From Bacteroidota bacterium (GTDB taxonomy: Bacteria; Bacteroidota; Ignavibacteria; UBA10030): DNA of 64,000 nucleotides. Of this stretch, positions 1-64,000 are shown piece by piece (the stretch's first letter is position 1; every line of letters starts with the position of its first letter). The notes beneath the pieces were generated by a model. The model made no database searches. It was not told where the DNA came from and worked only from the letters and a program-made list of their open reading frames with translations. The position numbers were made by a program, and so were the translations under genes. The DNA lies in contig JALONQ010000003.1 of assembly GCA_025454835.1 (NCBI GenBank), positions 1-64,000 of the forward strand, written 5' to 3'.

Positions 1-330
1 CGCGAAGCTGGAGGTCTTGGTAAAGTCCAGGTTCTGGTACGAGGCAGCAGCCGGGGCGATGGCTTTGAAGTCGATGACGGTACTGCGCCCGGTCTTCGCG
101 TCATAATAGAGCAGCATCCCTTCGCCGCCGATGCCCGAGCCGTGCGGCTCGACGACGCCCAGGACGTACGCTGTCGCCACTGCGGCATCGACGACGTTCC
201 CTCCCTTCTTGTAGACATCCACGCCAGCCTGCGCCGCCAACGGATGCGCGGCCACCATGATGGTGCGGCCGGAGGCAACTTTGGCATTCTGAGCAAAACA
301 CAAGCCACTGAGGACAACGCTGGCAAACAA
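1..330 (-). CDS. ggt: gamma-glutamyltransferase, N-terminal part (runs off the window start)
   Basis: This is the first 110 codons of a gamma-glutamyltranspeptidase, a periplasmic N-terminal-nucleophile hydrolase that cleaves glutathione and other gamma-glutamyl compounds. After a short hydrophobic signal peptide ending near 'LCFAQ', the frame reads 'VAAHPLAAQAGVDVYKKGG', 'NVVDAAVATAYVLGVVEPH', 'GSGIGGEGMLLYY' and 'STVIDFKAIAP'. These are the conserved N-terminal blocks of the family (GGNAxDAA, GxGGGG-like, DFRExAP-like). The catalytic threonine would lie outside the window. No ATG is in frame. I chose the TTG at 330, three bases after AAAGG; an upstream GTG in frame near 420 is possible. The gene lies downstream of the Tat-exported protein on the same strand, separated by a word repeat. 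Confidence 0.8.
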   Translation of the reverse strand, partial: MFASVVLSGLCFAQNAKVASGRTIMVAAHPLAAQAGVDVYKKGGNVVDAAVATAYVLGVVEPHGSGIGGEGMLLYYDAKTGRSTVIDFKAIAPAAASYQNLDFTKTSSFA

Positions 331-357
331 GGCCTTTGAGTAACCTGTAGGCCGTTG

Positions 358-508
358 CGGGTGGTAGGTGGGTGGTGAGAGGTGTAACGGAGGATGCTCC
401 GAATCCTTCACTCCACCTCCCACCCGTCACCGCCGCAGGCCCAAATATCTGCCTCGAAGCGGCAATCTCTAATTCAGTTCGCTTCACCTTTCACCTCGCA
501 CTCCTTCC
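358..508. repeat. GGTGGGTGGTGAGAGGTG / CTCCACCTCCCACC word repeat, inverted pair
   Basis: The stretch carries GGTGG/GGTGAGAGGTG words near 360-390. Complementary CCACCTCCCACCCGTCACC and TTCACCTTTCACCTCGC words follow near 410-500. The same vocabulary recurs at 15848-15955. The right end overlaps the stop codon of the 484-1737 gene. Confidence 0.6.
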
Positions 509-1737
509 GCTATCCACTGCAGGTTCTCCAACGGGATGAATCCGTAGTTGTAGAAGTTGAAGTCTTGAACCCCCATCTCCCTTGCCGCGCTCATCCGACT
601 CAGGAATTCCGCCTTACCGCCGCTCTCGGGGAGTCCGACCTGGAATCCGACGATGACCTGCTTTCCCCTGGCCAGCTCTTGCACGGCCGTGAGCGGTGCG
701 AGAAGCGCGGGGCCGTCCTTCACATAGCCGGGCATGAGGACGCCGCCGGTGATCGCCGCCACGCGGGTCACATCCATTCCGACCATTTCGCGAGCGGTCG
801 GATCGAACGACACGAGTGGACGCAGGACAGTCGTTGATGACGCTACGACGCTCTGCACTTCTTCGGCGAGCGATACGACCACGTCCTTCCTCCACGCAAT
901 GAACGGACCGAGCAGGTCCTGCGGCAGGTCGGTGATCGTATTGAGCGCGGGAGCTGTCGGCGGGTCGGCGAAGAGGTCCTCAAGTGACTTGCGGGTGTAT
1001 CGTTGGATGGGGACCAGATCGACCTTTCCCTTCGCACGCTCGAAACATGACCGGCAGAAACAGAGACCGAGCAGGAACCGGTACGCCGGCGAGAGTGCGA
1101 TCCCTTCGCGTTCGTGATGGAAGCCGTGCGCAAAGCCCTGGAACTGCATCGCCTCCATCTCGATCCGCTGGACGCCTTGATCCGACAGATCGCGAACGAC
1201 CGCTTTCAGGTAGTGGCGAAGGTCGGCGCTCGACGGACACAGATTATGCGGCATCGGGTCGCCGAACGCATTGACGCAGGCGATCGATGGATACGCCGTG
1301 CCGAGCGGCGTGTTGTGGCAGGCGACGACCCACGCGTTGAGTCCGAGTCCTTCGCGCTCGGCGGCAGCGCGCACCGAGGCCACGTGATGTCCCTCCTTTA
1401 CGTACGAATTGAGGATCGGCTTGACGGTGGCGTAGTGTGACGGCGTCGGTTGGAAGTAGACGGTGCCGTCTTCGAGGAAGTACACCTTCCGCCGGGGATT
1501 GTGCGGCAACAGGAAACGTCCCGCATGGTACGCCGAGGCCAGGCTGACATGCGTCAGTCCGTTCTGCTTCATCAGCTGGAGCGGCGTGTCGTAGCCCTCG
1601 TCGACGATGTCCCAGAGGTAGGTCCACATGGAGGCGCTGCGAACAGACGACGTTGCAGACTGAAGGCGCGGTATCCAGGCGGACGCAGCGGGAAGGGCGA
1701 AGCTGGTGGCGATGAAGTGGCGTCGGTTCATGGACAT
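484..1737 (-). CDS. Tat-exported protein of unknown function, TIM-barrel-hydrolase-like
   Basis: This 417-residue protein starts 'MSMNRRHFIATSFALPAASA', a twin-arginine-like signal (RRHFIA) followed by a hydrophobic core. Folded export to the periplasm is therefore likely. I do not recognise the family with certainty. The body alternates predicted strands and helices and has barrel-like segments such as 'LTHVSLASAYHAGRFLLPH', 'LGLNAWVVACHNTPLG' and 'VQRIEMEAMQFQGFAHGF'. A cysteine cluster 'GLCFCRSCF' follows. This layout resembles glycosidase-like TIM barrels, in which acidic residues such as those in 'IEMEAM' could be catalytic. That part is inference. A second ATG six bases in is an alternative start. 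The stop codon lies in a word repeat. Confidence 0.7.
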   Translation of the reverse strand: MSMNRRHFIATSFALPAASAWIPRLQSATSSVRSASMWTYLWDIVDEGYDTPLQLMKQNGLTHVSLASAYHAGRFLLPHNPRRKVYFLEDGTVYFQPTPSHYATVKPILNSYVKEGHHVASVRAAAEREGLGLNAWVVACHNTPLGTAYPSIACVNAFGDPMPHNLCPSSADLRHYLKAVVRDLSDQGVQRIEMEAMQFQGFAHGFHHEREGIALSPAYRFLLGLCFCRSCFERAKGKVDLVPIQRYTRKSLEDLFADPPTAPALNTITDLPQDLLGPFIAWRKDVVVSLAEEVQSVVASSTTVLRPLVSFDPTAREMVGMDVTRVAAITGGVLMPGYVKDGPALLAPLTAVQELARGKQVIVGFQVGLPESGGKAEFLSRMSAAREMGVQDFNFYNYGFIPLENLQWIAEGVRGER

Positions 1738-1738
1738 A

Positions 1739-1945
1739 GAAGAAGATGAACGCAGATGACGCTGAAGAAGAGGATGATCACAGATAAAGATAGAATGGGG
1801 GTGGGTGTTGGGCGGATCTCATGGCACGGTTCATGGGCAATGAAGAAGATGGACGCAGATGACGCTGAAGAAGGGGATCGCCGCAGATAGGATGACTCAA
1901 ATCAGCGGTCATCTCATTTTTCTGCGTCATCTGCGTTCCTGCTTT
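1739..1945. repeat. ACGCAGATGACGCTGAAGAAG word repeat, two direct copies plus one inverted
   Basis: Two direct copies of GAAGAAGATGRACGCAGATG... lie at 1739-1790 and 1841-1892. An inverted copy (TTTTTCTGCGTCATCTGCG) lies at 1916-1935. The inverted copy runs into the 3' end of the HAD gene and encodes its last residues (QERR) and its TGA stop. Inverted arms around a 120-base spacer could fold in RNA. Confidence 0.75.
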
Positions 1946-2577
1946 TCCTCCAAGAGTTCTATCATGCTTCTCACAATTCGATCGGCTCCAAGCTCGATCG
2001 CACGCGCTTCGGGCGTCGAACCCCACGTGACCGCCCAGGCTTGAATGCCGGCCTTGTGAGCGCACAGAATGTCCACTTCACTGTCTCCGACGAGCGCCGT
2101 CGTTTCGGCCGTCCAGTTCTGTTCGCGGAGGATGCGGTTGACCACGTACGGATCGGGCTTGGCCGGCGTATCGTCCGTCCCCTGCACCTGGACGAAGTAC
2201 TGCCGTATCCCGAAATGTTGCAGCACCCGGTTGGCGGTGACGCTCGACTTGGTCGTGGCCACGGCCATTGGCGTGCGACGGGCATGGAGCATGGCGAGCG
2301 TCTCTTCCACGCCCGGGAACAACGTCGTTGTATCCAGCGCCCGGGGGCGATAGTGGGCAATGTACATCCGTTTTGCCTCCGTAATGCGGTCGTGCAACTC
2401 TGGCGGGAGCAGCTCTTTGAACGTCTCGGTGAGCGGTCGTCCGATGCGGGGATAGATGTCCTCTCGTGACCAACGGTCGATGCCCAATTGCCGCAAGACC
2501 CAAAGCTGGGCGTCGGCGATGTCGACCTTGGAGTCGATCAGCGTACCGTCAACATCAAAGATGAGGTGTCGGATCAC
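1927..2577 (-). CDS. HAD-superfamily phosphatase, phosphoglycolate-phosphatase-like
   Basis: This 216-residue cytosolic haloacid-dehalogenase hydrolase has a family-typical length. The four HAD motifs are visible. Motif I is 'DVDGTLID' at residues 9-16, with the nucleophile and acid/base aspartates. Motif II is 'VATTKS' near 110. Motif III is the lysine of 'PAKPDP' near 140. Motif IV is 'GDSEVD' near 165. An alpha-helical cap (subclass I) fits between motifs I and II. The layout matches Gph/PpaX-type phosphatases that hydrolyse 2-phosphoglycolate or pyrophosphate; the actual substrate cannot be read. The final codons and stop are made of repeat sequence, so the C-terminal 'QERR' is probably not conserved. 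Confidence 0.88.
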   Translation of the reverse strand: MIRHLIFDVDGTLIDSKVDIADAQLWVLRQLGIDRWSREDIYPRIGRPLTETFKELLPPELHDRITEAKRMYIAHYRPRALDTTTLFPGVEETLAMLHARRTPMAVATTKSSVTANRVLQHFGIRQYFVQVQGTDDTPAKPDPYVVNRILREQNWTAETTALVGDSEVDILCAHKAGIQAWAVTWGSTPEARAIELGADRIVRSMIELLEEKQERR

Positions 2578-2664
2578 GGGGAGTATCTGACGAAGGTCGG
2601 GCGACTGAAATACGAAGACGTTCGTGAAGGTCCAACAGCGGGCTCATCGATCTTGGGCGTTCGT

Positions 2665-3573
2665 TCAATTGCCGGCAGGGCGGGGGATCGGACGGACCGG
2701 CCTCCCGTCGTAGAGCGGCACGTATCCGACCTCCTGTACGATCCGCTGGCCTTCGGGACCGAGCACCCAATCGACGAATCGCTTTTGCACCCCCTCGGGA
2801 GGCCGAATGGCGTACAGATAGAGATAGCGCGAAACAGGATACCGGCCGTTTCGCACGTTCTCCGAAAACGGCGCCACGCCGTTCACATCAAGGTCGTAGA
2901 CGTTCTCGCCGTACGCCAGGCCGCCGTATCCGATCGCATGCACATCGCGCGATACTTCCCTCACGATGGTCGCCGTGCCCGAAAGGACCGTTGCCCGCTC
3001 CGTCACCGCTCCACCCTGCAGGAGGTGCTCCTCAAGATACGCGTGCGTCCCGGAATTCGGGTCGCGGCTCAGCACGCGGATCGGCGCGGGATCGCCGCCA
3101 ACTTCGCTCCAATCCGTGATGCGCCCTGAAAAAATGCCGGCGAGTTGCTCGGTCGTCAACGAGGCGACCGGATTGTCCATGTGGGTGTAGAAGCAAAGCG
3201 CATCGCGCGCCGTCAGAACCGAAAAGCCCAGCGACCGATACTCGCGGGCGAGACCGGCCACGGCCTCCGGCGGGATCGGCCTCGATGCCGATGCGAAATC
3301 GGTCGAGCCTTCGACGAGCGCGCGCACGCCAAGCTCCGTCCCTCCACCCTCGACCGTCACCGTCACCCCTGGATGCCGGCGCATGAACTCCTCGGCCCAT
3401 CGCTGCGTCAGTCGCAACATCGTATCGGAACCCGTGATACGGATGCGTTCGCGTCCGTTCATCGCTTCCGGTTGTGATCCGCCGCATCCGGCTCCGAGCA
3501 GCAGGGCGGTGATCACGGCAATGCGCAGGAAGATACCTCCGACGTGCCGGCCGTTCATCGTCACTCCGATCAT
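2665..3573 (-). CDS. pstS: PstS-like phosphate-binding lipoprotein
   Basis: This 302-residue periplasmic substrate-binding protein has a lipoprotein signal 'ITALLLGAGCGGS', with the cysteine as lipidation site. The PBP-like core has 'RITGSDTMLRLTQRWAEEF', 'GGGTELGVRALVEGSTDFA' and 'SRDPNSGTHAYLEEHLL'. These match phosphate-binding PstS proteins, in which serine, threonine, aspartate and arginine side chains hold phosphate. The start at 3573 is preceded by GGAGGG and lies two bases after the stop of the M28 peptidase gene, so translation is probably coupled. A longer frame extends to 3768 but lies inside that peptidase gene. No pstC, pstA, pstB or phoU is in the window, so its transporter must be encoded elsewhere, or it works as a free phosphate scavenger or sensor. 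Confidence 0.85.
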   Translation of the reverse strand: MIGVTMNGRHVGGIFLRIAVITALLLGAGCGGSQPEAMNGRERIRITGSDTMLRLTQRWAEEFMRRHPGVTVTVEGGGTELGVRALVEGSTDFASASRPIPPEAVAGLAREYRSLGFSVLTARDALCFYTHMDNPVASLTTEQLAGIFSGRITDWSEVGGDPAPIRVLSRDPNSGTHAYLEEHLLQGGAVTERATVLSGTATIVREVSRDVHAIGYGGLAYGENVYDLDVNGVAPFSENVRNGRYPVSRYLYLYAIRPPEGVQKRFVDWVLGPEGQRIVQEVGYVPLYDGRPVRPIPRPAGN

Positions 3574-3575
3574 GC

Positions 3576-5240
3576 TCAACGTCCCTCCGCCTGTGAGCGC
3601 AGGCGGGCGGTCGCGTAGGGTGTGCCCGGCAGCCATTCGGGGGGCGCATCGGTGTTCGCCAGTTCGCGGATGAGGTCGGCGATCACGCCGGCGTGCTGCA
3701 TCACCGCTCCAAAGTCCGCTCTCTGCCTCAGGTCGTCCTGAGGCTGGTGATAGGTCCGCAATCCCCATTCGATGAATCTTTGAAGGCCTTCCTCGGTCGA
3801 GGTGGATTCATACTGAAATCCCTCCATGAGGAGGACCGATGGAATTCCTGCCTCGATGAACGGCCAATGATCGGAGCTCGACAGCGGGTCGCGGCCCAGG
3901 AAGACCTCCGGAACGGTTTCGATGGTCAATCCATGCCGGCTGGCAATCGATCCGACAATGCCGGCGAGCTCCGAAAGATCGGCCCCGACGGGAATGACCG
4001 ACCGAAACCGCTCAAACGCCGCGATGCCGTCGATGTTCACCATCGCGACCGTGCTGGACAACGGTCGAAGAGGGTTGCTGGCGTAGACGCGAGAACCCAG
4101 CAGTCCCTTTTCTTCTCCCGTGAAGAAGACCACCAGAACGGACCGACGCAACGATGAGGCCTCTTGCGAGAGCAGGCGCGAGATCTCCAGCAGGACGGCC
4201 GTTCCAATGGCATTGTCGAACAGGCCGTTGTAGATCGAGTCGCCATCCACGGGGGCGCCGATGCCGAGATGATCGTAGTGCGCCCCAACAAGGACGCTGG
4301 TCGAACGCAGTGCCGGGTCGGAACCGGGGATCAGGCCGGCAATATTGGCGGCGACCGCATCTCGCTGTTGAAACGCCGCTCGAAACGTCATCGTCGCCGG
4401 CATACGAAAGCTGCGGATCCCGCCTAAGGAGTCGCGCCGCAAGATCTCGCCGAAGTTCATCGGTGCCCCGCGGAACAACGCCGGCCCCATCCGGGGGTGC
4501 CACAGGAGATGAAGCTGGTCTGGCACTCCGTATGACAGCCGCACATCCTCGAACGCGAGCTCCTGCCGCCAATGCTCCCAGTCCCGGGTGATCGGGTCGC
4601 GCGGAGTGGTCACCACAATCGTTCCCCGGGCGCCCCGGGCCAGCGCCTCCTGCATCTTCCGATGGAGCGTGGAGTGGACCGACAACTGGTCACCTGCGAA
4701 GTAGTCCGGATCGGACGAGGGCGGCTCGCCGGCGAGGAGTACCACAACGCTACCCTGAACGTCGACGCCGAGGTAGTCGTTATAGTCGTGCTCCGGAGCG
4801 ACGATACCGTATCCGGCGAACACGAGCGGCACCGGCGCGGCGATGAGGGTTTGATCACCAGATGAGAGGAGCAGAATATCGTCCCATAGCGCCGGACGCA
4901 CCGTGTCGCCGGCGTGGAGCAGTGACAGGTCGGCCCGTCGGGGGACGGCGGCGTGAACAGGCACCGATTGTCGATACGAACCATCGGACCCGGCTGGCTG
5001 AATGCCCCACGATCGGAGTTGCTGTTCCAAGTACGTCGCGGCGGCGGCACCGCCCCGTGTTCCCGTGCTTCGTCCTTCGAGCGAATCGTGGGCGAGGATC
5101 TCGACATGGCGTCGGATCATCGTGGTATCCGGAAGGACGTGCCCCGACTGCGCGCGACCGACCACCGTCGCGGCGAAGGACGCGACGACGAAAGCCGGAA
5201 GCCAACAGAGCGAACAGACCCGCATCTTTGTTCGAGGCAT
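3576..5240 (-). CDS. M28-family zinc aminopeptidase with PA-like insert, secreted
   Basis: This 554-residue exported peptidase has a hydrophobic signal (AFVVASFAATVVGRAQ) after the start. The region near residues 100-190 resembles a protease-associated domain ('PLVFAGYGIVAPEHDYNDY'). The M28 catalytic core follows, with zinc ligands in 'GAHYDHLG', the aspartate of 'NGLFDNAIGTA', the EE pair of 'FFTGEEKGLLGS', the aspartate of 'VNIDGIA' and the histidine of 'SSDHWPF'. It should remove N-terminal residues from peptides in the periplasm or outside the cell. I chose the ATG at 5240. The ATG at 5225 is equally compatible with the signal peptide, and the frame also extends to 5285. It is coupled to the downstream pstS-like gene. 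Confidence 0.87.
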   Translation of the reverse strand: MPRTKMRVCSLCWLPAFVVASFAATVVGRAQSGHVLPDTTMIRRHVEILAHDSLEGRSTGTRGGAAAATYLEQQLRSWGIQPAGSDGSYRQSVPVHAAVPRRADLSLLHAGDTVRPALWDDILLLSSGDQTLIAAPVPLVFAGYGIVAPEHDYNDYLGVDVQGSVVVLLAGEPPSSDPDYFAGDQLSVHSTLHRKMQEALARGARGTIVVTTPRDPITRDWEHWRQELAFEDVRLSYGVPDQLHLLWHPRMGPALFRGAPMNFGEILRRDSLGGIRSFRMPATMTFRAAFQQRDAVAANIAGLIPGSDPALRSTSVLVGAHYDHLGIGAPVDGDSIYNGLFDNAIGTAVLLEISRLLSQEASSLRRSVLVVFFTGEEKGLLGSRVYASNPLRPLSSTVAMVNIDGIAAFERFRSVIPVGADLSELAGIVGSIASRHGLTIETVPEVFLGRDPLSSSDHWPFIEAGIPSVLLMEGFQYESTSTEEGLQRFIEWGLRTYHQPQDDLRQRADFGAVMQHAGVIADLIRELANTDAPPEWLPGTPYATARLRSQAEGR

Positions 5241-5363
5241 GTTTTCAATATAGGCACTCTTTGAATTCATTGAAAATACAGGCACTTCTGGCTACATTGT
5301 CTCGGAAGAAGTCCATGCCGAGGCGTGTACCGCCAATCACGCCAGCCAGGGGCCCACTACAAA

Positions 5364-5378
5364 TATCACGAAGTGATA
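5364..5378. promoter_or_regulatory. perfect palindrome TATCAC-GAA-GTGATA, possible operator
   Basis: A 6-3-6 perfect inverted repeat sits in the 250-base divergent gap between the M28 peptidase gene and purN. Its size and symmetry suit a dimeric repressor. No regulator gene lies next to it, so the role is speculative. The rest of the gap shows no gene; it ends with a 'GCCTCTGGCTGGCGTCC' word just before purN. Confidence 0.3.
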
Positions 5379-5490
5379 ATCAACTCTTCTCGTAGATGAC
5401 CTTCAGTTGGAAAGAGGATGTCGCTGCGCGACGTTGTGGAATGCCTCTGGCTGGCGTCCTTGGCGGCAATTCTTTTCGTCTCTCACCGCG

Positions 5491-6108
5491 ATGAACATCG
5501 CCGTCTTCGCCTCGGGTCGGGGCTCCAACTTCGACGCGATCCTCGGGGCCATCCGCCACGGCACGCTTCCCGCACGCATCTGTTGTCTTCTCAGCAATCG
5601 ATCGGACGCGGGGGCCCTCTCGCTGGCTCGAGAACACGATATCCCTGCGGTCCACTGTAGCCGCCTCCAGTATCCGACCGACGAAGTGTTTGCCGATGGA
5701 ATGCTCGAAATACTCCGGACGCACGGAACTGAATTCATCGCGCTCGCGGGCTATTTGAAACGAGTTCCAACGTCCGTCGTGGCGGCGTTCCGTCACCGGA
5801 TCGTCAATATTCATCCGGCGCTTCTCCCAGCGTTCGGCGGCCACGGCATGTATGGCCATCACGTCCACGAGGCTGTGCTGGCGGCGGGGGCGAAGGAGAG
5901 CGGGGCGACGGTGCATCTCGTCGACGAAGAATACGATCGGGGCCCGATCGTCGCGCAGAGGAGCGTGCCGGTGCTCCCCGACGATACGCCCGAAACGCTC
6001 GCAGCCCGCGTTCTGACTGTCGAGCATGCACTCTACCCTGAAACCCTGGCGGCCTTTGCGCGCGGACGCGTGCGCGTCGACGGACGCCGTGCCTGGATCC
6101 TCCCGTGA
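5491..6108 (+). CDS. purN: phosphoribosylglycinamide formyltransferase
   Basis: This 205-residue cytosolic enzyme transfers the formyl group of 10-formyltetrahydrofolate to glycinamide ribonucleotide, the third step of purine synthesis. The N-terminal 'MNIAVFASGRGSNFDAIL' is the phosphate-binding start of the family. The catalytic asparagine and histidine are in 'RIVNIHPALLPAF', and the catalytic aspartate is in 'VHLVDEEYDRGPI'. The frame is open back to 5407, but the family begins at the ATG chosen here. The gene overlaps purH by four bases (GTGA), so the two purine steps are translationally coupled. Confidence 0.95.
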   Translation: MNIAVFASGRGSNFDAILGAIRHGTLPARICCLLSNRSDAGALSLAREHDIPAVHCSRLQYPTDEVFADGMLEILRTHGTEFIALAGYLKRVPTSVVAAFRHRIVNIHPALLPAFGGHGMYGHHVHEAVLAAGAKESGATVHLVDEEYDRGPIVAQRSVPVLPDDTPETLAARVLTVEHALYPETLAAFARGRVRVDGRRAWILP

Positions 6109-7691
6109 CCGATCATCGCTCCCACGAAAGCACGACCACCTCTCCCGCCGCCGATCTTCGCATCCACCGTGCGCTGCTCAGCGTGTCCGACAAGCGCGGA
6201 CTCGTCGACCTGGCGACGGCTCTGCACGGTTTCGGCGTCGAGATCATCTCCACCGGCGGCACCTACAAGGAGATCAGCAACGCCGGCATTCCGGTCACGA
6301 ACGTCTCGCAGGTAACGGGATTCCCGGAGATCCTCGACGGACGGGTCAAGACGCTCCATCCGAAGGTCCACGGAGGCATTCTGGCTGTGCTCGACAACGA
6401 GCATCACCGGTCGCAGCTGAAGGAGCACGGCATCGAGCCCATCGACCTCGTGGTCGTGAACCTCTACCCGTTCGAGCAAACGATCGCGCAAGAGAATGTG
6501 CGGCTCGACGACGCCGTCGAGCAGATCGATATCGGCGGGCCGGCGATGGTGCGGGCGTCGGCGAAGAACTTTCGGCACACGGCCGTGGTCGTGAACCCCG
6601 ACCTCTACGGGATCCTGCTGGAGGAGATGAAGGAACATAACGGCGCGGTCACGGCCCAGACGCGGTACTTGCTCGCCGTACGGGCGTTTCAACACACGGC
6701 GCAGTACGACGCGGCCATCAGTACGTACCTCGCCAGCCAGACGCAGCAGAGCGAGATGCCCGAGTCGCTGGCGGTCTCGGCTCGCAAGACGCAGGGACTG
6801 CGATACGGAGAGAACCCGCACCAGACGGCGGCGCTCTACGGACGATTCGGAGAATACTTCGTGAAGCTCCACGGAAAGGAGCTGTCGTTCAACAACATCC
6901 TCGACATCAACGCCGCGGCGCACTGCTGCGCCGAGTTCAACGACCCGACGGTCGTCATCGTGAAGCACAACAATCCGTGCGGCGCAGCCTCGGCCCCCTC
7001 GATCAGCGAAGCGTACCGGCACGCGCTGGCGACCGACACGACCTCGGCGTTCGGCGGCATCGTGTGTGTGAACCGGACGCTTGACAAGGCGACGGCCGAA
7101 GCCATCAACGAGATCTTTACGGAGGTGGTGATCGCCCCCGACTTCGGTCCGGGCGTGATGGAATTGCTGACCCGCAAGAAGGACCGGCGGCTCATCCGGC
7201 AAGCCGTCAACCTGCGGACGATCCGCGGCCAGGACATCCGGAGCGTCGCCGGCGGATTCCTCGTGCAGGACCCCGACCAGCACCGGATCCACACTGAGGA
7301 CCTCCGGGTCGTGACGAAGCGCCGGCCCACGGACGACGAGATGGAGGGATTGATCTTCGCCTGGAACGTGGCGAAGCATGTGAAGTCGAACGCTATCGTC
7401 TACGTGCGGGGCACGCGTACGCTGGGGGTGGGGGCTGGACAAATGTCTCGGGTCGATTCATCCCGCATCGCCGCTCAGAAGGCCGGCTTGGCGGGGTTCG
7501 ACCTGGGGGGCTGTGTGGTGGCCTCGGACGCCTTCTTCCCGTTCTCAGACGGCCTTCTGGAGGCGGTCAAGGTGGGGGCTTCGGCGGTCATTCAGCCGGG
7601 GGGGTCGGTGCGGGACGGAGAGGTTATCGAGGCGGCTGATGCCAACGGGGTGGCGATGGTGTTCACCGGTGTGCGGCACTTCCGCCATTGA
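6105..7691 (+). CDS. purH: bifunctional AICAR transformylase / IMP cyclohydrolase
   Basis: This 528-residue protein, of usual family length, catalyses the last two steps of IMP synthesis. The N-terminal cyclohydrolase (MGS-like) domain shows '[14 protein letters not shown]', 'STGGTYKEI' and '[14 protein letters not shown]'. The C-terminal transformylase shows '[15 protein letters not shown]', '[12 protein letters not shown]' with the catalytic lysine and histidine, '[10 protein letters not shown]' and '[13 protein letters not shown]'. The start is a GTG that overlaps the purN stop. The C-terminal part ('[14 protein letters not shown]', '[13 protein letters not shown]') is intact. Confidence 0.96.
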
Positions 7692-7708
7692 TCTCCAACT
7701 GGAGAATA

Positions 7709-7939
7709 TTGCCACAACGAGCACAAAGGACACAAAGGGCAGAGAGAGGTTTTGTATATTGCTGAACAGTGCGGTTTGGAACTTTTTGATCTTCTGACCA
7801 CCGATCTCCGGTTGCCGGCCTCTGACGTCTGATCACTGATCTCCGACCCCTCGACTCGCCGCTCGACAGAGCTCGCGGCTCGCTCGGGGTCGCTCGGGGC
7901 ATGCTACTGACCTCTGACTACTGACATCTCTCTTCTCCC
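7709..7939. repeat. purH-mreB gap: ACAAAGGACACAAAG words, then CTGATC/CTCTGAC words
   Basis: The 248-base gap holds no gene. At 7711-7749 lies a GCCACAACGAGCACAAAGG-type word string. From 7797 to 7930 the sequence is built of ACTGATCTCCGAC, CCTCTGACGTCTGATC and CTGACCTCTGACTACTGAC words. In the middle is a GCTCG-rich stretch (7855-7895). The mreB start follows directly. The CTCTGAC vocabulary recurs at 29985, 31390, 56390 and 61072. Confidence 0.65.
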
Positions 7940-8965
<1,026 letters not shown>

Positions 8966-8966
8966 A

Positions 8967-9066
8967 TGATTGTCGATTGACGATTTTCGAGTGTCAATTG
9001 TACAAAAGCTCGAGCGAATGCACGACTCGGCTAATCGTCAATCGCAATTCGACAATCGACAATTGA
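8967..9066. repeat. ATTGTCGATTGACGATT word repeat, inverted pair between mreB and mreC
   Basis: The left arm ATTGTCGATTGACGATTTTC (from 8969) starts two bases after the mreB stop. The right arm, at 9033-9066 (AATCGTCAATCGC, CGACAATCGACAATT), lies just before mreC. The two are near reverse complements and would pair into a long hairpin within the mre transcript. Confidence 0.75.
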
Positions 9067-9079
9067 TCTCCTCTCATCC

Positions 9080-9907
9080 ATGCTGCAACGCCTTATCGAC
9101 CTGCTGCACGCGTTCCGGGACCTCGTCGTCCTCGGCGCGTGCATCGTCGTTTCGGTCCTCCTCCTCGCGGCAAATGACAACCCGCAGGTGAAACGGATCC
9201 GGAGCGTCGCGGCCGTTCTGCTCGGTACGGTGCAGGAACCGTTCCGCTCCGTCACGGCCTATTTCGACCTCCGGACGCAGAACGACATCCTACGCCGCAT
9301 CAACGTGGAGCTGTCCGACGAAGCGACGCAGTTGCGCGAGGCACGGCTCGAGAACGCGCGGCTCCGACGTTTGCTCGAACTCCCACATCGCATCCCCTAT
9401 CGCCTCATTGCCGCCGAGGTGGTCGGCAAGTCGGTCAACCTGCAACGGAATACGCTGGTTCTGAATATCGGCCGGCTCGACGGCGTCGAACCGTTGATGC
9501 CCGTGATCAACGACCAGGGGCTCGTTGGCGTGGTCACGGACGTCTCCGACCGCTATGCGGTCGTCAATATCCTGCTCAACACCGAGTTTCGCGCGACCGG
9601 CAAGGTGCAACGCACGCGGGTCGACGGCATCGTCGGATGGGACGGCAACGTTGTGACGTTTCGGAACGTCGCACGAACGATGGACGTCCAGGTGGGCGAC
9701 GTGGTTCTGACCTCGGAGTACAGCAATACCTTCCCGCCGGACATTCGGATCGGCGTCGTGTCGTTGGTCGAAGAACGGCCGGGATCACTGTTCAAGTCCG
9801 TCACGTTGACGCCGGGCGTCGATTTTGTGCGGCTCGAAGAGGTGTTTGTGGTGGACGCCCAGCCGGCCGAGGAACGGACTGGGCTTGAACGCCGAGGTGC
9901 GCGATGA
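9080..9907 (+). CDS. mreC: rod shape-determining protein MreC
   Basis: This 275-residue periplasmic scaffold is anchored by one N-terminal membrane helix (residues 14-31, 'DLVVLGACIVVSVLLLA'). A coiled coil spans about 60-95 ('NDILRRINVELSDEATQLRE'), and two beta-barrel domains follow. The family signatures 'GLVGVVTDVSDRYAVV' and 'GDVVLTSEYSNTFPPDIRIG' are present. MreC links MreB, MreD and the RodA-PBP2 synthase. It overlaps mreD by ATGA. Confidence 0.93.
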   Translation: MLQRLIDLLHAFRDLVVLGACIVVSVLLLAANDNPQVKRIRSVAAVLLGTVQEPFRSVTAYFDLRTQNDILRRINVELSDEATQLREARLENARLRRLLELPHRIPYRLIAAEVVGKSVNLQRNTLVLNIGRLDGVEPLMPVINDQGLVGVVTDVSDRYAVVNILLNTEFRATGKVQRTRVDGIVGWDGNVVTFRNVARTMDVQVGDVVLTSEYSNTFPPDIRIGVVSLVEERPGSLFKSVTLTPGVDFVRLEEVFVVDAQPAEERTGLERRGAR

Positions 9908-10401
9908 CGCCCCACGTGCGGTATGCGATCATTGCGTTTGTGCTGTTCCTCGTGCAGATGACCTTTGTGCCGCTCATCCCGGTGGCCGGCTTCACGCCCG
10001 ATCTGCTGATCCTGTGGCTCGTGGCCGTGGGGGTCCGACGCGGCCGTCTCGAAGCAACGCTGGGTGGCTTTCTCATCGGCCTCCTCCACGATCTGACCGC
10101 CACGCAATTCCTGGGTCTCGCCGCATTGGCAAAGTCGATCACGGGCTTCGTCGCGGGCTCGTTCTACAACGAGAACACCGCCGAGCAGACGCTCGGGTCG
10201 TACCGATCCGTCCTGATCGCCCTGTTCTTGAGCGTCCTGCACAACTTCCTCTACTACGCCATCCTCTTTCAGGGGGTTGAGCGTTCGGTACTCCTGGCCA
10301 CCCTCGTCTCGACACTCGGCACCTCACTCTACACGACCGTCGTCGCCATCCTGCCGATGTTCTGGTTCTCGCGCCGATTCCGGACGGAGTGGGCGCGATG
10401 A
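9904..10401 (+). CDS. mreD: rod shape-determining protein MreD
   Basis: This 165-residue inner-membrane protein has five to six hydrophobic segments and a typical MreD length. Recognisable features are 'TPDLLILWLVAVGVRRGRLEA', 'GFLIGLLHDLTA' and its position between mreC and mrdA. It works in the elongasome complex. It overlaps both neighbours by four bases (ATGA), which indicates tight translational coupling. Confidence 0.9.
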   Translation: MTPHVRYAIIAFVLFLVQMTFVPLIPVAGFTPDLLILWLVAVGVRRGRLEATLGGFLIGLLHDLTATQFLGLAALAKSITGFVAGSFYNENTAEQTLGSYRSVLIALFLSVLHNFLYYAILFQGVERSVLLATLVSTLGTSLYTTVVAILPMFWFSRRFRTEWAR

Positions 10402-12236
10402 TCGGGTTCGAGGAATTCGGTTCCGGATCGCGCCGGATGGTCCTGACGATCGCGCTCGGCGTCGCCTTCACTATCCTTTTTTTCCGACTCGTTCAGTTGC
10501 AGGTCTACTATCACGAGGAGTTGGGGCGGAAGTCTGAAGAGAACCGGGTACGCACGATCGTGCGCGAACCAGTGCGCGGCTACATGTACGACCGAACCGG
10601 CCGGTTGGTGGTCGATGTTGGCCCATCGTTCTCTGTGTTCGTGACACCCGCTGAATTCGACACTTCCATGACCGGCCTCCTGGCGAGCCTGGTGCAGGTC
10701 GACCCGGCCGTCATCCAGGAACGTCTGCGCAAAGGGCGTCGGTACTCGGCGTTCTCGCCGACGCGCGTCGTCCGCGATGTGCCGTTCACCGTCCTCTCGG
10801 CCGTCGAAGAACGGGTGTTCCAACTCCCGGGCGTGTCGTACGATGTCGAATCGAAGCGCGTCTACCACGAACATGTGAACGCCTCGCACCTCCTCGGCTA
10901 CTGCAAAGAGATCACCGACGCTCAGTTGGCGAAGGCAGGTCCGCTCTACAGCCAGGGGGACATCATCGGGTCCACGGGCATCGAGTTCGCCTACGAGAGG
11001 TTCCTTCGTGGCTCGAAGGGCTATCAGTACATCTCCGTCAATTCCAAGGGCCAGGTCATCGGTCCGCTCGAAGACGGGACGCGCGACCTTCTCCCCCAGG
11101 AGGGCTACGACCTCCTTCTCGAGGCCGATTTCGGACTTCAGGCGTTCGCCGAATCTCTCATGACGGACAAGCAGGGGGCGATCGTGGCCCTCGACGTGAA
11201 CTCGGGCGGCGTTCTGGCCCTCGTGAGCAGGCCGGACTTCGACCCGGCAGATTTCAGCGGCGTCACGCCGGCCGACATCTGGCTGTCGCTCAACACGGAC
11301 GCGTCCAAGCCGCTGTTCAATCGCGCGACGATGACCCGCTATCCGCCGGGTTCGACGTTCAAGATGCTCGTGGCGCTCGCGGCGCTGCAGGAAGGGATCA
11401 TCGACGAGAACTACACGATCACCTGCACCGGCGGCTTCCGGTTCGGCAATCGGGTCTTCAAAGACCTGCATGTCCACGGCAAGACCGACATTGTCAAGTC
11501 CATCCAACAGTCGTGCAACGTCTTCTACTATTCGCTCGTTCTGAAGCTGGGTTTGCCGAAGCTGACGGAGTACGCTCAACGGTTCGGTTTCGGCCGGCCG
11601 ACCGGCTTTGATGTCGGCGAAGAGACGGCCGGGCTTGTTCCATCGGAAGCATACTACGATCGGGTGTACGGCAAGGGTAAGTGGACCCAGGGAAACGTCG
11701 TCAACCTCGGCATTGGCCAGGGCGAGATCGGCGTGTCACCGATCCAGATGGCCCGGTATGTTGCGGCGATCGCCAACGGCGGCGTGCTGCACCAGCCGCA
11801 TGCGGTGCAGGCTATCCGCGACAAGCGGTTGAACCTCCTGAGCGAGATCGAATCTTCGCACATCTCCACCGGCGTGCAACCGGCAGCGTTCGCCCTCATC
11901 CGCGAGGGCATGCAGAAGGCCGTGATGGAACCGGGCGGAACGGCCGGTCTGGCTCGCATCCCGGGCCTGAGCGCCGCCGGGAAGACGGGCACGGCGCAGA
12001 ACGCCCATGGCGAGGACCATGCCTGGTTCGTGGGATACGCCCCCGCCGACACGCCGAAGGTCGCCGTGGCGGTGCTGGTCGAGAACGCCGGGTTCGGAGG
12101 CACAATCGCGGCACCGATCGCGGGATACGTGATGGAGCGGTATCTCAAGGGGCGTGTGGACCGGCCGGTGTGGCTGCCGAAGCCCAAAGCGCAGCGTGAC
12201 ACGGCGCGGACCATGACGGTCAACCAGCCAAGGTAG
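10398..12236 (+). CDS. mrdA: penicillin-binding protein 2, elongation transpeptidase
   Basis: This 612-residue class B penicillin-binding protein cross-links peptidoglycan during elongation. It has one N-terminal membrane anchor (about residues 13-32), a pedestal domain with 'REPVRGYMYDRTGRLVVDVG', and a C-terminal transpeptidase domain. The three active-site motifs are visible: SxxK in 'YPPGSTFKML', SxN in 'QQSCNVFYYS' and KTG in 'AGKTGTAQN'. The start at 10398 overlaps mreD by ATGA, although the frame is open nine bases further back. The stop is followed at once by a word repeat that separates it from rodA. Confidence 0.95.
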   Translation: MIGFEEFGSGSRRMVLTIALGVAFTILFFRLVQLQVYYHEELGRKSEENRVRTIVREPVRGYMYDRTGRLVVDVGPSFSVFVTPAEFDTSMTGLLASLVQVDPAVIQERLRKGRRYSAFSPTRVVRDVPFTVLSAVEERVFQLPGVSYDVESKRVYHEHVNASHLLGYCKEITDAQLAKAGPLYSQGDIIGSTGIEFAYERFLRGSKGYQYISVNSKGQVIGPLEDGTRDLLPQEGYDLLLEADFGLQAFAESLMTDKQGAIVALDVNSGGVLALVSRPDFDPADFSGVTPADIWLSLNTDASKPLFNRATMTRYPPGSTFKMLVALAALQEGIIDENYTITCTGGFRFGNRVFKDLHVHGKTDIVKSIQQSCNVFYYSLVLKLGLPKLTEYAQRFGFGRPTGFDVGEETAGLVPSEAYYDRVYGKGKWTQGNVVNLGIGQGEIGVSPIQMARYVAAIANGGVLHQPHAVQAIRDKRLNLLSEIESSHISTGVQPAAFALIREGMQKAVMEPGGTAGLARIPGLSAAGKTGTAQNAHGEDHAWFVGYAPADTPKVAVAVLVENAGFGGTIAAPIAGYVMERYLKGRVDRPVWLPKPKAQRDTARTMTVNQPR

Positions 12237-12237
12237 A

Positions 12238-12350
12238 AGATGGGCACGCAGAGTCGCTGAGGACGCAGAGAGCGCAGAGGAACGAATAGGAAATGTTGCT
12301 TTGCCTTTCTCTGCGACCGCTGCGATCTCTGCGTCTCTGCGTGATTAGCC
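12238..12350. repeat. CACGCAGAG...GACGCAGAGAGCGCAGAGG / CTCTGCGTCTCTGCGTG inverted pair between mrdA and rodA
   Basis: The left arm at 12247-12282 is made of CGCAGAG words. The right arm at 12305-12346 is made of TCTGCGATCTCTGCGTCTC words. They are close reverse complements with a roughly 25-base loop. The element starts just after the mrdA TAG and ends about 15 bases before the rodA ATG. Confidence 0.78.
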
Positions 12351-12360
12351 CTACAAGCGC

Positions 12361-13575
12361 ATGAACACATTCAAAGAATATTTCGACGTCACGACCTTCT
12401 TCTCGGCCATCGCGCTCGTCGCCGTGGGCCTGACGTCGATCTATTCCGCCACGTACGACGTCAACAACGCAGCTAACTTCTGGCGCCAGCTGACGTTCGC
12501 CGGCGTCGGTCTCGTGGCGATGTTGGTATGCCTCATCGTTCCGCTGAAGACCTTCCAGCGCTTCGCCTTCCCCTTCTACGTCTTCATGCTGCTGTTCCTC
12601 GTCGCCGTCCTGGTCGTTGGCAGCACGATCAAAGGGGCGCGCGCCTGGTTTGCCATTGCGGGTCTTGGCGGCCAACCTTCAGAGTTTGCCAAGGTCGCCA
12701 CCATCCTGGCCACGGCCGCATGGTTCTCGCGGCCCGAAGTTTCCATCGCCCGTCTGCGAGACTTCCTGATCGGCCTCACGATCTTTTTCGTACCGATGGG
12801 ACTGATCCTCGTCCAGCCCGATCTGGGGACAACGATCGTCTTCTTCGGCGCGATGCTGCCCATCCTTTACTGGATCGGCGCTTCGAATTTCATTCTCATG
12901 GCTGTGCTCATGCCGATCCTTGTGGCGCTGGGGGCGCTCTTCGGCACGGCGGAGTTCCTCGTGGCGGCCGCCATCAGCGCCCTCGTCCTCTACCTGCTCC
13001 GCCGGAATAACTTCGCCGCGGCCATCGCATTCGGCGTGACGCTGGCCATCGGTCTTTCGGTGCAGATCGTGTACGACAGCCTGGCGCCGTACCAGCAGAA
13101 GCGCATCGCCACCTTCCTCAATCCCGACGCCGACCCGCTCGGGGCCGGCTACAATGTTCTGCAGTCGAAGATCGCGATCGGCTCGGGCGGATGGTTCGGA
13201 AAGGGATTCCGGCAAGGCTCGCAGACGCAGCTGAACTACATTCCCGAGCAATGGACCGACTTCATCTTCTGTGTGCCCGGGGAAGAGTTCGGGTTTGTCG
13301 GAGGAATGTTGGTGCTGGTACTCTTCGCCGTCCTTCTGTTCAACGCCATCCGCGTGGCAGGCGCCTCCCGCAACCGATTCGGAAGCATCGTGGCTGTCGG
13401 GATCGCCAGCGTGCTGGCGGTGCATGTCATCATCAATGTCGGCATGGCGATGGCGATCCTGCCCGTCGTCGGCATCCCCCTTCCGCTTCTCTCCTACGGC
13501 GGTTCCGCGCTGGTGGCGAATATGATGATGATGGGGCTTCTGATGAACGTGTATGCGCATCGGAAGGAATACTGA
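12361..13575 (+). CDS. rodA: peptidoglycan glycosyltransferase RodA (SEDS family)
   Basis: This 404-residue inner-membrane polymerase joins lipid II into glycan strands together with PBP2. About ten membrane helices are visible. SEDS signatures include 'GGQPSEFAKVATILATAAW', 'LVQPDLGTTIVFF', 'GAGYNVLQSKIAIGSGGWFG' with the catalytic-region loop, 'LNYIPEQWTDFIFCVPGEEFG' and 'GIPLPLLSYGGSALVANMMMM'. It closes the mre/mrd cluster, cut off from mrdA by a repeat of about 110 bases rather than by the four-base overlaps seen upstream. Confidence 0.95.
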   Translation: MNTFKEYFDVTTFFSAIALVAVGLTSIYSATYDVNNAANFWRQLTFAGVGLVAMLVCLIVPLKTFQRFAFPFYVFMLLFLVAVLVVGSTIKGARAWFAIAGLGGQPSEFAKVATILATAAWFSRPEVSIARLRDFLIGLTIFFVPMGLILVQPDLGTTIVFFGAMLPILYWIGASNFILMAVLMPILVALGALFGTAEFLVAAAISALVLYLLRRNNFAAAIAFGVTLAIGLSVQIVYDSLAPYQQKRIATFLNPDADPLGAGYNVLQSKIAIGSGGWFGKGFRQGSQTQLNYIPEQWTDFIFCVPGEEFGFVGGMLVLVLFAVLLFNAIRVAGASRNRFGSIVAVGIASVLAVHVIINVGMAMAILPVVGIPLPLLSYGGSALVANMMMMGLLMNVYAHRKEY

Positions 13576-13579
13576 GGCG

Positions 13580-13790
13580 AAACGTTCCAAACGTTCCAGA
13601 CCCCAAAACTCCAAACAAACGGCCAAAGACTTGCACGACGTCCGTCGGAGGCCACGATGGACTAGGCTGAGACTGCAAAACAACGGTCGAACTTGACAAG
13701 CTGACTCCCGAGCGCAGTTTGGCAACTGGCAGTTTTGAGGTTTGCTTGGAGTTTTGAAGGTTTGGACCTTTGGCACGTTTCCCTCGGAAC
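13580..13790. repeat. CCAAAACTCCAAAC / GTTTGGAGTTTTGAAGG word repeat, inverted pair
   Basis: The left arm (13580-13631) contains AAACGTTCCAAACGTTCCAG and CCAAAACTCCAAACAAACGG. The right arm (13725-13785) contains GGCAGTTTTGAGGTTTG, TTGGAGTTTTGAAGG and TTTGGACCTTTGGCACG. The right arm is an open frame in phase with the next gene and creates a false N-terminal extension. Confidence 0.72.
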
Positions 13791-13846
13791 CCACTCCGCC
13801 CCTGTCGCGTTCTGAATCGGTATCGTCAGAAACCCACGAGGCCCCT

Positions 13847-15121
13847 TTGTCCCGTACGCTCCAATTCTTCCTGTTTTTCAGCACCGTCCTGACCCTCGTC
13901 GGTCTGATGCAGTGGTACCTGTATGTCTCGTACCGGCGTTGGATCCGCCAGGTCGCGCCGGATCGCGCACTGCGCTGGCTGCGGCGGGCGAAGGTCGTTC
14001 TGCTTATCGGCAATGCGTTCTTTCTCCTCTCGTTCTTCGGCCGGGGACTCGGTCTCTTCAGCGAGGCCGCCGTCCGTCTCGCGATCGTGTATCCGGCCGG
14101 CATGTGGTTCGGGTCGATCATCCTCGGCTTCGTCCTCCTCTCCATCAAGGACGTCATTCGGTTGGTGGTTGGACTCGCCAGAAAGGTGTTGACGATCGCA
14201 CGACGCTTCTTCAGCTCGAAATCTGCAACCATCTCGCCGGCACCGGTTGCGATCGATCCGGGACGGCGCCATTTCCTGACCTCCGCCGGGACGGCGACGA
14301 TCGGGCTGATCGCTGCGACGCCGGTCGCCGCCTCGTTCGCCACCGCCCGCGACTACCAGATCCGCCGGATACCGCTCACTTTTCCCAACCTCCCATCGGA
14401 GCTCGAGGGCTTCACGGTCGCACACGTGAGCGACATCCATTCCGGCATCTACATGTCGCGGCCGGACATGCAATACATTTTCGACATCGTGAACCGACTG
14501 CACCCGCAGGTCGCCGTGCTGACGGGGGATCTTGTCGACACGAACGACACCGAGATCCCGCCGCTTCATGATGCACTCAAGATGCTCAAGGCCGACCGAG
14601 GCGCGTACGCCGTGCTCGGGAACCACGATCATTTTGCGACCGGCGACCGCGTGGCCGAGGCCGTGAACCAGTCGGGGGTGACTGTCCTTCGCAACGCTCA
14701 CGAGACGCTGACGGTGGACGGCGCCAAACTCTCATTCGTTGGCATCGACGATCCCAGTCCCCGTCGGAACTTCGCCGATGTCCCGAAGGCGCTCAACGGC
14801 CTGGACCCCGAATCGTTCAAAGTGATGCTCGTCCATCAACCACGTCTCTGGCCCACGGCGAAGGAGGTCGGCATGGACCTGACGCTGGTCGGCCACACGC
14901 ACGGCGGACAGATCGGAATGGAGATGATGGGAATGCAGCTGTATCCGGTCCGGTGGGTCTACGACCATCCGATGGGACACTTCATCGAGGAGGGCAAGCA
15001 ACTCTACGTCAATGTCGGCGTCGGAATGGTCGGAGCTCCGATACGGTTGGTGCGGCCGGAGATCTCACTCTATGAACTCCGGAAAGGAGAACCGGTGAAG
15101 TACCGGGCGGAGAAGACCTGA
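13847..15121 (+). CDS. membrane-anchored metallophosphoesterase, YkuE/UDP-diacylglucosamine-hydrolase-like fold
   Basis: The frame gives about 424 residues from the TTG chosen here. Three to four hydrophobic helices occupy the first 110 residues, followed by a basic linker and a Tat-like stretch 'GRRHFLTSAGTATIGLIAAT'. A calcineurin-like phosphoesterase domain follows, with metal-binding blocks 'VAHVSDIHSG', 'VLTGDLVDTND', 'AVLGNHDHFATGD', 'VMLVHQP' and 'LVGHTHGGQIGM'. Such proteins hydrolyse phosphoesters with a two-metal centre outside the cytoplasm; the substrate is unknown. The open frame starts at 13742 but that part is repeat sequence. ATG starts occur only inside the first helix, so a TTG start is inferred. 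Confidence 0.85.
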   Translation: MSRTLQFFLFFSTVLTLVGLMQWYLYVSYRRWIRQVAPDRALRWLRRAKVVLLIGNAFFLLSFFGRGLGLFSEAAVRLAIVYPAGMWFGSIILGFVLLSIKDVIRLVVGLARKVLTIARRFFSSKSATISPAPVAIDPGRRHFLTSAGTATIGLIAATPVAASFATARDYQIRRIPLTFPNLPSELEGFTVAHVSDIHSGIYMSRPDMQYIFDIVNRLHPQVAVLTGDLVDTNDTEIPPLHDALKMLKADRGAYAVLGNHDHFATGDRVAEAVNQSGVTVLRNAHETLTVDGAKLSFVGIDDPSPRRNFADVPKALNGLDPESFKVMLVHQPRLWPTAKEVGMDLTLVGHTHGGQIGMEMMGMQLYPVRWVYDHPMGHFIEEGKQLYVNVGVGMVGAPIRLVRPEISLYELRKGEPVKYRAEKT

Positions 15122-15308
15122 GGAGAAATGCGAAATCCGAAATACGACATACGAAACAAGCACGAATAGCCAGAATCTAAGCTCGAATGCCTGCGGTTAG
15201 AAAAACAGGGCGCGGGTTGGTCGGAAAGACCTCCCGCGCCCTTCGTGCTTTTTGTTTCCTAACTCGAATTTGTTTCGCATTTCGCATTTCGTATTTCGAT
15301 ATTCCTCA
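15122..15308. repeat. CGAAATACGA / TTCGCATTTCGTATTTCG word repeat around a terminator
   Basis: The left arm after the phosphoesterase stop (15126-15165) reads GAAATGCGAAATCCGAAATA-like. The right arm (15269-15302) reads TTTCGCATTTCGCATTTCG-like and ends seven bases before dcd. A strong hairpin terminator lies between them. The right-arm family recurs at 17875-17912. Confidence 0.72.
15208..15255 (+). terminator. rho-independent terminator after the metallophosphoesterase gene
   Basis: A perfect 10-base stem AGGGCGCGGG (15208-15217) pairs with CCCGCGCCCT (15233-15242) around a 15-base loop, and is followed by a T-rich run (GTGCTTTTTG). It should end the upstream transcript and separate it from dcd. 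Confidence 0.8.
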
Positions 15309-15842
15309 ATGATCTTAACGGACCAACAGATCCTGGCCGAGATGAAGGCCGGCAGTATCGTCGTCCGGCCGTACCATCGGCGACACCTCGGGTCGAACTC
15401 GTACGACGTACATCTCGGCCGATGGCTCGCGGTGTACAACGACGAGATCCTCGACGCCAAAAAGCACAACAAGGTGCATTATCTGCGCATCCCGAAGGAA
15501 GGCATCGTGCTCGTCCCCAGCAAGCTGTATCTGGGTGTGACGGAGGAATACACGGAGACGCATCGGCACGTGCCGTTCCTCGAAGGCAAGAGCAGTATCG
15601 GGCGGCTCGGGATCGACATCCACGCGACGGCCGGCAAGGGGGACATTGGCTTCTGCAACACCTGGACGCTGGAGATCTCCGTTCGTCATCCCGTGCGCAT
15701 CTACGCCGGCATGCCGATCGGCCAGCTGATCTACTTCGAAGTGAATGGAGAACTCGCCGTTCCGTACGGGAAAAAGAAAACGGCAAAGTACAAGAAGCGA
15801 ACGACCAAACCGGTCGAGTCGATGATGTGGAAGAACTTCTGA
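15309..15842 (+). CDS. dcd: dCTP deaminase
   Basis: This 177-residue trimeric enzyme deaminates dCTP to dUTP, or directly to dUMP if bifunctional, feeding dTMP synthesis. Family blocks are 'ILTDQQILAEM', 'GSNSYDVHLG', 'LEGKSSIGRLGIDIHATAG' with the serine-arginine nucleotide loop, 'GDIGFCNTWTLEI' and 'AGMPIGQLIYFEV'. In the usual E. coli enzyme the catalytic glutamate lies in the WTLE block, which is present. The frame is open back to 15252 only because the upstream repeat has no stop; the ATG at 15309 matches the family start. Confidence 0.94.
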   Translation: MILTDQQILAEMKAGSIVVRPYHRRHLGSNSYDVHLGRWLAVYNDEILDAKKHNKVHYLRIPKEGIVLVPSKLYLGVTEEYTETHRHVPFLEGKSSIGRLGIDIHATAGKGDIGFCNTWTLEISVRHPVRIYAGMPIGQLIYFEVNGELAVPYGKKKTAKYKKRTTKPVESMMWKNF

Positions 15843-15847
15843 GAAGC

Positions 15848-15955
15848 AGGTGGTAGGTGTAAGGTGAAGGGTGAGGGGAAGGATTCTTCTGTAGGAGCGG
15901 ACCTCGTTTCACCGGCATCATCGTCACCTTCAATTCACCTCTCACCCACCACCTT
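15848..15955. repeat. GGTGGTAGGTGTAAGGTGAAG / TTCACCTCTCACCCACCACC inverted pair
   Basis: The left arm begins four bases after the dcd TGA. The right arm at 15928-15955 is its approximate reverse complement. The 15900-15925 loop carries a GGAGCGGACCTCGTTTCACCG word. It is the same family as 358-508. The open frame upstream of pyrF comes from this repeat. Confidence 0.72.
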
Positions 15956-15995
15956 ATCCTGGCCACTTGTCGCATCACCTCATTCGGATCTCTGC

Positions 15996-16802
15996 ATGAA
16001 CTTCCCCGACCGTCTCCGCGTCATCCAGGAACGCAAAGGCTCCCTCCTTTGCCTTGGCTTGGATGTTGACCGCGCCAAGCTTCCCGCTCCGTTGCGTCGT
16101 TCGCGGACGGGCGTGTTTGATTTCATCTCAGCCGTCGTCGACGCCACGTACGACCTTGTGTGCGCGTACAAGCCCAACCTGGCGTTCTTCGAGGCGATGG
16201 GTTCGGAAGGTTGGGACATTCTGCGGCGCACGGTGTGCCTTATTCCTCAAAACATCATTACCATCGGCGACGGCAAGCGGGGAGACATCGGAAATACGGG
16301 CGAGCGGTATGCGGCGGCGCTGTTCGACGATCTTCGGTTCGACGCCGTGACCGTGAGCCCTTACATGGGCCGGGATTCCGTTGAGCCCTTTCTCACGCGT
16401 CCGGACAAAGGGGTGTTCCTTCTTGCGTTGACGTCGAACAAGGGCTCGGCCGACTTCCAGCGCCTCAGGGTCGCAGGCCGGCCGCTCTATGAGCGGGTGG
16501 TGAAGACCGCCTCTTCGTGGTCTCCGGGGATCGGCTTTGTCGTTGGCGCGATACATCCTCGCGAATTGAAGCAGGTCCGCACGCTGGCCCCGAACGCTCC
16601 GCTGCTGATCCCGGGCGTCGGTTCGCAGGGGGGCGACCTCGAGGCTTCGGTGCTGAACGGCATTACGAAGCATCGCGACCTGGCGGTCATCAACGCCAGC
16701 CGGTCTATCTTGTATGCCTCCTCGGGGCGTGATTTTGCGAAGGCCGCACGTGCCGAGGCCCAGAGGCTGCGGGATGCGATGGAACGCGTGCGGGCCCGTT
16801 GA
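15996..16802 (+). CDS. pyrF: orotidine-5'-phosphate decarboxylase, type 2
   Basis: This 268-residue TIM-barrel enzyme makes UMP from OMP, the last step of pyrimidine synthesis. The blocks 'LLCLGLDVDRAKLP', 'AYKPNLAFFEAMG' and 'IGDGKRGDIGNTGERYA' carry the catalytic lysine-aspartate network. 'VSPYMGRDSVEPFL', 'LALTSNKGSADFQ' and 'LIPGVGSQGGDLE' follow. The spacing and length fit the longer subfamily 2 found in Bacteroidota and Myxococcota. The longer open frame from 15864 is repeat-derived. Together with dcd it forms a small pyrimidine pair, but the repeat between them argues against tight coupling. Confidence 0.94.
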   Translation: MNFPDRLRVIQERKGSLLCLGLDVDRAKLPAPLRRSRTGVFDFISAVVDATYDLVCAYKPNLAFFEAMGSEGWDILRRTVCLIPQNIITIGDGKRGDIGNTGERYAAALFDDLRFDAVTVSPYMGRDSVEPFLTRPDKGVFLLALTSNKGSADFQRLRVAGRPLYERVVKTASSWSPGIGFVVGAIHPRELKQVRTLAPNAPLLIPGVGSQGGDLEASVLNGITKHRDLAVINASRSILYASSGRDFAKAARAEAQRLRDAMERVRAR

Positions 16803-16958
16803 AAAGAAAAGAGTATCCACGAAGAGCAGCAGGGGGTCTATCACAAATGCCGCGACAGCGGCAGTCTTCTTCTCTTCGGTTGAAGAGTTGATCATCGCTA
16901 CGCGTTGTTTATGAAATGCCTCCGGCTGTCCTTCGTGGAAAATTTCTTTCTCTACGGA

Positions 16959-17735
16959 ATGCGTCTTCAGGGGCCCCGGAGGGGGCTCGTGGTCCTCGCG
17001 CTTGTTCTTGCCTGCACCGCCTCGCTCTTTCCGCAGTCCCGCTACGTCTCCACCCCTTTTCGTCCCGGCGAGCAGTTGACCTATGCGGTCAAGTGGAGTT
17101 TTATCCGGCTTGGCACAGTCCGCGTCCGACAATCTCTCGCCGCCCCGATGACCGGCGACACGATGTCGGTTGAGATCGAAGGCGCCTCCGCGGCCGGTCT
17201 TCCGTTCATCAACGTGCAGTTCTTCTCGACGGCCCTGCTCGATGTTCGCCGTCCGACGAACATTCGCTACGAGTTGCTCACCGGAGCCGATCGCCGCGTT
17301 CGGACTCTGTATGCCACCGACCCTGTCGCTCCGTATGCGCTGGCGGTCTCCAGCGAGAACGGCCGCATCACGCGCCTCGACACGCTGACGGCCGATCCCG
17401 CATTCTACGAAGGGACGGGACTGTTGATGCTCACGCGCTGTGCCTCCGGCTTCGACACAACGGTGACCCTTCCGACGATCATGGACCACGCACTTGGCAC
17501 CACGACGATCACGTTCTCGTCGGCCATTGAAGAGGTCACCGTTCCAGCGTTCGGACGACCAATCCGGTCGCACCCATTCCACGGAACGACCGATTGGGTG
17601 GGTTCGTCGTTCGCCGGCATGTCGGGGGGTTTTCGCGGTTGGGTTTCGACGGATGACGCCAGGCGAATTCTTCGGGCAGAGGTGCAGCTGTTCCTGGGGT
17701 CGGCAAGAATCGAGCTGGAGGAGGTGGGATACTAG
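16959..17735 (+). CDS. DUF3108 family exported protein
   Basis: This protein of about 258 residues has a signal peptide ('RGLVVLALVLACTASLFPQS') and a beta-rich body typical of DUF3108: 'FRPGEQLTYAVKWSFIRLGT', internal 'NIRYELLTGADRRVRTLYA' and the C-terminal 'WVSTDDARRILRAEVQLFLGSARIELEEV'. DUF3108 proteins are periplasmic or outer-membrane associated and of unknown function. The start is uncertain: ATGs at 16905, 16911 and 16959 are in frame. I chose 16959 because it gives the cleanest signal peptide. The upstream 16917-16950 DNA (GCCTCCGGCTGTCCTTCGTG) resembles a word that also occurs before the TSUP gene at 55605. Confidence 0.8.
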   Translation: MRLQGPRRGLVVLALVLACTASLFPQSRYVSTPFRPGEQLTYAVKWSFIRLGTVRVRQSLAAPMTGDTMSVEIEGASAAGLPFINVQFFSTALLDVRRPTNIRYELLTGADRRVRTLYATDPVAPYALAVSSENGRITRLDTLTADPAFYEGTGLLMLTRCASGFDTTVTLPTIMDHALGTTTITFSSAIEEVTVPAFGRPIRSHPFHGTTDWVGSSFAGMSGGFRGWVSTDDARRILRAEVQLFLGSARIELEEVGY

Positions 17736-17872
17736 GCGAAGAGCGTCAGGAGTGGTGGAGGAGAAGAGGAGGGTCAAGCAGAGATCTAAGGTGGGAAAGG
17801 AGGAGTTCCAGGATCGCTCATCGCAATTGGACCCGAATAGACTTTCCGTTTCGAGATTGTTTGTTGTTATTT

Positions 17873-17912
17873 GTTTCGCGCTTCGCATTTCACTTTTCGG
17901 ATTTCTCCCGCT
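17873..17912. repeat. TTTCGCGCTTCGCATTTC word, single arm
   Basis: A TTTCGCGCTTCGCATTTC and TTTTCGGATTTC word string lies 35 bases upstream of the DUF2851 start. It belongs to the family flanking dcd. In frame it reads 'MFRASHFTFRIS', which creates a false N-terminus for the next gene. Confidence 0.6.
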
Positions 17913-17945
17913 ATCTTCCCCCTCACACGCTCTGAGGGGGGCCTC

Positions 17946-19451
17946 GTGACACCGCACATCCACGAGCGGTTCCTGCAACGCATCTGGGACCGCCAGTTCC
18001 TGCATTCCACATCCCTGCATACCGCCGACGGCCGTCCGGTCGTCGTCGAACACGCCGGCGTTCTGAACACCGACGCCGGTCCCGATGTCCGCCGCGCGCG
18101 CATCCGTATCGGCGACACGGTGTACTCCGGCGACGTCGAGATCCATCGGACGATGGGCGAATGGTGGCGCCACCGCCACCACGAAGATCCGGCGTACAAC
18201 GGCGTGATCCTGCATGTCATCCTCGAGCGTCCCGCTCCGCATGAGCGTGCCACGACGCGCAGCGGACGCGATCTCCCCCTCCTCGTGCTGGGCGACTTTC
18301 TTCCCGATCCTGTTCGTGTTTTGTGGGAACGGGCGATCTTGGACGATCACGCGGGTGCACCGGGAGCGATCCGCTGTTCCCGAGTCAACCGCGAGGTCCC
18401 GCTCGATATCATCCTGCCATGGCTGGAACATCTCGCCCGCGAGCGTTTGGAGGTCAAGATGCGTCGGTTCGAGGAACGTCTTCGCGACCTTGCCATCCGT
18501 CGCAAGATGACGATGCGCGAGCGACCGCCGGAATGGGGAGAGATCCCGGAGGAGGATTCTCCCGACCGTATTCCGCCGCCAGAGCCCGAACTTCGCGTTT
18601 CTGACCTGTCAGAGCGTTCCTTGTGGGACCAGGTGCTGTACGAGGGGATGATGGAAGGGCTCGGCTACAGCAAGAACCGGCGTCCGTTCATCCGGCTCAG
18701 CCAGCATCTAACGCTGGAGGTGCTGTGGCCGACCTCCGGCGATGCTGTGTTGACGGAAGCGTGGCTTTTCGGCGTCGCCGGGCTCTTGCCGGCAAGGGGC
18801 ACACCGATGTCCGAAGAAGCCGCCGCGTACGTCGACTTCCTTCGTGCGGCCTGGGAATCGCTGTCGACGCGTTACCGGGGCGAACGGCTTTCGCCCGTTG
18901 CGTGGGTCCTCTCCCCTACCCGTCCGGCCAACGCACCCACCTTACGCCTCGTGGCCGCGCGCGATCTTGTGCGCAAGATCTTGCACCTCGACCTGTTCCG
19001 GTCCCTCATGCTCACGGTGGCGGCCGATGCCGGGCCGGCGGCGACGCGCGCCACGTTGCACCGCCTTCTCGAACCCGAACCGGGCCCATTTTGGGAACGG
19101 CGCGTCTCCTTCACGCGCACGGCGCGAACCTTTGTCTCCGCGCTCGGCTTTTCGCGCCGGGACGAGCTTGTCATCAATACGGTCCTGCCGTTGGCGTGGC
19201 TGTATGCACGCGTCTTCCGTCGCCCGGCCGTGCGGGAGGGTGTCGGGCGTCTGTTGGCCTGGTACCCGCCGAGCGCGACCAACACCCTGACGGCGCGGAT
19301 GGAGCGGCAGTTCGTCCGGAAACGGTTCCGCATGGCAAATGCCCAGACCCAGCAAGCGCTCGTGCAACTCTACAAGTACTATTGTGAGGATGAGCGATGT
19401 AACGAGTGCGCGGTGGGAAGATATCTCTGGGGAGAACGGAAAGAGGAGTGA
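17946..19451 (+). CDS. DUF2851 family protein
   Basis: This 501-residue cytosolic protein belongs to a family common in Bacteroidota and of unknown function. The typical start is 'HIHERFLQRIWDRQFL' with 'VVEHAGVLNTDAGPDVRRARI' and 'VEIHRTMGEWWRH'. The middle has 'QVLYEGMMEGLGYSKNR'. The C-terminus has a cysteine motif, 'YCEDERCNECAVGRYL', that could bind a metal. The GTG at 17946 follows GAGGGGG at good spacing and starts where the family starts. The frame is open to 17871 through a repeat. Confidence 0.85.
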   Translation: MTPHIHERFLQRIWDRQFLHSTSLHTADGRPVVVEHAGVLNTDAGPDVRRARIRIGDTVYSGDVEIHRTMGEWWRHRHHEDPAYNGVILHVILERPAPHERATTRSGRDLPLLVLGDFLPDPVRVLWERAILDDHAGAPGAIRCSRVNREVPLDIILPWLEHLARERLEVKMRRFEERLRDLAIRRKMTMRERPPEWGEIPEEDSPDRIPPPEPELRVSDLSERSLWDQVLYEGMMEGLGYSKNRRPFIRLSQHLTLEVLWPTSGDAVLTEAWLFGVAGLLPARGTPMSEEAAAYVDFLRAAWESLSTRYRGERLSPVAWVLSPTRPANAPTLRLVAARDLVRKILHLDLFRSLMLTVAADAGPAATRATLHRLLEPEPGPFWERRVSFTRTARTFVSALGFSRRDELVINTVLPLAWLYARVFRRPAVREGVGRLLAWYPPSATNTLTARMERQFVRKRFRMANAQTQQALVQLYKYYCEDERCNECAVGRYLWGERKEE

Positions 19452-19471
19452 AGGAGGGCGGAACGAGAAAA

Positions 19472-19520
19472 ATGAATTAGAGTAATGGAGAATTGGAGTA
19501 GCGGGGAATCGGAGTGGCGG
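19472..19520. repeat. GGAGAATTGGAGTAGCGGGG word repeat
   Basis: Quasi-tandem AATGGAGAATTGGAGTAG and GGGGAATCGGAGTGG words lie between the convergent DUF2851 gene and the GH43-like fragment. The vocabulary is shared with the GGAGAATGGAGT array at 32253-32300. Confidence 0.6.
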
Positions 19521-19581
19521 CGTGCAGCAGAGCTTACGGGGGACCGATGGAATATGCGATGAACCGGAGTATCAACCGCGG

Positions 19582-19824
19582 CTACATGAAGCTGGACGCA
19601 TGGAATCGGGCGCAAGGTTTTCCCGTTGCCTGGCGCATCGCAGAATCGATGCCATTGCGGCCCGACTTCACGTGGTGGTAGATTCCGTCATGCAGCGTGA
19701 CCCACGGGTCTTGCGAGGGATGATGCAACCGCGGTGTCGGGGCGGCTGGGCGTTGCGCGAAGGCAGACGGTGGCAGAATGGCGCTGAAGCTCAGGGACAG
19801 GAACGTCTTCACGAAGATCCGCAT
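19582..19824 (-). pseudogene. truncated exported protein starting like a GH43 glycosidase
   Basis: An 80-codon frame starts 22 bases after the stop of the sialate-esterase-like gene. It has a clear signal peptide ('MRIFVKTFLSLSFSAILPPS', then AFAQ), a proline-rich linker and 'DPWVTLHDGIYHHV'. The last stretch resembles the first blade of family 43 glycoside hydrolases (DPWhhxxDGxYY). After that the reading frame loses resemblance to any enzyme and stops at 19582. I read it as the surviving 5' end of a carbohydrase gene. A short genuine exported peptide cannot be excluded. Confidence 0.42.
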
Positions 19825-19846
19825 GACGTGTCTTCGGGAAAACGGC

Positions 19847-21403
19847 TTAGGGGGGGCCGAACGCAACCTCTTTCCAAGAATCGGTTCGGAAGGGTGAGGC
19901 CGGTAACCCTGCGAGGTTCAACAACGACGCATCCGGGTTCTCGGCCCAGGCGTAGCGGACGGCGGCAGGACGGGTAAGGTCATCACGCCAGACGGCGACC
20001 TCGTTTCCCTCGATGCGTGCCCGTGCTGGACGGAACACGCGGTCTTCTCCGGCGATCAGAAATCCACTGAGCTCCGGACCGGTCCGCCCTTGCAGGCCGC
20101 CGCCAAGTTCCGTGAAGGTGACCCGGATGCGCGAGCCTTCGTGCCGGAAACCTGCGAACAGCGGGCCGGATGCGACCACGTGGTTCCGGCCGTACGTATG
20201 ATGCAGCGCAAGACGCGCAAGACGTTCGCCGACCGGTCGCTTCACCCGTGGATGCAGGTCCATCGGATCGCCGACGTCGATGGTGACGGCCATGCCGGTG
20301 TGCGGGAGCGATAGTGCCGCCAACTGTGCGTCACGCAGGTCGGGCCAGCCTTCTTTGCCCAGATCGAGGTTCCGTTCCAGATTCGGAAGCTGGACAAAGT
20401 AGAATGGAAGCGTGCTGTCCTTCCATGCGTCGCGCCAACTGCGGATGAGCGCGGGGAACAGGCTCCGATACTGCGTCGACCGAGTCGCGTTCGATTCGCC
20501 CTGATACCAGATGACTCCGCGGATCGTCGACGACAGCCACGGGTGGATCATCGCATTCCATTCGCCGGAGGGAGTGTCGCGGTTGCCCGGTCCCCGCGGT
20601 GGGGCGGGTCGGGCCGGAGGCGCTCGACGGGCGGCGATGGCTTCTGCCGAGTCCTTCAACCATTTGGCATCGATTTCGGGCTTGCGGCGCTGGTACTCGG
20701 CCATGCGCTCGGGATACAGGCGCAAGTTCTCCTTCCATCTCTCGAGAATCGAACCAAAGGCCGTGTCACGTTCCAACGCTTGCCCTGACATCCATCCTTC
20801 TGCCGCCGTTCCGCCCCATGAGGAATGGATGATGCCGACCGGAATGCGTAGCGAATCGCGCAGCACCCGGCCGAACCAATAGGCGACGGCGCTGAATCGA
20901 CCCGTCGCTTTGTCGCCCGACTTCGCCCACGACGCGGCTCCATCCTTCTGCGGCTCTTCGGAAAGCGCTCGAGGTATGGTGCACAGACGGAACAGACTGT
21001 CCGCTTCCGACACGATCGCCTCCTCGCCTTCCGCCGAACGGTCCCGTCGAAATTCCATATTCGACTGCCCGGACGCCAGCCAGACCTCGCCGAGGTAGAT
21101 GTCCGTGCGACGGTGATCGGAAGATCCTGCGATGATCAACTCGTACGGCCCACCGGCGGCCATGGGAGCCAACGTGACCATCCACGCACTGTCGGCTGCG
21201 GGGACGGCCGATACGCTCTGACCGGCCAACAACACACGCACACCGGTTCCGGGGGCATCCCATCCCCACACATTTATGGGACGGTCGCGTTGCAGGACCA
21301 TGTGATCACCAAAGATACCGGCGAGACGCGGCTGGGCGCTTACCAACTCCGAGAAGAGGACGAAGGCAAGAAGGGGTAGCCACAAAGAACACAGAGACCA
21401 CAA
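19847..21403 (-). CDS. sialate O-acetylesterase-like SGNH esterase, exported
   Basis: This protein of about 518 residues belongs to the 9-O-acetylesterase family that removes acetyl groups from sugars. Block I is 'EVWLASGQSNMEF' with the nucleophile serine. Further blocks are 'GIIHSSWGGTAAEGWMS', 'GVIWYQGESNA' and the catalytic 'DVGDPMDLHPRVKRPVGERL' with Asp and His. The C-terminus is beta-rich. The N-terminus is unusual: the open frame runs to 21574 through word repeats, and the signal peptide core ('LWSLCSLWLPLLAFVLFSEL') is itself encoded by a CTTTGTGGTCTCTGTG repeat. No ATG is suitable; TTG at 21403 or 21385 is proposed. It may de-acetylate polysaccharide for the nearby lyases. Confidence 0.82.
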   Translation of the reverse strand: MWSLCSLWLPLLAFVLFSELVSAQPRLAGIFGDHMVLQRDRPINVWGWDAPGTGVRVLLAGQSVSAVPAADSAWMVTLAPMAAGGPYELIIAGSSDHRRTDIYLGEVWLASGQSNMEFRRDRSAEGEEAIVSEADSLFRLCTIPRALSEEPQKDGAASWAKSGDKATGRFSAVAYWFGRVLRDSLRIPVGIIHSSWGGTAAEGWMSGQALERDTAFGSILERWKENLRLYPERMAEYQRRKPEIDAKWLKDSAEAIAARRAPPARPAPPRGPGNRDTPSGEWNAMIHPWLSSTIRGVIWYQGESNATRSTQYRSLFPALIRSWRDAWKDSTLPFYFVQLPNLERNLDLGKEGWPDLRDAQLAALSLPHTGMAVTIDVGDPMDLHPRVKRPVGERLARLALHHTYGRNHVVASGPLFAGFRHEGSRIRVTFTELGGGLQGRTGPELSGFLIAGEDRVFRPARARIEGNEVAVWRDDLTRPAAVRYAWAENPDASLLNLAGLPASPFRTDSWKEVAFGPP

Positions 21404-21582
21404 AGAGAAGGAACGTTTCGTGTCTCTTGCTCTTTTCGATCTATGCCACGAAGTGGCTGGATTGACTTCCAAAGATGTTAGCCGCACAGAACGCAAAGAA
21501 CACAAGGTCCTGTGCCGTCTCGTGGAGGTGTGAAATGCTGTTCTTTGTGTTCCTTTGTGATCTTTGTGGCTCATTTCTTCAG
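21375..21582. repeat. ACAAAGAACACAGAGACCAC / CTTTGTGTTCCTTTGTG word cluster, three blocks
   Basis: Block one (21379-21410) encodes the esterase signal peptide core on the minus strand. Block two (21478-21512) is GCACAGAACGCAAAGAAC-like. Block three (21540-21580) is the inverted form TTCTTTGTGTTCCTTTGTG. Block three directly abuts the TGA of the 21571-22797 gene. Confidence 0.78.
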
Positions 21583-22797
21583 TTCAAATTCATCATGCGT
21601 TCGGCCCGTCGGCGTGATCGCCCGATACTGCAGCGTCGAGCCGTCAATGCGAATCGTCTGGTACAACTGCACCCCTTCGGCCATTTTTGCCATGATCGGC
21701 TCATACTGTCGATTCAGCGGATACATCTTCGGTCCCGATGAAGAGACGATGTACACTGTGCCCGGTTCGTTCGGCGAAACGACCTTGCCGTCGGCGAGTT
21801 TATGTGAGCGGCTGTATGTGTGGTCGTGGCCCTGGAGGACAAGATCAACGTGATGCTTGTCGAACACCCCCAGAAAGGCGTCACGTGATCTCCGGTTGTC
21901 GCGCCCGCCTCCGGACGAATACATCGGATGGTGAAATGCCATGATCGTCCATGTTCCGCGGCGATGCGTCAGCACAGAGTCCATCCACGCAGCCTGTTCT
22001 TCAAGCTTGGTGTTGCTGTTGATCATCACCAACCGCGCACCTTGATAGTCGACGACGTACGATGTCTCCTCCAGGCCGGGAGGTCCGTTCTCGGGAAGCG
22101 TGAACTGGGTGCGCCAGAGCGGCAATTCGTTGTTGTGGATCCGAGCGCCGGCCAGCAGGATGGTGCCGTAGTCGTGGTTGCCCGGCACCATGATGCTCGG
22201 CATCGTGGCGTTGATGAACCCAGCCGCATCGAACCACTTGTTCCAGAGGTCATCCGTGGGCGTCGTCGTCAGGTCGCCGACAAACAGCCAGAAACGCGCG
22301 TCGCAGGCACCCCGATACGCCTCGCGGAATATTCGGGAAACATGGGTACGGATGTCGTTCTGCGGGTCGCCCAGGAAAACGAAGGTGAACGGCTCGGGCC
22401 GCTCTGCCGCCGTGCGGAATTGGTTCCATTCGCTCCACGCGCCCTTGGCGCCGACTCGATAGGCATACACGGTCGCAGGCCGAAGATTCGTCAGAACGGC
22501 GGAGTACCACGTCGCCTCTGGTCCGTCTTTGTTCTTCCACGGCGTGATCGACGCAGGAACCGAACGGGTCTGGTCCTTGAAGGTGGGACCGTCGGTCGCT
22601 TCGGTGTACTCAACGACGGCGTCGCGGACCTTATCGAGCGTACGCCACGTGGCGGCCATGCTGGTGGCGGGAGTCTCCGTCAGGTTCAACATGATCCGAT
22701 GTGGCGCGTCTTTCTCAACCTTGATCTGGGCGAACAACAGAGTGGGAACGAGCAGGGCGGCGATCAACTCGTGCCGGTGTGCGTGTCGATGGTTCAT
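21571..22797 (-). CDS. purple-acid-phosphatase-like metallophosphoesterase, exported
   Basis: This 408-residue exported protein has a short signal ('LIAALLVPTLLFAQ'), an N-terminal fibronectin-III-like domain (residues about 25-135) with 'LTNLRPATVYAYRVG', and a calcineurin-like phosphatase domain. Metal ligands are seen in 'FVFLGDPQND', 'FVGDLTTTPTDDLW', 'VPGNHDYGT', 'MAFHHPMYSSGG' and 'LQGHDHTYSRS'. This order is that of purple acid phosphatases, which hydrolyse phosphomonoesters in the periplasm or outside. It lies upstream of the esterase gene; the gap is repeat sequence. The link to alginate use, if any, is unknown. Confidence 0.88.
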   Translation of the reverse strand: MNHRHAHRHELIAALLVPTLLFAQIKVEKDAPHRIMLNLTETPATSMAATWRTLDKVRDAVVEYTEATDGPTFKDQTRSVPASITPWKNKDGPEATWYSAVLTNLRPATVYAYRVGAKGAWSEWNQFRTAAERPEPFTFVFLGDPQNDIRTHVSRIFREAYRGACDARFWLFVGDLTTTPTDDLWNKWFDAAGFINATMPSIMVPGNHDYGTILLAGARIHNNELPLWRTQFTLPENGPPGLEETSYVVDYQGARLVMINSNTKLEEQAAWMDSVLTHRRGTWTIMAFHHPMYSSGGGRDNRRSRDAFLGVFDKHHVDLVLQGHDHTYSRSHKLADGKVVSPNEPGTVYIVSSSGPKMYPLNRQYEPIMAKMAEGVQLYQTIRIDGSTLQYRAITPTGRTHDEFELKK

Positions 22798-22864
22798 GGT
22801 AACATCCCGATGGGCATTGAGAAAGGACTCCTTACCCCCATCGACGGTGAGGGGCTAAATAGAA

Positions 22865-22945
22865 AATGAAGGATGCCTTCGCGTCTCTGCGTCCCTGCCT
22901 GCCTCGCATTGCACGTTGAACCGGCAGGCAGGTTCGCGGTGATCT
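22865..22945. repeat. CCTGCCTGCC / CCGGCAGGCAGG inverted repeat after kdgK
   Basis: Arms at 22894-22903 (CCTGCCTGCC) and 22921-22932 (CCGGCAGGCAGG) enclose about 17 bases. A GCGTCTCTGCGTCC word lies to the left. Directly after the kdgK TAA on the minus strand comes AAGAAGATCACCGC, which also follows the gntR stop at 48642. Confidence 0.65.
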
Positions 22946-22948
22946 TCT

Positions 22949-23980
22949 TTAGCGCTGCACGCGCCCCGAGCCGCCCCCCTTCAGCAACTCTTCCACCTCT
23001 GCCACGCTCACGTGGTTGAAGTCGCCGGGAATGGTGTGCTTGAGGCACGATGCGGCCACAGCGAAATCGAGCGCGGATTGCGTCGGCATCTCTTTAGTGA
23101 GCCCATAGATGAGCCCGGCCCCGAACGAATCGCCCCCGCCAACGCGGTCGACAATGCGGATGCTGTACTTTCGGCTTTCTGTGAATTGCTTTCCATCCCA
23201 CGCGACGGCGGACCAATTATTGTCGGAGGCCGAAAGGCTCTCGCGCAGCGTGATCGCTACGAGCTTCAGCGATGAAAATCGTTTCATCAGCTGATCGGCG
23301 ACCGACCGGTACTTGTCGGCTTCGACCTTGCCGGCGTGAACGTCGGAGCCCTCGGCTTTGATGCCGAAGACCATCTCGGCGTCTTCCTCGTTCGCGATCA
23401 GGACGTCGACGTGAGCGCAGACCTTCGACATCACGTCGCCCGCCTTCTCGCGTGACCAGAGCTTCTTTCGAAAATTGAGGTCGCAGCTCACGGTGGCGCC
23501 TGCCGCTCGAGCGGCTTGGACCGCCTCGATCGTTGTATCGGCCGCCAAAGCGCTCAGCGCGGGCGTGATACCGGTGACATGAAACCATGCTGCGCCGTTC
23601 AAGACATCCTTCCATGGGATCATACCCGGCTTGACGCCGGCGATCGCCGCACCCCCCCGGTCGTAGATGACCTTGGACGGACGCTGTGATGCGCCACTCT
23701 CAAGAAAGTAGATCCCGATCCGGTCGCCGCTGCGGACGATATGCTGCGTATCCACACCATAGCGCCGGAGCGCGTTGAGGGCTGCATCGCCGATCTCGTG
23801 CTTCGGCAGGACCGTCACGAAGCGCGCATCGAGGCCGAAGTGAGCCAGCGAAACGGCGACATTCGCCTCACCGCCACCGAAGGTGGCTTCAAGCGAGGAG
23901 GTTTGGACAAACCGCTGGAATCCGGGAGTGGCGAGCCGAAGCATCAATTCGCCGAAGGAGATGATCTTAGGAGAGCTCAT
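22949..23980 (-). CDS. kdgK: 2-keto-3-deoxygluconate (KDG) kinase, PfkB family
   Basis: This 343-residue ribokinase-fold enzyme phosphorylates KDG to KDPG. The N-terminal 'IISFGELMLRLATPGFQRF' and 'ATFGGGEANVAVSLAHFG' are KdgK-like. The C-terminal PfkB signature is 'DRVGGGDSFGAGLIYGL' with the catalytic aspartate. 'VSCDLNFRKKLWS' is the usual central block. It is the penultimate step of the alginate/uronate route in this window, feeding the Eda at 28955-29914. Six perfect heptamers lie 11-52 bases upstream of its ATG in the probable 5' leader, and no Shine-Dalgarno is visible. Confidence 0.9.
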   Translation of the reverse strand: MSSPKIISFGELMLRLATPGFQRFVQTSSLEATFGGGEANVAVSLAHFGLDARFVTVLPKHEIGDAALNALRRYGVDTQHIVRSGDRIGIYFLESGASQRPSKVIYDRGGAAIAGVKPGMIPWKDVLNGAAWFHVTGITPALSALAADTTIEAVQAARAAGATVSCDLNFRKKLWSREKAGDVMSKVCAHVDVLIANEEDAEMVFGIKAEGSDVHAGKVEADKYRSVADQLMKRFSSLKLVAITLRESLSASDNNWSAVAWDGKQFTESRKYSIRIVDRVGGGDSFGAGLIYGLTKEMPTQSALDFAVAASCLKHTIPGDFNHVSVAEVEELLKGGGSGRVQR

Positions 23981-23990
23981 GGGTTAAACG

Positions 23991-24032
23991 GTGAACGGTG
24001 AACGGTGAACGGTGAACGGTGAACGGTGAACG
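23991..24032. repeat. heptamer array, GTGAACG x6, just upstream of kdgK
   Basis: Six perfect tandem 7-base copies lie between the kdgK start (23980) and the next gene upstream. On the coding strand it reads CGTTCAC repeated. The same heptamer type occurs upstream of kdgF. Confidence 0.92.
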
Positions 24033-24083
24033 AGACGCGGGGGGCAGGATGTTCTCCCACCCCCCAGTCTCAATGTGCTTCAG

Positions 24084-24144
24084 TCTTATATCTTACATCT
24101 TATATCTCACATCTTACATCTTCTATCTTACATCCTACCTCTTG
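24084..24144. repeat. ATCTTAC(ATCTTAT) quasi-tandem array
   Basis: Words such as TATCTTACATCTTATATC and CATCTTACATCTTC repeat with a period of about 8-10 bases. They lie just downstream of the T9SS protein stop at 24155. The same words recur at 33810-33830 and 33943-33985. Confidence 0.8.
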
Positions 24145-24154
24145 CGTCTCCTCG

Positions 24155-25768
24155 CTATTTCATCAGAACCATCTTCTGCATCTCCATCCGCGAGCCGCTT
24201 TCAAGGCGATATAGATACACGCCCGAGGGCATGGCCCGGCCGGTCGCATCCTTGCCGTTCCACGTCGCGACATGCGTTCCCGCCTCGCGGACGCCGTCGA
24301 CGATGGTCGTCACCATCTGGCCTAGAAGCGAGTAGACCTTCAGCGTGGCCTTGCCCGTCTGCGGCATGGTGAAGCGAATCTCCGTCGAGGGGTTGAACGG
24401 GTTCGGGTAGTTCTGCTGCAGCGAAAACTCCTGCGGCGTGGCGTCGATCTGCTCGACCGACGTGCCGGAGTACACGAGCGAGTTCTCAGTCGTACCAGTC
24501 ACACGCGCGAGGGCGATGTAGAGCGAGGCCCCACCAATGTTGGCCCGAGCGACCACGGAATCACTGACGATGAACGCCGCAGTATCCAGCCGAGTCGTGT
24601 GGGGGAGGAGCGTCGGACCCACGTTCTTCCACACGAGGGGAGACGTCGTGTCCACCAGCGCGACCTGCAGATTCGCGTTACCCGCCGCGACGCCGTCGTT
24701 GCCCTTGTACTTGAGCCAGTATCCGATCATGACGTTGTACGCCGTCGCACCGGTATTCGCCGCCTTACCCACATCGACCTTGAAGTACCGGTTCGCCGCG
24801 ACCTTGTCGATGCCCGTGCCCAGTGTCGGCGTTACCGTCGTCGAGTTCCCGGCGACCGCCGTCACTTTCACATAGTGTCCGGTCGCGTTTGAGGGGGCAT
24901 TGAACCGCAACGTCACCGGCCGGAAGCCGAACTCGTCGCCGACGGGATACTCCTTCGAGGTAACGCCGCCGCCGTTGTTGATGCCGCGGCCGACCCCGCC
25001 GATGACATACGAACTCTCGCTGTAGCCCCGGAACGTCGTGCCGTCCGTCCAGACTGTGATCAGCGATCCAAGCTTTGCTTCGACGAGCCCCGATTCGAAG
25101 TAGACGAAGGGATTGACATGCGCCGCCGAGCTGTTCGAACCGCCATAGGTGAAGATATCATTGTTGAGGATGACGCGCGCTCCGCCGGTCTTTCGGAACG
25201 TGATGCCGGCAAACTCGTTGGTCGAGGTCGCGACATAACCGCCGCACGTGACCGTGCTGTTCGTCGAACCCACAAAGATGACGCGCACGTTGTGCTTGGT
25301 CGATCCCGCCGAGCCGGTGCTGAGGTCGAACACGCCGTTGCTGGTGAAGTTGCTCGAGAGGTACAACGTATCGACGATCTCGTTCGGGGTGTTCGCAACA
25401 TCAGGATTGTCCCACGTGCTGCTGGAGATCGCGAGAGCGCTGCTGGCATGGATCACGAGATCACCCGTGATCGTCATGATGACAGGCCTGGTGCCGTTCA
25501 GCCGGAGGCGTGATGCGGCCCCAGTGGCTTCGCCCACGGTGAGACTCGCGACGGCAAAACTCGTGTCCACGCCGACCGAATCTCCGGCCGCGATGACCAC
25601 CTGGCTTGTCGGACCTGGCTTGACGCCGCCGACCCAGGTGGAATCGCTGCTCCACAATCCCTTCTTGCCGGACGACGTGATCTGCTGTGCGGCCGCCGGC
25701 GCCGTGAGCAACAGCGTCACCGCCAACAGCAGGCAGCCCGCGCTGAGAGCGTAGCGAAGTGTTTTCAT
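24155..25768 (-). CDS. T9SS-secreted beta-rich protein of unknown function
   Basis: This 537-residue protein is preceded by GGAGGAG and has a signal peptide ('LLLAVTLLLTAPAAAQQ'). The N-terminal part ('GLWSSDSTWVGGVKPGPTSQ') resembles G8-like or right-handed-helix beginnings, with repeated 'VTCGG', 'ILNNDIFTYGGSN' strand-turn units to about 330. A beta-sandwich region follows. The last 85 residues are a type A sorting tail: 'NYPNPFNPSTEIRFTMP', 'KVYSLLGQMV' and 'SGVYLYRLESG'. It should be secreted by the type IX system and either released or attached. Its place just downstream of two alginate lyase genes suggests a role at the polymer surface (inference). The frame upstream of the chosen ATG is overlap with the lyase gene. 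Confidence 0.82.
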   Translation of the reverse strand: MKTLRYALSAGCLLLAVTLLLTAPAAAQQITSSGKKGLWSSDSTWVGGVKPGPTSQVVIAAGDSVGVDTSFAVASLTVGEATGAASRLRLNGTRPVIMTITGDLVIHASSALAISSSTWDNPDVANTPNEIVDTLYLSSNFTSNGVFDLSTGSAGSTKHNVRVIFVGSTNSTVTCGGYVATSTNEFAGITFRKTGGARVILNNDIFTYGGSNSSAAHVNPFVYFESGLVEAKLGSLITVWTDGTTFRGYSESSYVIGGVGRGINNGGGVTSKEYPVGDEFGFRPVTLRFNAPSNATGHYVKVTAVAGNSTTVTPTLGTGIDKVAANRYFKVDVGKAANTGATAYNVMIGYWLKYKGNDGVAAGNANLQVALVDTTSPLVWKNVGPTLLPHTTRLDTAAFIVSDSVVARANIGGASLYIALARVTGTTENSLVYSGTSVEQIDATPQEFSLQQNYPNPFNPSTEIRFTMPQTGKATLKVYSLLGQMVTTIVDGVREAGTHVATWNGKDATGRAMPSGVYLYRLESGSRMEMQKMVLMK

Positions 25769-25835
25769 GATGCTCCTCCGAAGAATGGTAAGGGGGGTGG
25801 TGATGGTGGATTGATACATCGATCGTTGGCGGTCT

Positions 25836-27059
25836 TCATGGGACCACGGGTGCGACCCCGTACCACAGAAGGTCGCGGTGGGCGATGAACTTCGCATCGC
25901 CAAGCGCCAAGGCTTCCGCAAGGTACTTCCGTTCCTGCGTCAATGCATAGATACGTACAAGCAGCAGCGCCATCGAAGATTTTTGCACGCCGTCCAGGTC
26001 GTCGTGCGGCCAGGCTTTCTCGCCCCGGGCAAACGGCAGCAGATAGTCGACAGCCGCCCGGATACGTTGTCCTTCTGGTGTCGCTGGCGCCCACAGGTCC
26101 ACCCCAATGCGTCGGGCCTGCAACGCCAACCGTGCGTGCGCTTCGAGATTGAAAACCGAGTAGTGGAATGGACGCGTTCGGGCCAATTCCTTCGGCTGAG
26201 ATCCATCGGGCTCGATCTGCGAGAGGATCCTCTTGGCGCCGGCCTCCTGCATTAACCGGCGGGCGACCTCCGTTCTCCCGGAGTATAACGCCGCCGGGAT
26301 CACGTGGACGTCATACCAGGTGCCATGGTTGTTCGGAGAATCACTTTCATCTTTTCCGTTGTCGCTCTCCGTCAACCACGTGACGTACCTGGAGAACCAC
26401 GCTCGCAGTGCTGTATCGTCTTCCGCCGTCCACGATCTCGACCCGCGGAGCATGCCGACGGCATCAATGACGAGCGCCGTGTGGCGGCCGTCGAGCACGC
26501 CCGGACCGCGTCCATTGCTGCGGCCTGGAACCGCCTGCGAGTACTGCAGGTTGGGGTTCATGCCTTTGCTATCGTCGAGGAACCATGTGCGGATGAGCTT
26601 GGTCGCATGTCGGGCATACATCTCGTCACCCGAGAAGAAGTACGCAAGGCTGAGCGGCACCACCGCCGACACCACCGTTCCGAACAACTCCTGATCGGGA
26701 TACTTTTTCACCTCGGGATTTGTCTCGCCATCCCGGCGAATATAGGGCAGCCCATCGGGCTTCGACGGATCGGGCCACCAGTAGCGTGACAAGCTCATGT
26801 AATCGCGCTTGTCGCCGCTGGGAGGTGTGGCGTCCTTTTCTGTTACGGAGACCGGATCGACATCCATCGCTTTCTCGGCGTCGCGCAGCAGCTTCCTGTA
26901 CGCCGGCTTGAACGGCGACGAAGTCGATTGGAGCGACGACTTCACACGAAGCAACGTGAACGGATCGATGCTGTACACTTCGAGCGTGTTCGACTGCGCG
27001 AACGCGATCGAAGCGGTCATCGCCGCAGAGACAAACCATGCCAGATGATGTCGGGTCAT
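25836..27059 (-). CDS. alginate lyase family protein (PF05426 type, PL5/PL38-like)
   Basis: This 407-residue exported protein has the signal 'HHLAWFVSAAMTASIAFAQ'. The (alpha/alpha) barrel blocks of PF05426 lyases are visible: 'SRYWWPDPSKPDGLPYIRRD', 'NPNLQYSQAVPGRSNGRGPG', 'DGRHTALVIDAVGMLRG', 'ESDSPNNHGTWYDVHVIPAA' and 'RTRPFHYSVFNLEAHARL'. The conserved NNHG(T/S)W and following histidine-tyrosine residues are the likely active site. Members cleave alginate or glucuronan by beta-elimination. Its ATG overlaps the PL6 stop by four bases (ATGA), so the two lyases are made together. It lacks a T9SS tail, suggesting a periplasmic site. Confidence 0.85.
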   Translation of the reverse strand: MTRHHLAWFVSAAMTASIAFAQSNTLEVYSIDPFTLLRVKSSLQSTSSPFKPAYRKLLRDAEKAMDVDPVSVTEKDATPPSGDKRDYMSLSRYWWPDPSKPDGLPYIRRDGETNPEVKKYPDQELFGTVVSAVVPLSLAYFFSGDEMYARHATKLIRTWFLDDSKGMNPNLQYSQAVPGRSNGRGPGVLDGRHTALVIDAVGMLRGSRSWTAEDDTALRAWFSRYVTWLTESDNGKDESDSPNNHGTWYDVHVIPAALYSGRTEVARRLMQEAGAKRILSQIEPDGSQPKELARTRPFHYSVFNLEAHARLALQARRIGVDLWAPATPEGQRIRAAVDYLLPFARGEKAWPHDDLDGVQKSSMALLLVRIYALTQERKYLAEALALGDAKFIAHRDLLWYGVAPVVP

Positions 27060-28783
27060 TTCAACAAGACCGCCTTTCGTGTCCGAATTCCTTCTTCCGT
27101 CTGCAACACCAGAAGGTATGTTCCACTTGATTCGTGCAAGGCATTCCATGTGACGCTGTGCGAGCCTGCCGGAAGGTGCCCGTCGGACACGTCGCGCACG
27201 AAACGACCGGCCACGTCGTAGAGCTGCAGGCGAACCCCCTGCGACCTGGCAAGCGTGAAGCGGATGGTCGTCGCAGGATTGAAGGGGTTGGGGAAGTTCT
27301 CCAACACCTCAACGCTCGAGGGAGGGTCGGCATCACCCTCCACGGCCGTTGAGGTCCGCATCCAGTCGGGTCCCACATCTTCGACGGTGATCGGTCGTCG
27401 TGTTCGCGGCGCTTCGGAGGCTTGGTCTGCACCGACATCTTTCGCCGCCGGCCGGGGTTGGCCGTCCATGTCGAGCACCACCTCCGCGTACGACCCCACG
27501 GCGGCCCCCAGCAACGGGCTGTCCACCGCCGGACGCCAGAGACCTTCGGCGTCCTTTACCAGCTTCGGGTCGACCATGGAGATACCCGCCGGCAGCGAGA
27601 TACCCAGCGACGCACCGTAGAACACGTTGCCCGCATACGTCATGTTGATCGGCGTATCGATGTATGTGATGAGCGGCCCGTACGATGAACGCACGGCGTT
27701 GTTCGCAATCGTACAATCGAGCGGCGGGAGGGTGAACTCGGAATCTTTGCCGACACCGACGAGCAGACTGTACTTGCAGTTGACGATCGTATTGAAGGCG
27801 ACGAGCGCCCGCTGCACCTGGAAGTAGCGGTTGAGCGGACTATTGGGGGCGCCGTTCATCATCGGCAGGGCCGACTTTGTGCTGCTCCCGGCGAGGTCGG
27901 CCAGGTAATTGTTGATGACCGTGTGGTCCTCGCCGATGATCCGGATGCCGCCTGAGTTCGTGACATTGTTGCCAAAGAAGAAGTTGCCTTCGACCGTACA
28001 TCGATTCCCGTGGCGCAACGTCAGCGCACCCTCGCACGAGACGAACGTGTTGCCCCGGTAGATGTTCTCGCACGACTTGTTCGAGATGATCTCCACTTCG
28101 CCGTTGCACTGGTAGAAGTAGTTGTTCTCGACGACGGTGTAGGAATCGTACATCGACCAGTCGCTCGTCCCCACGCGGATCGTCTCTCCTCCGTTCACGC
28201 CGAGCGGCGGACGCGGACCGAAGTAGTTGCTGTCGATCTGATGATAGTTCGGTGACGGACCCAGCCAGACGACAAGCGTCGTGCCGGAATGGGTCTTGCC
28301 GGCCAGAGAGCAGTGATCGACGCGGTTGTGGTGGCCGTAGAGCGACACCCATTTGTAGTCGGTCGAGTTGCTCGGAGGGTTGCAGTCTACGACCGACGTG
28401 TTCGTCAGCCGGCAATGATGCGCTTCGCCCATGGACGACGACCGGAATTCGATGACAGCCCCGGAGGTTGGCACCGCGCGCTCGAACCGGAGTCCGTCGA
28501 CGACGAGCCACGATCCGCCGATGCGGAGCGAACTCGAGCCCGTCAAGATCACCTGGCCCGGATCGGCGGCACGGAGCACGATCGGCCGGAGTGAATCGCC
28601 CGTTCCCTGGAAGACGATCGCCTGGTTTGTCCAGGTCCCGGCCGCCATTGACAGCGTGTCGCCAGGCTTGGCGGTCGCCATGACCGAAGCGATCTGCGCG
28701 GCCGAGGTGACCGGGTAGACGTCAGCGAGCGCGGTCTGCGCGCCCCAAAAGAACAGCAAGAATGTCAGGCTGCGTCGAATCAT
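27056..28783 (-). CDS. PL6 alginate lyase (chondroitinase-B fold) with T9SS tail
   Basis: This 575-residue secreted right-handed beta-helix enzyme has a signal peptide to about residue 20. The catalytic region has 'GVNGGETIRVGTSDWSMYD' (residues 195-213), 'CNGEVEIISNKSCEN' (226-240) and 'CEGALTLRHGNRCTVEGNFF' (250-269). These are the PL6 calcium site and the catalytic lysine (about 236) and arginine (about 257). 'GGIRIIGEDHTVINNYL' continues the helix. The last 85 residues are a type IX sorting tail ('NFPNPFNPATTIRFTL', 'SSGTYLLVLQTEEG'). It should attack alginate at the cell surface, giving unsaturated oligomers. It is translationally coupled to the PF05426 lyase. Confidence 0.92.
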   Translation of the reverse strand: MIRRSLTFLLFFWGAQTALADVYPVTSAAQIASVMATAKPGDTLSMAAGTWTNQAIVFQGTGDSLRPIVLRAADPGQVILTGSSSLRIGGSWLVVDGLRFERAVPTSGAVIEFRSSSMGEAHHCRLTNTSVVDCNPPSNSTDYKWVSLYGHHNRVDHCSLAGKTHSGTTLVVWLGPSPNYHQIDSNYFGPRPPLGVNGGETIRVGTSDWSMYDSYTVVENNYFYQCNGEVEIISNKSCENIYRGNTFVSCEGALTLRHGNRCTVEGNFFFGNNVTNSGGIRIIGEDHTVINNYLADLAGSSTKSALPMMNGAPNSPLNRYFQVQRALVAFNTIVNCKYSLLVGVGKDSEFTLPPLDCTIANNAVRSSYGPLITYIDTPINMTYAGNVFYGASLGISLPAGISMVDPKLVKDAEGLWRPAVDSPLLGAAVGSYAEVVLDMDGQPRPAAKDVGADQASEAPRTRRPITVEDVGPDWMRTSTAVEGDADPPSSVEVLENFPNPFNPATTIRFTLARSQGVRLQLYDVAGRFVRDVSDGHLPAGSHSVTWNALHESSGTYLLVLQTEEGIRTRKAVLLK

Positions 28784-28807
28784 GTGCGATGTGTCATGGG
28801 GACAACA

Positions 28808-28940
28808 TGAGAAGTAGGCAGTAGGCAGGTACGGTCAGGCCATGGGCAGGTAGGCGTCCGATGGCAAGAACCGTTTGATCTTTGTCCAACGGCTTTCGCC
28901 TGCCCGATCCTGCATGTACCTGCTTACTGCTTACTCTCTC
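28808..28940. repeat. GTAGGCAGTAGGCAGGTAC / GTACCTGCTTACTGCTTAC inverted pair
   Basis: The left arm at 28812-28855 carries GTAGGCAGTAGGCAGG and GGGCAGGTAGGCG. The right arm at 28895-28938 carries CGCCTGCCCGATCCTGC and GTACCTGCTTACTGC. A CAAGAACCGTTTGATC / TTTGTCCAACGG core lies between. Same family as 52278-52402. Confidence 0.78.
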
Positions 28941-28954
28941 GGTTCTTCCGAGCC

Positions 28955-29914
28955 CTACACTTGTATCAAATGCACCGCGAACCCGGCGAATTCCTTTTCG
29001 AAATACACGGTCTGCAACACGCCATTCTTCTCATTTCGCGTCTCCGGACGGAATCGATAACCGCGCCGCTCGCAGTACGCCACCGCCCGGTCGATGAAGT
29101 TCGTGCTGATCGCGATGTGGCCGTGTGTCCCGAGGAACTGCCGCTTCAGGAACTCGAACTCCACGCCGACGAACAACGCCCCTCCGGCATCCCGGACGGG
29201 CATCCCGACGAGTTCGCCGAAAGCCGTGGCGTCTGCTGTAGCGGTCGGCTCGTCGACACCATTGATCCCCACATGTCGGAGATGGAACCCGAGCATCGTC
29301 TGCACCGCCGCGCGCGTGAGGTCGCGGATCGTGTCGAACTTGCCGTCGGCGATCAGATCGGACTTCACCATCCACGAACCACCGCACGCCAGCACGGATG
29401 GCAGGCGCAGATACGATAGCAGGTTCTTGTCATCAATGCCCCCGGTGGGGATGAACCTAAGTCCTTTGTACGGCGCGCTCATCGCCTTCAGGAAGTCCAC
29501 GCCCCCCGCTGCCTCCGCCGGGAAGAACTTTACGACCTCGAGGCCCAAGGCCAGGGCTTGCTCCACGTCGGACGGCGTTGCCACACCCGGCGTGACCGGA
29601 ATGCTCTTTTTCAAGCAGTACTCGACCACATCGGGATTCAATCCAGGGGCGACGATATACTTCGCCCCGGCACCAAGCGCTTGGTCGACCTGTTCGGTTG
29701 TCAGAACGGTGCCGGCGCCCAGCGCCATGTCGGGAAAAGCTTTCGCGATCGCGGCGATCGACGCCTCCGCAGCGGAGGTGCGAAATGTGATCTCCGCACA
29801 CGGCAAGCCCCCTTCGACGAGGGCGTTGGCCAGCGGAACGGCGTTCTTCGCGTCGTCGATGGCGATGACAGGGATGATGCCGAGGAGATGAAGATGAGAG
29901 AGCGCGCTGTTCAT
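28955..29914 (-). CDS. eda: KDPG/KHG aldolase with C-terminal VOC-like domain
   Basis: This 319-residue protein has two parts. Residues 1-212 are the class I aldolase: 'GIIPVIAIDDAKNAVPLANA', the catalytic glutamate of 'AEITFRTSAAEA' (E41), and the Schiff-base lysine of 'LEVVKFFPAEAAGG' (K129). It cleaves KDPG to pyruvate and glyceraldehyde 3-phosphate. Residues 213-319 ('FHLRHVGINGVDEPTATAD', 'FLGTHGHIAISTNFIDRAV', 'FEKEFAGFAVHLIQV') resemble a vicinal-oxygen-chelate domain. From memory, this extended form is known from other aldolases of about 320 residues, so it is not a new fusion. It is the last enzyme of the alginate route. Confidence 0.9.
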   Translation of the reverse strand: MNSALSHLHLLGIIPVIAIDDAKNAVPLANALVEGGLPCAEITFRTSAAEASIAAIAKAFPDMALGAGTVLTTEQVDQALGAGAKYIVAPGLNPDVVEYCLKKSIPVTPGVATPSDVEQALALGLEVVKFFPAEAAGGVDFLKAMSAPYKGLRFIPTGGIDDKNLLSYLRLPSVLACGGSWMVKSDLIADGKFDTIRDLTRAAVQTMLGFHLRHVGINGVDEPTATADATAFGELVGMPVRDAGGALFVGVEFEFLKRQFLGTHGHIAISTNFIDRAVAYCERRGYRFRPETRNEKNGVLQTVYFEKEFAGFAVHLIQV

Positions 29915-29984
29915 GACGATGTATTCTGCATCGGTGAATGAATATTGGGTAACGGTACTCAGGACTCCAAGCGCCCCGCCAGCT

Positions 29985-30030
29985 CCGGGTCCTTACCACT
30001 GACCTCCGACTTCCGTCCTCTTCCCTTCCC
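29985..30030. repeat. ACTGACCTCCGACTTCCG word string
   Basis: A short CTGACCTCCGACTTCCG word string followed by CCTCTTCCC lies directly after the stop of the 30032-31195 gene. It belongs to the CTCTGAC family seen before mreB. Confidence 0.5.
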
Positions 30031-30031
30031 C

Positions 30032-31195
30032 TCACTTCGTCAATATCACCTTCACACTCCGTGTCGTGCGGCCCGACGACATCCGTATCAGATATGATCC
30101 GCTCGCAAGGCGAGACCCGTCAAACGATGTCCGATGTCGTACACCCGGAGCTGCCCATCCACGATATAGCGTGGCCACCGACCGGCCGGATGCGTCATAA
30201 ACCTCGACCGTCGTTTCACCCTCCTTTTCCACAAGGAATTCGACCATCGTCATCGGATTAAAAGGGTTCGGATAAGCCCGAACGTCGATTGAATGCGGCA
30301 CCGTGCCAGCTTCTTCGATGGATCCCGTCGAGGTCAGTTCCTGGATTGCGAATCCCGCGAATCGGACGGTGTCGTCTCGCAGACTCAACGAATCAAGCAG
30401 GCTCCGATAGATGCCCCATTTTGGCCGGATGAACGTGTTCGTCGGCCGGATCGTCATGATATTGTTGCTGCTGTACGACAGCAGCGTCACGCCGTCGCTC
30501 ACGCGCTTGATCGTCATGCTGTAGTGCGCGTTCGAGCCGACACTGAGCGATTCGGCGCATTCCACCCAGGTGCCGAGGAATGAGGACAACGGTGCTTGCG
30601 TCACGACGGTGTGATTGTTGTGCTTCAATTCGATGCGGTTGGGGCTTGCCTTGCGGGGCGTGAGCGTGAAGATCGGGTCCGCGTCATCGCCTCCGACGGC
30701 TTTGATCTGGTGGATGTGCGTGAAGCTGGTGGATGGCTGAAACCCGGCCGCAAGTCGAAATCTCCACTTGTACACGACCGTCTCGCCCACGACACCGATG
30801 AGCGTGTCGCCCGACTGGTCGTACGTCTTGATCTCCATCCGCTGCCGGTCAAAGTTGATGCAGCGGTCGTTGTCGGGCCATCGGTGAATGTAGAACTCGA
30901 ATACATACTCCCCCAGTGTTTCGTCCCACACCTCGGCGATATGCCGGCCAAACTCGGGATGCACGCATTCCGGATGCTCAACGACGTCGCCGCCGTTCGG
31001 TGCGAATACGCTGTTGATGAGCTCGTACGTGTTCCCCGGTCCGTCGGCGTTCAGGACCGCTTGACCCGGCGCCGAAGACCAGAGAAGAAGTTGGCCACAA
31101 AGAAGCACAGAGAGCACAACCAGTGGCCTGAGATGCTGTCGCGAAGCGACGAACTTCTTTTCTAGACTCAGCGTAACCTTTGCCGAATAGGACAT
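30032..31195 (-). CDS. T9SS-secreted jelly-roll protein, putative polysaccharide lyase
   Basis: This 387-residue protein has a long N-terminus and signal peptide. The core (about 50-290) is beta-rich, with 'RMEIKTYDQSG', 'VVYKWRFRLAAGFQPSTSF', 'THIHQIKAVGGDDADPIF' and 'RIELKHNNHTVVTQ'. The pattern (QRxEIKxY, then YxWxF, then HIHQIK) is like jelly-roll polysaccharide lyases and heparin-lyase-I-type proteins, but I cannot assign a family. A type IX sorting tail ('AYPNPFNPMTMVEFLV', 'LASGSYLIRMSSG') ends it. The h-region of the signal ('PLVVLSVLLCGQLLLW') is encoded by a CTCTGTGCTTCTTTGTGG repeat. The frame is open to 31291, but the ATG at 31195 is preferred. Confidence 0.75.
   Translation of the reverse strand: MSYSAKVTLSLEKKFVASRQHLRPLVVLSVLLCGQLLLWSSAPGQAVLNADGPGNTYELINSVFAPNGGDVVEHPECVHPEFGRHIAEVWDETLGEYVFEFYIHRWPDNDRCINFDRQRMEIKTYDQSGDTLIGVVGETVVYKWRFRLAAGFQPSTSFTHIHQIKAVGGDDADPIFTLTPRKASPNRIELKHNNHTVVTQAPLSSFLGTWVECAESLSVGSNAHYSMTIKRVSDGVTLLSYSSNNIMTIRPTNTFIRPKWGIYRSLLDSLSLRDDTVRFAGFAIQELTSTGSIEEAGTVPHSIDVRAYPNPFNPMTMVEFLVEKEGETTVEVYDASGRSVATLYRGWAAPGVRHRTSFDGSRLASGSYLIRMSSGRTTRSVKVILTK
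31074..31125. repeat. ACAAAGAAGCACAGAGAGCAC word inside a coding region
   Basis: The element GGCCACAAAGAAGCACAGAG lies inside the signal peptide coding region of the 30032-31195 gene. It closely matches the words at 21379-21410, 32422-32458 and 55625-55645. Confidence 0.75.
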
Positions 31196-31289
31196 GTGCG
31201 GGTGTTGTGTTTTGCGCAACGAACTCCTCCACGTCTTTACTCTACACTCTCGTTTTGCAATCGCCCAAATGCTTTCAGATTCCTCGACC

Positions 31290-31470
31290 ACCCCTAGCCC
31301 CTCCTTCGTAAGGAAGGGACCTCTTTGTCTCTTCGGGAGATCGATGGCTCACCAACGCCTCGCGTGAGAAGATGTCTGGCAGCCACCGGCCTTTGGCCTC
31401 TGGCCTCTGACTTCCATCCTTGCACTGAATTAGTGTTCGCCGCTTTGAGGCGTTTGTGTCGGGCCTCCGG
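31290..31470. repeat. gap upstream of the jelly-roll gene, with GGCCTCTGGCCTCTGACTTCC words
   Basis: No gene is seen. At 31386-31424 the sequence is CCGGCCTTTGGCCTCTGG followed by CCTCTGACTTCC. At 31455 comes GGGCCTCCGGCTACC, immediately before the kduD stop. The CCTCTGAC vocabulary is shared with four other junctions. Confidence 0.5.
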
Positions 31471-32223
31471 CTACCTCGCCATCCAACCGCCATCCACCAC
31501 GAGCACGTGGCCGTTCACGTAATCCGACGCCTTCGAGGCGAGGAACACCGCCACGCCCGCCAGATCTTCCGGCTCACCCCATCGCCCCGCCGGGATGCGT
31601 TCTGTGATCTGCCGGTAGCGCGTCTCGTTGGCGCGCAGCTGCTCGGTGTTGTTCGTCACCATGTAGCCCGGTGCGATGGCGTTCACGTTGATGCCGAGCG
31701 ACGCCCATTCGTTCGCCAACGCCTTCGTGATCTGCGCGACCGCCCCCTTGCTGGCAGAATACGACGGAACCGTGATCCCACCCTGGAACGACAGGAGCGA
31801 CGCCACATTGATGATCTTGCCGTACTTCCGCTTCACCATGTCGCGTCCGGCGGCCTGCGACAGAAAAAAGACCGCCCGGCTGTTCACTGTCATCACCTCG
31901 TCCCAATCCTTCTCGCTGAACTCAAGCGCCGGCGTGCGCCGGATGATCCCAGCGTTGTTGACGAGGATGTCCACCTTGCCGAACTCCTTGATCGCCGCAT
32001 CGACGATCATCTGCGGAGCGCCCGGGTCGAGCAGGTCGGCTTGGAACGTGTGCGCCGTCTTGCCGTGCTCGCGCAGGTGTTCAACGGTCTCGCTCTGTTC
32101 TCGACGGTCGACGAGGAGAACTTCCGCTCCTGCGTCGGCCAAGGCGAGCGTTATCGCTGCGCCCAGCCCCGTACTGGCACCTGTCACGATTGCAGACGTT
32201 CCAGAGAGATCAAATGGATTCAT
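31471..32223 (-). CDS. kduD: 2-dehydro-3-deoxy-D-gluconate 5-dehydrogenase, SDR family
   Basis: This 250-residue short-chain dehydrogenase is close to KduD in every block I recall. They include 'AIVTGASTGLGAAITLALA' (cofactor loop), 'DILVNNAGIIRR', 'ALEFSEKDWDEVM', 'GKIINVASLLSFQGGITVPS', 'YSASKGAVAQITKALANEW' (catalytic Tyr and Lys), 'NVNAIAPGYMVTNNTEQL' and 'SDYVNGHVLVVDGGW'. KduD reduces the 2,5-diketo uronate to KDG in pectin and related uronate pathways. Here it would work after KdgF. A second, different SDR of the locus (36882-37637) looks like an alginate-type DEH reductase. The frame is open to 32412 through the GGAGAATGGAGT array. Confidence 0.9.
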   Translation of the reverse strand: MNPFDLSGTSAIVTGASTGLGAAITLALADAGAEVLLVDRREQSETVEHLREHGKTAHTFQADLLDPGAPQMIVDAAIKEFGKVDILVNNAGIIRRTPALEFSEKDWDEVMTVNSRAVFFLSQAAGRDMVKRKYGKIINVASLLSFQGGITVPSYSASKGAVAQITKALANEWASLGINVNAIAPGYMVTNNTEQLRANETRYRQITERIPAGRWGEPEDLAGVAVFLASKASDYVNGHVLVVDGGWMAR

Positions 32224-32252
32224 GAGGATCCCTGATGATGAAAATGGAAAAT

Positions 32253-32300
32253 GGAGAATGGAGTGGAGAATGGAGTGGAGAATGGAGTGGAGAATGGAGA
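32253..32300. repeat. GGAGAATGGAGT 12-base tandem array upstream of kduD
   Basis: Three perfect 12-base copies and one variant lie 30-77 bases upstream of the kduD ATG. Weaker flanking words extend from 32240 to 32312. On the minus strand the array is in frame with kduD and would read 'ILHS' repeats if translated. Confidence 0.88.
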
Positions 32301-32421
32301 ATAGAGAATGGCAGAGCACCCTGGTGAGCGACGCATCGGGTTTCCGAGAGACTTCATCGCTCGCACTCTTCCAGTCCTCACGCATGCTCTCGTCTGCGCT
32401 CCCTCGCTCCACTCCCTTCTC

Positions 32422-32460
32422 TCTTTGTGTTCTCTGTGTTCTTTGTGGTTATTGTTTCAG
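32422..32460. repeat. CTTTGTGTTCTCTGTGTTC word at the hexuronate transporter stop
   Basis: A CTTTGTGTTCTCTGTGTTC string followed by TTTGTGGTTATTG runs into the 3' end of the transporter gene. The transporter stop (TAA) is part of the word. Confidence 0.75.
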
Positions 32461-33720
32461 CGCGACCCGCTCCACCTTCCCCGCCAGCAGATACACCGAC
32501 CCGACGGCCAGAGGGACCAACGCCGCCGCCAGCAGAAAGACGAGCAGATATCCCTGCTGCGATATCGCGGGAACCGTCCACGTGCTGATCAATACGCCAA
32601 CCACCGCGCTCGTTCCGCCCAGACCCGCCAGCGAACCGACCGATTTGCCCGAGAACAGGTCGCTCGGGAGCGTCTGAATGTTGTTGATCGAGACTTGGAA
32701 GCCGAAGAGGATCACGGCGATCAGCAACACGGCCGCAACGGGATCGGCCGCATACGCTGTGGCGATGAGCGCCGGAAACGAGATGATCCCACCCAGCAGG
32801 ATCGCCCACTTGCGAGCCTTCCCGACCGCCCAGCCGCGCTTCATCAAATGTCCGGAATACCAACCGCCAAGCAGGCTCCCCGCCGCCGCGCCGACATACG
32901 GCACCCACGCGAAGATGCCGATCTGCTTGATGTCGAACCCGAACACCTCGGCGAGATAGATCGGGAGCCAGTTGACGAACAGCCACCAGACCGGGTCGAG
33001 GAAGAACCGCGACAGAATGACCGACCAGCTTTCTTTGTAGGAGAGCAATTCTCCCCACGAAAGGACGCGTTCATCCACCGGAGTTGTGCTTGCGACCTTC
33101 TGGCCCGAAAGGATGTACTCCTTCTCTTCCGGCGTCAGCCACGGATGTCCATCGGGGGCGGCCCGGTTGATGAACCACCATGGAATGATCCAGATGAGGC
33201 CTAGAATGCCGATGAGAACGAAGGTGGCCTTCCAGCCGACAAGCAGGTACAGGAATGCGACCAATGGCGCCGAAATGACCGCTCCGATGGATGCACCCGC
33301 GTTGAAGATGCCTTGAGCGAACGCCCGCTCCTTGATCGGGAACCACTCGGCGTTCGCCTTCGTCGCCCCGGGCCAGTTGCCCGCTTCGCTCAACCCGAGC
33401 ATCGCGCGGAAGAACCCGAACGTCATGAGGCTTCGGCCAAGGCCGTGCAGCATGCACGAGATCGACCAGGCGAAGATCGTGATGACGAAGCCCAGGCGCG
33501 TTCCGACCTTGTCGATCAGGCGACCCGAGAGGCTCTGGCCAAGCGCGTAGGCGACCATGAAGAACGACACGATCGCCGCGTAGTCGTCCTTCGTCAGGCC
33601 GACATCCTTTGAGATAGACGGCCACATGACCGCCAGCGCGTTCCGGTCGATGTAGTTGATGACCGTGGCAAGCGCGATGAGGGTGATGATGTACCAGCGG
33701 AGGCCTTTGACGAGTCTCAT
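32449..33720 (-). CDS. MFS hexuronate transporter, ExuT-like
   Basis: This 423-residue inner-membrane protein has twelve predicted helices. It begins 'RWYIITLIALATVINYIDRN' (the family NYhDR motif) and has 'GRLIDKVGTRLGF', 'RAMLGLSEAGNWPGATKANA', 'EWFPIKERAFAQGIFNAG' and 'WWLFVNWLPIYLAE'. These match the ACS family of hexuronate/galacturonate symporters. Within this locus it most likely imports unsaturated uronate monomers or DEH made by the lyases. It sits between kduD and kdgF on the same strand, separated from both by word repeats. Confidence 0.9.
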   Translation of the reverse strand: MRLVKGLRWYIITLIALATVINYIDRNALAVMWPSISKDVGLTKDDYAAIVSFFMVAYALGQSLSGRLIDKVGTRLGFVITIFAWSISCMLHGLGRSLMTFGFFRAMLGLSEAGNWPGATKANAEWFPIKERAFAQGIFNAGASIGAVISAPLVAFLYLLVGWKATFVLIGILGLIWIIPWWFINRAAPDGHPWLTPEEKEYILSGQKVASTTPVDERVLSWGELLSYKESWSVILSRFFLDPVWWLFVNWLPIYLAEVFGFDIKQIGIFAWVPYVGAAAGSLLGGWYSGHLMKRGWAVGKARKWAILLGGIISFPALIATAYAADPVAAVLLIAVILFGFQVSINNIQTLPSDLFSGKSVGSLAGLGGTSAVVGVLISTWTVPAISQQGYLLVFLLAAALVPLAVGSVYLLAGKVERVALKQ

Positions 33721-33809
33721 AAGCTCTCAGGAGAACCTTGGGGGCAGTGGGGATGTATGATGGAAGTAGTAAGACGAAAGACTGAGGCGCCTACTTGGGG
33801 CTTCGATCA

Positions 33810-33985
33810 TTCATCGTCCATCTTACATGAAGCCATCTCAAAAATGGTTCGCGCGGCGTTCGCGGCGGTAGCGGCGGCCGCAACGTTAATGATAACTACC
33901 GATTCTTAACCGCTGCGAGCACTGCTTTTGAGACCGCTTCATCTTACATTTTACATCTTACATCTTACCTCTTACTTCTTCTTGC
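33810..33985. repeat. palindromic element of about 110 bases embedded in an ATCTTAC array
   Basis: TGAAGCCATCTCAAAA (33827-33842) and its imperfect reverse complement TTTTGAGACCGCTTCA (33928-33943) bound a GC-rich core (GCGGCGTTCGCGGCGG and so on). Outside both ends are ATCTTAC words: CCATCTTACA on the left and TCTTACATTTTACATC on the right. The array touches the kdgF stop region. The element looks like a small MITE-type insertion; no gene is seen. Confidence 0.65.
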
Positions 33986-34328
33986 TCTCGAGAATATCTT
34001 CCCTCACCGGCGTAAAGACGTCGACGAGTTTGCTGTCCTCCAGCGCCATAACGCCGTGCATGATGTTCGGGGGAATGACATAGCAGTCCCCGCCCCGCTG
34101 GACCTTCTTCTGGCTGCCGATCGTCACCTCAAACGAGCCGGACTCGATGTAGGTCACCTGCCGGTGTGGATGCTTGTGCAACGCGCCGATCGAGCCCTTC
34201 TTAAACTCGACGTAGATCAGCATGAGCTGCTCATCGTACCCTAGAATGCGCCTCCGCACTCCCTCGGCTACGGTCTCCCAGGGAATGTCGTTGCCGAAGA
34301 CGAAGACATCTGTCGGAGTGATCTTCAT
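33972..34328 (-). CDS. kdgF: KdgF, cupin that linearises unsaturated uronates
   Basis: This 118-residue single cupin protein is the typical KdgF size. The metal-binding motif is 'GALHKHPHRQVTYIESGSFE', with His51, His53 and Gln57, and the distant histidine is in 'PPNIMHGVMA' (His91). KdgF converts 4,5-unsaturated monouronates from pectin or alginate breakdown into the linear keto form used by the reductases. It lies between the transporter and the PL17 lyase gene, the expected context. An AAAGG sits nine bases before the ATG. Eight perfect heptamers lie 33-88 bases upstream. Confidence 0.92.
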   Translation of the reverse strand: MKITPTDVFVFGNDIPWETVAEGVRRRILGYDEQLMLIYVEFKKGSIGALHKHPHRQVTYIESGSFEVTIGSQKKVQRGGDCYVIPPNIMHGVMALEDSKLVDVFTPVREDILESKKK

Positions 34329-34360
34329 TGGAGCGCCTTTGCGGAAAGAAGCGTGAGATC

Positions 34361-34437
34361 AGTGAACAGTGAACAGTGAACAGTGAACAGTGAACAGTGA
34401 ACAGTGAACAGTGAACAGTGAAGGGTGAAGGGTGAAC
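34361..34437. repeat. heptamer array, AGTGAAC x8 plus three variants, upstream of kdgF
   Basis: Eight perfect 7-base copies (34361-34416) are followed by AGTGAAG, GGTGAAG and GGTGAAC. Only point changes separate it from the GTGAACG array upstream of kdgK. Confidence 0.93.
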
Positions 34438-34464
34438 GGTATTCAGGGCTGGGGGCCTGCAACC

Positions 34465-34545
34465 CGCTACCTACTACCCGACACCCAATACCCGATACCC
34501 CATACCCCATACCCCATACCCGATACCCGATACTCAACCCCCTAC
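34465..34545. repeat. TACCCGATACCCCATACC word array after the PL17 gene
   Basis: CTACCTACTACCCGACACC, CCAATACCCGATACC, CCCATACCCCATACC and CCGATACCCGATACTC words repeat with a period of 7-8. The array reaches the PL17 stop codon region. Same family as 36754-36805 and the in-frame copy at 49841-49886. Confidence 0.85.
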
Positions 34546-36740
34546 TCCCCACTCCTCTCCACCTCCACATCTCCCTTCCACCGATACGTCGTTCCTTCTA
34601 CCTTCATCACATGTTCCGCGCTGGGATCTGAAGGACGGTTCGTCACCATCACGTGCCAGCGGGATCCATCGCGGCCCGTCAACTCCACCACCGTTCCCTC
34701 GTCGTCGCTCGCCAGCACGCGAACTCCGATGATCGTCGGGTGCAGGCCGATCGAGAATTCTTTGATCGGGTCGAATTCACCATGAGGTTCGAGCGTGGTC
34801 GCGAAGACAGTCTCTTGCGCTCGTCGCCGGAAGAGCAGTCCCGGCTCGCTTCGGAGGTTGAAGCTCGGGTCGTTGGCGCCAAGCCGAGTGAAGTACACGT
34901 GCGTGCTGGAATCGGCCGCCGTCGTCAGCGAGTAGTAGCGGCGTCCGTTGAGCAGGGTGACCTGTGCCGGTCCGTTCGCAGGTCCGTCCGCCTCCACCCA
35001 GAGATGCTGGTATCCGTTCGCCACGCCAAGCGCCGTGCGCTTTGCCCCATGCGCCGTGTACTTCACGTTCGTGTTCACGATCTGCCCGAAATAGTAGAAC
35101 GGCAGGTCGTACTGATGCTCCTTGTCCGCCACGACGCGAAGGATGTCCACCACGAGCGGCTTCGCAAACCGGCGGTCGTCGATCATCAGGAGCGTCCGTT
35201 GCATCTGAACGCCGGACGCGACATCGGAGACAGTCGCGCTCATGGACTGAACGCCCGCGTCTACCGCGCGGAAGAAGTGCCGCATGCCATGGTGCCTCGA
35301 GGAGACCGGTTCTTTGCCGTCGAAGTGCGATCGTTCGTCGACCACCACGGTGTTGTGCGCCACTGTTTGCTTCGCCCACGTCTTGTTCTCGGGCAGATAC
35401 CGACCGCCGTACTTCGTTTCAACGTTCAGGAACCGCGCCGCGCCGTAGTCCTGCAGGATCTCCCGCCCTTGGTTATAATAGAGGATGCCGAGCTTGTCAA
35501 AATGGCCGTGCGATAGGCCGTGCGACGTGTACTTCATGAGAAGGAGCGACTGGTCCTCGACGCCCCCGTACCGCAGCATCCCCAACCCGCCCTGCGTTCC
35601 GTCTCCTCCGTCCCTCAGTTCGATGCTGGCGTACGGGAACGGCACGATGCGTTTGGCGTCGCGCATAGCCTCGGCCACCGCCAGACCGGCGCCGTTCAGC
35701 ATCACTTCGCCCTGTTGTTGAACCACCCACAACAGTCCCGGATCTTCGCCGCCGTGCCGGAAGACTGTGTTCGTCGCAAGGATCAGCTCGGCCGACAGGA
35801 ACGTCTTCTCCTTCATCGCGTCGTTGATGGGGATGAAGGCGCCGTTGGTGTACGTCAACTGCAGTGTCGCGTGGACCGCCTTGCGAACGAGCCCGCCGCG
35901 GTGCTCGAAGATCTTCAGCGACGGTTCGTTGTTCTCGATGACCTGCGCAAACCCGACGAACGGCATCAGAGCGTAGCGCGCATAGTACGCGCCCTCCGTA
36001 TAATAGCCGTCGGGAGAGAACAGCTGGTCCAACTGTGCCAGGTAGCCGCCCTTGCGGTCGAGCTTTGTGCCGTACAGGGCTTTGTTCGAAAGGCCCGTAT
36101 CGCCCAGCACGTACCCCGCCATACCGACGGCTGTCGCCATCCATGCGCCGTGATTGTGGGTGCGATCGACGACGGACGCATGCTCCGCGACAAAGTACTC
36201 GGCCATTGGACGGATAAGCTTCTGCTCGATGGTGGAACGGTCCTTCATCGACAGCCACGGGTGGACGCAATCATACGCCTGCGTTGCGTGCACGAGCCAT
36301 ACGGTCTCATTCAGCGATTGCCAGAAGAGCCGTCCATACGACTCCACTCCCGCCTCCGGGTGCTTGCGCAGGGTCGGCCAGAGCTTGGCATACTCGAGAA
36401 GCATGTCGCGCACGAAGCGGGCGTAGCGCTCGTCACCCGTGATGGCGAAGAGCACTCCCGCCTGCTGCATTTCGAGGTAGTTCTCTTTATGCCGCTGATG
36501 TACCGGACCGCTTGCGTCCACCGGCTTCGGTACGCTGATCGGCCGCGTCACCGCCGCTTCGACCACGCGCGTCGCACGCTGGAACGCCGTATCGAGCAAC
36601 GGCGTACGACCGAGCGCTTCCTTGATCCCCTTCGCCTCCGATGCCGTGAGCATGAGGGAAGGATGGGGGCGCTGGGCGAACGCACCTGCCACGAACAGCG
36701 CAAGTACGAAGATGACCTCGATGTGTGTCCTATGCGACAT
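34542..36740 (-). CDS. PL17 oligoalginate lyase (exolytic)
   Basis: This 732-residue exported enzyme has the signal 'VIFVLALFVAGAFAQ'. The N-terminal alginate-lyase barrel carries 'THNHGAWMATAVGMAGYVLG' with the Asn196-His197 pair, and 'GYYTEGAYYARYALMPFVGF' with the catalytic tyrosine near 253. The C-terminal heparinase-II/III-like beta domain carries 'TSHGLSHGHFDKLGILYYN', 'DYGAARFLNVETKYGGRYLP' and 'AKQTVAHNTVVVDERSHFDG'. These blocks are characteristic of PL17, which releases unsaturated monouronate (DEH) from alginate oligomers. No T9SS tail, so the periplasm is likely. This gene is the strongest single argument that alginate is the substrate. Confidence 0.93.
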   Translation of the reverse strand: MSHRTHIEVIFVLALFVAGAFAQRPHPSLMLTASEAKGIKEALGRTPLLDTAFQRATRVVEAAVTRPISVPKPVDASGPVHQRHKENYLEMQQAGVLFAITGDERYARFVRDMLLEYAKLWPTLRKHPEAGVESYGRLFWQSLNETVWLVHATQAYDCVHPWLSMKDRSTIEQKLIRPMAEYFVAEHASVVDRTHNHGAWMATAVGMAGYVLGDTGLSNKALYGTKLDRKGGYLAQLDQLFSPDGYYTEGAYYARYALMPFVGFAQVIENNEPSLKIFEHRGGLVRKAVHATLQLTYTNGAFIPINDAMKEKTFLSAELILATNTVFRHGGEDPGLLWVVQQQGEVMLNGAGLAVAEAMRDAKRIVPFPYASIELRDGGDGTQGGLGMLRYGGVEDQSLLLMKYTSHGLSHGHFDKLGILYYNQGREILQDYGAARFLNVETKYGGRYLPENKTWAKQTVAHNTVVVDERSHFDGKEPVSSRHHGMRHFFRAVDAGVQSMSATVSDVASGVQMQRTLLMIDDRRFAKPLVVDILRVVADKEHQYDLPFYYFGQIVNTNVKYTAHGAKRTALGVANGYQHLWVEADGPANGPAQVTLLNGRRYYSLTTAADSSTHVYFTRLGANDPSFNLRSEPGLLFRRRAQETVFATTLEPHGEFDPIKEFSIGLHPTIIGVRVLASDDEGTVVELTGRDGSRWHVMVTNRPSDPSAEHVMKVEGTTYRWKGDVEVERSGE

Positions 36741-36753
36741 GGCACCCTGTCAT

Positions 36754-36805
36754 TGATACCTGATACCCGATACCCGATACCCAATTCCCGATTCCCGATT
36801 CCGAT
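36754..36805. repeat. TGATACCCGATACCC / CCGATTCCCGATTCC word array upstream of the PL17 gene
   Basis: TGATACCTGATACCCGATAC words change into CAATTCCCGATTCCCG words over 50 bases, starting about 14 bases before the PL17 ATG. The other end of the same gene carries the same word family. Confidence 0.82.
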
Positions 36806-36881
36806 GGCTCTTCTTCAACCGGGTGGAAGTTTGATATCGCTTCGCGATGCGTGATGGGCCTCCGACTGTGTTCCGCTTTCT

Positions 36882-37637
36882 CTAAGAGAAGAAGATCCCG
36901 CCATTGATATCGATCGCCTCGCCGTTGATGAACGACGATCCCTCCCCCGCCAGATACGCCACGAGGTCGGCGACCTCCGAAGCGTTCCCTTCGCGTCCGA
37001 GCGGCGTCATCGACGCGACCCGTTGACGCACTTCGGGCTTCGTGAAGGTGTCGTGGAATGTCGTTGCGATCATCCCCGGCGACACAGCATTCACCCGGAT
37101 CTTTCGAGGACCGAGCTCTTTCGCCAGTCCGCGCGTCATCGTCAGCACCGCACCCTTTGAGGAGGCGTACGCGATCGCTCCAGGACCTCCGCCGTCGCGC
37201 GCCGCTTGTGAGGCGAAGTTCACGATGGACCCGCCGTCGGCCATGGCCGGCAGGGCATGCTTCGTCACGAGGAACGTGCTGCGGGTGTTGAGCGCGTAGA
37301 GAAGGTCCCAGAAGGCGACGTCCATCTCCGCCATCGTCTTTCGAGCGACCAGTCCGCCGGCCACGTTCACGAGAATGTGGATCGGTCCGTCGAATGCTTT
37401 CTGTGTCCCCTCCACGAGGGCTTTGACGCTGTCCTCTTTCGTCACGTCGCAGAAGAACCCGGCCCCTTTGCCGCCGGCCTTGGTGATGGCCGCGAGCGTT
37501 TCGTCACCCTGTTCCTTGCTTTCGTAGTAACTGAACGCGACCGACGCGCCGAGCGACGCGAGCTTGACGGAGATGGCGCGCCCGATGTCGCGAGCGCCGC
37601 CGGAGACGAGAGCAACTTTGCCGTTCAATGAATCCAT
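36882..37637 (-). CDS. SDR-family DEH reductase-like enzyme
   Basis: This 251-residue short-chain dehydrogenase has 'KVALVSGGARDIGRAISVKL' as cofactor loop, 'HILVNVAGGLVARKTMAEMD', 'GSIVNFASQAARDGGGPGAI' and 'YASSKGAVLTMTRGLAKELG' with catalytic Tyr and Lys. 'INGEAIDINGG' closes it. The unusual 'LVNVAGGLVARKTMAEMD' and 'RDGGGPGAIAYASSKGA' blocks resemble SDRs encoded in alginate clusters of Bacteroidota that reduce DEH to KDG (from memory). With KduD also present, the locus has two reductases. It lies upstream of the PL17 gene, separated by a word array. Confidence 0.83.
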   Translation of the reverse strand: MDSLNGKVALVSGGARDIGRAISVKLASLGASVAFSYYESKEQGDETLAAITKAGGKGAGFFCDVTKEDSVKALVEGTQKAFDGPIHILVNVAGGLVARKTMAEMDVAFWDLLYALNTRSTFLVTKHALPAMADGGSIVNFASQAARDGGGPGAIAYASSKGAVLTMTRGLAKELGPRKIRVNAVSPGMIATTFHDTFTKPEVRQRVASMTPLGREGNASEVADLVAYLAGEGSSFINGEAIDINGGIFFS

Positions 37638-37657
37638 TGTGATCCTTTCAACGTTAG

Positions 37658-38272
37658 TTTCGCGCAGCGACCGCCACGGAAGCAGCGGGCGCAGCGCTTG
37701 TAGAGATAGACGGAAGTCCTTGACTTGCTCAGGACCGACCGAAATGGTACACTATCACCGCTCACTCCGAGGGGTTCGTATGCACGAAAATGAGATCGCG
37801 ACCATCGTGCTTGATGCGTGTTTTGTTGTCCACCGGGCACTCGGTCCGGGCCTTTTCGAATCGGTTCACGAAGAGGCTGTCGCTGACGAACTTTCAACCC
37901 GCCGCGTCGAATTCGGGCGCCAAGTCGAGATCCCGGTTCAATTTCGAGGACACGATCTTGGAATCGGCTTTCGGGCGGACTTGATCGTATGTAAGCTCGT
38001 TGTCGTCGAGTTTAAGTCTGTTGAGTCGATCGTACCGATTCACAAGAAGCAACTTCTCAACTACTTGAAGCTCGCAGGATTGCGACTTGGATTACTGGTC
38101 AACTTCAACGTCCCGTTGCTGCGTGACGGCATCACGAGGTTGGCGAATAGGCTCACGTGAGTTCGAACCAACGATGAGGCTGGCCGTAGCTTCCGCCCTA
38201 CCGTCGAACCCTTGATTCCTTCTTCCCTCATACGCCGCGGACGCAGCCCCCGCTGCGCACGCTGCGCGAAAT
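37658..38272. mobile_element. 615-base cassette with 12-base perfect inverted ends carrying a GxxExxY gene
   Basis: TTTCGCGCAGCG at 37658-37669 and its exact reverse complement CGCTGCGCGAAA at 38261-38272 bound a segment with a single gene, read opposite to all neighbours. Inside the left end more GCAGCGGGCGCAGCGC words follow, and inside the right end GCAGCCCCCGCTGCGC words. The right end stops three bases before the stop codon of the FadL-like gene. No clear target duplication was found. The mobile nature is inferred. Confidence 0.5.
37780..38160 (+). CDS. GxxExxY-family protein, PD-(D/E)XK-nuclease-like
   Basis: This 126-residue protein starts 'MHENEIATIVLDACFVVHRA', then 'LGPGLFESVHEEAVADEL'. 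In the family name motif GxxExxY the final tyrosine is a histidine here (G-L-F-E-S-V-H). 'GFRADLIVCKLVVVEFKSVE' contains a D-x(n)-E-x-K arrangement of the PD-(D/E)XK nuclease fold, and 'IPIHKKQLLNYLKLAGLRLG'-like and 'GLLVNFNVPLLRDGITRLAN' complete the family. Start chosen at 37780, after GAGGGG. It lies alone on the plus strand between minus-strand genes and inside inverted ends. Function is unknown; the fold suggests nucleic acid binding or cleavage. Confidence 0.85.
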   Translation: MHENEIATIVLDACFVVHRALGPGLFESVHEEAVADELSTRRVEFGRQVEIPVQFRGHDLGIGFRADLIVCKLVVVEFKSVESIVPIHKKQLLNYLKLAGLRLGLLVNFNVPLLRDGITRLANRLT

Positions 38273-38275
38273 TCC

Positions 38276-39937
38276 TTAGAACCGATACCCGACCTCCACC
38301 ATGAACCGGTGGTGTTCCGTCAGGTTGTAGTTCACGTTCGATTGCCACATGTCCTGGTATTTCAGCGAGGTGTACTCGTACGCCGCGTCGATCAGCACGC
38401 CCATGAACTCCGTCCCCAGGCCGAACGTCGCCACCGAGGACTTCACCGGTTCGTTGATGATGGCCGACCCGACCACGGAAAATGGTTGCGTGTCTTGCCG
38501 GTATCCTGCGCGAACGGACAAGAAGTCCCACGCCAGGTACTCGACGCCCATCCGATAATTCTCCGAACCGACCCACGATGAGGTCGTCGTTCCATCCGCT
38601 GCGGTCTGCTCGGACGTCGCGAAGCCGGTCATGGCATAGTCAAAGCTTACCGTCCATCGGTCGGTCGGCGTCAGGATCACGCCGCCCCCCACGCGCAGCG
38701 GCAGTTTGAGCGATTCCTCCCCCGTCTCCCTGCGGCTCGTCACCACCAGCGCCGTATCGATCGTCACCGTTCGGTCGAACGAGCGGGTAATCGTCAGCGG
38801 TAGCGCCGCCGTGAGACCGACGGCGTAGCGCGGGTTCTCCCAGAGCACGCCGAGCGTCGCGCTCGTTCCGGAGTAGTCCGACGTGCCGAGGTGCGTCACC
38901 GCATACCGGACCGGGTCGACCTTGAACGCATTGTTGATGAAGTTCAGCACCCCGCGGTCGAGACGGAATTCGTAGTCGTCCGACGAGCCGAACAGGATGT
39001 TCGCCGTCACGCCGACGCTGAGCGACCCGTACTTGAGGGCCAACGCGGGATTTACCGTTGAGACCGACCCAAGCCGCTTGCTCGTATGCTGGTACCATCG
39101 CACATATTCCGTGTCCCCCGTGGCCACCATCGGGATCGGTGACGGCCGGAACGATCCGATCATCGGGTCGAGGACGTTGTTGTTCTGGAAATAGTGCGTG
39201 AGGTCGTATGCCTCTCCGCCGCCGATGCCAGCCACGAACGTCAGCTCCATGAACTCGAACGGCATGGCCGCCGCAAACGTAAGCGGGGAGCCCTTGGTGA
39301 ACGCGCGCGACCAGTTGGGACCGATATCGTCGTACGGCTTCTGCAGACGCTCGTACGGACTTGCCGGCGGGACCCAGGTGGTTTCCGCGAGAAAGGTGAT
39401 CGGATTGGGCAAGATCTGCCGGACGAGCGGCTCCTTGATGCCCTCCCACTTGTCCTCCATGAGGATGCTGAAGCCCGCGTAGAGCCGGTTGGGGGTCCAT
39501 TCCTGCGATTGTCGCTGGCTTGTCGCCACGCCCGTGCCGGCAATGCGCACCTCGAGACGCTCGATGCGCGTCAGAAGGGCCGGGTTGGTGAAGACGGCGT
39601 TGGCCGAACGCGTTGCCGCCAGTACAGCTCCGCCCATGCCGCGGCCACGGACGTCGCCCAGCGTCGATTGGTTCAGTCCCTGCAACGTCAGCGGAACCCC
39701 TGCGCCCTGCGCCAGCATCGACGCCGATGTCCCGAGCATCGCAAGCGTTAGAAGCAATGGACGATCGAAGCCATCGGACAACGCTGCGGCCGCCCTGCCT
39801 GCCGAAGTGCGCGCCTGATGGTGGTCGTTTTGTGCCTTGCCGGGCCGTCGCTCCGGCACGCAGGCAGGCGCGAGCGCTGCGCGAGTCAACTTCGAGAAGA
39901 CCACCTTAGCCGTGGCCCATCGTTGTCGTGGATTCAT
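38276..39937 (-). CDS. OmpP1/FadL/TodX-like outer-membrane barrel
   Basis: This 553-residue protein ends in phenylalanine ('FMVEVGYRF'), as outer-membrane barrels do. It has FadL-like beginnings after the signal: 'STLGDVRGRGMGGAVLAATR', 'SANAVFTNPALLTRIERLEV'. Many beta strands follow, for example 'NYRMGVEYLAWDFLSVRAGY'. The role may be passage of hydrophobic or oligomeric substrates across the outer membrane. The start overlaps the PorV-like gene by ATGA. The N-terminus is odd: about 55 residues precede the signal-like 'RPLLLTLAMLGTSASMLAQ', and that stretch is coded by inverted-repeat DNA (39793-39892). A TTG start near 39757 may be the real one. Confidence 0.8.
   Translation of the reverse strand: MNPRQRWATAKVVFSKLTRAALAPACVPERRPGKAQNDHHQARTSAGRAAAALSDGFDRPLLLTLAMLGTSASMLAQGAGVPLTLQGLNQSTLGDVRGRGMGGAVLAATRSANAVFTNPALLTRIERLEVRIAGTGVATSQRQSQEWTPNRLYAGFSILMEDKWEGIKEPLVRQILPNPITFLAETTWVPPASPYERLQKPYDDIGPNWSRAFTKGSPLTFAAAMPFEFMELTFVAGIGGGEAYDLTHYFQNNNVLDPMIGSFRPSPIPMVATGDTEYVRWYQHTSKRLGSVSTVNPALALKYGSLSVGVTANILFGSSDDYEFRLDRGVLNFINNAFKVDPVRYAVTHLGTSDYSGTSATLGVLWENPRYAVGLTAALPLTITRSFDRTVTIDTALVVTSRRETGEESLKLPLRVGGGVILTPTDRWTVSFDYAMTGFATSEQTAADGTTTSSWVGSENYRMGVEYLAWDFLSVRAGYRQDTQPFSVVGSAIINEPVKSSVATFGLGTEFMGVLIDAAYEYTSLKYQDMWQSNVNYNLTEHHRFMVEVGYRF
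39793..39892. repeat. CCTGCCTGCCG / CGGCACGCAGGCAGGCGCG inverted repeat inside the FadL-like N-terminus
   Basis: Left arm CCCTGCCTGCCGAAGTGCGC (39794-39813) and right arm CTCCGGCACGCAGGCAGGCG (39851-39870) enclose TGATGGTGGTCGTTTTG and GCCTTGCCGGGCC. CGAGCGCTGCGCGAG follows. It is in frame with the gene. The same core (CCTGCCTGCC) occurs at 22894 and a related one at 55517. Confidence 0.6.
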
Positions 39938-40974
39938 GGCAATTGCACTCCTACGCTGATGCGATGCACGGCCGGCAGATAGTCGCCCATCGAGCCGTAA
40001 CTGTAGTCGAGCGACAGCGGGAATCCTCCCACCTCCTGTCGCACGCCGGCGCCCGCCGTCAAACCGTCGTTGTCATAGAAGAATTTGTAACCCGCCCGCA
40101 GGAAGACGGCATCGCTGAAGCCGTATTCCATGCCGAGGTGCATCTGTTGCTTGTAGTCGTTCGGCTGGAAGAGGTCGTATGCCATCGTGATGCGGTTGTC
40201 CTCCGATTCCCCGAGCAGTCCGTTCGGACCGACGACGTCGGCCGCCGTTCCGATCCGGAACGCCAGCGGCGCGGGGAAGCCTTCCTTGGCGAACTTCACC
40301 TGCGCGCCGAAGTTCTGGACCGCCGCGCTGACCCTCACCGTGCGATAGCCGGTGTTGTATTGGAGGCCGAAATCGAACAGCACCAGCCGGGCGAACGTGT
40401 TGACCGTTTCGGTAACGCCGCTGGTGGAGGTGTAGGTCACTGTCGAGCTGCTCCACAGCGATTCATTGATGAACTTCACCGTCACGCCCGTCGCGAACTT
40501 GTCGGTCATCTTCTTCGCGTAGGTCACGCCGATGAGGTATGTCGAGGGATTGAACGTCTCGCCCGTCAGTCCGGGGTTGTAGCGGACGTTGGTGCCGGTG
40601 CCTGCGAATTGGAGCTGGTCGGCTCGCGTGACCGGCATCGAACCGTAGTCGACATACTGGAGCTGCACGGCTACCGTGCCCCAATCGTCGAGCGGGATGG
40701 CCGCCGCGAGCGCGTGCTGCTGGGCGTCGAACAGCCACATCGTGGTCGTGCCGGCGACGTCGATGGCGTCGGCGTGCGCAATGCCCGCCGGATTCCAGAA
40801 CACGGCGTTCGCGCCGGACGCGACGGACGCGAGCGCGTCGCCCATGGCGGTACCGCGGGCGTCGGGCATGACCTTCAGGAACTGCAGTGAACTCGTCCCC
40901 ACCTTCTGGGCGACGGCGGCCGGGGCGCACACGAGGAGCAGACCGGCGACAAGAAGCGCAATGGTCGTTTTCAT
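39934..40974 (-). CDS. PorV/PorQ-family outer-membrane protein
   Basis: This 346-residue barrel-type protein has the signal 'IALLVAGLLLVCAPAAVAQ'. It shows the PorV/PorQ opening 'SSLQFLKVMPDARGTAMGDA', then 'LASVASGANAVFWNPAGIAH'. Proteins of this family shuttle type IX substrates to the cell surface or act as barrels near the T9SS. It follows the secreted 727-residue protein by nine bases and overlaps the FadL-like gene by four. It may serve that partner specifically, as the family often does (inference). Confidence 0.87.
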   Translation of the reverse strand: MKTTIALLVAGLLLVCAPAAVAQKVGTSSLQFLKVMPDARGTAMGDALASVASGANAVFWNPAGIAHADAIDVAGTTTMWLFDAQQHALAAAIPLDDWGTVAVQLQYVDYGSMPVTRADQLQFAGTGTNVRYNPGLTGETFNPSTYLIGVTYAKKMTDKFATGVTVKFINESLWSSSTVTYTSTSGVTETVNTFARLVLFDFGLQYNTGYRTVRVSAAVQNFGAQVKFAKEGFPAPLAFRIGTAADVVGPNGLLGESEDNRITMAYDLFQPNDYKQQMHLGMEYGFSDAVFLRAGYKFFYDNDGLTAGAGVRQEVGGFPLSLDYSYGSMGDYLPAVHRISVGVQLP

Positions 40975-40983
40975 GGCGATGGC

Positions 40984-43167
40984 CTACTTGATGATGACGA
41001 ACTTGCCGTGGGACCGCTTGCCGTCGGGCGTTTCGACGACGAAGAAGTAGACGCCCGATGCGATGAGCTGGTTATTGCGCGTCACCTGGAAGTACTCGGT
41101 GGAGTAGTCGCCGCTGTCATGCTCGATCGTCTCAACGAGCTGACCGCTGTACGAAAGGATCCTGATCGTACATTTCTTGGGCAGGTTGTAGAAGCCCACC
41201 TTGTTCTGAGGTTCGCCCGCACCTGAGAAGCCGGACTGTACAATGAACGGGTTCGGTACGGCGTACACCGTCTCCAGATCGTCCGTCCCTCCGAGCTGCG
41301 TCTGGTGGAGCGAGGTGTTCGTGCGACCGCTCTTCCGTCCAGAAGCATCGACCGAGAGAACGGAGTAGTAGTACGATTCTCCCACCCGCGTCCCCGGGTC
41401 GACCACGGCGTACGTGCCACTATTGAAGTACCTCGGATCTCCGATCCCGATGCTGTCGAGCCGTACCCAGGGTCCGAGCGGGTGCGATGACTTGTAGAGC
41501 TCGTAGTGGCTGAACGCCGCTTGCAACCGCGTCGTGTTGAATGTTTCCGGGTGGTTCTCCCATAGGATGCGATTCGTCGCCCGGTCGGTGTTCTCGATCC
41601 GGACGGCGGGAGCCGGCACGGCGATCGGTAATCGATACGCGCCCCGGTCCGGAGCCGATTCAGGCCAGTATTGCGTTGAATCATAGTCGACGAGGGTGCG
41701 GCCCGTGTAGGCCTCGATGGCCCGGTCCGCGACGTCGCGCACCGTCATGACGTTCGAATTGACATACTCCGGAACGGGGTACGTCGACAGATACGTGGAG
41801 CCGAACGTGCGATTGTCGAGGCCGTACGTCACCGTTTGCCAGTAGTTCCAGACCGGGAAGAACGCCTGCGTCGTCGCGCTCTCTCCACAGATCTGGCCGC
41901 AACTCCCGCCTTCATCGACGAGCCCTGCCTGCGTTTCCTCCAGTCGCGCGGCCCCGTACCCCGCCACTTCGGCCAGCGCGAACCGCATCTTCCGGCCGGG
42001 GAGCACATGATACGGTCCGTAGATCATCATCTTGCCGACGCCGAAGTACCAGCTCTGCCGCACATTGAACGCTCCGCGGCCGACCCAGTCCGGACCGAAA
42101 TCCGCAACCGACCGATACGGTGAGTTCTTCCGCGTCAGCGAGATGTCCATGTTCACGCGGTACTTCGCCTCCGTCAGCAACGACGTCTCGAGCCGGTTGA
42201 GAAACGGCTGTTTGATGTGTCCGTTCGCGTCCCACACATTGCCCGTGTCGCTGTCGGCGACGATGAGCCGGGTCTGGGCCTTCGTCGCCAGGTTCGTCGT
42301 ATCAAAGTAAAGCTGGACGAAGCCGATCGCCTGGGGCGCCTGCAGACCTCCGCCGTTCTTGCCGCTGGCGGCCCACTCGGCGAAATACTGCGGGTCGGGC
42401 TTGCCGTTCCGGTCAGCGGCATAGCTCAACCAGCGTCGCCGGTCCCAGCGGGAATAGACATCGTTCTGCTGAAAGTCGCCGCCGCTCCACCGGTTGAAGG
42501 TCCGCTCGTACCCGGTCTTGCCGGGGGCCAGGCCGTGCGAAAAGCTGATGTAGACATCGAGCAGCGTATCGAGGCGGGCTGGCGTCGCAGGATTCCCGTC
42601 GACGTCACCCGTGTTCTCGATCTCGTACTCATAAATGATGAAATCGTCGTAATCGGGATGACTCCAGGCCCGGCTCGTGCGTGTCACCGTCAGGCCGAGC
42701 GGCGTCGCCCACTTGGAAACGATGATCTCCTCCGCCTCATTGGGATCGTAGCCGGGATTGATAGATCCGTCGGCTCGAAGCGGATAGTTCTCGGTCCGCG
42801 TCAGCTCCAGCGGGAAGCTGTAGGTTCCGGCCACCGGCAGGCCCGAAATGGCGCCGCAGTAGGCATACATGCGATCGACCGTGTCGCGACGGGTGGCCGC
42901 CATCTGCATGCCTCCGCCGAACGAGTTGTGCTGGCCCGTGTAGGGCTTCGAGTCGATCGTGGTGGCCGACCGTGCCGGCCATTCGAACGACGGGAATCCG
43001 GCGGTGATGCCCGCCGTTCCCTGATCGTACGATCGGCCCAGCTCTCCCGTGTTATAGACCGTCTGATGGAGCATGCCTCGCTGGTGCACGGCGTGTTTCC
43101 GCCCCTGCGCGAGCACGCCGCTCGTGGCGACGATCACCGTCAGAACAAGGATCAGGCTGCGCTTCAT
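40984..43167 (-). CDS. secreted T9SS protein, partner of the TonB receptor, function unknown
   Basis: This 727-residue protein has the signal 'RSLILVLTVIVATSGVLAQ'. I recognise no catalytic domain. The body has beta-rich segments with many aromatic and acidic residues ('SRAWSHPDYDDFIIYEYEIE', 'TFNRWSGGDFQQNDVYSRWD'), a fibronectin-III-like segment near 560-640 ('FSHYELYKSSHPLGPWVRLD'), and a C-terminal sorting domain ('AVPNPFIVQSGF', 'ASGVYFFVVETPDGKRSHGK'). It lies directly after the TonB receptor gene, where Bacteroidota polysaccharide loci normally have a SusD lipoprotein. It may bind polymer for the receptor (inference). Confidence 0.8.
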   Translation of the reverse strand: MKRSLILVLTVIVATSGVLAQGRKHAVHQRGMLHQTVYNTGELGRSYDQGTAGITAGFPSFEWPARSATTIDSKPYTGQHNSFGGGMQMAATRRDTVDRMYAYCGAISGLPVAGTYSFPLELTRTENYPLRADGSINPGYDPNEAEEIIVSKWATPLGLTVTRTSRAWSHPDYDDFIIYEYEIENTGDVDGNPATPARLDTLLDVYISFSHGLAPGKTGYERTFNRWSGGDFQQNDVYSRWDRRRWLSYAADRNGKPDPQYFAEWAASGKNGGGLQAPQAIGFVQLYFDTTNLATKAQTRLIVADSDTGNVWDANGHIKQPFLNRLETSLLTEAKYRVNMDISLTRKNSPYRSVADFGPDWVGRGAFNVRQSWYFGVGKMMIYGPYHVLPGRKMRFALAEVAGYGAARLEETQAGLVDEGGSCGQICGESATTQAFFPVWNYWQTVTYGLDNRTFGSTYLSTYPVPEYVNSNVMTVRDVADRAIEAYTGRTLVDYDSTQYWPESAPDRGAYRLPIAVPAPAVRIENTDRATNRILWENHPETFNTTRLQAAFSHYELYKSSHPLGPWVRLDSIGIGDPRYFNSGTYAVVDPGTRVGESYYYSVLSVDASGRKSGRTNTSLHQTQLGGTDDLETVYAVPNPFIVQSGFSGAGEPQNKVGFYNLPKKCTIRILSYSGQLVETIEHDSGDYSTEYFQVTRNNQLIASGVYFFVVETPDGKRSHGKFVIIK

Positions 43168-43182
43168 GGTGGTTGCCTCGCG

Positions 43183-46038
43183 TCAGAAGTTGAGAACGAT
43201 GCCGAACTGGAAGCTGCGGGGCGCGTTGCTGTAAAGGAGGAACGTCTGGTCGACCAGGAAGCCCGGATGATTCGGGTCTTCGTAGTAGGTCATCGCCGCC
43301 CGGTCCGACTCGTAGAGGTCGAGGTTCCGGTTCTCCTCGAACGTGCCCGTCGCCGTGTTCCGCGTCTTGCGGAAGATGGCGTTGTAGTTATAGATCATGC
43401 TGTTGAAGACATTGAAGATCTCGAGATAGACCGACGCGCGCACGCCGCTGAATCGTTCGAATTCCTTCGTGATCTTCATGTTCATGTTGGTTTCGTCGGG
43501 CGATCGCTTGTTGAACAACGCTCCTCCGCCGGTCATATCGTACGTATAGGGCCGGCCGCTCCGGTAGAAGGCCGTCGCCGACAGCGTAATGCCCGTGAAC
43601 GGCGTGCCGCTGAGCACCGTCGGGTCCCACCACAGGTCGTCGCGGTCGAAATTGACCACGAAGCTTCCCACGACGTTGTGCGTCCGGTCGAAGTCAAGCA
43701 GCACGTCCTTGGCCGTCGGCAGAACGACCGTGCCGCTCTCAGAGAAGCGGGGAGATTCATTGAACGGCGTCGCGTTCTTGCCCGTCGCCACGCCGTACGT
43801 GTAGTTGATCGTTCCGGTCAGCATCCCTTGCCGCCGCGCAAAACTGACGCGGAAGCCCCGGATGTCGGCGTAGTCTCGGTTGACGAACGTCGAATACCCG
43901 AAACCCTGCACGTCGTAGTAGAAGGCCTGCTGGATCAGATTGCGCACATCCTTGTAGTAGCCGCTGACGTCGATCCGGAAGCCGCCACCCAGACCCTGCG
44001 TGAGGCCGATATCGTAGCTGTTCGTCACCTGCGGTTGCAGGCGCGGATTGCCGAGGACCATGTCCTTGAAGCCGCGATTCGGTTCCTGCTGGAAGACCGT
44101 TTGGCTGAATGGCGGACGCTGGACGAACGAGCCGTAGTTGACGTGGAAGACCATCGTCTCAGACACCGGGAACGAGATGCCCAGGCGCGGCTGGAGTCGT
44201 GCCAGGCTCGGCGTCAACGCCTGATCCGCGAGCGCCTTGTTCGTGAGCGTATCGCCGTTCTCGTTGATATACCGGTACGGCGCATACGGATCGGTGTAGT
44301 AGAAGAGGTTCTGGTTGTAGAGGTCGAACCGGAGGCCGATGTTCGCGATCATCCCCTCGAACTCCATCTTGTCCTGCAGGTAGACGGCAAACTCCATCGG
44401 CTTGGAGCCGTAGCGCTCGAACCGCTGGCCGTTCGAGGACTTCAGCGACAGGATGTTGCTGACGTCCAGGCTGAACCAATTGGCCTGAATGCCGGCAAGC
44501 AGCATGTGCGCGTTCGTCATTTGGCTCGTCATCGAAGCGTCGAGCGAGATCGTGCGCGACCGTTCGTCCCTGAAATCGTCGTCGATGTTCGCGTAGCTGA
44601 AGTTGTCCGGCGTGCTGCTGTAGGGGATGGACCAGGTCTTGCTGAAATCGCCGTAATAGACGATGGGAGATGTGACCGGCGTTCCGCCGAGGAAGTTTGT
44701 CCGCAAGGTGTTGACCTTCACCTCGTAGAAGGTGGCGGCGCTCTGTGCGTACGTGAACCGCGCGCCGAGCTGGTAGTTGTCCGTTACACCCCGCGTCGTG
44801 CCGAGCGTCCGATCCCAGATCCAAGAGTAGAAGCCGGTGGTCGAGGTCGAGCGGAAGACGAACTCCCGCTCGTTCGTGTAGGCGCCGCTCAGCCGCACCG
44901 TCATCCCCTCGCCCAGGTCGTGAACGAGGTTCCCCATGAACTGCTTCTTCGTCTCCGGTTCCGGCGTCGGAAGCATCGGCCACGTGTTCTCACTGTGGAA
45001 CGCCAGGAACGCCCTCGTGTTCTCCGACAGAGGACCGCCCATCGTCGCGTCGAGCGAGTAATCGACGAGGTTGTCGTACGTCTCGCCCATATCACGCTTG
45101 CTCTGCTTGGCCCAGTACAAATAGGCGATCTGGCCCAGTGTTGTGCTGTCGCGGCCGTACCGGCCGTCGAACCCGTTCCCGATGGAATTGTAGTATTTGC
45201 TGTTCTGGTTCGTGCTGTTCGAATCGATCGTGCTCCAGACGAGTTCCGAGTTGAGGATCGCCAGATAGGGATTCGCCTTCGGGTCCCACACGCTCGGGCC
45301 AAAGTGCTTGCGCCCCGGCGCCCGGACCCGCGCCTCCGCACGAGCCGTCCACTTGTCGTTCCGCCCTTCCTTCATCGAGATGTTCACGACGCCCGATTGA
45401 GCGTTGCCGTACTGGGCGCTGAAACCGCTCGTGATGATCTCGACCTCTTCGAGCGCGCTCATGATCGGCGCGAATGACGACGCGTTCGAGAGCGGGTTGA
45501 CGATGCCCATTCCCTGGAGGTTGTAAAGCTCCTCTCCCTCGCGGCCTCCGCGAAAGTGGCTCTCGCTCACGTCGCTCGACAGCGACAGGACGCTCGTCAG
45601 GTCACGGATACCGGGGACGGCCAGCACCTCCTCCGACCGGATGATGTCGCTGGTGGAGGTCTTCTCCTTCTCCACCTCCGGCCGTTGGGCCATGACGACC
45701 ACCTCGTCGGCGGTCACCGATGTCTCCGTCAGCGAAAAGTCGGCCGTCGTCGTCCGATTATTGTTGACGATGAGGCCGCGCTGCGTCATGGTCTGATAAC
45801 CCAGATAACTGGCCGACACTTCGTGCGAGCCCGGAGGGACGTTCAGGATGAAGTATTCCCCGTCCTGATTCGTCGTCGCACCCAATCGGGTGCCTTTCAG
45901 GAGGACGTTGGCGCCGATGAGCGGTTCCTTCGTCGCCTTGTCGCGCACATGACCGGAGATCTTGCCGCTCTCCTGTGCCAACGCTGGGACCGTCAGGAGC
46001 ATGAGAGCGGCCAACAACCCTTGAACCGTGACCTTCAT
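43183..46038 (-). CDS. TonB-dependent receptor with carboxypeptidase-regulatory-like domain
   Basis: This 951-residue outer-membrane receptor has a signal peptide, then a CarboxypepD_reg-like domain (residues 25-115: 'KISGHVRDKATKEPLIGANV', 'GEYFILNVPPGSHEV'). The plug domain follows (about 120-230: 'VPGIRDLTSVLSLSSDVSES', 'VEIITSGFSAQYGNAQSGVV'), then a 22-strand barrel ending in 'FQFGIVLNF'. It should import oligosaccharides with energy from TonB. The ATG sits one base after the stop of the heparinase-like lyase gene, behind GAGG, so the two are coupled. No susD-like gene accompanies it. The long plus-strand frame opposite to it is a shadow. Confidence 0.92.
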   Translation of the reverse strand: MKVTVQGLLAALMLLTVPALAQESGKISGHVRDKATKEPLIGANVLLKGTRLGATTNQDGEYFILNVPPGSHEVSASYLGYQTMTQRGLIVNNNRTTTADFSLTETSVTADEVVVMAQRPEVEKEKTSTSDIIRSEEVLAVPGIRDLTSVLSLSSDVSESHFRGGREGEELYNLQGMGIVNPLSNASSFAPIMSALEEVEIITSGFSAQYGNAQSGVVNISMKEGRNDKWTARAEARVRAPGRKHFGPSVWDPKANPYLAILNSELVWSTIDSNSTNQNSKYYNSIGNGFDGRYGRDSTTLGQIAYLYWAKQSKRDMGETYDNLVDYSLDATMGGPLSENTRAFLAFHSENTWPMLPTPEPETKKQFMGNLVHDLGEGMTVRLSGAYTNEREFVFRSTSTTGFYSWIWDRTLGTTRGVTDNYQLGARFTYAQSAATFYEVKVNTLRTNFLGGTPVTSPIVYYGDFSKTWSIPYSSTPDNFSYANIDDDFRDERSRTISLDASMTSQMTNAHMLLAGIQANWFSLDVSNILSLKSSNGQRFERYGSKPMEFAVYLQDKMEFEGMIANIGLRFDLYNQNLFYYTDPYAPYRYINENGDTLTNKALADQALTPSLARLQPRLGISFPVSETMVFHVNYGSFVQRPPFSQTVFQQEPNRGFKDMVLGNPRLQPQVTNSYDIGLTQGLGGGFRIDVSGYYKDVRNLIQQAFYYDVQGFGYSTFVNRDYADIRGFRVSFARRQGMLTGTINYTYGVATGKNATPFNESPRFSESGTVVLPTAKDVLLDFDRTHNVVGSFVVNFDRDDLWWDPTVLSGTPFTGITLSATAFYRSGRPYTYDMTGGGALFNKRSPDETNMNMKITKEFERFSGVRASVYLEIFNVFNSMIYNYNAIFRKTRNTATGTFEENRNLDLYESDRAAMTYYEDPNHPGFLVDQTFLLYSNAPRSFQFGIVLNF

Positions 46039-46039
46039 G

Positions 46040-48430
46040 TCACCACCTCACGGAGAATGATTGATCGGGGTCGGTACGGACGACCGTCGAACGGCCGCCC
46101 GCGCGGGAGAATGTCAACGTGACCTGCCGGTCGCCGGTAACGGTGCCGTTCCATTGGCCACCATCGCCCCGGCGAAGCTCGACCGAAACGGGTTCGCCAC
46201 ACTGCAGGCGGAGCGTGCCCCACTCGATCCGTCTCACGTGCGAAAGCACCGCCATCGTGGGTTGTTTCTTGACGGTGCGCAGAACGACAGCCTCCCCGTC
46301 GAAGGCGAACCCGTCGGACCTCATCGAGCCGGAACCGTCGAAGGCGACAATGTCCGTGGTGTCAGATCGAACGACCTTGATCCCGCCGCCACCCTGTGCA
46401 GAGACGACCACCGGGCGAGGGACGCCGCCCTCGGTTGGTATGAGCGCCGTGATGAAGCGATGTTCCTTCGATGGGCGCGTCTGGAACACCGCCGACACCG
46501 TCTCAAATCCGCCCCCCTCGGTCACCGTCAATCCCTTCGCCAAAGCCTGGTAGATGTCCAGATGTTTCGCCCGCAGATGTCCGGGCCGGACCGTCGTGTA
46601 AGATCCCTGCCAGACCTGTTGGGCCCGTCGGGCGACCGCGGATCCCGTGAGGCGGTCCTCGACGACCCAGCCGTACGGCTTCAGGAAGAGGACATGGCGG
46701 CGGTAACGGACCCCGATGGTGTCGAACCCGTCGTGCGTCGCTGCGAACATGTCCACGTCCGGACCGCTCATCCATTCTGTCACGGTCGGCGTCGGGAGCC
46801 AGGCCCATTTGCCGAATCCCGTCCGTGCCGCATTCGGGATCCAGCCGCGTCCCTGAACGAGGCTGTCGACAAGGGCGACATTCTTGACCCACGAGTTCTT
46901 GAGGAATGGATACGACGGATTGCTGTACTGCACGCGGTAGTTGGGAAGGATGGTGGAGCCGTCGGCATACGCGACGAGGCCCAACACACCGCCATGCGTA
47001 TGGTCCGGCTTCTCCACGGCCCGGCCGCCGTCGATGATCATGTAGGCCGAGCCCGGCGTCCATCCGCCGCGCATCACGTAATAGCCCGTCTCCAGTAATG
47101 CGGCCGAGGTGAAGCCGGGAGGCGATGCCTGCAGCGCCCGGTAGACCTCGGGTGCGTCCTCTTCGAGAAACCACGTGAACGCCGGATGCAGGTCGCGGGA
47201 CCCAAAGTGCTTCAGTTGGGCGTCGCGGAACAAGTACGCGCCCAAGCCAAGGAACGGGCCTTCTTCTGGGTCGACGAGTTCCGCCGTATTCGGGCTTTCT
47301 GACGCCCGCAAACGCGAACGTGCCTCGTCAAGGTTCTGATTGCCGATGTACGTGTCCTGCGCGTCCTGCAGCGGCGGCATCGTGCCATCAGGCTGCAGTA
47401 CGGCGAGGATGGCGTGGAACATGCGGCGGTATCGGTTCTCGGCCCACGCGGGGACCTCGACGCCGTTCACCTCCGCCAGCCGGAACACTCGGAAGTAGTT
47501 CAAGATGTCGAGCTTGAAGTAATGCGAGGCCCGCTCGAACTGGAACCCATCGGCCGCCACTTCTCTCTCAAGGTGCTCGAGGATGAGCGCGTACACGTGA
47601 TGGTTCCACTCGCGCATGACGGGGAACTCGGGATACATGAGCGTCATTTCGAACAGCGCGCACAGGCCGACGAGCTGATGGTTCCCCCAGCTGAACTTCC
47701 GGCTCCCCTCGATGACCTTCGCGCCGTGCAGAAGCCACGTGCGGACCATCAGCATCTGCTCGTCGACGGAAAGCGCATCGGACGCGAGCATGAGTTGATG
47801 GAACATCATGAGATTCCGGATACGGTGGCCGGCGTAGAAGCGCTCGAAGATGTCGTTCCCGCCTGTTTCGGCCTTGCCGGCCTCATAATCGGCAAGGAAG
47901 TCCCTCAAGTGGTCCATCTGGAAGCGCACGGTGCTCCTGTCGCCCGACACATGATAGAGGATCGCGAAATTCTCGGCGTAGAGATGGCGCGCAAGTGATC
48001 GAACCGTATTGGGCGTGTGGGGACGCCCCCGTCGGTCCTGTCCCGGGACTCGCCAATCCACGTCGGCCCCATACGTGCGCTGGAACGATTCCGCCTTGCT
48101 CTTCATGAAGGCGGCATCGTCGGGATAGCGTTCGGCGTAGCGGCGGGCGCGAGAGGAGGCATCGGCGGGATCGAAGAAGTAGCGTGGCGATGAACGACGA
48201 CGGAGATGATCGAGGAACAGTTGGGCGGCGCGGGCAGTGTCCGCGGAACGGAGAGCGTCGTGGACCGGTCGGAGGGCCGGCAATGTGGTGTCGAGCATCG
48301 CGAACATCTCGGCCGCGGTCACCGGCCGCTCGCGCGGCACGCTGTCGCTCGGAAACTGTTTCTTGCTCTGGGCGACAAGGCTTGACGCCAAGATCGAGAT
48401 CGCGGTGAGCGTGAGGAGTGGGGTTCTCAT
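46040..48430 (-). CDS. heparinase II/III-like polysaccharide lyase, exported
   Basis: This 796-residue protein has the signal 'LLTLTAISILASSLVAQ'. An alpha-helical N-terminal toroid (about 60-400) has 'GHRIRNLMMFHQLML', 'SRKFSWGNHQLVGLCALFEM' and 'GFQFERASHYFKLDILNYF' (likely His/Tyr active site). A beta-sheet domain follows with 'YVMRGGWTPGSAYMIIDGG', 'KPDHTHGGVLGLVAYADGST' and 'SYPFLKNSWVKNVALVD'. The order matches lyases with a heparinase II/III domain. I cannot choose between PL12, PL15, PL21 or PL39. Given the locus, oligoalginate or another uronate is the expected substrate. It opens the five-gene operon that runs to 38276. Confidence 0.8.
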   Translation of the reverse strand: MRTPLLTLTAISILASSLVAQSKKQFPSDSVPRERPVTAAEMFAMLDTTLPALRPVHDALRSADTARAAQLFLDHLRRRSSPRYFFDPADASSRARRYAERYPDDAAFMKSKAESFQRTYGADVDWRVPGQDRRGRPHTPNTVRSLARHLYAENFAILYHVSGDRSTVRFQMDHLRDFLADYEAGKAETGGNDIFERFYAGHRIRNLMMFHQLMLASDALSVDEQMLMVRTWLLHGAKVIEGSRKFSWGNHQLVGLCALFEMTLMYPEFPVMREWNHHVYALILEHLEREVAADGFQFERASHYFKLDILNYFRVFRLAEVNGVEVPAWAENRYRRMFHAILAVLQPDGTMPPLQDAQDTYIGNQNLDEARSRLRASESPNTAELVDPEEGPFLGLGAYLFRDAQLKHFGSRDLHPAFTWFLEEDAPEVYRALQASPPGFTSAALLETGYYVMRGGWTPGSAYMIIDGGRAVEKPDHTHGGVLGLVAYADGSTILPNYRVQYSNPSYPFLKNSWVKNVALVDSLVQGRGWIPNAARTGFGKWAWLPTPTVTEWMSGPDVDMFAATHDGFDTIGVRYRRHVLFLKPYGWVVEDRLTGSAVARRAQQVWQGSYTTVRPGHLRAKHLDIYQALAKGLTVTEGGGFETVSAVFQTRPSKEHRFITALIPTEGGVPRPVVVSAQGGGGIKVVRSDTTDIVAFDGSGSMRSDGFAFDGEAVVLRTVKKQPTMAVLSHVRRIEWGTLRLQCGEPVSVELRRGDGGQWNGTVTGDRQVTLTFSRAGGRSTVVRTDPDQSFSVRW

Positions 48431-48477
48431 CTCTATTCTTGGTTGGCGACCGGAAATTTCTTCACGAAAGGTATTTT

Positions 48478-48641
48478 CACCGCTGAGCCGCAGAGACGCA
48501 GAGACGCAAAGCAGAACGGCGAGAAGTTGACATGGCTTCGTGATTCAAGGGTCGTTCGACGTCATCGCGCGGTTTGTGTTGGGCCCGAGGCTGATCTTCC
48601 GGCTTTTGGCGCCTTGGCGTCTTTGCGGTTGATCTTCTTTC
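48478..48641. repeat. CGCAGAGACGCAGAGACGC / GGCGCCTTGGCGTCTTTGCG inverted pair
   Basis: Left arm at 48481-48515 (CACCGCTGAGCCGCAGAGAC, then GCAGAGACGCAAAG). Right arm at 48600-48640 (CTTTTGGCGCCTTGGCG, TCTTTGCGGTTGATC). The right arm abuts the TAA of the gntR gene. It fills most of the gap between the gntR and lyase genes; no gene is seen. Confidence 0.75.
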
Positions 48642-49388
48642 TTAGTTCCGCCCCGCCAACTTTCGCTCCTCCTCTTTCGCCGCCAGCATCTGCTTGGCGT
48701 GTTCTTCGGCGATCAGGAGGTGTTCTTCCATGGCTCGGCGGGAGCCATCGGCATCACGGCGCAGGATCGCGTCGAGGATCCGGCGGTGCCAGATCACGGC
48801 CGATTGCTTCGCGTCGGCGACACTGGCGTACACCGACGATTTGATCTGCGGCAGCAGGCGGTGGATCGGCTCGAGGATCAGCGGAATGATCGAGTTCTCT
48901 GACGCTCGGGCGATCGAGAGATGAAAGACCATGTCGAGGTGCGCAAGCTGTACGAAATCATCGGTCGAGGTTTCGAGTGCACGGTGGTCCCGTTCGAGTC
49001 GATCGGCGTCTTCAGCGGTATGGTGCAGAGCCGCCGAGGCCGCGATGGGCGGCTCGATGATCTGGCGTGCGTGAACGATGTCGAGCACGTGGTGGCGGTC
49101 GGAGGTCATCGTCAGGAAGAGTTGGAGCGGGGCGGTGACGGTGTCGGCGGAGATCTGCTGTACGAAGATGCCCTTTCCCTTGTTGATCCTGACCAACCCT
49201 CGGGCGCTGAGCATCCGCAGTGCCTCTCTCACCGCCGTGCGACTGACACCGAATTGTTGACAGAGTGCGTTCTCCGTCGGGAGCTTCCTGCCGGGCTCGA
49301 ATCTCCGGCTCATGATAGATTCCTCTATCTGCGCCTCCACCAACTTGCTCACCTGGGTCGTCTTCGCAATTGCGCTGAACTCTGTCAT
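48642..49388 (-). CDS. GntR-family transcription regulator, FadR subfamily
   Basis: This 248-residue regulator has an N-terminal winged helix ('LVEAQIEESIMSRRFEPGRK', 'LPTENALCQQFGVSRTAVRE', 'LRMLSARGLVRINKGKGIFV') and an all-helical FCD ligand domain. The FCD domain has metal/ligand residues in 'HLDMVFHLSIARASENSII' and 'WHRRILDAILRRDADGSRRA'. Members sense uronates, KDG or DEH-like acids. Being at the upstream end of the lyase operon it is the likely repressor of the alginate locus, released by a pathway intermediate (inference). The ATG at 49388 is followed by the family start; the frame is open to 49445. Confidence 0.88.
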   Translation of the reverse strand: MTEFSAIAKTTQVSKLVEAQIEESIMSRRFEPGRKLPTENALCQQFGVSRTAVREALRMLSARGLVRINKGKGIFVQQISADTVTAPLQLFLTMTSDRHHVLDIVHARQIIEPPIAASAALHHTAEDADRLERDHRALETSTDDFVQLAHLDMVFHLSIARASENSIIPLILEPIHRLLPQIKSSVYASVADAKQSAVIWHRRILDAILRRDADGSRRAMEEHLLIAEEHAKQMLAAKEEERKLAGRN

Positions 49389-49390
49389 AG

Positions 49391-49417
49391 CGATGTATGA
49401 TGTATGATGTATGACAA
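49391..49417. promoter_or_regulatory. ATGTATGAT x3 plus an operator-like ATGTATGACAA upstream of gntR
   Basis: Three near-perfect nonamers lie directly upstream of the gntR ATG. The last runs into ATGTATGACAA (49407-49417), which fits the FadR-subfamily consensus TNGTNNNACNA at five of six fixed positions. Autoregulation is possible but unproven. The remaining gap up to 49601 holds no other feature that I can name. Confidence 0.35.
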
Positions 49418-49601
49418 GTTTAAGTAAGACATGCCGACCTGTCAAGTTAATTCGCCTTTGTTACGTCAATTTGTCATAAATGAGAATCTTTGGGATTCTC
49501 GTTCCAAGCACTTCCACGCCAAACGCGCGCCGAGACCTTCTGGCCGCTCGGGGATTCTCGTGTTCTCGTTGATTACCTTGGCTCGAACTTTGGGAGGCTT
49601 C

Positions 49602-51881
49602 GTGGTCGCATTTCTTGCTGTCCTCTTCTTTGCCTTCATCGGCCTGATCGTCATTCTTGTCGTCCGATCCACCCTCATCGGACGGCGCCTTCGGCACCTT
49701 GAAGATCGAATGTCGGTCCTCGAACGATCGGTGCGGGGCCTTTCGGTGCAGCAGCCGACATCGGAGCCCTCCGGTGATCATTTGCACTTGTCGCTGTCAC
49801 CCGAACCCCCAGCACCATCCACCCTGACACCGATCACTTCTACCCGATCCCCAATACCCGATACCCGATCCCCAATACCCGATACCGCTTCTACACCCAC
49901 CCGCACTCGCGCGGAATGGGAGGCCTTTGTCGGCGGCCGCCTGCTCAACCGCATCGGTGCTCTTGCCATCATCATCGGTATCGGGTTCTTTCTCAAGCAC
50001 GCCTTCGACAACAACTGGATCTCTGAGCCGGTGCGCGTACTCATCGGGGCCGCGGCTGGCGTTGCCTGCCTCGCCTTTGCGCGCCGTACGCATCAGCAGG
50101 GCTTCGCCGTCTTTTCGCAAGGACTTGTCGGATCCGGCATCGGCATCCTCTATCTCAGCGTCTACGCCACATTCAATTTCTACGCGCTGCTTCCGCAGAT
50201 CCCGTCGTTCGTGCTGATGCTGGCCGTGACCGTCTTGGCGCTTGCCCAAGCCATTCAGTACCGCTCGTTCGCCGTTGCGCTCCTCGGCTGGGCGGGCGGA
50301 TATTTGACACCTTGGATGCTGAGCACGGGCGACGCGAACGAGGTCAAGCTGTTCGGGTACCTGGCGCTGCTTACCGTCGGATTGCTCGGGCTTGCCGTCC
50401 GCGTGCCCTCCTGGTCCGCGTTGCAACCGTTGACCGCAGCCGGCACCTGGATCTGGTACCTTGTGTGGCACGTCGATGCCTACGCCAGCGACGCGTACGC
50501 CATCACGCTCTTCTTCGTCCTCGTCTTTTGGGCGTCGTTCGTGGCGGCCGATCACGCGCAAGCGCGCACGGGAACGCCGTTCGGTTGGGAGCGACGCCTG
50601 ACGGTCATCTTCAACGCTCTGATTGCGCTGATCGCCATCACGCTCGTCGTGCACGCCGAATCGGAGACGCAGGCTGGGATCGTTCTGATGCTGCTCGGCG
50701 CGGCCTATCCGCTCTGTTTGGTCAACGGAGGCGTCGTGTTCGAGCGTTCGTATGTCGTCGCTACAACGTTGACGGCGCTCGTGCTGTGGTGCATCGGGAC
50801 GGAGTGGCTCTTTGCCGACTATCCTGATGTCGGAGCGTGGGCGGCATTGGCGTGGATCGCCGTTGCCGTCGGACGTATGCGCGATTGGCCGCACTTGATC
50901 GTCGCGGGGCTTGTCGTGCTCCTACTGGCCGTCGTGCAGCTCTTGAGTGTGGACGGCGCGCTCGCGGCGGTCAATGTGCGCGACTTCACTTTTGTGCTGA
51001 GCTGGAGAACCGTCGGGTACCTCGGCCTAATGGCGGGAGCGTTGTTGGGGTTCCTGGCTCTGCCGACCGACCATCCCCGCTCGAACGAGCGCCAGCTGTT
51101 TTTGCTCGTTGCGGGTGCGGCGTTCGCGTTGTTCGTCACCGTGGAGGTGAACGACCTCCTGCGCGTCTGGCGTCTGGATCTGGACCCGGACCCGATCGAG
51201 TTCCGGTGGTTCCTCTCGCTTCTGTTCATCGGCACGTTATGGGTCTCGCTGGGCGCCGCCGCATTCGCCGCCGGGGTGCGGCAGCACCTCTCGGCGCTGA
51301 TCGGGTTCGGCGTGTTCTTGCTCGGCCTCGGGGCGACGTTGATGGCCTTTCGCGGGATTGCGGTGCCCGTCATCGATTTTCATCATCCGGTCCTGAACGT
51401 CCGCGTCCTGACCATGCTGGCCGGAGCCGGAATATTGCTCGCGAGCGCGTACCTGGCCCGGCAGCATCCGGACGCTCTTCGCAACGCTCCGGCGTTGCCG
51501 CAGCTCCTCGCCGTCGCCGCCGTCGCCGTGGTCTTCTCGATGCTCACTGGCGAAGCCCGCGACTGGTTCGAGCGTTCAGTGGTCGCGGCGCGCGAGTCGG
51601 GTCCCGCCGCGCTGGCGGACCTGCTGGACGAACAACAGTTGGCCATCTCAGTGGTCTGGCTGTTGTACTCGGTGGCGTTGATGGCCGCGGGGTTCTCGCG
51701 CTCGAATCGTGGACTGCGGTTGATCGCCATCGGCCTGTTCGGTATCACGATCTTGAAGATCTTCCTGTATGACCTGTCGTCGCTCGAGACCGGCTACCGG
51801 ATCGTATCGTTCATCGGGCTGGGCGGGATCCTGCTGGGGGTGTCATACGGATATCAACGATTCAAGCATCTTCTGATCTGA
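49602..51881 (+). CDS. DUF2339 multi-pass membrane protein
   Basis: This protein of about 759 residues begins with one membrane helix ('VVAFLAVLFFAFIGLIVILV') and a short coiled coil ('RRLRHLEDRMSVLERSVRG'). A proline-rich linker follows, then some twenty helices typical of DUF2339 ('FVGGRLLNRIGALAIIIGIG', 'GWAGGYLTPWMLSTGDANEV', 'YDLSSLETGYRIVSFIGLGG'). Function is unknown; an envelope role is assumed. GGAGG stands four bases before the GTG chosen here; the frame is open to 49431. The linker contains 'RSPIPDTRSPIPDT', two exact 21-base copies of the TACCCGATACCC word family inserted in frame (49841-49886). Confidence 0.82.
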   Translation: MVAFLAVLFFAFIGLIVILVVRSTLIGRRLRHLEDRMSVLERSVRGLSVQQPTSEPSGDHLHLSLSPEPPAPSTLTPITSTRSPIPDTRSPIPDTASTPTRTRAEWEAFVGGRLLNRIGALAIIIGIGFFLKHAFDNNWISEPVRVLIGAAAGVACLAFARRTHQQGFAVFSQGLVGSGIGILYLSVYATFNFYALLPQIPSFVLMLAVTVLALAQAIQYRSFAVALLGWAGGYLTPWMLSTGDANEVKLFGYLALLTVGLLGLAVRVPSWSALQPLTAAGTWIWYLVWHVDAYASDAYAITLFFVLVFWASFVAADHAQARTGTPFGWERRLTVIFNALIALIAITLVVHAESETQAGIVLMLLGAAYPLCLVNGGVVFERSYVVATTLTALVLWCIGTEWLFADYPDVGAWAALAWIAVAVGRMRDWPHLIVAGLVVLLLAVVQLLSVDGALAAVNVRDFTFVLSWRTVGYLGLMAGALLGFLALPTDHPRSNERQLFLLVAGAAFALFVTVEVNDLLRVWRLDLDPDPIEFRWFLSLLFIGTLWVSLGAAAFAAGVRQHLSALIGFGVFLLGLGATLMAFRGIAVPVIDFHHPVLNVRVLTMLAGAGILLASAYLARQHPDALRNAPALPQLLAVAAVAVVFSMLTGEARDWFERSVVAARESGPAALADLLDEQQLAISVVWLLYSVALMAAGFSRSNRGLRLIAIGLFGITILKIFLYDLSSLETGYRIVSFIGLGGILLGVSYGYQRFKHLLI
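49841..49886. repeat. in-frame TACCCGATCCCCAATACC array inside the DUF2339 gene
   Basis: Two 21-base copies (seven codons each) built of CCCGATCCCCAATACCCG words encode RSPIPDT twice. The vocabulary is that of the intergenic arrays at 34465-34545 and 36754-36805. Confidence 0.88.
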
Positions 51882-51925
51882 GGCGGCGGAGCGATCGAGG
51901 CCCCAAACGAATTGAAGTTGGCGCG

Positions 51926-52291
51926 ATGACCTCCCGAATATTCTGGACGCTGGCGCTGGTTGCGCTGGCGATCGCGGATCTGGCGACCCGCTGGCTTCTT
52001 GATTTCAGCTTCGACGCCGTCCTCAAGGTCGAATCCTTCCTCTTCACGGCGACCGCTGCCGTTCTCTTCCTCCGCATGAGGCGTGAGGACTCTGCCAACG
52101 CCTGGCCTCGCTGGGTCCGATCCGTCATCATCGCAAGTCTGTTGCTCGCGGTCGTGCGGGCGGGCTCGTACTCCCTCGGCCTTGAATTGTATCTCGCCAA
52201 CCTTGCCACTCTCGCGATCGCCATCATTGCGGCTGTCGGGTCAAAGTGGAGACGCGGGGGGGCGCCTGAGAACGTGGGGAGTAGGCAGTAA
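51926..52291 (+). CDS. small membrane protein, unknown
   Basis: This 121-residue protein has about four hydrophobic segments ('IFWTLALVALAIADLATRW', 'SFLFTATAAVLFLRM', 'VIIASLLLAVVRAGSY', 'LANLATLAIAIIAAVGS'). It lies 44 bases after the DUF2339 gene on the same strand and is probably cotranscribed. I recognise no family. The final codons (SRQ) and the TAA stop are supplied by a GTAGGCAGTAAG word, so the native C-terminus may have been replaced. Confidence 0.6.
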   Translation: MTSRIFWTLALVALAIADLATRWLLDFSFDAVLKVESFLFTATAAVLFLRMRREDSANAWPRWVRSVIIASLLLAVVRAGSYSLGLELYLANLATLAIAIIAAVGSKWRRGGAPENVGSRQ

Positions 52292-52402
52292 GTCGGCACC
52301 CTCCGTTTCGGTCAAGTGGATATCTCGTTTCACAGATCATATGTTCTTGTCATAGGACTTCAACCTGCCCACCGCCTGTAGGCGCCTGCCTACTGCCTAC
52401 TT
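52278..52402. repeat. GGAGTAGGCAGTAAG / CTGCCTACTGCCTACTTTC inverted pair
   Basis: The left arm (52278-52297) contains the stop codon of the 121-residue gene. The right arm (52362-52402) is GGCGCCTGCCTACTGCC-like, with a partly palindromic CCGCCTGTAGGCGCC before it. Same family as 28808-28940. Confidence 0.75.
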
Positions 52403-52492
52403 TCTCCAGATCTCTTCTCGCCTCACCTTTCCTTTTCCCACACTTTGCGGTAGATTAGCGTTCCGTTTGTTGATCCTACCCAGGGAGTCCCC

Positions 52493-53638
52493 ATGCCAGT
52501 CATCGGTGTCTTGAAGGAGACCGCCGCCCGGGAAACGCGAGTCGCTCTGGTTCCTCAGAGCGCCGGGCAGCTGGTCAAAGAGAAACACGGCGTCCTCGTC
52601 CAGTCCGGCGCCGGTGCGGCCGCCGGGTTCTCGGACGCCGACTACCAGAAGGCCGGAGCCAAGATCGTCGCCTCCGCCGACGCGGTCATCAAGGGCGGCG
52701 ACCTTATTGTGAAGGTCCAGCCCCCCAGCCCCGCAGAGGTCAAGAAGCTTCGGGCCAACACCGCCCTTATCAGTTTCCTCTCCCCCGCCACCAACGCGCC
52801 GCTCATCAAAGCGCTCGCCGGACGCAAGGTGACCGCGTTTGCGATGGAGTACATCCCCCGCATCAGCCGCGCGCAGAGCATGGACGCCCTTTCGTCGATG
52901 GCGACCGTCGCCGGCTACAAGGCGGTGCTCATGGCAGCGTCGGAGGTCGGCAAGATGTACCCGATGCTCATGACCGCCGCGGGCACGATCTCGCCGGCCA
53001 CGGTGCTGGTGTTGGGCGTAGGCGTCGCCGGACTTCAGGCGATCGCCACGGCGAAGCGGCTCGGCGCCAAGGTCGAAGCCTTCGATCCTCGTCCCGCCGT
53101 GAAGGACCAGGTGAAGAGTCTCGGCGCTGCGTTCGTAGAGATGGAGTTGCCGAAGGAGGATGTGGAGACGAAGGGCGGCTATGCCAAGGAACAGTCGGAT
53201 GCCTTCCTCAAGGCCGAGCGCGTCGCCATCGCCGCCCGTCTGCCGAAAGTGAACGCCCTCATCACGACGGCGCAGATCTTCGGCAAGAAGGCCCCGGTGC
53301 TCGTGACCGCCGACATGGTCAAGCAGATGCCTCCGGGTTCGGTCATTCTCGACATGGCGGCCGAGAGCGGCGGCAACTGCGAACTGACCGTCGCCGGCAA
53401 GACGGTCATCAAGCACGGCGTGAAGATCATCGGCGCGGTCAACCTTCCCGCCTTGCTGCCTGTCGATGCGAGCAACATGTATTCGCGCAACGTTTATAAC
53501 CTGCTCAAACACATGTATCCAAAGGCTGACGCGCCGACAGACCCGTCGGAAGAGATCTTGGCCGCCTCGTGCCTCACGCGCGGTGGCGCCGTCGTCAACG
53601 AAGCCGTACGCGCGTTGCTCGTAAAGGGAGGTGAATAA
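52493..53638 (+). CDS. pntAA: NAD(P) transhydrogenase subunit alpha part 1
   Basis: This 381-residue NAD(H)-binding domain I belongs to the proton-translocating transhydrogenase. 'GVLKETAARETRVALVPQSA' and 'VLVQSGAGAAAGFSDADY' open it. 'TVLVLGVGVAGLQAIATAKR' is the dinucleotide loop, and 'AFDPRPAVKDQVKSLGA', 'NALITTAQIFGKKAPVLVTA' and 'PGSVILDMAAESGGNCELT' are conserved. GGGAG precedes the ATG. It forms an operon with pntAB and pntB; the enzyme couples hydride transfer from NADH to NADP+ with proton entry. Confidence 0.96.
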   Translation: MPVIGVLKETAARETRVALVPQSAGQLVKEKHGVLVQSGAGAAAGFSDADYQKAGAKIVASADAVIKGGDLIVKVQPPSPAEVKKLRANTALISFLSPATNAPLIKALAGRKVTAFAMEYIPRISRAQSMDALSSMATVAGYKAVLMAASEVGKMYPMLMTAAGTISPATVLVLGVGVAGLQAIATAKRLGAKVEAFDPRPAVKDQVKSLGAAFVEMELPKEDVETKGGYAKEQSDAFLKAERVAIAARLPKVNALITTAQIFGKKAPVLVTADMVKQMPPGSVILDMAAESGGNCELTVAGKTVIKHGVKIIGAVNLPALLPVDASNMYSRNVYNLLKHMYPKADAPTDPSEEILAASCLTRGGAVVNEAVRALLVKGGE

Positions 53639-53641
53639 GCA

Positions 53642-53947
53642 ATGTCCGAAGCCTTGATGGTATCCATCTACGTGTTTGTCCTCGCCACGTTCGTCGGCGT
53701 GGAGATCATCAGTAAGGTCCCGCCCCTGCTTCACACGCCCCTCATGTCCGGGTCGAACGCGATCTCGGGCATCACGCTCGTCGGGTCGCTGATCGCGGCC
53801 GGCGAAGGCCACGGCGGGCTCTCCGTGATCCTCGGCACCGTCGCCGTCGTGTTCGCCACCGTTAACGTCGTCGGCGGCTATCTCGTGACCGACCGGATGC
53901 TGAAGATGTTCAAGAAGGACGCGCGCCGCGGCGGAGGTGCCCAATGA
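53642..53947 (+). CDS. pntAB: NAD(P) transhydrogenase subunit alpha part 2 (membrane)
   Basis: This 101-residue membrane piece has three helices ('LMVSIYVFVLATFVGVEI', 'SGSNAISGITLVGSLIAAG', 'VILGTVAVVFATVNVVGGYL') and ends with 'TDRMLKMFKKD'. This split of the alpha subunit is the three-gene form of the enzyme. It overlaps pntB by ATGA. Confidence 0.95.
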   Translation: MSEALMVSIYVFVLATFVGVEIISKVPPLLHTPLMSGSNAISGITLVGSLIAAGEGHGGLSVILGTVAVVFATVNVVGGYLVTDRMLKMFKKDARRGGGAQ

Positions 53948-55344
53948 GCACCTTCGCTCTGCTGGCGTACCTCGGCGCGTCGGTTTGCTTCATACTCGGC
54001 CTGAAGATGCTGTCCTCTGCCCGCACGGCACGGCAGGGGAACTTCCTCAGCGGCTTCGGTATGCTCCTGGCCATCGTCGTGACGCTGATGGACCAGAAGA
54101 TCTTGTCGTTCGAGTACATCATCGCCGGTCTGCTTGTCGGGTCGGCTATCGGCCTCTATCTGGCCATTCGTGTGCAGATGACCGACATGCCGCAGATGGT
54201 CGGCGTTTTGAACGGCCTCGGCGGCGGCGCATCGACGCTGGTGGCGTATGCCGAGTACCTCCGCCTCTCGGGAGATACGGCCATCAACGTCTGGGCTGGC
54301 GGCGAGGTCGACCTTGTTGTGCTCATTACGATCGTCCTCAGCATCATGATCGGGACGGTCACGATCGTCGGCAGCATCGTGGCCGCGGCAAAGCTCCACG
54401 GCATCATGAAGAGCGCGCCGATCCTCTACCCGATGCAGAAGCAGATCAACGCCGCGATCCTGTTCGCGATCTTCGTTATGGGCGGTCTCTTCGTCGCCGA
54501 TCCGTCGCTCTGGTATCTGCCGCTGGCCATCATCGGCCTGGCGATGATCCTCGGCGTCACGAGCGTGATCCCCATCGGCGGCGCCGACATGCCCGTCGTG
54601 ATCTCGTTGATGAATTCCTACTCCGGCCTGGCGGGCGCCATGACTGGGTTCGTCCTCGGCAATAACGTCCTGATCATCAGCGGCACGCTCGTCGGCACGT
54701 CGGGCATCATTCTGACCGACATCATGTGCAAAGCGATGAACCGGTCGCTGGCCAACGTGCTCTTTGCCGGCGTCGGCGCCGACTACAGCCCCGATGAAGC
54801 GGCCGGCGAACAGAAGACGGTCATCCGCTATACCCCCGAGGACGTCGCCTCGATCCTCGAGAATGCGCAGTCGGTCATTATCGTCCCCGGCTACGGTCTG
54901 GCCGTCGCGCAGGCCCAGCACGTGCTTCAGGAACTCGCCGGCTTGCTCGTCGCCCGTGGTGTCGAGGTCCGCTACGGCATCCATCCCGTTGCGGGCCGCA
55001 TGCCCGGACATATGAACGTCCTGCTGGCGGAAGCAAATGTGCCGTACGATCTGCTCCTCGAAATGGACCAGATCAACGACGACTTCCAAAACACGGATGT
55101 CGCGTTGGTGATCGGCGCCAACGACGTCGTCAACCCGGGCGCGCGACACAAGAAGAACAGTCCGCTCTACGGCATGCCTATTCTCAACGCCGACAGGGCG
55201 CGCACGGTCATGGTCTGCAAGCGCAGCTTGAACCCTGGGTTTGCCGGCGAAGACAACGAGCTCTTCTACCAGAAGAACACCATGATGGTCTTCGGCGACG
55301 CCAAGTCCACGCTGACAAATCTGGTGGGGATGATGAAAAAATAG
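53944..55344 (+). CDS. pntB: NAD(P) transhydrogenase subunit beta
   Basis: This 466-residue subunit has about nine membrane helices and a C-terminal NADP(H)-binding domain III. Seen are 'VGVLNGLGGGASTLVAYAEY', 'PIGGADMPVVISLMNSYSGL', 'VIIVPGYGLAVAQAQHVLQE', 'IHPVAGRMPGHMNVLLAEAN', 'ALVIGANDVVNPGAR' and 'CKRSLNPGFAGEDNELFY'. Length and order are standard. It is translationally coupled to pntAB. Confidence 0.96.
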   Translation: MSTFALLAYLGASVCFILGLKMLSSARTARQGNFLSGFGMLLAIVVTLMDQKILSFEYIIAGLLVGSAIGLYLAIRVQMTDMPQMVGVLNGLGGGASTLVAYAEYLRLSGDTAINVWAGGEVDLVVLITIVLSIMIGTVTIVGSIVAAAKLHGIMKSAPILYPMQKQINAAILFAIFVMGGLFVADPSLWYLPLAIIGLAMILGVTSVIPIGGADMPVVISLMNSYSGLAGAMTGFVLGNNVLIISGTLVGTSGIILTDIMCKAMNRSLANVLFAGVGADYSPDEAAGEQKTVIRYTPEDVASILENAQSVIIVPGYGLAVAQAQHVLQELAGLLVARGVEVRYGIHPVAGRMPGHMNVLLAEANVPYDLLLEMDQINDDFQNTDVALVIGANDVVNPGARHKKNSPLYGMPILNADRARTVMVCKRSLNPGFAGEDNELFYQKNTMMVFGDAKSTLTNLVGMMKK

Positions 55345-55649
55345 ATCTCCGTCCCCGGGTGTTGCCGGGATGACATCACCCTGAGCGAGGCACGACCCGC
55401 GAACAATCGTTGCGCGAGCCGAGTCGAAGGGTGAAGCCTGTGTTCTCATGGTTCGTATCGCAACGTGATTTGAAGGCGGTCGGTTGGTTTCGGCCGCCTT
55501 TGTTGTGTTGATCGTCGCCTGCCGGCCGCTCTCATTGTCCTTGGTCGTTAGGCAGGCTTCGCGGCCCGTGAAAAGAGGTTTGCCGCTTGTGCGGCAACTG
55601 TATTGGGCCTCCGGCTGTTCTTTGTGCTCTTTGTGGCTAATTATCTTCC
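55345..55649. repeat. 305-base gap after pntB: TCACCCTGAGCGAG hairpin, terminator, GGCAGGC and CTTTGTG words
   Basis: No gene is seen. At 55376-55434 an inverted repeat runs from TCACCCTGAGCGAG to GAGTCGAAGGGTGA. At 55513-55566 lie GCCTGCCGGCC and GGCAGGC words. At 55603-55645 lie GGGCCTCCGGCTG and TTCTTTGTGCTCTTTGTGG words, ending just before the TSUP gene. At least three repeat families are stacked here. Confidence 0.65.
55473..55507 (+). terminator. hairpin terminator after the pnt operon
   Basis: AAGGCGG (55473-55479) pairs with CCGCCTT (55494-55500), with TGTTGTGTTG following. The stem is short but GC-rich. It would end the pnt transcript. Confidence 0.5.
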
Positions 55650-56387
55650 ATGACCCCCGAACAACTCCCCCTGCTGGCTGCCGGCATTCTTGTGATCGCC
55701 TTTCTGTACTCTTCTGTCGGCCATGCGGGGGCGTCGGGGTATATCGCCGTCATGTCGCTGTTGAGTGTCGCGCCTGAGGTCATCCGGCCGACGGCGTTGG
55801 TCCTCAATATCCTCGTGGCAAGCATCGCCAGCTGGCAATTCTGGCGAAGCGGGAATTTCTCCTGGCGGTTGTTCTGGCCGTTCGCCGTGGCCGCGCTTCC
55901 CCTGGCGTTCGTCGGTGGCTACATCGCGCTGCCGGCCGAGGTACTCAAGCGCCTGATCGGGCTCGTTCTACTTGCCTCTGCTGCGAGGCTGCTGTTCAAA
56001 CCTCCTGACGATGTCGTCGTGTCTGAGCCCTCCAGGTTTGTCGCTGTCTTGCTCGGAGGCGGTTTGGGATTGTTGGCGGGGATGACGGGAACCGGGGGCG
56101 GCATCTTTCTGACGCCGGTCCTCATTCTGTTCGGATGGGCCAAAGCCAAGACGGCCGGCGCGGTTTCTGCGGTATTCATTCTGGTCAACTCGACCGCGGG
56201 CTTGCTGGGTAACTTGAGCGCAACGAGCGCTTTCCCGACCCCCGCGTTGGCTCTGGCTCTCGCGGCGATCGTGGGAGGCTCAGCCGGCTCCTATCTCGGA
56301 AGCCGTCGCCTCCCCCATACGGCCATCAAACGCCTTCTGGCGGTCGTCCTCACGATCGCTGGAGCAAAGCTGATGTTCTCTGTGTGA
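55650..56387 (+). CDS. TSUP-family transporter (TauE/SafE-like)
   Basis: This 245-residue inner-membrane protein has about eight helices. The two homologous halves begin 'FLYSSVGHAGASGYIAVMSL' and 'GGGLGLLAGMTGTGGGIFLT', the family glycine-rich signatures. Such proteins export sulfite, sulfoacetate or other organosulfur anions; the substrate cannot be read. It is preceded by a CTTTGTGGCTAATT word and followed by 33 bases of CTGACCTCTGATCTC words. Confidence 0.87.
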   Translation: MTPEQLPLLAAGILVIAFLYSSVGHAGASGYIAVMSLLSVAPEVIRPTALVLNILVASIASWQFWRSGNFSWRLFWPFAVAALPLAFVGGYIALPAEVLKRLIGLVLLASAARLLFKPPDDVVVSEPSRFVAVLLGGGLGLLAGMTGTGGGIFLTPVLILFGWAKAKTAGAVSAVFILVNSTAGLLGNLSATSAFPTPALALALAAIVGGSAGSYLGSRRLPHTAIKRLLAVVLTIAGAKLMFSV

Positions 56388-56420
56388 ATCTGACCTCTGA
56401 TCTCTCCACCTGTTCTTCGC
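56388..56420. repeat. CTGACCTCTGATCTC word
   Basis: The entire gap between the TSUP stop and the SDR start is one ATCTGACCTCTGATCTC word plus TCCACCTG. Same family as before mreB and before the ABC ATPase gene. Confidence 0.55.
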
Positions 56421-57221
56421 ATGGACACCGCTCTCATCACCGGTGCCACCGATGGCATCGGAAAACAAACGGCTCTTGAACTTGCGGCCCGAGGATTTCG
56501 GGTGTTGGTGCACGGGCGCACGCTCGCAAGCGCATCCAAGGCTTGCGATGAGATCCGCGCGAAGGTCATGGCGGCGAAGCTCGAGCCGGTCCACGGCGAT
56601 TTGTCTTCGCTCGCGGAGGTCCGGCGTCTCGCCGACGACGCACGACGCATCGCTCCGGCGCTGAAGGTCCTGGTCAACAACGCCGGCGTGTACATGAACG
56701 CCTTCGGGCGGAGCGCCGACGGGTTCGAGATGACCTTCGCCGTGAATCATCTCGCTCATTTCCTGCTGACGAACCTGCTGCTCGAGCCCCTTCGTAAGGC
56801 CGGCAGGGCACGCGTGGTCCACGTCAGCTCCGTGGCTCATACGCGCGGGGCATTCGAGCTCGACACGATCAACGAGCCGTCGACATTCTCGCCCTACCGG
56901 GCATATGCCGCCTCGAAACTCGCCAATGTTCTGTTCTCGAACGCCCTTGCGCGACGGCTTCGTGCTGACGGCGTGACCTCCAACGCCCTTCATCCCGGAG
57001 TCATCACGACCAAGCTGCTCAAGGCGGGTTTCAACATGAGCGGCGCTTCCGTCCAGCGTGGCTCGGAGACATCGGTGTTCCTGGCGGTTTCACCGCTCGT
57101 CGAAGGGATCACCGGTCGCTATTTTTCCGACGCACGCGAAGCATCGCCTTCGTCCCTCAGTAACGATGAGGCCTTCCAGTTGGGCCTATGGGAGAGGAGC
57201 GTGACGTGGACGGGACTGTGA
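56421..57221 (+). CDS. SDR-family oxidoreductase, retinol-dehydrogenase-like
   Basis: This 266-residue short-chain dehydrogenase has 'ALITGATDGIGKQTALELAA' (cofactor loop), 'LKVLVNNAGVYMNAFG', 'GFEMTFAVNHLAHFLLTNLL', 'RVVHVSSVAHTRGAF', 'YRAYAASKLANVLFSNALAR' (catalytic Tyr-x3-Lys) and 'NALHPGVITTKLLKAGF'. This is the RDH/WWOX-like class; the substrate is unknown. Its stop overlaps the start of the VUT transporter gene. Confidence 0.85.
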   Translation: MDTALITGATDGIGKQTALELAARGFRVLVHGRTLASASKACDEIRAKVMAAKLEPVHGDLSSLAEVRRLADDARRIAPALKVLVNNAGVYMNAFGRSADGFEMTFAVNHLAHFLLTNLLLEPLRKAGRARVVHVSSVAHTRGAFELDTINEPSTFSPYRAYAASKLANVLFSNALARRLRADGVTSNALHPGVITTKLLKAGFNMSGASVQRGSETSVFLAVSPLVEGITGRYFSDAREASPSSLSNDEAFQLGLWERSVTWTGL

Positions 57222-57829
57222 CCCGCCGATTGGTGATCGTGGTGGCCGCCTACATTGCGGCCCAGATGATCTCCGACATCGCTAGTCTGCGGATCGTTCT
57301 GCTGGCCGGATGGTCGATGGACGCGGGAACGCTCATCTATCCCCTCACCTTCACGCTCCGCGACCTAGTACACAAAACCGCCGGCATTTCCGCCGCACGT
57401 ACGATGATCATGCTGGCCGCTGTCATCAACGTCGTCATGGCGGCCTCCTTCTGGCTGGTGGGACAACTGCCGCCCGATCCGGCCGTGGGTGAACAGGCCT
57501 CGTTCGCCTTGTTGCTTGCGCCCGTCTGGCGGATCGTCGCGGCGTCGATCGTCGCCGAGGTCGCATCGGAGTTGCTCGACACGTCGGTCTACCAACGCTG
57601 GGTGGACCGGATGGGCCCGCGCCGGCAGTGGGCACGCGTGCTGGTCAGCAATGGCGCCAGCGTTCCGGTCGATAGCCTTCTCTTTGCCTTTCTTGCCTTC
57701 GGAGGGGTGTATGACACCGCGGTGGTCTGGGCGATCGTCGGAACGAACGTGGCGGTGAAGCTGCTCGTGACCGTCGTCGGGGTGCCGCTCATTTATCTGG
57801 TGCCGGAAGCCCGCCGCGAGCGTGTGTGA
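57218..57829 (+). CDS. VUT-family membrane protein, queuosine-precursor-transporter-like (YhhQ)
   Basis: This protein of about 203 residues has six hydrophobic segments. It has the family order 'IAAQMISDIASLRIVLLAGW', 'GTLIYPLTFTLRDLVHKTAG', 'EVASELLDTSVYQRWVDRMG', 'RVLVSNGASVPVDSLLFAFL' and 'VVWAIVGTNVAVKLLVTVVG'. YhhQ proteins import queuosine precursors (preQ0/preQ1). The GTG at 57218 gives a four-base GTGA overlap, the usual arrangement in this genome; an ATG at 57188 is the alternative. Confidence 0.8.
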   Translation: MTRRLVIVVAAYIAAQMISDIASLRIVLLAGWSMDAGTLIYPLTFTLRDLVHKTAGISAARTMIMLAAVINVVMAASFWLVGQLPPDPAVGEQASFALLLAPVWRIVAASIVAEVASELLDTSVYQRWVDRMGPRRQWARVLVSNGASVPVDSLLFAFLAFGGVYDTAVVWAIVGTNVAVKLLVTVVGVPLIYLVPEARRERV

Positions 57830-58056
57830 ACGAGCGCGGATCGGGATCAACGCAGGAGCGAACGGGGATCACGTGGGCTGGCGTGTGGTCCGCGCTTCCG
57901 GACTTCGTGCTCGCAGCGCAGTTCCTGCTGATGTGGGTCAATCCCGGAATCATCGGGGCCGAGTATCTTCCGTTCTACATCGGACTGATGATGGCTGAGT
58001 TTGTCGCCATTCACTCGTCTGTCCTCCTGGGAAACGTCGTCTTGGGCGGCGGGTAA
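57826..58056 (+). CDS. small two-helix membrane protein, unknown
   Basis: This 76-residue protein has two hydrophobic stretches ('FVLAAQFLLMWVNPGIIGAE' and 'YIGLMMAEFVAIHSSVLLGN'). It starts with a GTG that overlaps the VUT stop (GTGA), so it is translationally coupled. I recognise no family. Confidence 0.5.
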   Translation: MNERGSGSTQERTGITWAGVWSALPDFVLAAQFLLMWVNPGIIGAEYLPFYIGLMMAEFVAIHSSVLLGNVVLGGG

Positions 58057-58180
58057 CGTTCCGGCAAGGCCGTAGCCATCGTTCCCCCACCCGGGACCTC
58101 CGCTCGAACGCGTGACCGCTGGAACTTACACGCGTTCCGTTCCGTAGATACTGGCTGGTATTCAACAATTCCGGGGTCCC

Positions 58181-59641
58181 GTGAAGCGTGTGCTGCTCTC
58201 TTTGCCGATCCTTTTCGCGTGTTCTTCCTCCCTTCTCGCTCAACCCGATCTGATCTACCGCTTCACGCCGGTTGCCGAGGCAGACCGGCTTGTGCTCGAC
58301 GTCCACGTGGAGTTCGTCCCGCACGGATCCGACAGCACGCTGCTCAACCTTCCCGATTCGTATGGGGGGCAGGAGCAGTTCGGCGGCATCTCCGGCCTGC
58401 GCGTGATCGCGTCCGGGGCCACGCTCGTCCCGACCGAAGATCGGTCGCGCGTGTGGCTTCGACACGCCGGGCTTTCCCGGGTCGTGTTCACCTATCGCGT
58501 GCACGAGCGGCGCTCCGGAACCGTGGAGCTTGGAGATCATTATCGGGCGGTCATACGGCCGGGACTGGTCCACGCTCTGGGGAACAGCATCCTCATCGTT
58601 CCCGACGTCCCGGACTCGCTCGACATCGACGTCGCCTGGACTGACACGCCGTCCGATTGGCGCTTCGCATCGTCGTTCGGCCTGGGCGTCGGTCCGTTGC
58701 GCACGCGCCAGACGATGCGGTGGTTCCGTCACAGCCTCTGGTTGGGCGGCGATCTTCGGATGCGTGAAACGGTGGTGAACGACCGGACGGTCGCCGTGGC
58801 GATGCACGGCTCGTGGAGCTTCGACGATCGCGAGCTGTTGCGACTCGTCCGGACCATCATTCAAGCTGAACGCGATTTCTTCGACGACCACGATTTTCCG
58901 TTCTTCCTCGTCACCGCCCTTCAGATCGGGGGCGACAACGACCAAGGCGGAACGGGACGCGTGAACTCGTTCGGCCTGTTCCTCTCGGACGACCGCACCA
59001 TCGACCTCCGGCTGAAGCGCCTGCTCGCTCACGAGATATTTCACGCATGGAACGGCGACCGGACGGAACGCGAATCGCCGGAAGCGCTCGTGTACTGGTT
59101 CACGGAGGGTTTCGCCGACTACTACGCGCGCCGCTTTCTGCTTCAGTCGGGACTCATCACGCCAGAGGAATACCTGGACGATCTGAACGCCAATCTGCGG
59201 GAATACTTCACGTCGTCGATGCTCACCATGTCGAACACAACGCTCATTGATGGAGCGCCGGGAGGCCGCGACGCGCAACGCATGCCGTACCGTCGCGGCG
59301 ACATCTTGGCGCATCAACTCGCGGCGGCTGGCGCTGCGTGCGGCCGATCGCTTGACAGCGTGGTTCGCTCGTACTTGCTCGATGTGATGCGCCCTTCTCG
59401 CGCCATCGCCAACAACTCGTTGCTCCCCGCGCTGGCGGAATTATTGCCCGAGGCCGACCGTCCGTTGCTGGAAGGGTGGGTGGGCGGCTCGGTGTCGCTC
59501 GACCCTGAGCGAGCGCTGTTCAGTCAAGGTGCGGAGTTGTCGCTGAAGGAGCGGAGACGATTCTATCTCTTTGGCGAGCGTTTTGTCGTTCCCTCGTACC
59601 GGCTTTCACAGGCCGAGCGAACCGTCAGACTTCGACCCTAA
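58181..59641 (+). CDS. M61-like zinc metallopeptidase, exported
   Basis: This 486-residue exported protein has the signal 'VLLSLPILFACSSSLLAQ', a beta-rich N-terminal domain (to about 240) and a gluzincin catalytic domain. Zinc motif: 'LLAHEIFHAWNGDRTE' (HExxH) with the third ligand glutamate in 'WFTEGFADYYARRFLL'. The WNG after HExxHxW and the GFADYYA block match M61 glycyl aminopeptidases. A PDZ domain often found in the family is not evident. The start is GTG at 58181. Confidence 0.83.
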   Translation: MKRVLLSLPILFACSSSLLAQPDLIYRFTPVAEADRLVLDVHVEFVPHGSDSTLLNLPDSYGGQEQFGGISGLRVIASGATLVPTEDRSRVWLRHAGLSRVVFTYRVHERRSGTVELGDHYRAVIRPGLVHALGNSILIVPDVPDSLDIDVAWTDTPSDWRFASSFGLGVGPLRTRQTMRWFRHSLWLGGDLRMRETVVNDRTVAVAMHGSWSFDDRELLRLVRTIIQAERDFFDDHDFPFFLVTALQIGGDNDQGGTGRVNSFGLFLSDDRTIDLRLKRLLAHEIFHAWNGDRTERESPEALVYWFTEGFADYYARRFLLQSGLITPEEYLDDLNANLREYFTSSMLTMSNTTLIDGAPGGRDAQRMPYRRGDILAHQLAAAGAACGRSLDSVVRSYLLDVMRPSRAIANNSLLPALAELLPEADRPLLEGWVGGSVSLDPERALFSQGAELSLKERRRFYLFGERFVVPSYRLSQAERTVRLRP

Positions 59642-59664
59642 GGCCGTCATCATCCACCATTCGC

Positions 59665-59695
59665 CGGCCGCCCGGCTTCGCTGGCCGATTTTTAG
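59665..59695 (+). terminator. possible hairpin terminator after the M61 gene
   Basis: CGGCC (59665-59669) can pair with GGCCG (59683-59687), and the following bases are ATTTTTAGG. Weak by itself, but placed 23 bases after a stop codon and before a new transcription unit. Confidence 0.35.
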
Positions 59696-59855
59696 GTCAA
59701 CGGTGGGTTGAAAATCCCGTATCTTGAGTCTGCCCGCCGGGAAAGCCCGATTTTCGGCCGATCAACTGGTCGGGCGGAAACGGTATGTCGGCCTTCACTG
59801 TTATTGAATGTCCTGGTTCGTCCTTCACGGCCATCTTCGCACAGACCGCCATTCT

Positions 59856-61040
59856 ATGGAAGCAAAGAACGCTGATCTCTCCGCTCTGCGCATCGATCGT
59901 TCCTCAGAGCCTCCGCCGCGTCGGTTTTCGCCGTTGAAGCTTGGCTTGTGGCTTGTCTCGGCGGTTGTCCTCGTTGTCGCCGGTTCCTATTTTTGGGAGG
60001 GGTTGGTTTCTCCCGCGCCCGAAGTGAAGCTTGTGACTGCATCCTTCACCTCTCCGGCGCAATCGAACGCCGTCCTCACCGCCAGCGGCTACGTGGTCGC
60101 ACAACGCAAGGCCGCCGTTGCGTCCAAGGGGACAGGCCGCCTGATCTCGCTGGGAGTTGTGGAAGGAGACCGTGTGCGCAAGGATCAGGTCATCGCCCGT
60201 CTTGAAGACAACGACATCCGCGCCCAGCTCGACCAGGCCCGCGCCAATCTGAAGTTGAACGAGGCCGAACTCGTCGACGCTCGGCAGACCTTGGTTCGTG
60301 TCCGCTCACTCTTCGAGAAGGGCTTGGCTTCGCAGGCAGAACTGGACGCCGCCCAGGCTCGTCATGATCGTGTTCTCGCCGGCATCGATGTGGCCAAGGC
60401 CCAGGTGAGCGGCGCCGAGGTCGCGCTCGAGAACATGCTCATTCGGGCCCCCTTTGACGGTACGGTGCTGACGAAGAATGCTGATGTTGGCGAGATCGTC
60501 GCACCCTTCGCCGCCAGCGCCTCCTCCCGCGCTGCGGTCGTGACCATCGCCGACATGTCGTCGCTCCAGGTCGAAGCCGACGTCTCCGAATCGAACATCG
60601 AGCGCATCGCGCCCGACCAGCCGACGGAGATCACGCTCGACGCGTACCCCGAAAAGCGCTACCAGGGGTATGTCGCGAAGATCGTTCCGACCGCCGACCG
60701 GGCCAAGGCGACCGTGATGGTGAAGGTGGGCTTCGTGTCGTACGACACCCGCGTCCTCCCCGAGATGAGTGCGAAGGTCCTCTTCCTGACCCAGGCCTCT
60801 CGGGCGCAGGACCTCGAACAGAAGCCGGTCCTGACGGTCGCCTCCACGGCCGTGGTCGAGCGTGACGGCCGGGCCTTCGTCTTCAAGGTTTCCGACAAGC
60901 GTGCGGTCGAGGTGCCCGTGCAGCTTGGCCGTACGTTCGGGGCGTTCCGCGAGATCACAAGCGGACTGACATCCGGCGAGAAGGTGGTCGACAAGCCAAG
61001 CGATGCGATCGTGGATGGAGTGTCGGTGATCGTGAAGTGA
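59856..61040 (+). CDS. periplasmic adaptor subunit, MacA/HlyD family
   Basis: This protein of about 394 residues is anchored by one helix ('LKLGLWLVSAVVLVVAGSYF'). It has a lipoyl-like half ('ASGYVVAQRKAAVASKGTGR', 'GVVEGDRVRKDQVIARLEDN'), a coiled-coil hairpin ('LDQARANLKLNEAELVDARQ' and so on to about 200), the second lipoyl half ('IRAPFDGTVLTKNADVGEIV') and beta-barrel parts. It connects the ABC permeases downstream to an outer-membrane channel. The frame is open to 59808, but the ATG at 59856 is favoured. Confidence 0.9.
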   Translation: MEAKNADLSALRIDRSSEPPPRRFSPLKLGLWLVSAVVLVVAGSYFWEGLVSPAPEVKLVTASFTSPAQSNAVLTASGYVVAQRKAAVASKGTGRLISLGVVEGDRVRKDQVIARLEDNDIRAQLDQARANLKLNEAELVDARQTLVRVRSLFEKGLASQAELDAAQARHDRVLAGIDVAKAQVSGAEVALENMLIRAPFDGTVLTKNADVGEIVAPFAASASSRAAVVTIADMSSLQVEADVSESNIERIAPDQPTEITLDAYPEKRYQGYVAKIVPTADRAKATVMVKVGFVSYDTRVLPEMSAKVLFLTQASRAQDLEQKPVLTVASTAVVERDGRAFVFKVSDKRAVEVPVQLGRTFGAFREITSGLTSGEKVVDKPSDAIVDGVSVIVK

Positions 61041-61116
61041 TCGCTGAGACCCCTCTTCCCTGTTCACCGAACTCTGATTTCCGGCCTCTGACTTCTGACA
61101 TTCGAAAGGTCATCCT
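61041..61116. repeat. CTCTGATTTCCGGCCTCTG / CTTCTGACATTCG word string
   Basis: The gap between the adaptor and ATPase genes contains ACTCTGATTTCCGGCC and CTCTGACTTCTGACATTC words (61072-61104). They lie immediately upstream of the ATPase start, which is preceded by AAAGG. Confidence 0.6.
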
Positions 61117-61785
61117 ATGTCCCTCATCCAGGTCCGCAACGTCGCCAAGGTCTACAAGCGCGACACGTTCGAGGTTCCCGTCCTGAACAACCTGAGCCTT
61201 GATATCCCTGAGGGCGAATTCGTCGCTCTCATGGGGCCCTCGGGATCGGGCAAGACCACGCTGCTCAACCTCATCGCCGGCATCGACCGGCCGACGAAGG
61301 GGAATGTCGTGGTCAAGGGAACCGACATCTCGACGCTCAGCGAATCGGCGCTGGCACAATGGCGGTCCGACAACATCGGGTTCATCTTTCAATTCTATAA
61401 CCTCATTCCGGTGCTGACGGCCTTCGAGAACGTCGAGCTGCCGCTGCTTCTGACGAAGCTCTCAAGGGCGGAGCGGAAGAAGCGCGTGGAGTTCGCGCTG
61501 GCCGTGGTCGGGCTCGGAGACCGGATGTATCATTACCCGAAGCAGCTGTCGGGTGGACAGGAACAGCGCGTGGCGATCGCCCGCGCCATCGTCACCGATC
61601 CGCTGATCATCGTGGCCGACGAACCCACGGGCGATCTTGACCGCACTTCGGCCGAAGAGGTCCTGACGCTCATGGCCCGGCTGAACAGCGAGTTCAAGAA
61701 GACCATCGTGATGGTGACGCACGACCCGCATGCGGCACAGCGGGCGCATGTGCAGCGCCATCTTGAAAAGGGCGATTTGGTGTGA
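61117..61785 (+). CDS. ABC transporter ATPase, MacB/LolD-like
   Basis: This 222-residue ATPase has Walker A '[13 protein letters not shown]', Q-loop '[20 protein letters not shown]', signature '[16 protein letters not shown]', Walker B '[13 protein letters not shown]' and H-loop 'VMVTHDPH'. It belongs to the MacB/LolD/FtsE class that drives mechanotransmission-type permeases. It acts with the two permeases downstream and the adaptor upstream, as a tripartite efflux or lipoprotein-handling system; the substrate is unknown. Confidence 0.94.
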
Positions 61786-61810
61786 TCGAACGAATGTGAA
61801 CGTTTCTTCC

Positions 61811-61905
61811 CTCTTTGCGTCCTTCGCGTTCTTGGCGTCCCGAAGGCCCGAGCTTGGCACGTTCTCTGAACAACTACGGCACGTGCCGAGTCGAGGGCTT
61901 TGCGA
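61811..61905. repeat. CTTTGCGTCCTTCGCG words and GGCCCGAGCTTGGCACG / CGTGCCGAGTCGAGGGC hairpin
   Basis: CTCTTTGCGTCCTTCGCG and TTCTTGGCGTCC words (61811-61840) are followed by an inverted repeat with arms 61845-61861 and 61882-61898. The right arm's CCGAGTCGAGGG resembles the element after pntB (GAGTCGAAGGG). No gene is seen. Confidence 0.6.
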
Positions 61906-61958
61906 TCAGAGTCGCAAGGTCGGGCGCACTGTTCCGCACATAGCTAGCGAGTGATCTT

Positions 61959-63119
61959 ATGCGTGTACTGAAGCTCATCTTCAAGAACGCCTTTCGCCAC
62001 AAGCTCCGGACCCTGCTGACCGTACTCGGCATCGCGATCGCGGTGACGGCTTTCGGACTCCTCCGGACCGTCTACACGGCGTGGCATGCCGGTCTCGATA
62101 TGGCCGCCCCCGACCGGCTCATCTCGCGGCACTCGGTCTCCTTCATCTTCCCGCTCCCGTACGCCTACCTCGACAAGATCCAGCGTGTGCCGGGGGTGGA
62201 GATGGTGACCTACGCCAATTGGTTCCAGGGTGTCTATATCGACAAGAACCAGTTCTTCGCCCGGCTCGCGGTCGATGCGAAGACGTACTTCGAGGTCTAC
62301 CGCGAGTTCCTGCTTCCTCCCGATCAATACGAGGCGTTCAAGAAGGAACGGAATGCCTGCGTCGTCGGCGAGACGATCGCCCGGCAATACGGGTTCAAGC
62401 TCGGCGATGTCGTCAACATCACGGGTGACATCTATCCCGGCGATTGGCAGTTCGTCGTGCGCGGCATCTATCAGCGCCGCGATGAGACCGTCGACGGCAC
62501 GCAGATGGTCTTCCACTGGGAATACCTGAATGAGCGCATGCGGACTGACGCCCCGGGCCGCGATGGCGACGTTGGCTGGTACATCGTCAAGATCGCAGAT
62601 CCGAACCGCTCTGCCGAGGTCTCGTCACAGGTCGACGCGCTGTTCGCCAACTCGCGCGCCGAGACGAAGACCGAGACCGAACGCGCGTTCCAGCAGAGCT
62701 TCATCGCGGCGACGGGAACGATCGTCACGGCCATGAACTTCCTGTCGTTCGTCATCATCGGCATCATTATGCTCGTCTTGGGCAATACGATGATCATGTC
62801 GGCCCGTGAGCGCACGCGGGAATACGCGGTGCTGAAGACCCTCGGGTTCTCCGGTGGACACCTCGTAGGCCTCATCGGCGGAGAGTCTCTTCTCATTTCG
62901 ATCGCAGGGGCCGGGGTCGGCGTGTTGCTCACCTTCCCGCTGGTGGAGGTCTTCGCTGCGGCCCTCCCCAAGGGCTTCTTCCCCGTGTTTACGATCGAAC
63001 CGATCACGCTGACGCTGGCCGTGCTTTCGGCGATCACGGTGGGCGTGACCGCATCCATCTTCCCGATCCAGCGGGCGTTGGGCACTCGCATTGTCGACGG
63101 ATTGCGGCATGTTGGTTGA
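61959..63119 (+). CDS. ABC permease, MacB/FtsX type (first)
   Basis: This 386-residue permease has an N-terminal helix ('RTLLTVLGIAIAVTAFGLLR'), a large periplasmic MacB-core-like domain (about 40-260) and three C-terminal helices. The FtsX block is 'LVLGNTMIMSARERTREYAV' followed by 'LKTLGFSGGHLVGLIGGESL'. This is the four-helix architecture of mechanotransmission transporters. It pairs with the second permease to form the membrane part of the ABC system. Confidence 0.92.
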   Translation: MRVLKLIFKNAFRHKLRTLLTVLGIAIAVTAFGLLRTVYTAWHAGLDMAAPDRLISRHSVSFIFPLPYAYLDKIQRVPGVEMVTYANWFQGVYIDKNQFFARLAVDAKTYFEVYREFLLPPDQYEAFKKERNACVVGETIARQYGFKLGDVVNITGDIYPGDWQFVVRGIYQRRDETVDGTQMVFHWEYLNERMRTDAPGRDGDVGWYIVKIADPNRSAEVSSQVDALFANSRAETKTETERAFQQSFIAATGTIVTAMNFLSFVIIGIIMLVLGNTMIMSARERTREYAVLKTLGFSGGHLVGLIGGESLLISIAGAGVGVLLTFPLVEVFAAALPKGFFPVFTIEPITLTLAVLSAITVGVTASIFPIQRALGTRIVDGLRHVG

Positions 63120-63240
63120 AAGTTCAGCTCTCTCGCCGGGACGCAATGGTGCAACGAAGGCTTTGTCTGCCGCCCCGGACAACCGTTTCTTCTCGCAGCC
63201 GTCGTAGTGTCGCCGCGAGAGGCTCTCTCAGGACGCCATC
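63120..63240. repeat. gap between the two permease genes with GCTCTCTCGCCGGGACG words
   Basis: GCTCTCTCGCCGGGACGC (63126-63143) is echoed by CGCCGCGAGAGGCTCTCTC (63211-63229) with GGACGCC after it. The two share the GAGAG/CTCTC core in both orientations. No gene is seen. Confidence 0.4.
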
Positions 63241-64000
63241 ATGAAGATCCCCTTCTCCTACATTCTCCGTAACCTCGGCACGCGCCGCCTTACCACGTTC
63301 ATCACCGTGTTCGGCATCGCGCTTGTCGCCTTCGTGTTCGCCGCCGTCCTCATGATGGCCCGCGGCGTTCAGGAAACCCTCGTCGCCACCGGCGACCCCG
63401 CCAACGCCATCGTCGTCCGGAAGGCGGCGCAGGGAGAGATCTCCAGCATCATCGACGGCACCACGGCCGGTATCGTGCGTTCGCTTCCCCATATCGCCAA
63501 GACGGCCGACGGCGCTCCCGTCGTCTCCGGCGAACCGGTGGTCGTCATCAATCTGGAAAAGAACGACGGTGGCTTGAGCAACGTGATGGTCCGGGGCATC
63601 TCCCCACAAGCCACAACGATGCGTCCTCAGGTGAAGATCGTTGATGGGCGTATGTTCTCCTTCGGCGCCCGGGAGGTCGTCGCGGGTGTGTCTCTCTCGG
63701 AGCGCTTTCGCGGCGCCCGCATCGGCGATCAGGTGAGGTTCGCCGGAGACCAGTGGACGGTCGTCGGCACGTTCGAGGCCAACAAGAGCGGGTTCGAGTC
63801 CGAGATGTGGGGCGACGCACTGCAACTGCTCTCGGCATTCAACCGCGGCAACTCCGTGTCGAGTATGACCGTTCGGCTTGAGGGGGAGGAGCGGTTTGAT
63901 GACTTCAAGCGGGCCTTCGAGGCGGACCAGCGCTTGAACCAGTTCGAGACGAAGCGCGAGCGGAAGTACTTCGAGGAGCAATCCGAAGCGATGGCCATCT
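63241..64000 (+). CDS. ABC permease, MacB/FtsX type (second; runs off the window end)
   Basis: At least 253 codons start with an ATG at 63241: 'MKIPFSYILRNLGTRRLTTF' and then 'ITVFGIALVAFVFAAVLMMA', the first helix of a MacB-like permease. The periplasmic domain follows ('GISPQATTMRPQVKIVDGRM', 'VAGVSLSERFRGARIGDQVR', 'WTVVGTFEANKSGFESEMWG'). The frame is open to the window end, where the C-terminal helices are missing. It is the partner of the preceding permease. Confidence 0.92.
   Translation, partial: MKIPFSYILRNLGTRRLTTFITVFGIALVAFVFAAVLMMARGVQETLVATGDPANAIVVRKAAQGEISSIIDGTTAGIVRSLPHIAKTADGAPVVSGEPVVVINLEKNDGGLSNVMVRGISPQATTMRPQVKIVDGRMFSFGAREVVAGVSLSERFRGARIGDQVRFAGDQWTVVGTFEANKSGFESEMWGDALQLLSAFNRGNSVSSMTVRLEGEERFDDFKRAFEADQRLNQFETKRERKYFEEQSEAMAI

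Follow-up and report, generated by a model that had tools for sequence, protein, structure and literature searches.

The window analysed here is the whole 64,000-nucleotide stretch of DNA, and on its minus strand it carries genes for an esterase and a jelly-roll protein whose predicted signal peptides contain sequence related to a repeat word, CTTTGTGNTCTCTGTG. Analysis of the whole genome and of the window showed that this word forms one of the two arms of an inverted repeat that is dispersed in the genome. Arms were located by word matches and with an arm profile built from 83 exact arms, the esterase arm among them. The features concerned are as follows.

7697-7748, minus strand: intergenic repeat arm (word match and arm profile)
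12239-12349, no strand assigned: intergenic CTCTGCG-type paired copy (word match, arm profile and pairing)
19847-21574, minus strand: esterase gene (SASA, PF03629); putative start at 21574, the sole ATG before the mature part
21335-21370, minus strand: non-repeat remainder of the predicted esterase signal peptide, LAFVLFSELVSA; aligns with orthologues, cleavage site read by eye
21372-21410, minus strand: T-rich arm, SLWSLCSLWLP, front half of the esterase hydrophobic core (word match and arm profile)
about 21475-21574, minus strand: complete upstream repeat copy, with an A-rich arm (HKDHKGTQR), a loop and a T-rich arm at 21474-21509
30032-31195, minus strand: jelly-roll gene, likely ATG at 31195; weak Polysacc_lyase match and a Por_Secre_tail domain
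31089-31119, minus strand: degenerate T-rich arm, VVLSVLLCGQL, in the predicted jelly-roll signal peptide (word match, arm profile and codon shuffles)
32414-32463, plus strand: repeat arm between SDR and MFS genes (word match and arm profile)
55614-55650, plus strand: repeat arm directly upstream of the gene at 55650 (ORF list, word match and arm profile)

The mechanical open reading frame of the jelly-roll gene extends to a GTG at 31291. The Por_Secre_tail domain of its product points to a lineage related to the Bacteroidota.

Repeat arms in the esterase and jelly-roll genes

The esterase frame opens at an ATG that overlaps the stop of an upstream phosphatase gene (ATGA), and from there it traverses both the complete copy and the second arm. 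An exact word at 21381-21405 on the minus strand reads in frame as SLWSLCSLW, directly before LPLLAFVLFSELVSA/QPRLAG. This bears out the original prediction that the word lies in the signal-peptide core of the esterase, and the additional complete copy means that there is more repeat near this gene than had been claimed. The copy folds with a z-score of -2.57, and three of 200 shuffles fold equally well. The match of the arm profile at 21372-21410 (E = 6.1e-6) is partly circular, given that the profile contains this very arm, while the exact word match is independent of it. Between the arm and the mature part there is a single initiator, a TTG adjoining the cleavage site, and the dicodon score starts directly after the arm. 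The motifs GQSN, WYQGE and DLHP are intact in the esterase. The LAFVLFSELVSA part of the signal peptide is likely to be ancestral.

The jelly-roll arm is degenerate, with two mismatches to the 16-nt word and a 1-nt insertion that shifts the phase between its units, and it matches the profile at E = 0.21 over 866 kb. When the signal-peptide codons were shuffled, however, none of 5000 shuffles reached its 10.6 bits, the best scoring 8.3. In 15 of 83 copies a stop closes the final phase; the jelly-roll arm lacks this stop and has CAA after GGC. The arm profile found no partner A-rich arm at this position. The start of the same-genus orthologue, MSHIKAQRR, was considered as an A-rich arm and rejected (0.1 bits). 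The word claimed for this gene is therefore present only in degenerate form, although it outscores every codon shuffle. There is a substantial chance, somewhat short of even, that the jelly-roll likeness alone is fortuitous and that ordinary signal-peptide codons happen to resemble the word; the E-value, the mismatches and insertion, the missing partner and the lack of a significant arm in the same-genus orthologue all fit this. So does a match at two mismatches in one of 27 control 5' regions from orthologues (L121, from a repeat-rich genome); its profile score is only 0.3 bits, against about 10.5 for the jelly-roll arm, and this difference and the codon shuffles both argue against chance.

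Geometry and coding properties of the repeat

Exact matches to CTYTGYGNYCTYTGYG numbered 118 in the 3.2-Mb genome (47 contigs), compared with one for a reversed-pattern control, and the word was present in 47 of the 61 genomes searched, the own genome being counted. All 118 exact words lie inside the fetched stretches, which amount to 866 kb including the window. The window itself contains 35 word matches at up to three mismatches, where 9.4 were expected, and none of 100 shuffles reached 35. The arm consensus given by the profile consists of 9-nt units and ends in ...TTTGTGGCTA; the end positions of the 83 own-genome arms are T in 64% and A in 65%, which may be compared with the 5'-TA...TA-3' ends of the MITE/RPE class. 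All 43 opposite-strand arm pairs in the fetched 866 kb run from an A-rich to a T-rich arm and none from T-rich to A-rich; four further neighbouring pairs lie on the same strand. With 6-nt margins included, the 43 paired copies measure 69-211 bp. According to an in-house gene finder, 85 of 136 arms lie neither in genes nor in the open frames upstream of them. The repeat has inverted arms, many dispersed and mainly intergenic copies, and in-frame copies, and is in these respects MITE- or RPE-like.

We next consider what the arms encode. The T-rich arm codes for FVFFV, LCVLC or SLCSLW, and the mean hydropathy of the sense frames over the 83 exact arms was 2.33 for LC.LC., 2.37 for FV.FV. and 0.54 for SL.SL.; the first is open in 78 of the 83 arms and the second in all 83, whereas 25 arms have a stop in the third. 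The original prediction that the word is hydrophobic in all three frames thus holds for two of them and fails for the weak third, which is the frame used by the esterase. Base-shuffled arms still averaged 1.47, so much of the hydrophobic effect is plain T-richness. The A-rich arm codes for HKEHKE, PQRTQR or TKNTK, which are hydrophilic and in two of three frames clearly basic: the antisense frames of the same 83 arms have hydropathies of -1.45, -3.38 and -2.54 and charges of +0.30, +1.85 and +2.01 per eight residues. Given that the A-rich arm always precedes the T-rich arm, a copy that is read through tends to code for basic and then hydrophobic residues. This order was seen in 42 of 258 frames of the 43 paired copies, compared with 1.1% of length-matched random stretches of the genome. 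The copies are not unusually open, since 131 of the 258 frames (51%) are open against 58% for random stretches. Copies located downstream of a gene add a hydrophilic C-terminal tail in four cases (L062, L085, L086 and L092).

Genes with in-frame arms and their orthologues

We searched the own genome for sense arms, using the arm profile at E of up to 0.21, a cut-off set so as to just admit the jelly-roll gene, and identified 27 genes that carry such an arm in an open frame at the 5' end; their start codons and their assignment as exported or cytosolic were judged by hand. In 22 of the 27, an ATG, GTG or TTG after the arm could serve as the start, so the arm may go untranslated in most of the genes. 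In four genes no initiator separates the arm from the conserved body, if the one TTG in the esterase is set aside: the esterase, the jelly-roll gene, a TonB receptor (L082; PF00593, PF07715) and a TauE protein (L085; PF01925). The TonB receptor gene carries an in-frame paired copy. A predicted 23-bp stem has the first ATG of this gene at its inner end, and the n-region read from that ATG is acidic. Gene L095 encodes an amidohydrolase with a signal peptide; here the word comes after a GGAGG-ATG start, although an ATG after the word is also a possible start; the corresponding position in relatives reads GGAGGTG in four of five and GGAGAGTG in the fifth. Judged on these reading frames, five of the 27 genes, namely the esterase, jelly-roll, TonB receptor, amidohydrolase and TauE genes, probably translate the arm.

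Each of the five gene products is an exported or membrane protein, whereas among the other 22 there are four to six such proteins by Pfam-based assignment, depending on L072 and L099 (Fisher p = 0.0016-0.0057). The p-value is 0.015-0.037 without the two window genes, and 0.07-0.12 when L095 is in addition scored as untranslated. As read by eye, the esterase (VSA), jelly-roll and amidohydrolase proteins appear to have a basic n-region, a hydrophobic core and an A-x-A-like cleavage site, while the hydrophobic stretch of the TauE protein would be a membrane segment and not a signal peptide. The word considered as a ready-made signal survives in modified form: it would be part of a likely signal peptide in the esterase, probably in the jelly-roll protein, and in three more genes, but the unit is not a one-sided word. 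It has two inverted arms, of which one is mostly basic and the other hydrophobic. Several further candidates were set aside: GH9 (L092), GDSL (L084) and LTD (L089) genes have their own ATG and signal after an upstream repeat, an MCP gene (L081) with a one-mismatch word in a transmembrane stretch is not among the arm-profile genes, and an ABC permease (L055) scored E = 2.5.

The original prediction proposed a comparison with orthologues lacking the word, and we carried this out for four of the five fused genes, namely the esterase, jelly-roll, TonB receptor and amidohydrolase genes; the nearest relatives compared share 54-64% protein identity. With matches covering only parts of the protein excluded, four full-length esterase orthologues start with MSDMMQMSRRCIGAAVFSLVFISTAESQ (same genus), MKIFFVLISAFTVMQA, MKQLRIILLLSGILCSGVSALA and MTQMITMNRIVFFFLAACASALSA. 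All nine jelly-roll relatives have a hydrophobic stretch ahead of the mature part, and nine TonB receptor and five amidohydrolase orthologues have N-terminal signals of their own. None of these 27 orthologue 5' regions contains a significant arm: the profile maximum was 0.3 bits, whereas the best arm in each of the four own genes scored 10.5-25.5 bits. Since the orthologues have signals without a significant arm, the proteins of these four genes were, as far as the orthologues show, exported already, and the repeat seems to have replaced or lengthened existing signals. The esterase and jelly-roll genes lie on one contig in G001, G035 and G056, and in G001 they are about 9 kb apart, as in the window.

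The original prediction had gone further in suggesting that the repeat recruits genes to the secretome, that is, gives new proteins an export signal that they lacked. The repeat does supply hydrophobic and often basic stretches, as this would require. However, for four of the five fused genes the orthologues carry signals of their own, no signal-less orthologue was found for any of the four genes compared, and the TonB receptor, the Por_Secre_tail protein, the esterase and the amidohydrolase with a signal belong to families that are exported anyway. Recruitment is thus unsupported, and we regard it as highly improbable.

We also looked for fusions in other genomes. A 30-nt form of the repeat occurs in nine stretches of other public genomes, whose hosts, by record titles, are Verrucomicrobia(les), Kiritimatiellae, Lentisphaerae, Akkermansia, Caldilineaceae and uncultured rumen-type bins. 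In a Caldilineaceae MAG of the Chloroflexota (L111, JAGNDO010000006.1), a 78-bp copy equal to 26 codons lies in frame between MNRK and LLLAAC, giving the N-terminus MNRK-IATKNTKNTKRREIFHFFVFSVFFVAN-LLLAACAGKG, followed by an SH3_3 domain and a sub-threshold Big_1 match. The copy runs from TA to TA, and LLAAC is presumably a lipobox. This independent case is the clearest fusion; as it reads, the copy would supply both the basic and the hydrophobic part of a lipoprotein-like signal. A rumen-type bin (L110) has a 61-bp copy in frame directly before a GATase_6 match. Predicted folds are strong for the L111 and L082 copies and modest for the window copy. No fusion was seen by eye in 30 loci of G056 (of 98 exact hits), where about ten genes adjoining the word all start after it, and no recognisable fused gene was seen by eye in 30 loci of G039 (47 hits).

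Taken together, we consider it probable that a dispersed inverted repeat is tolerated in frame at the starts of genes for exported and membrane proteins, where it replaces or extends older signals. The element would be a MITE- or RPE-like repeat, mostly intergenic, of which a copy or a gene-proximal arm occasionally comes to lie within a reading frame, at its 5' end. With inverted arms, either strand is read with the A-rich arm first and the T-rich arm second, and the 9-nt unit holds a single frame through each arm. A signal peptide needs this same order, a basic n-region ahead of a hydrophobic h-region, so that fusions may be tolerated in genes for exported and membrane proteins and disappear from others. 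An older signal peptide would thus have been replaced or extended by the repeat in the esterase and probably also in the jelly-roll protein. We infer that the repeat has moved in the genome and that selection, not insertion bias, lies behind the exported-protein pattern; the arm-containing N-termini would be translated and would export the protein.

A different reading is that the repeat is only a hairpin in leader regions, with true starts after it or in its last unit, or with fused genes that are poorly expressed, and that hydrophobicity is a by-product of T-richness. The many possible starts after the arm (22 of 27 genes), the hydrophobicity of shuffled arms, the stable hairpins close to starts, the esterase dicodon score that begins just past the arm and the G056 and G039 samples without fusion are all in line with this. 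Four genes, however, offer no ATG, GTG or TTG from the arm to the conserved body, the TTG at the esterase cleavage site excepted, and the esterase motifs are intact. In L095, moreover, the ribosome-site-like GGAGG and the start, common to its relatives, precede the word. We therefore think it unlikely that the repeat acts as a hairpin alone.

Known elements and signal-peptide turnover

The kind of element is known. In Yersinia, passages of Delihas 2007 (PMC2759123) and of a review (PMC2229807) describe an RU-2/YPAL repeat in YPO1552 whose relatives have unrelated signals, and report a second repeat frame, RU-1f, that is rich in hydrophobic residues. That element differs in sequence, is 168 bp long and has one main signal-peptide case in those passages, compared with five genes and a Chloroflexota case here; the passages on RU-2 do not make the arm-order argument. 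Rickettsia RPEs are, in the parts of PMC2229807 and PMC10969869 that deal with them, palindromic repeats in frame within protein genes, as in L110; they are about 150 bp and occur in many kinds of genes, whereas the translated gene-start copies sampled here are all in exported or membrane genes. PARCELs, as outlined in PMC2996958, are likewise palindromic coding DNA found across distant microbes and tied to membrane proteins, but they form tandem 25-residue domains within proteins and not dispersed leader or signal-peptide repeats. REP/REPIN repeats with RAYT transposases, the subject of PMC3116915 and PMC3733652, are also short palindromic repeats and mostly intergenic, while the present repeat has 9-nt periodic arms. 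The genome has two Y1_Tnp (PF01797) matches, at C33 275-616 and on C30, and none of the 118 exact words is near them, given that the fetched stretches, which contain every exact word, cover neither place; the adjacency to a Y1_Tnp gene expected of the REP/REPIN-RAYT class was thus not found. MITE fusions have been described in Coxiella, as noted in part of PMC5896051. Our literature search, mostly by listings, found neither the present repeat nor the arm-order argument, nor the repeat words as text, nor signal peptides combined with REP.

The origin and replacement of bacterial signal peptides is an unsettled matter. A survey of signal gain and loss, in the section concerned, found no transposable elements near N-termini by ISEScan (PMC5952966); hairpin repeats of the present size have no transposase gene, so a scan of that type would presumably miss them. 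Whichever strand is read, the A-rich arm comes first, and a copy that is intact and in frame can thus give an n-region followed by an h-region. Should this arm-order argument be true, elements of one class would make export signals out of leader DNA without any design. We therefore suggest, tentatively and as a possibility on the doubtful side, that such inverted repeats are portable export-signal cassettes, in which an intact copy in frame, on either strand, supplies both regions at once; across phyla as distant as that of the own genome and that of the Chloroflexota MAG, they may be a recurrent source of signal-peptide turnover, and sometimes of gain, that is invisible to insertion-sequence searches.

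Putative esterase start and tandem arrays in the window

The putative start ATG of the esterase gene overlaps the stop codon of the upstream phosphatase gene in the tetranucleotide ATGA (21571-21574), and the esterase orthologue of the same genus (locus L010) likewise begins with ATGAGC, preceded by GGAAA. The window is also rich in tandem arrays with units of 7 bp (or 12 and 21 bp), such as AACGGTG, CAGTGAA and TACCCGA.

Tandem arrays in the window
23987-24032
24084-24143
32240-32311
33940-33980
34360-34437
34468-34537
36755-36799
49841-49886

A different repeat-like word in an amidohydrolase orthologue

In the amidohydrolase orthologue of the related genome G011, GTCATTCTGAGCGAAGCGAAGAATCTC lies within the putative signal-peptide n-region (MRTRLFVILSEAKNLIKWG...; L129, around 2705-2723, minus strand). 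This word may be another dispersed bacterial repeat; no second copy was found among the loci examined, and we found no literature describing it as a repeat.

Repeat copies within and at the ends of genes

Four genes of the same genome as the window extend at their 3' ends into the A-rich arm of the dispersed inverted repeat, which gives them hydrophilic, mostly basic tails (for example, PQRAQRSQRPR).

Genes with 3' ends in the A-rich arm
L062, 11951-12841
L085, 4020-4739
L086, 12672-13067
L092, 15112-15747

In a Verrucomicrobiales MAG (L106), several copies of the repeat occur in series on both strands (about 4238-4489), with more than one frame open. A rumen-type bin (L110) carries an in-frame copy (2841-2901) within a gene having a glutamine amidotransferase domain, and this copy resembles a Rickettsia palindromic element.
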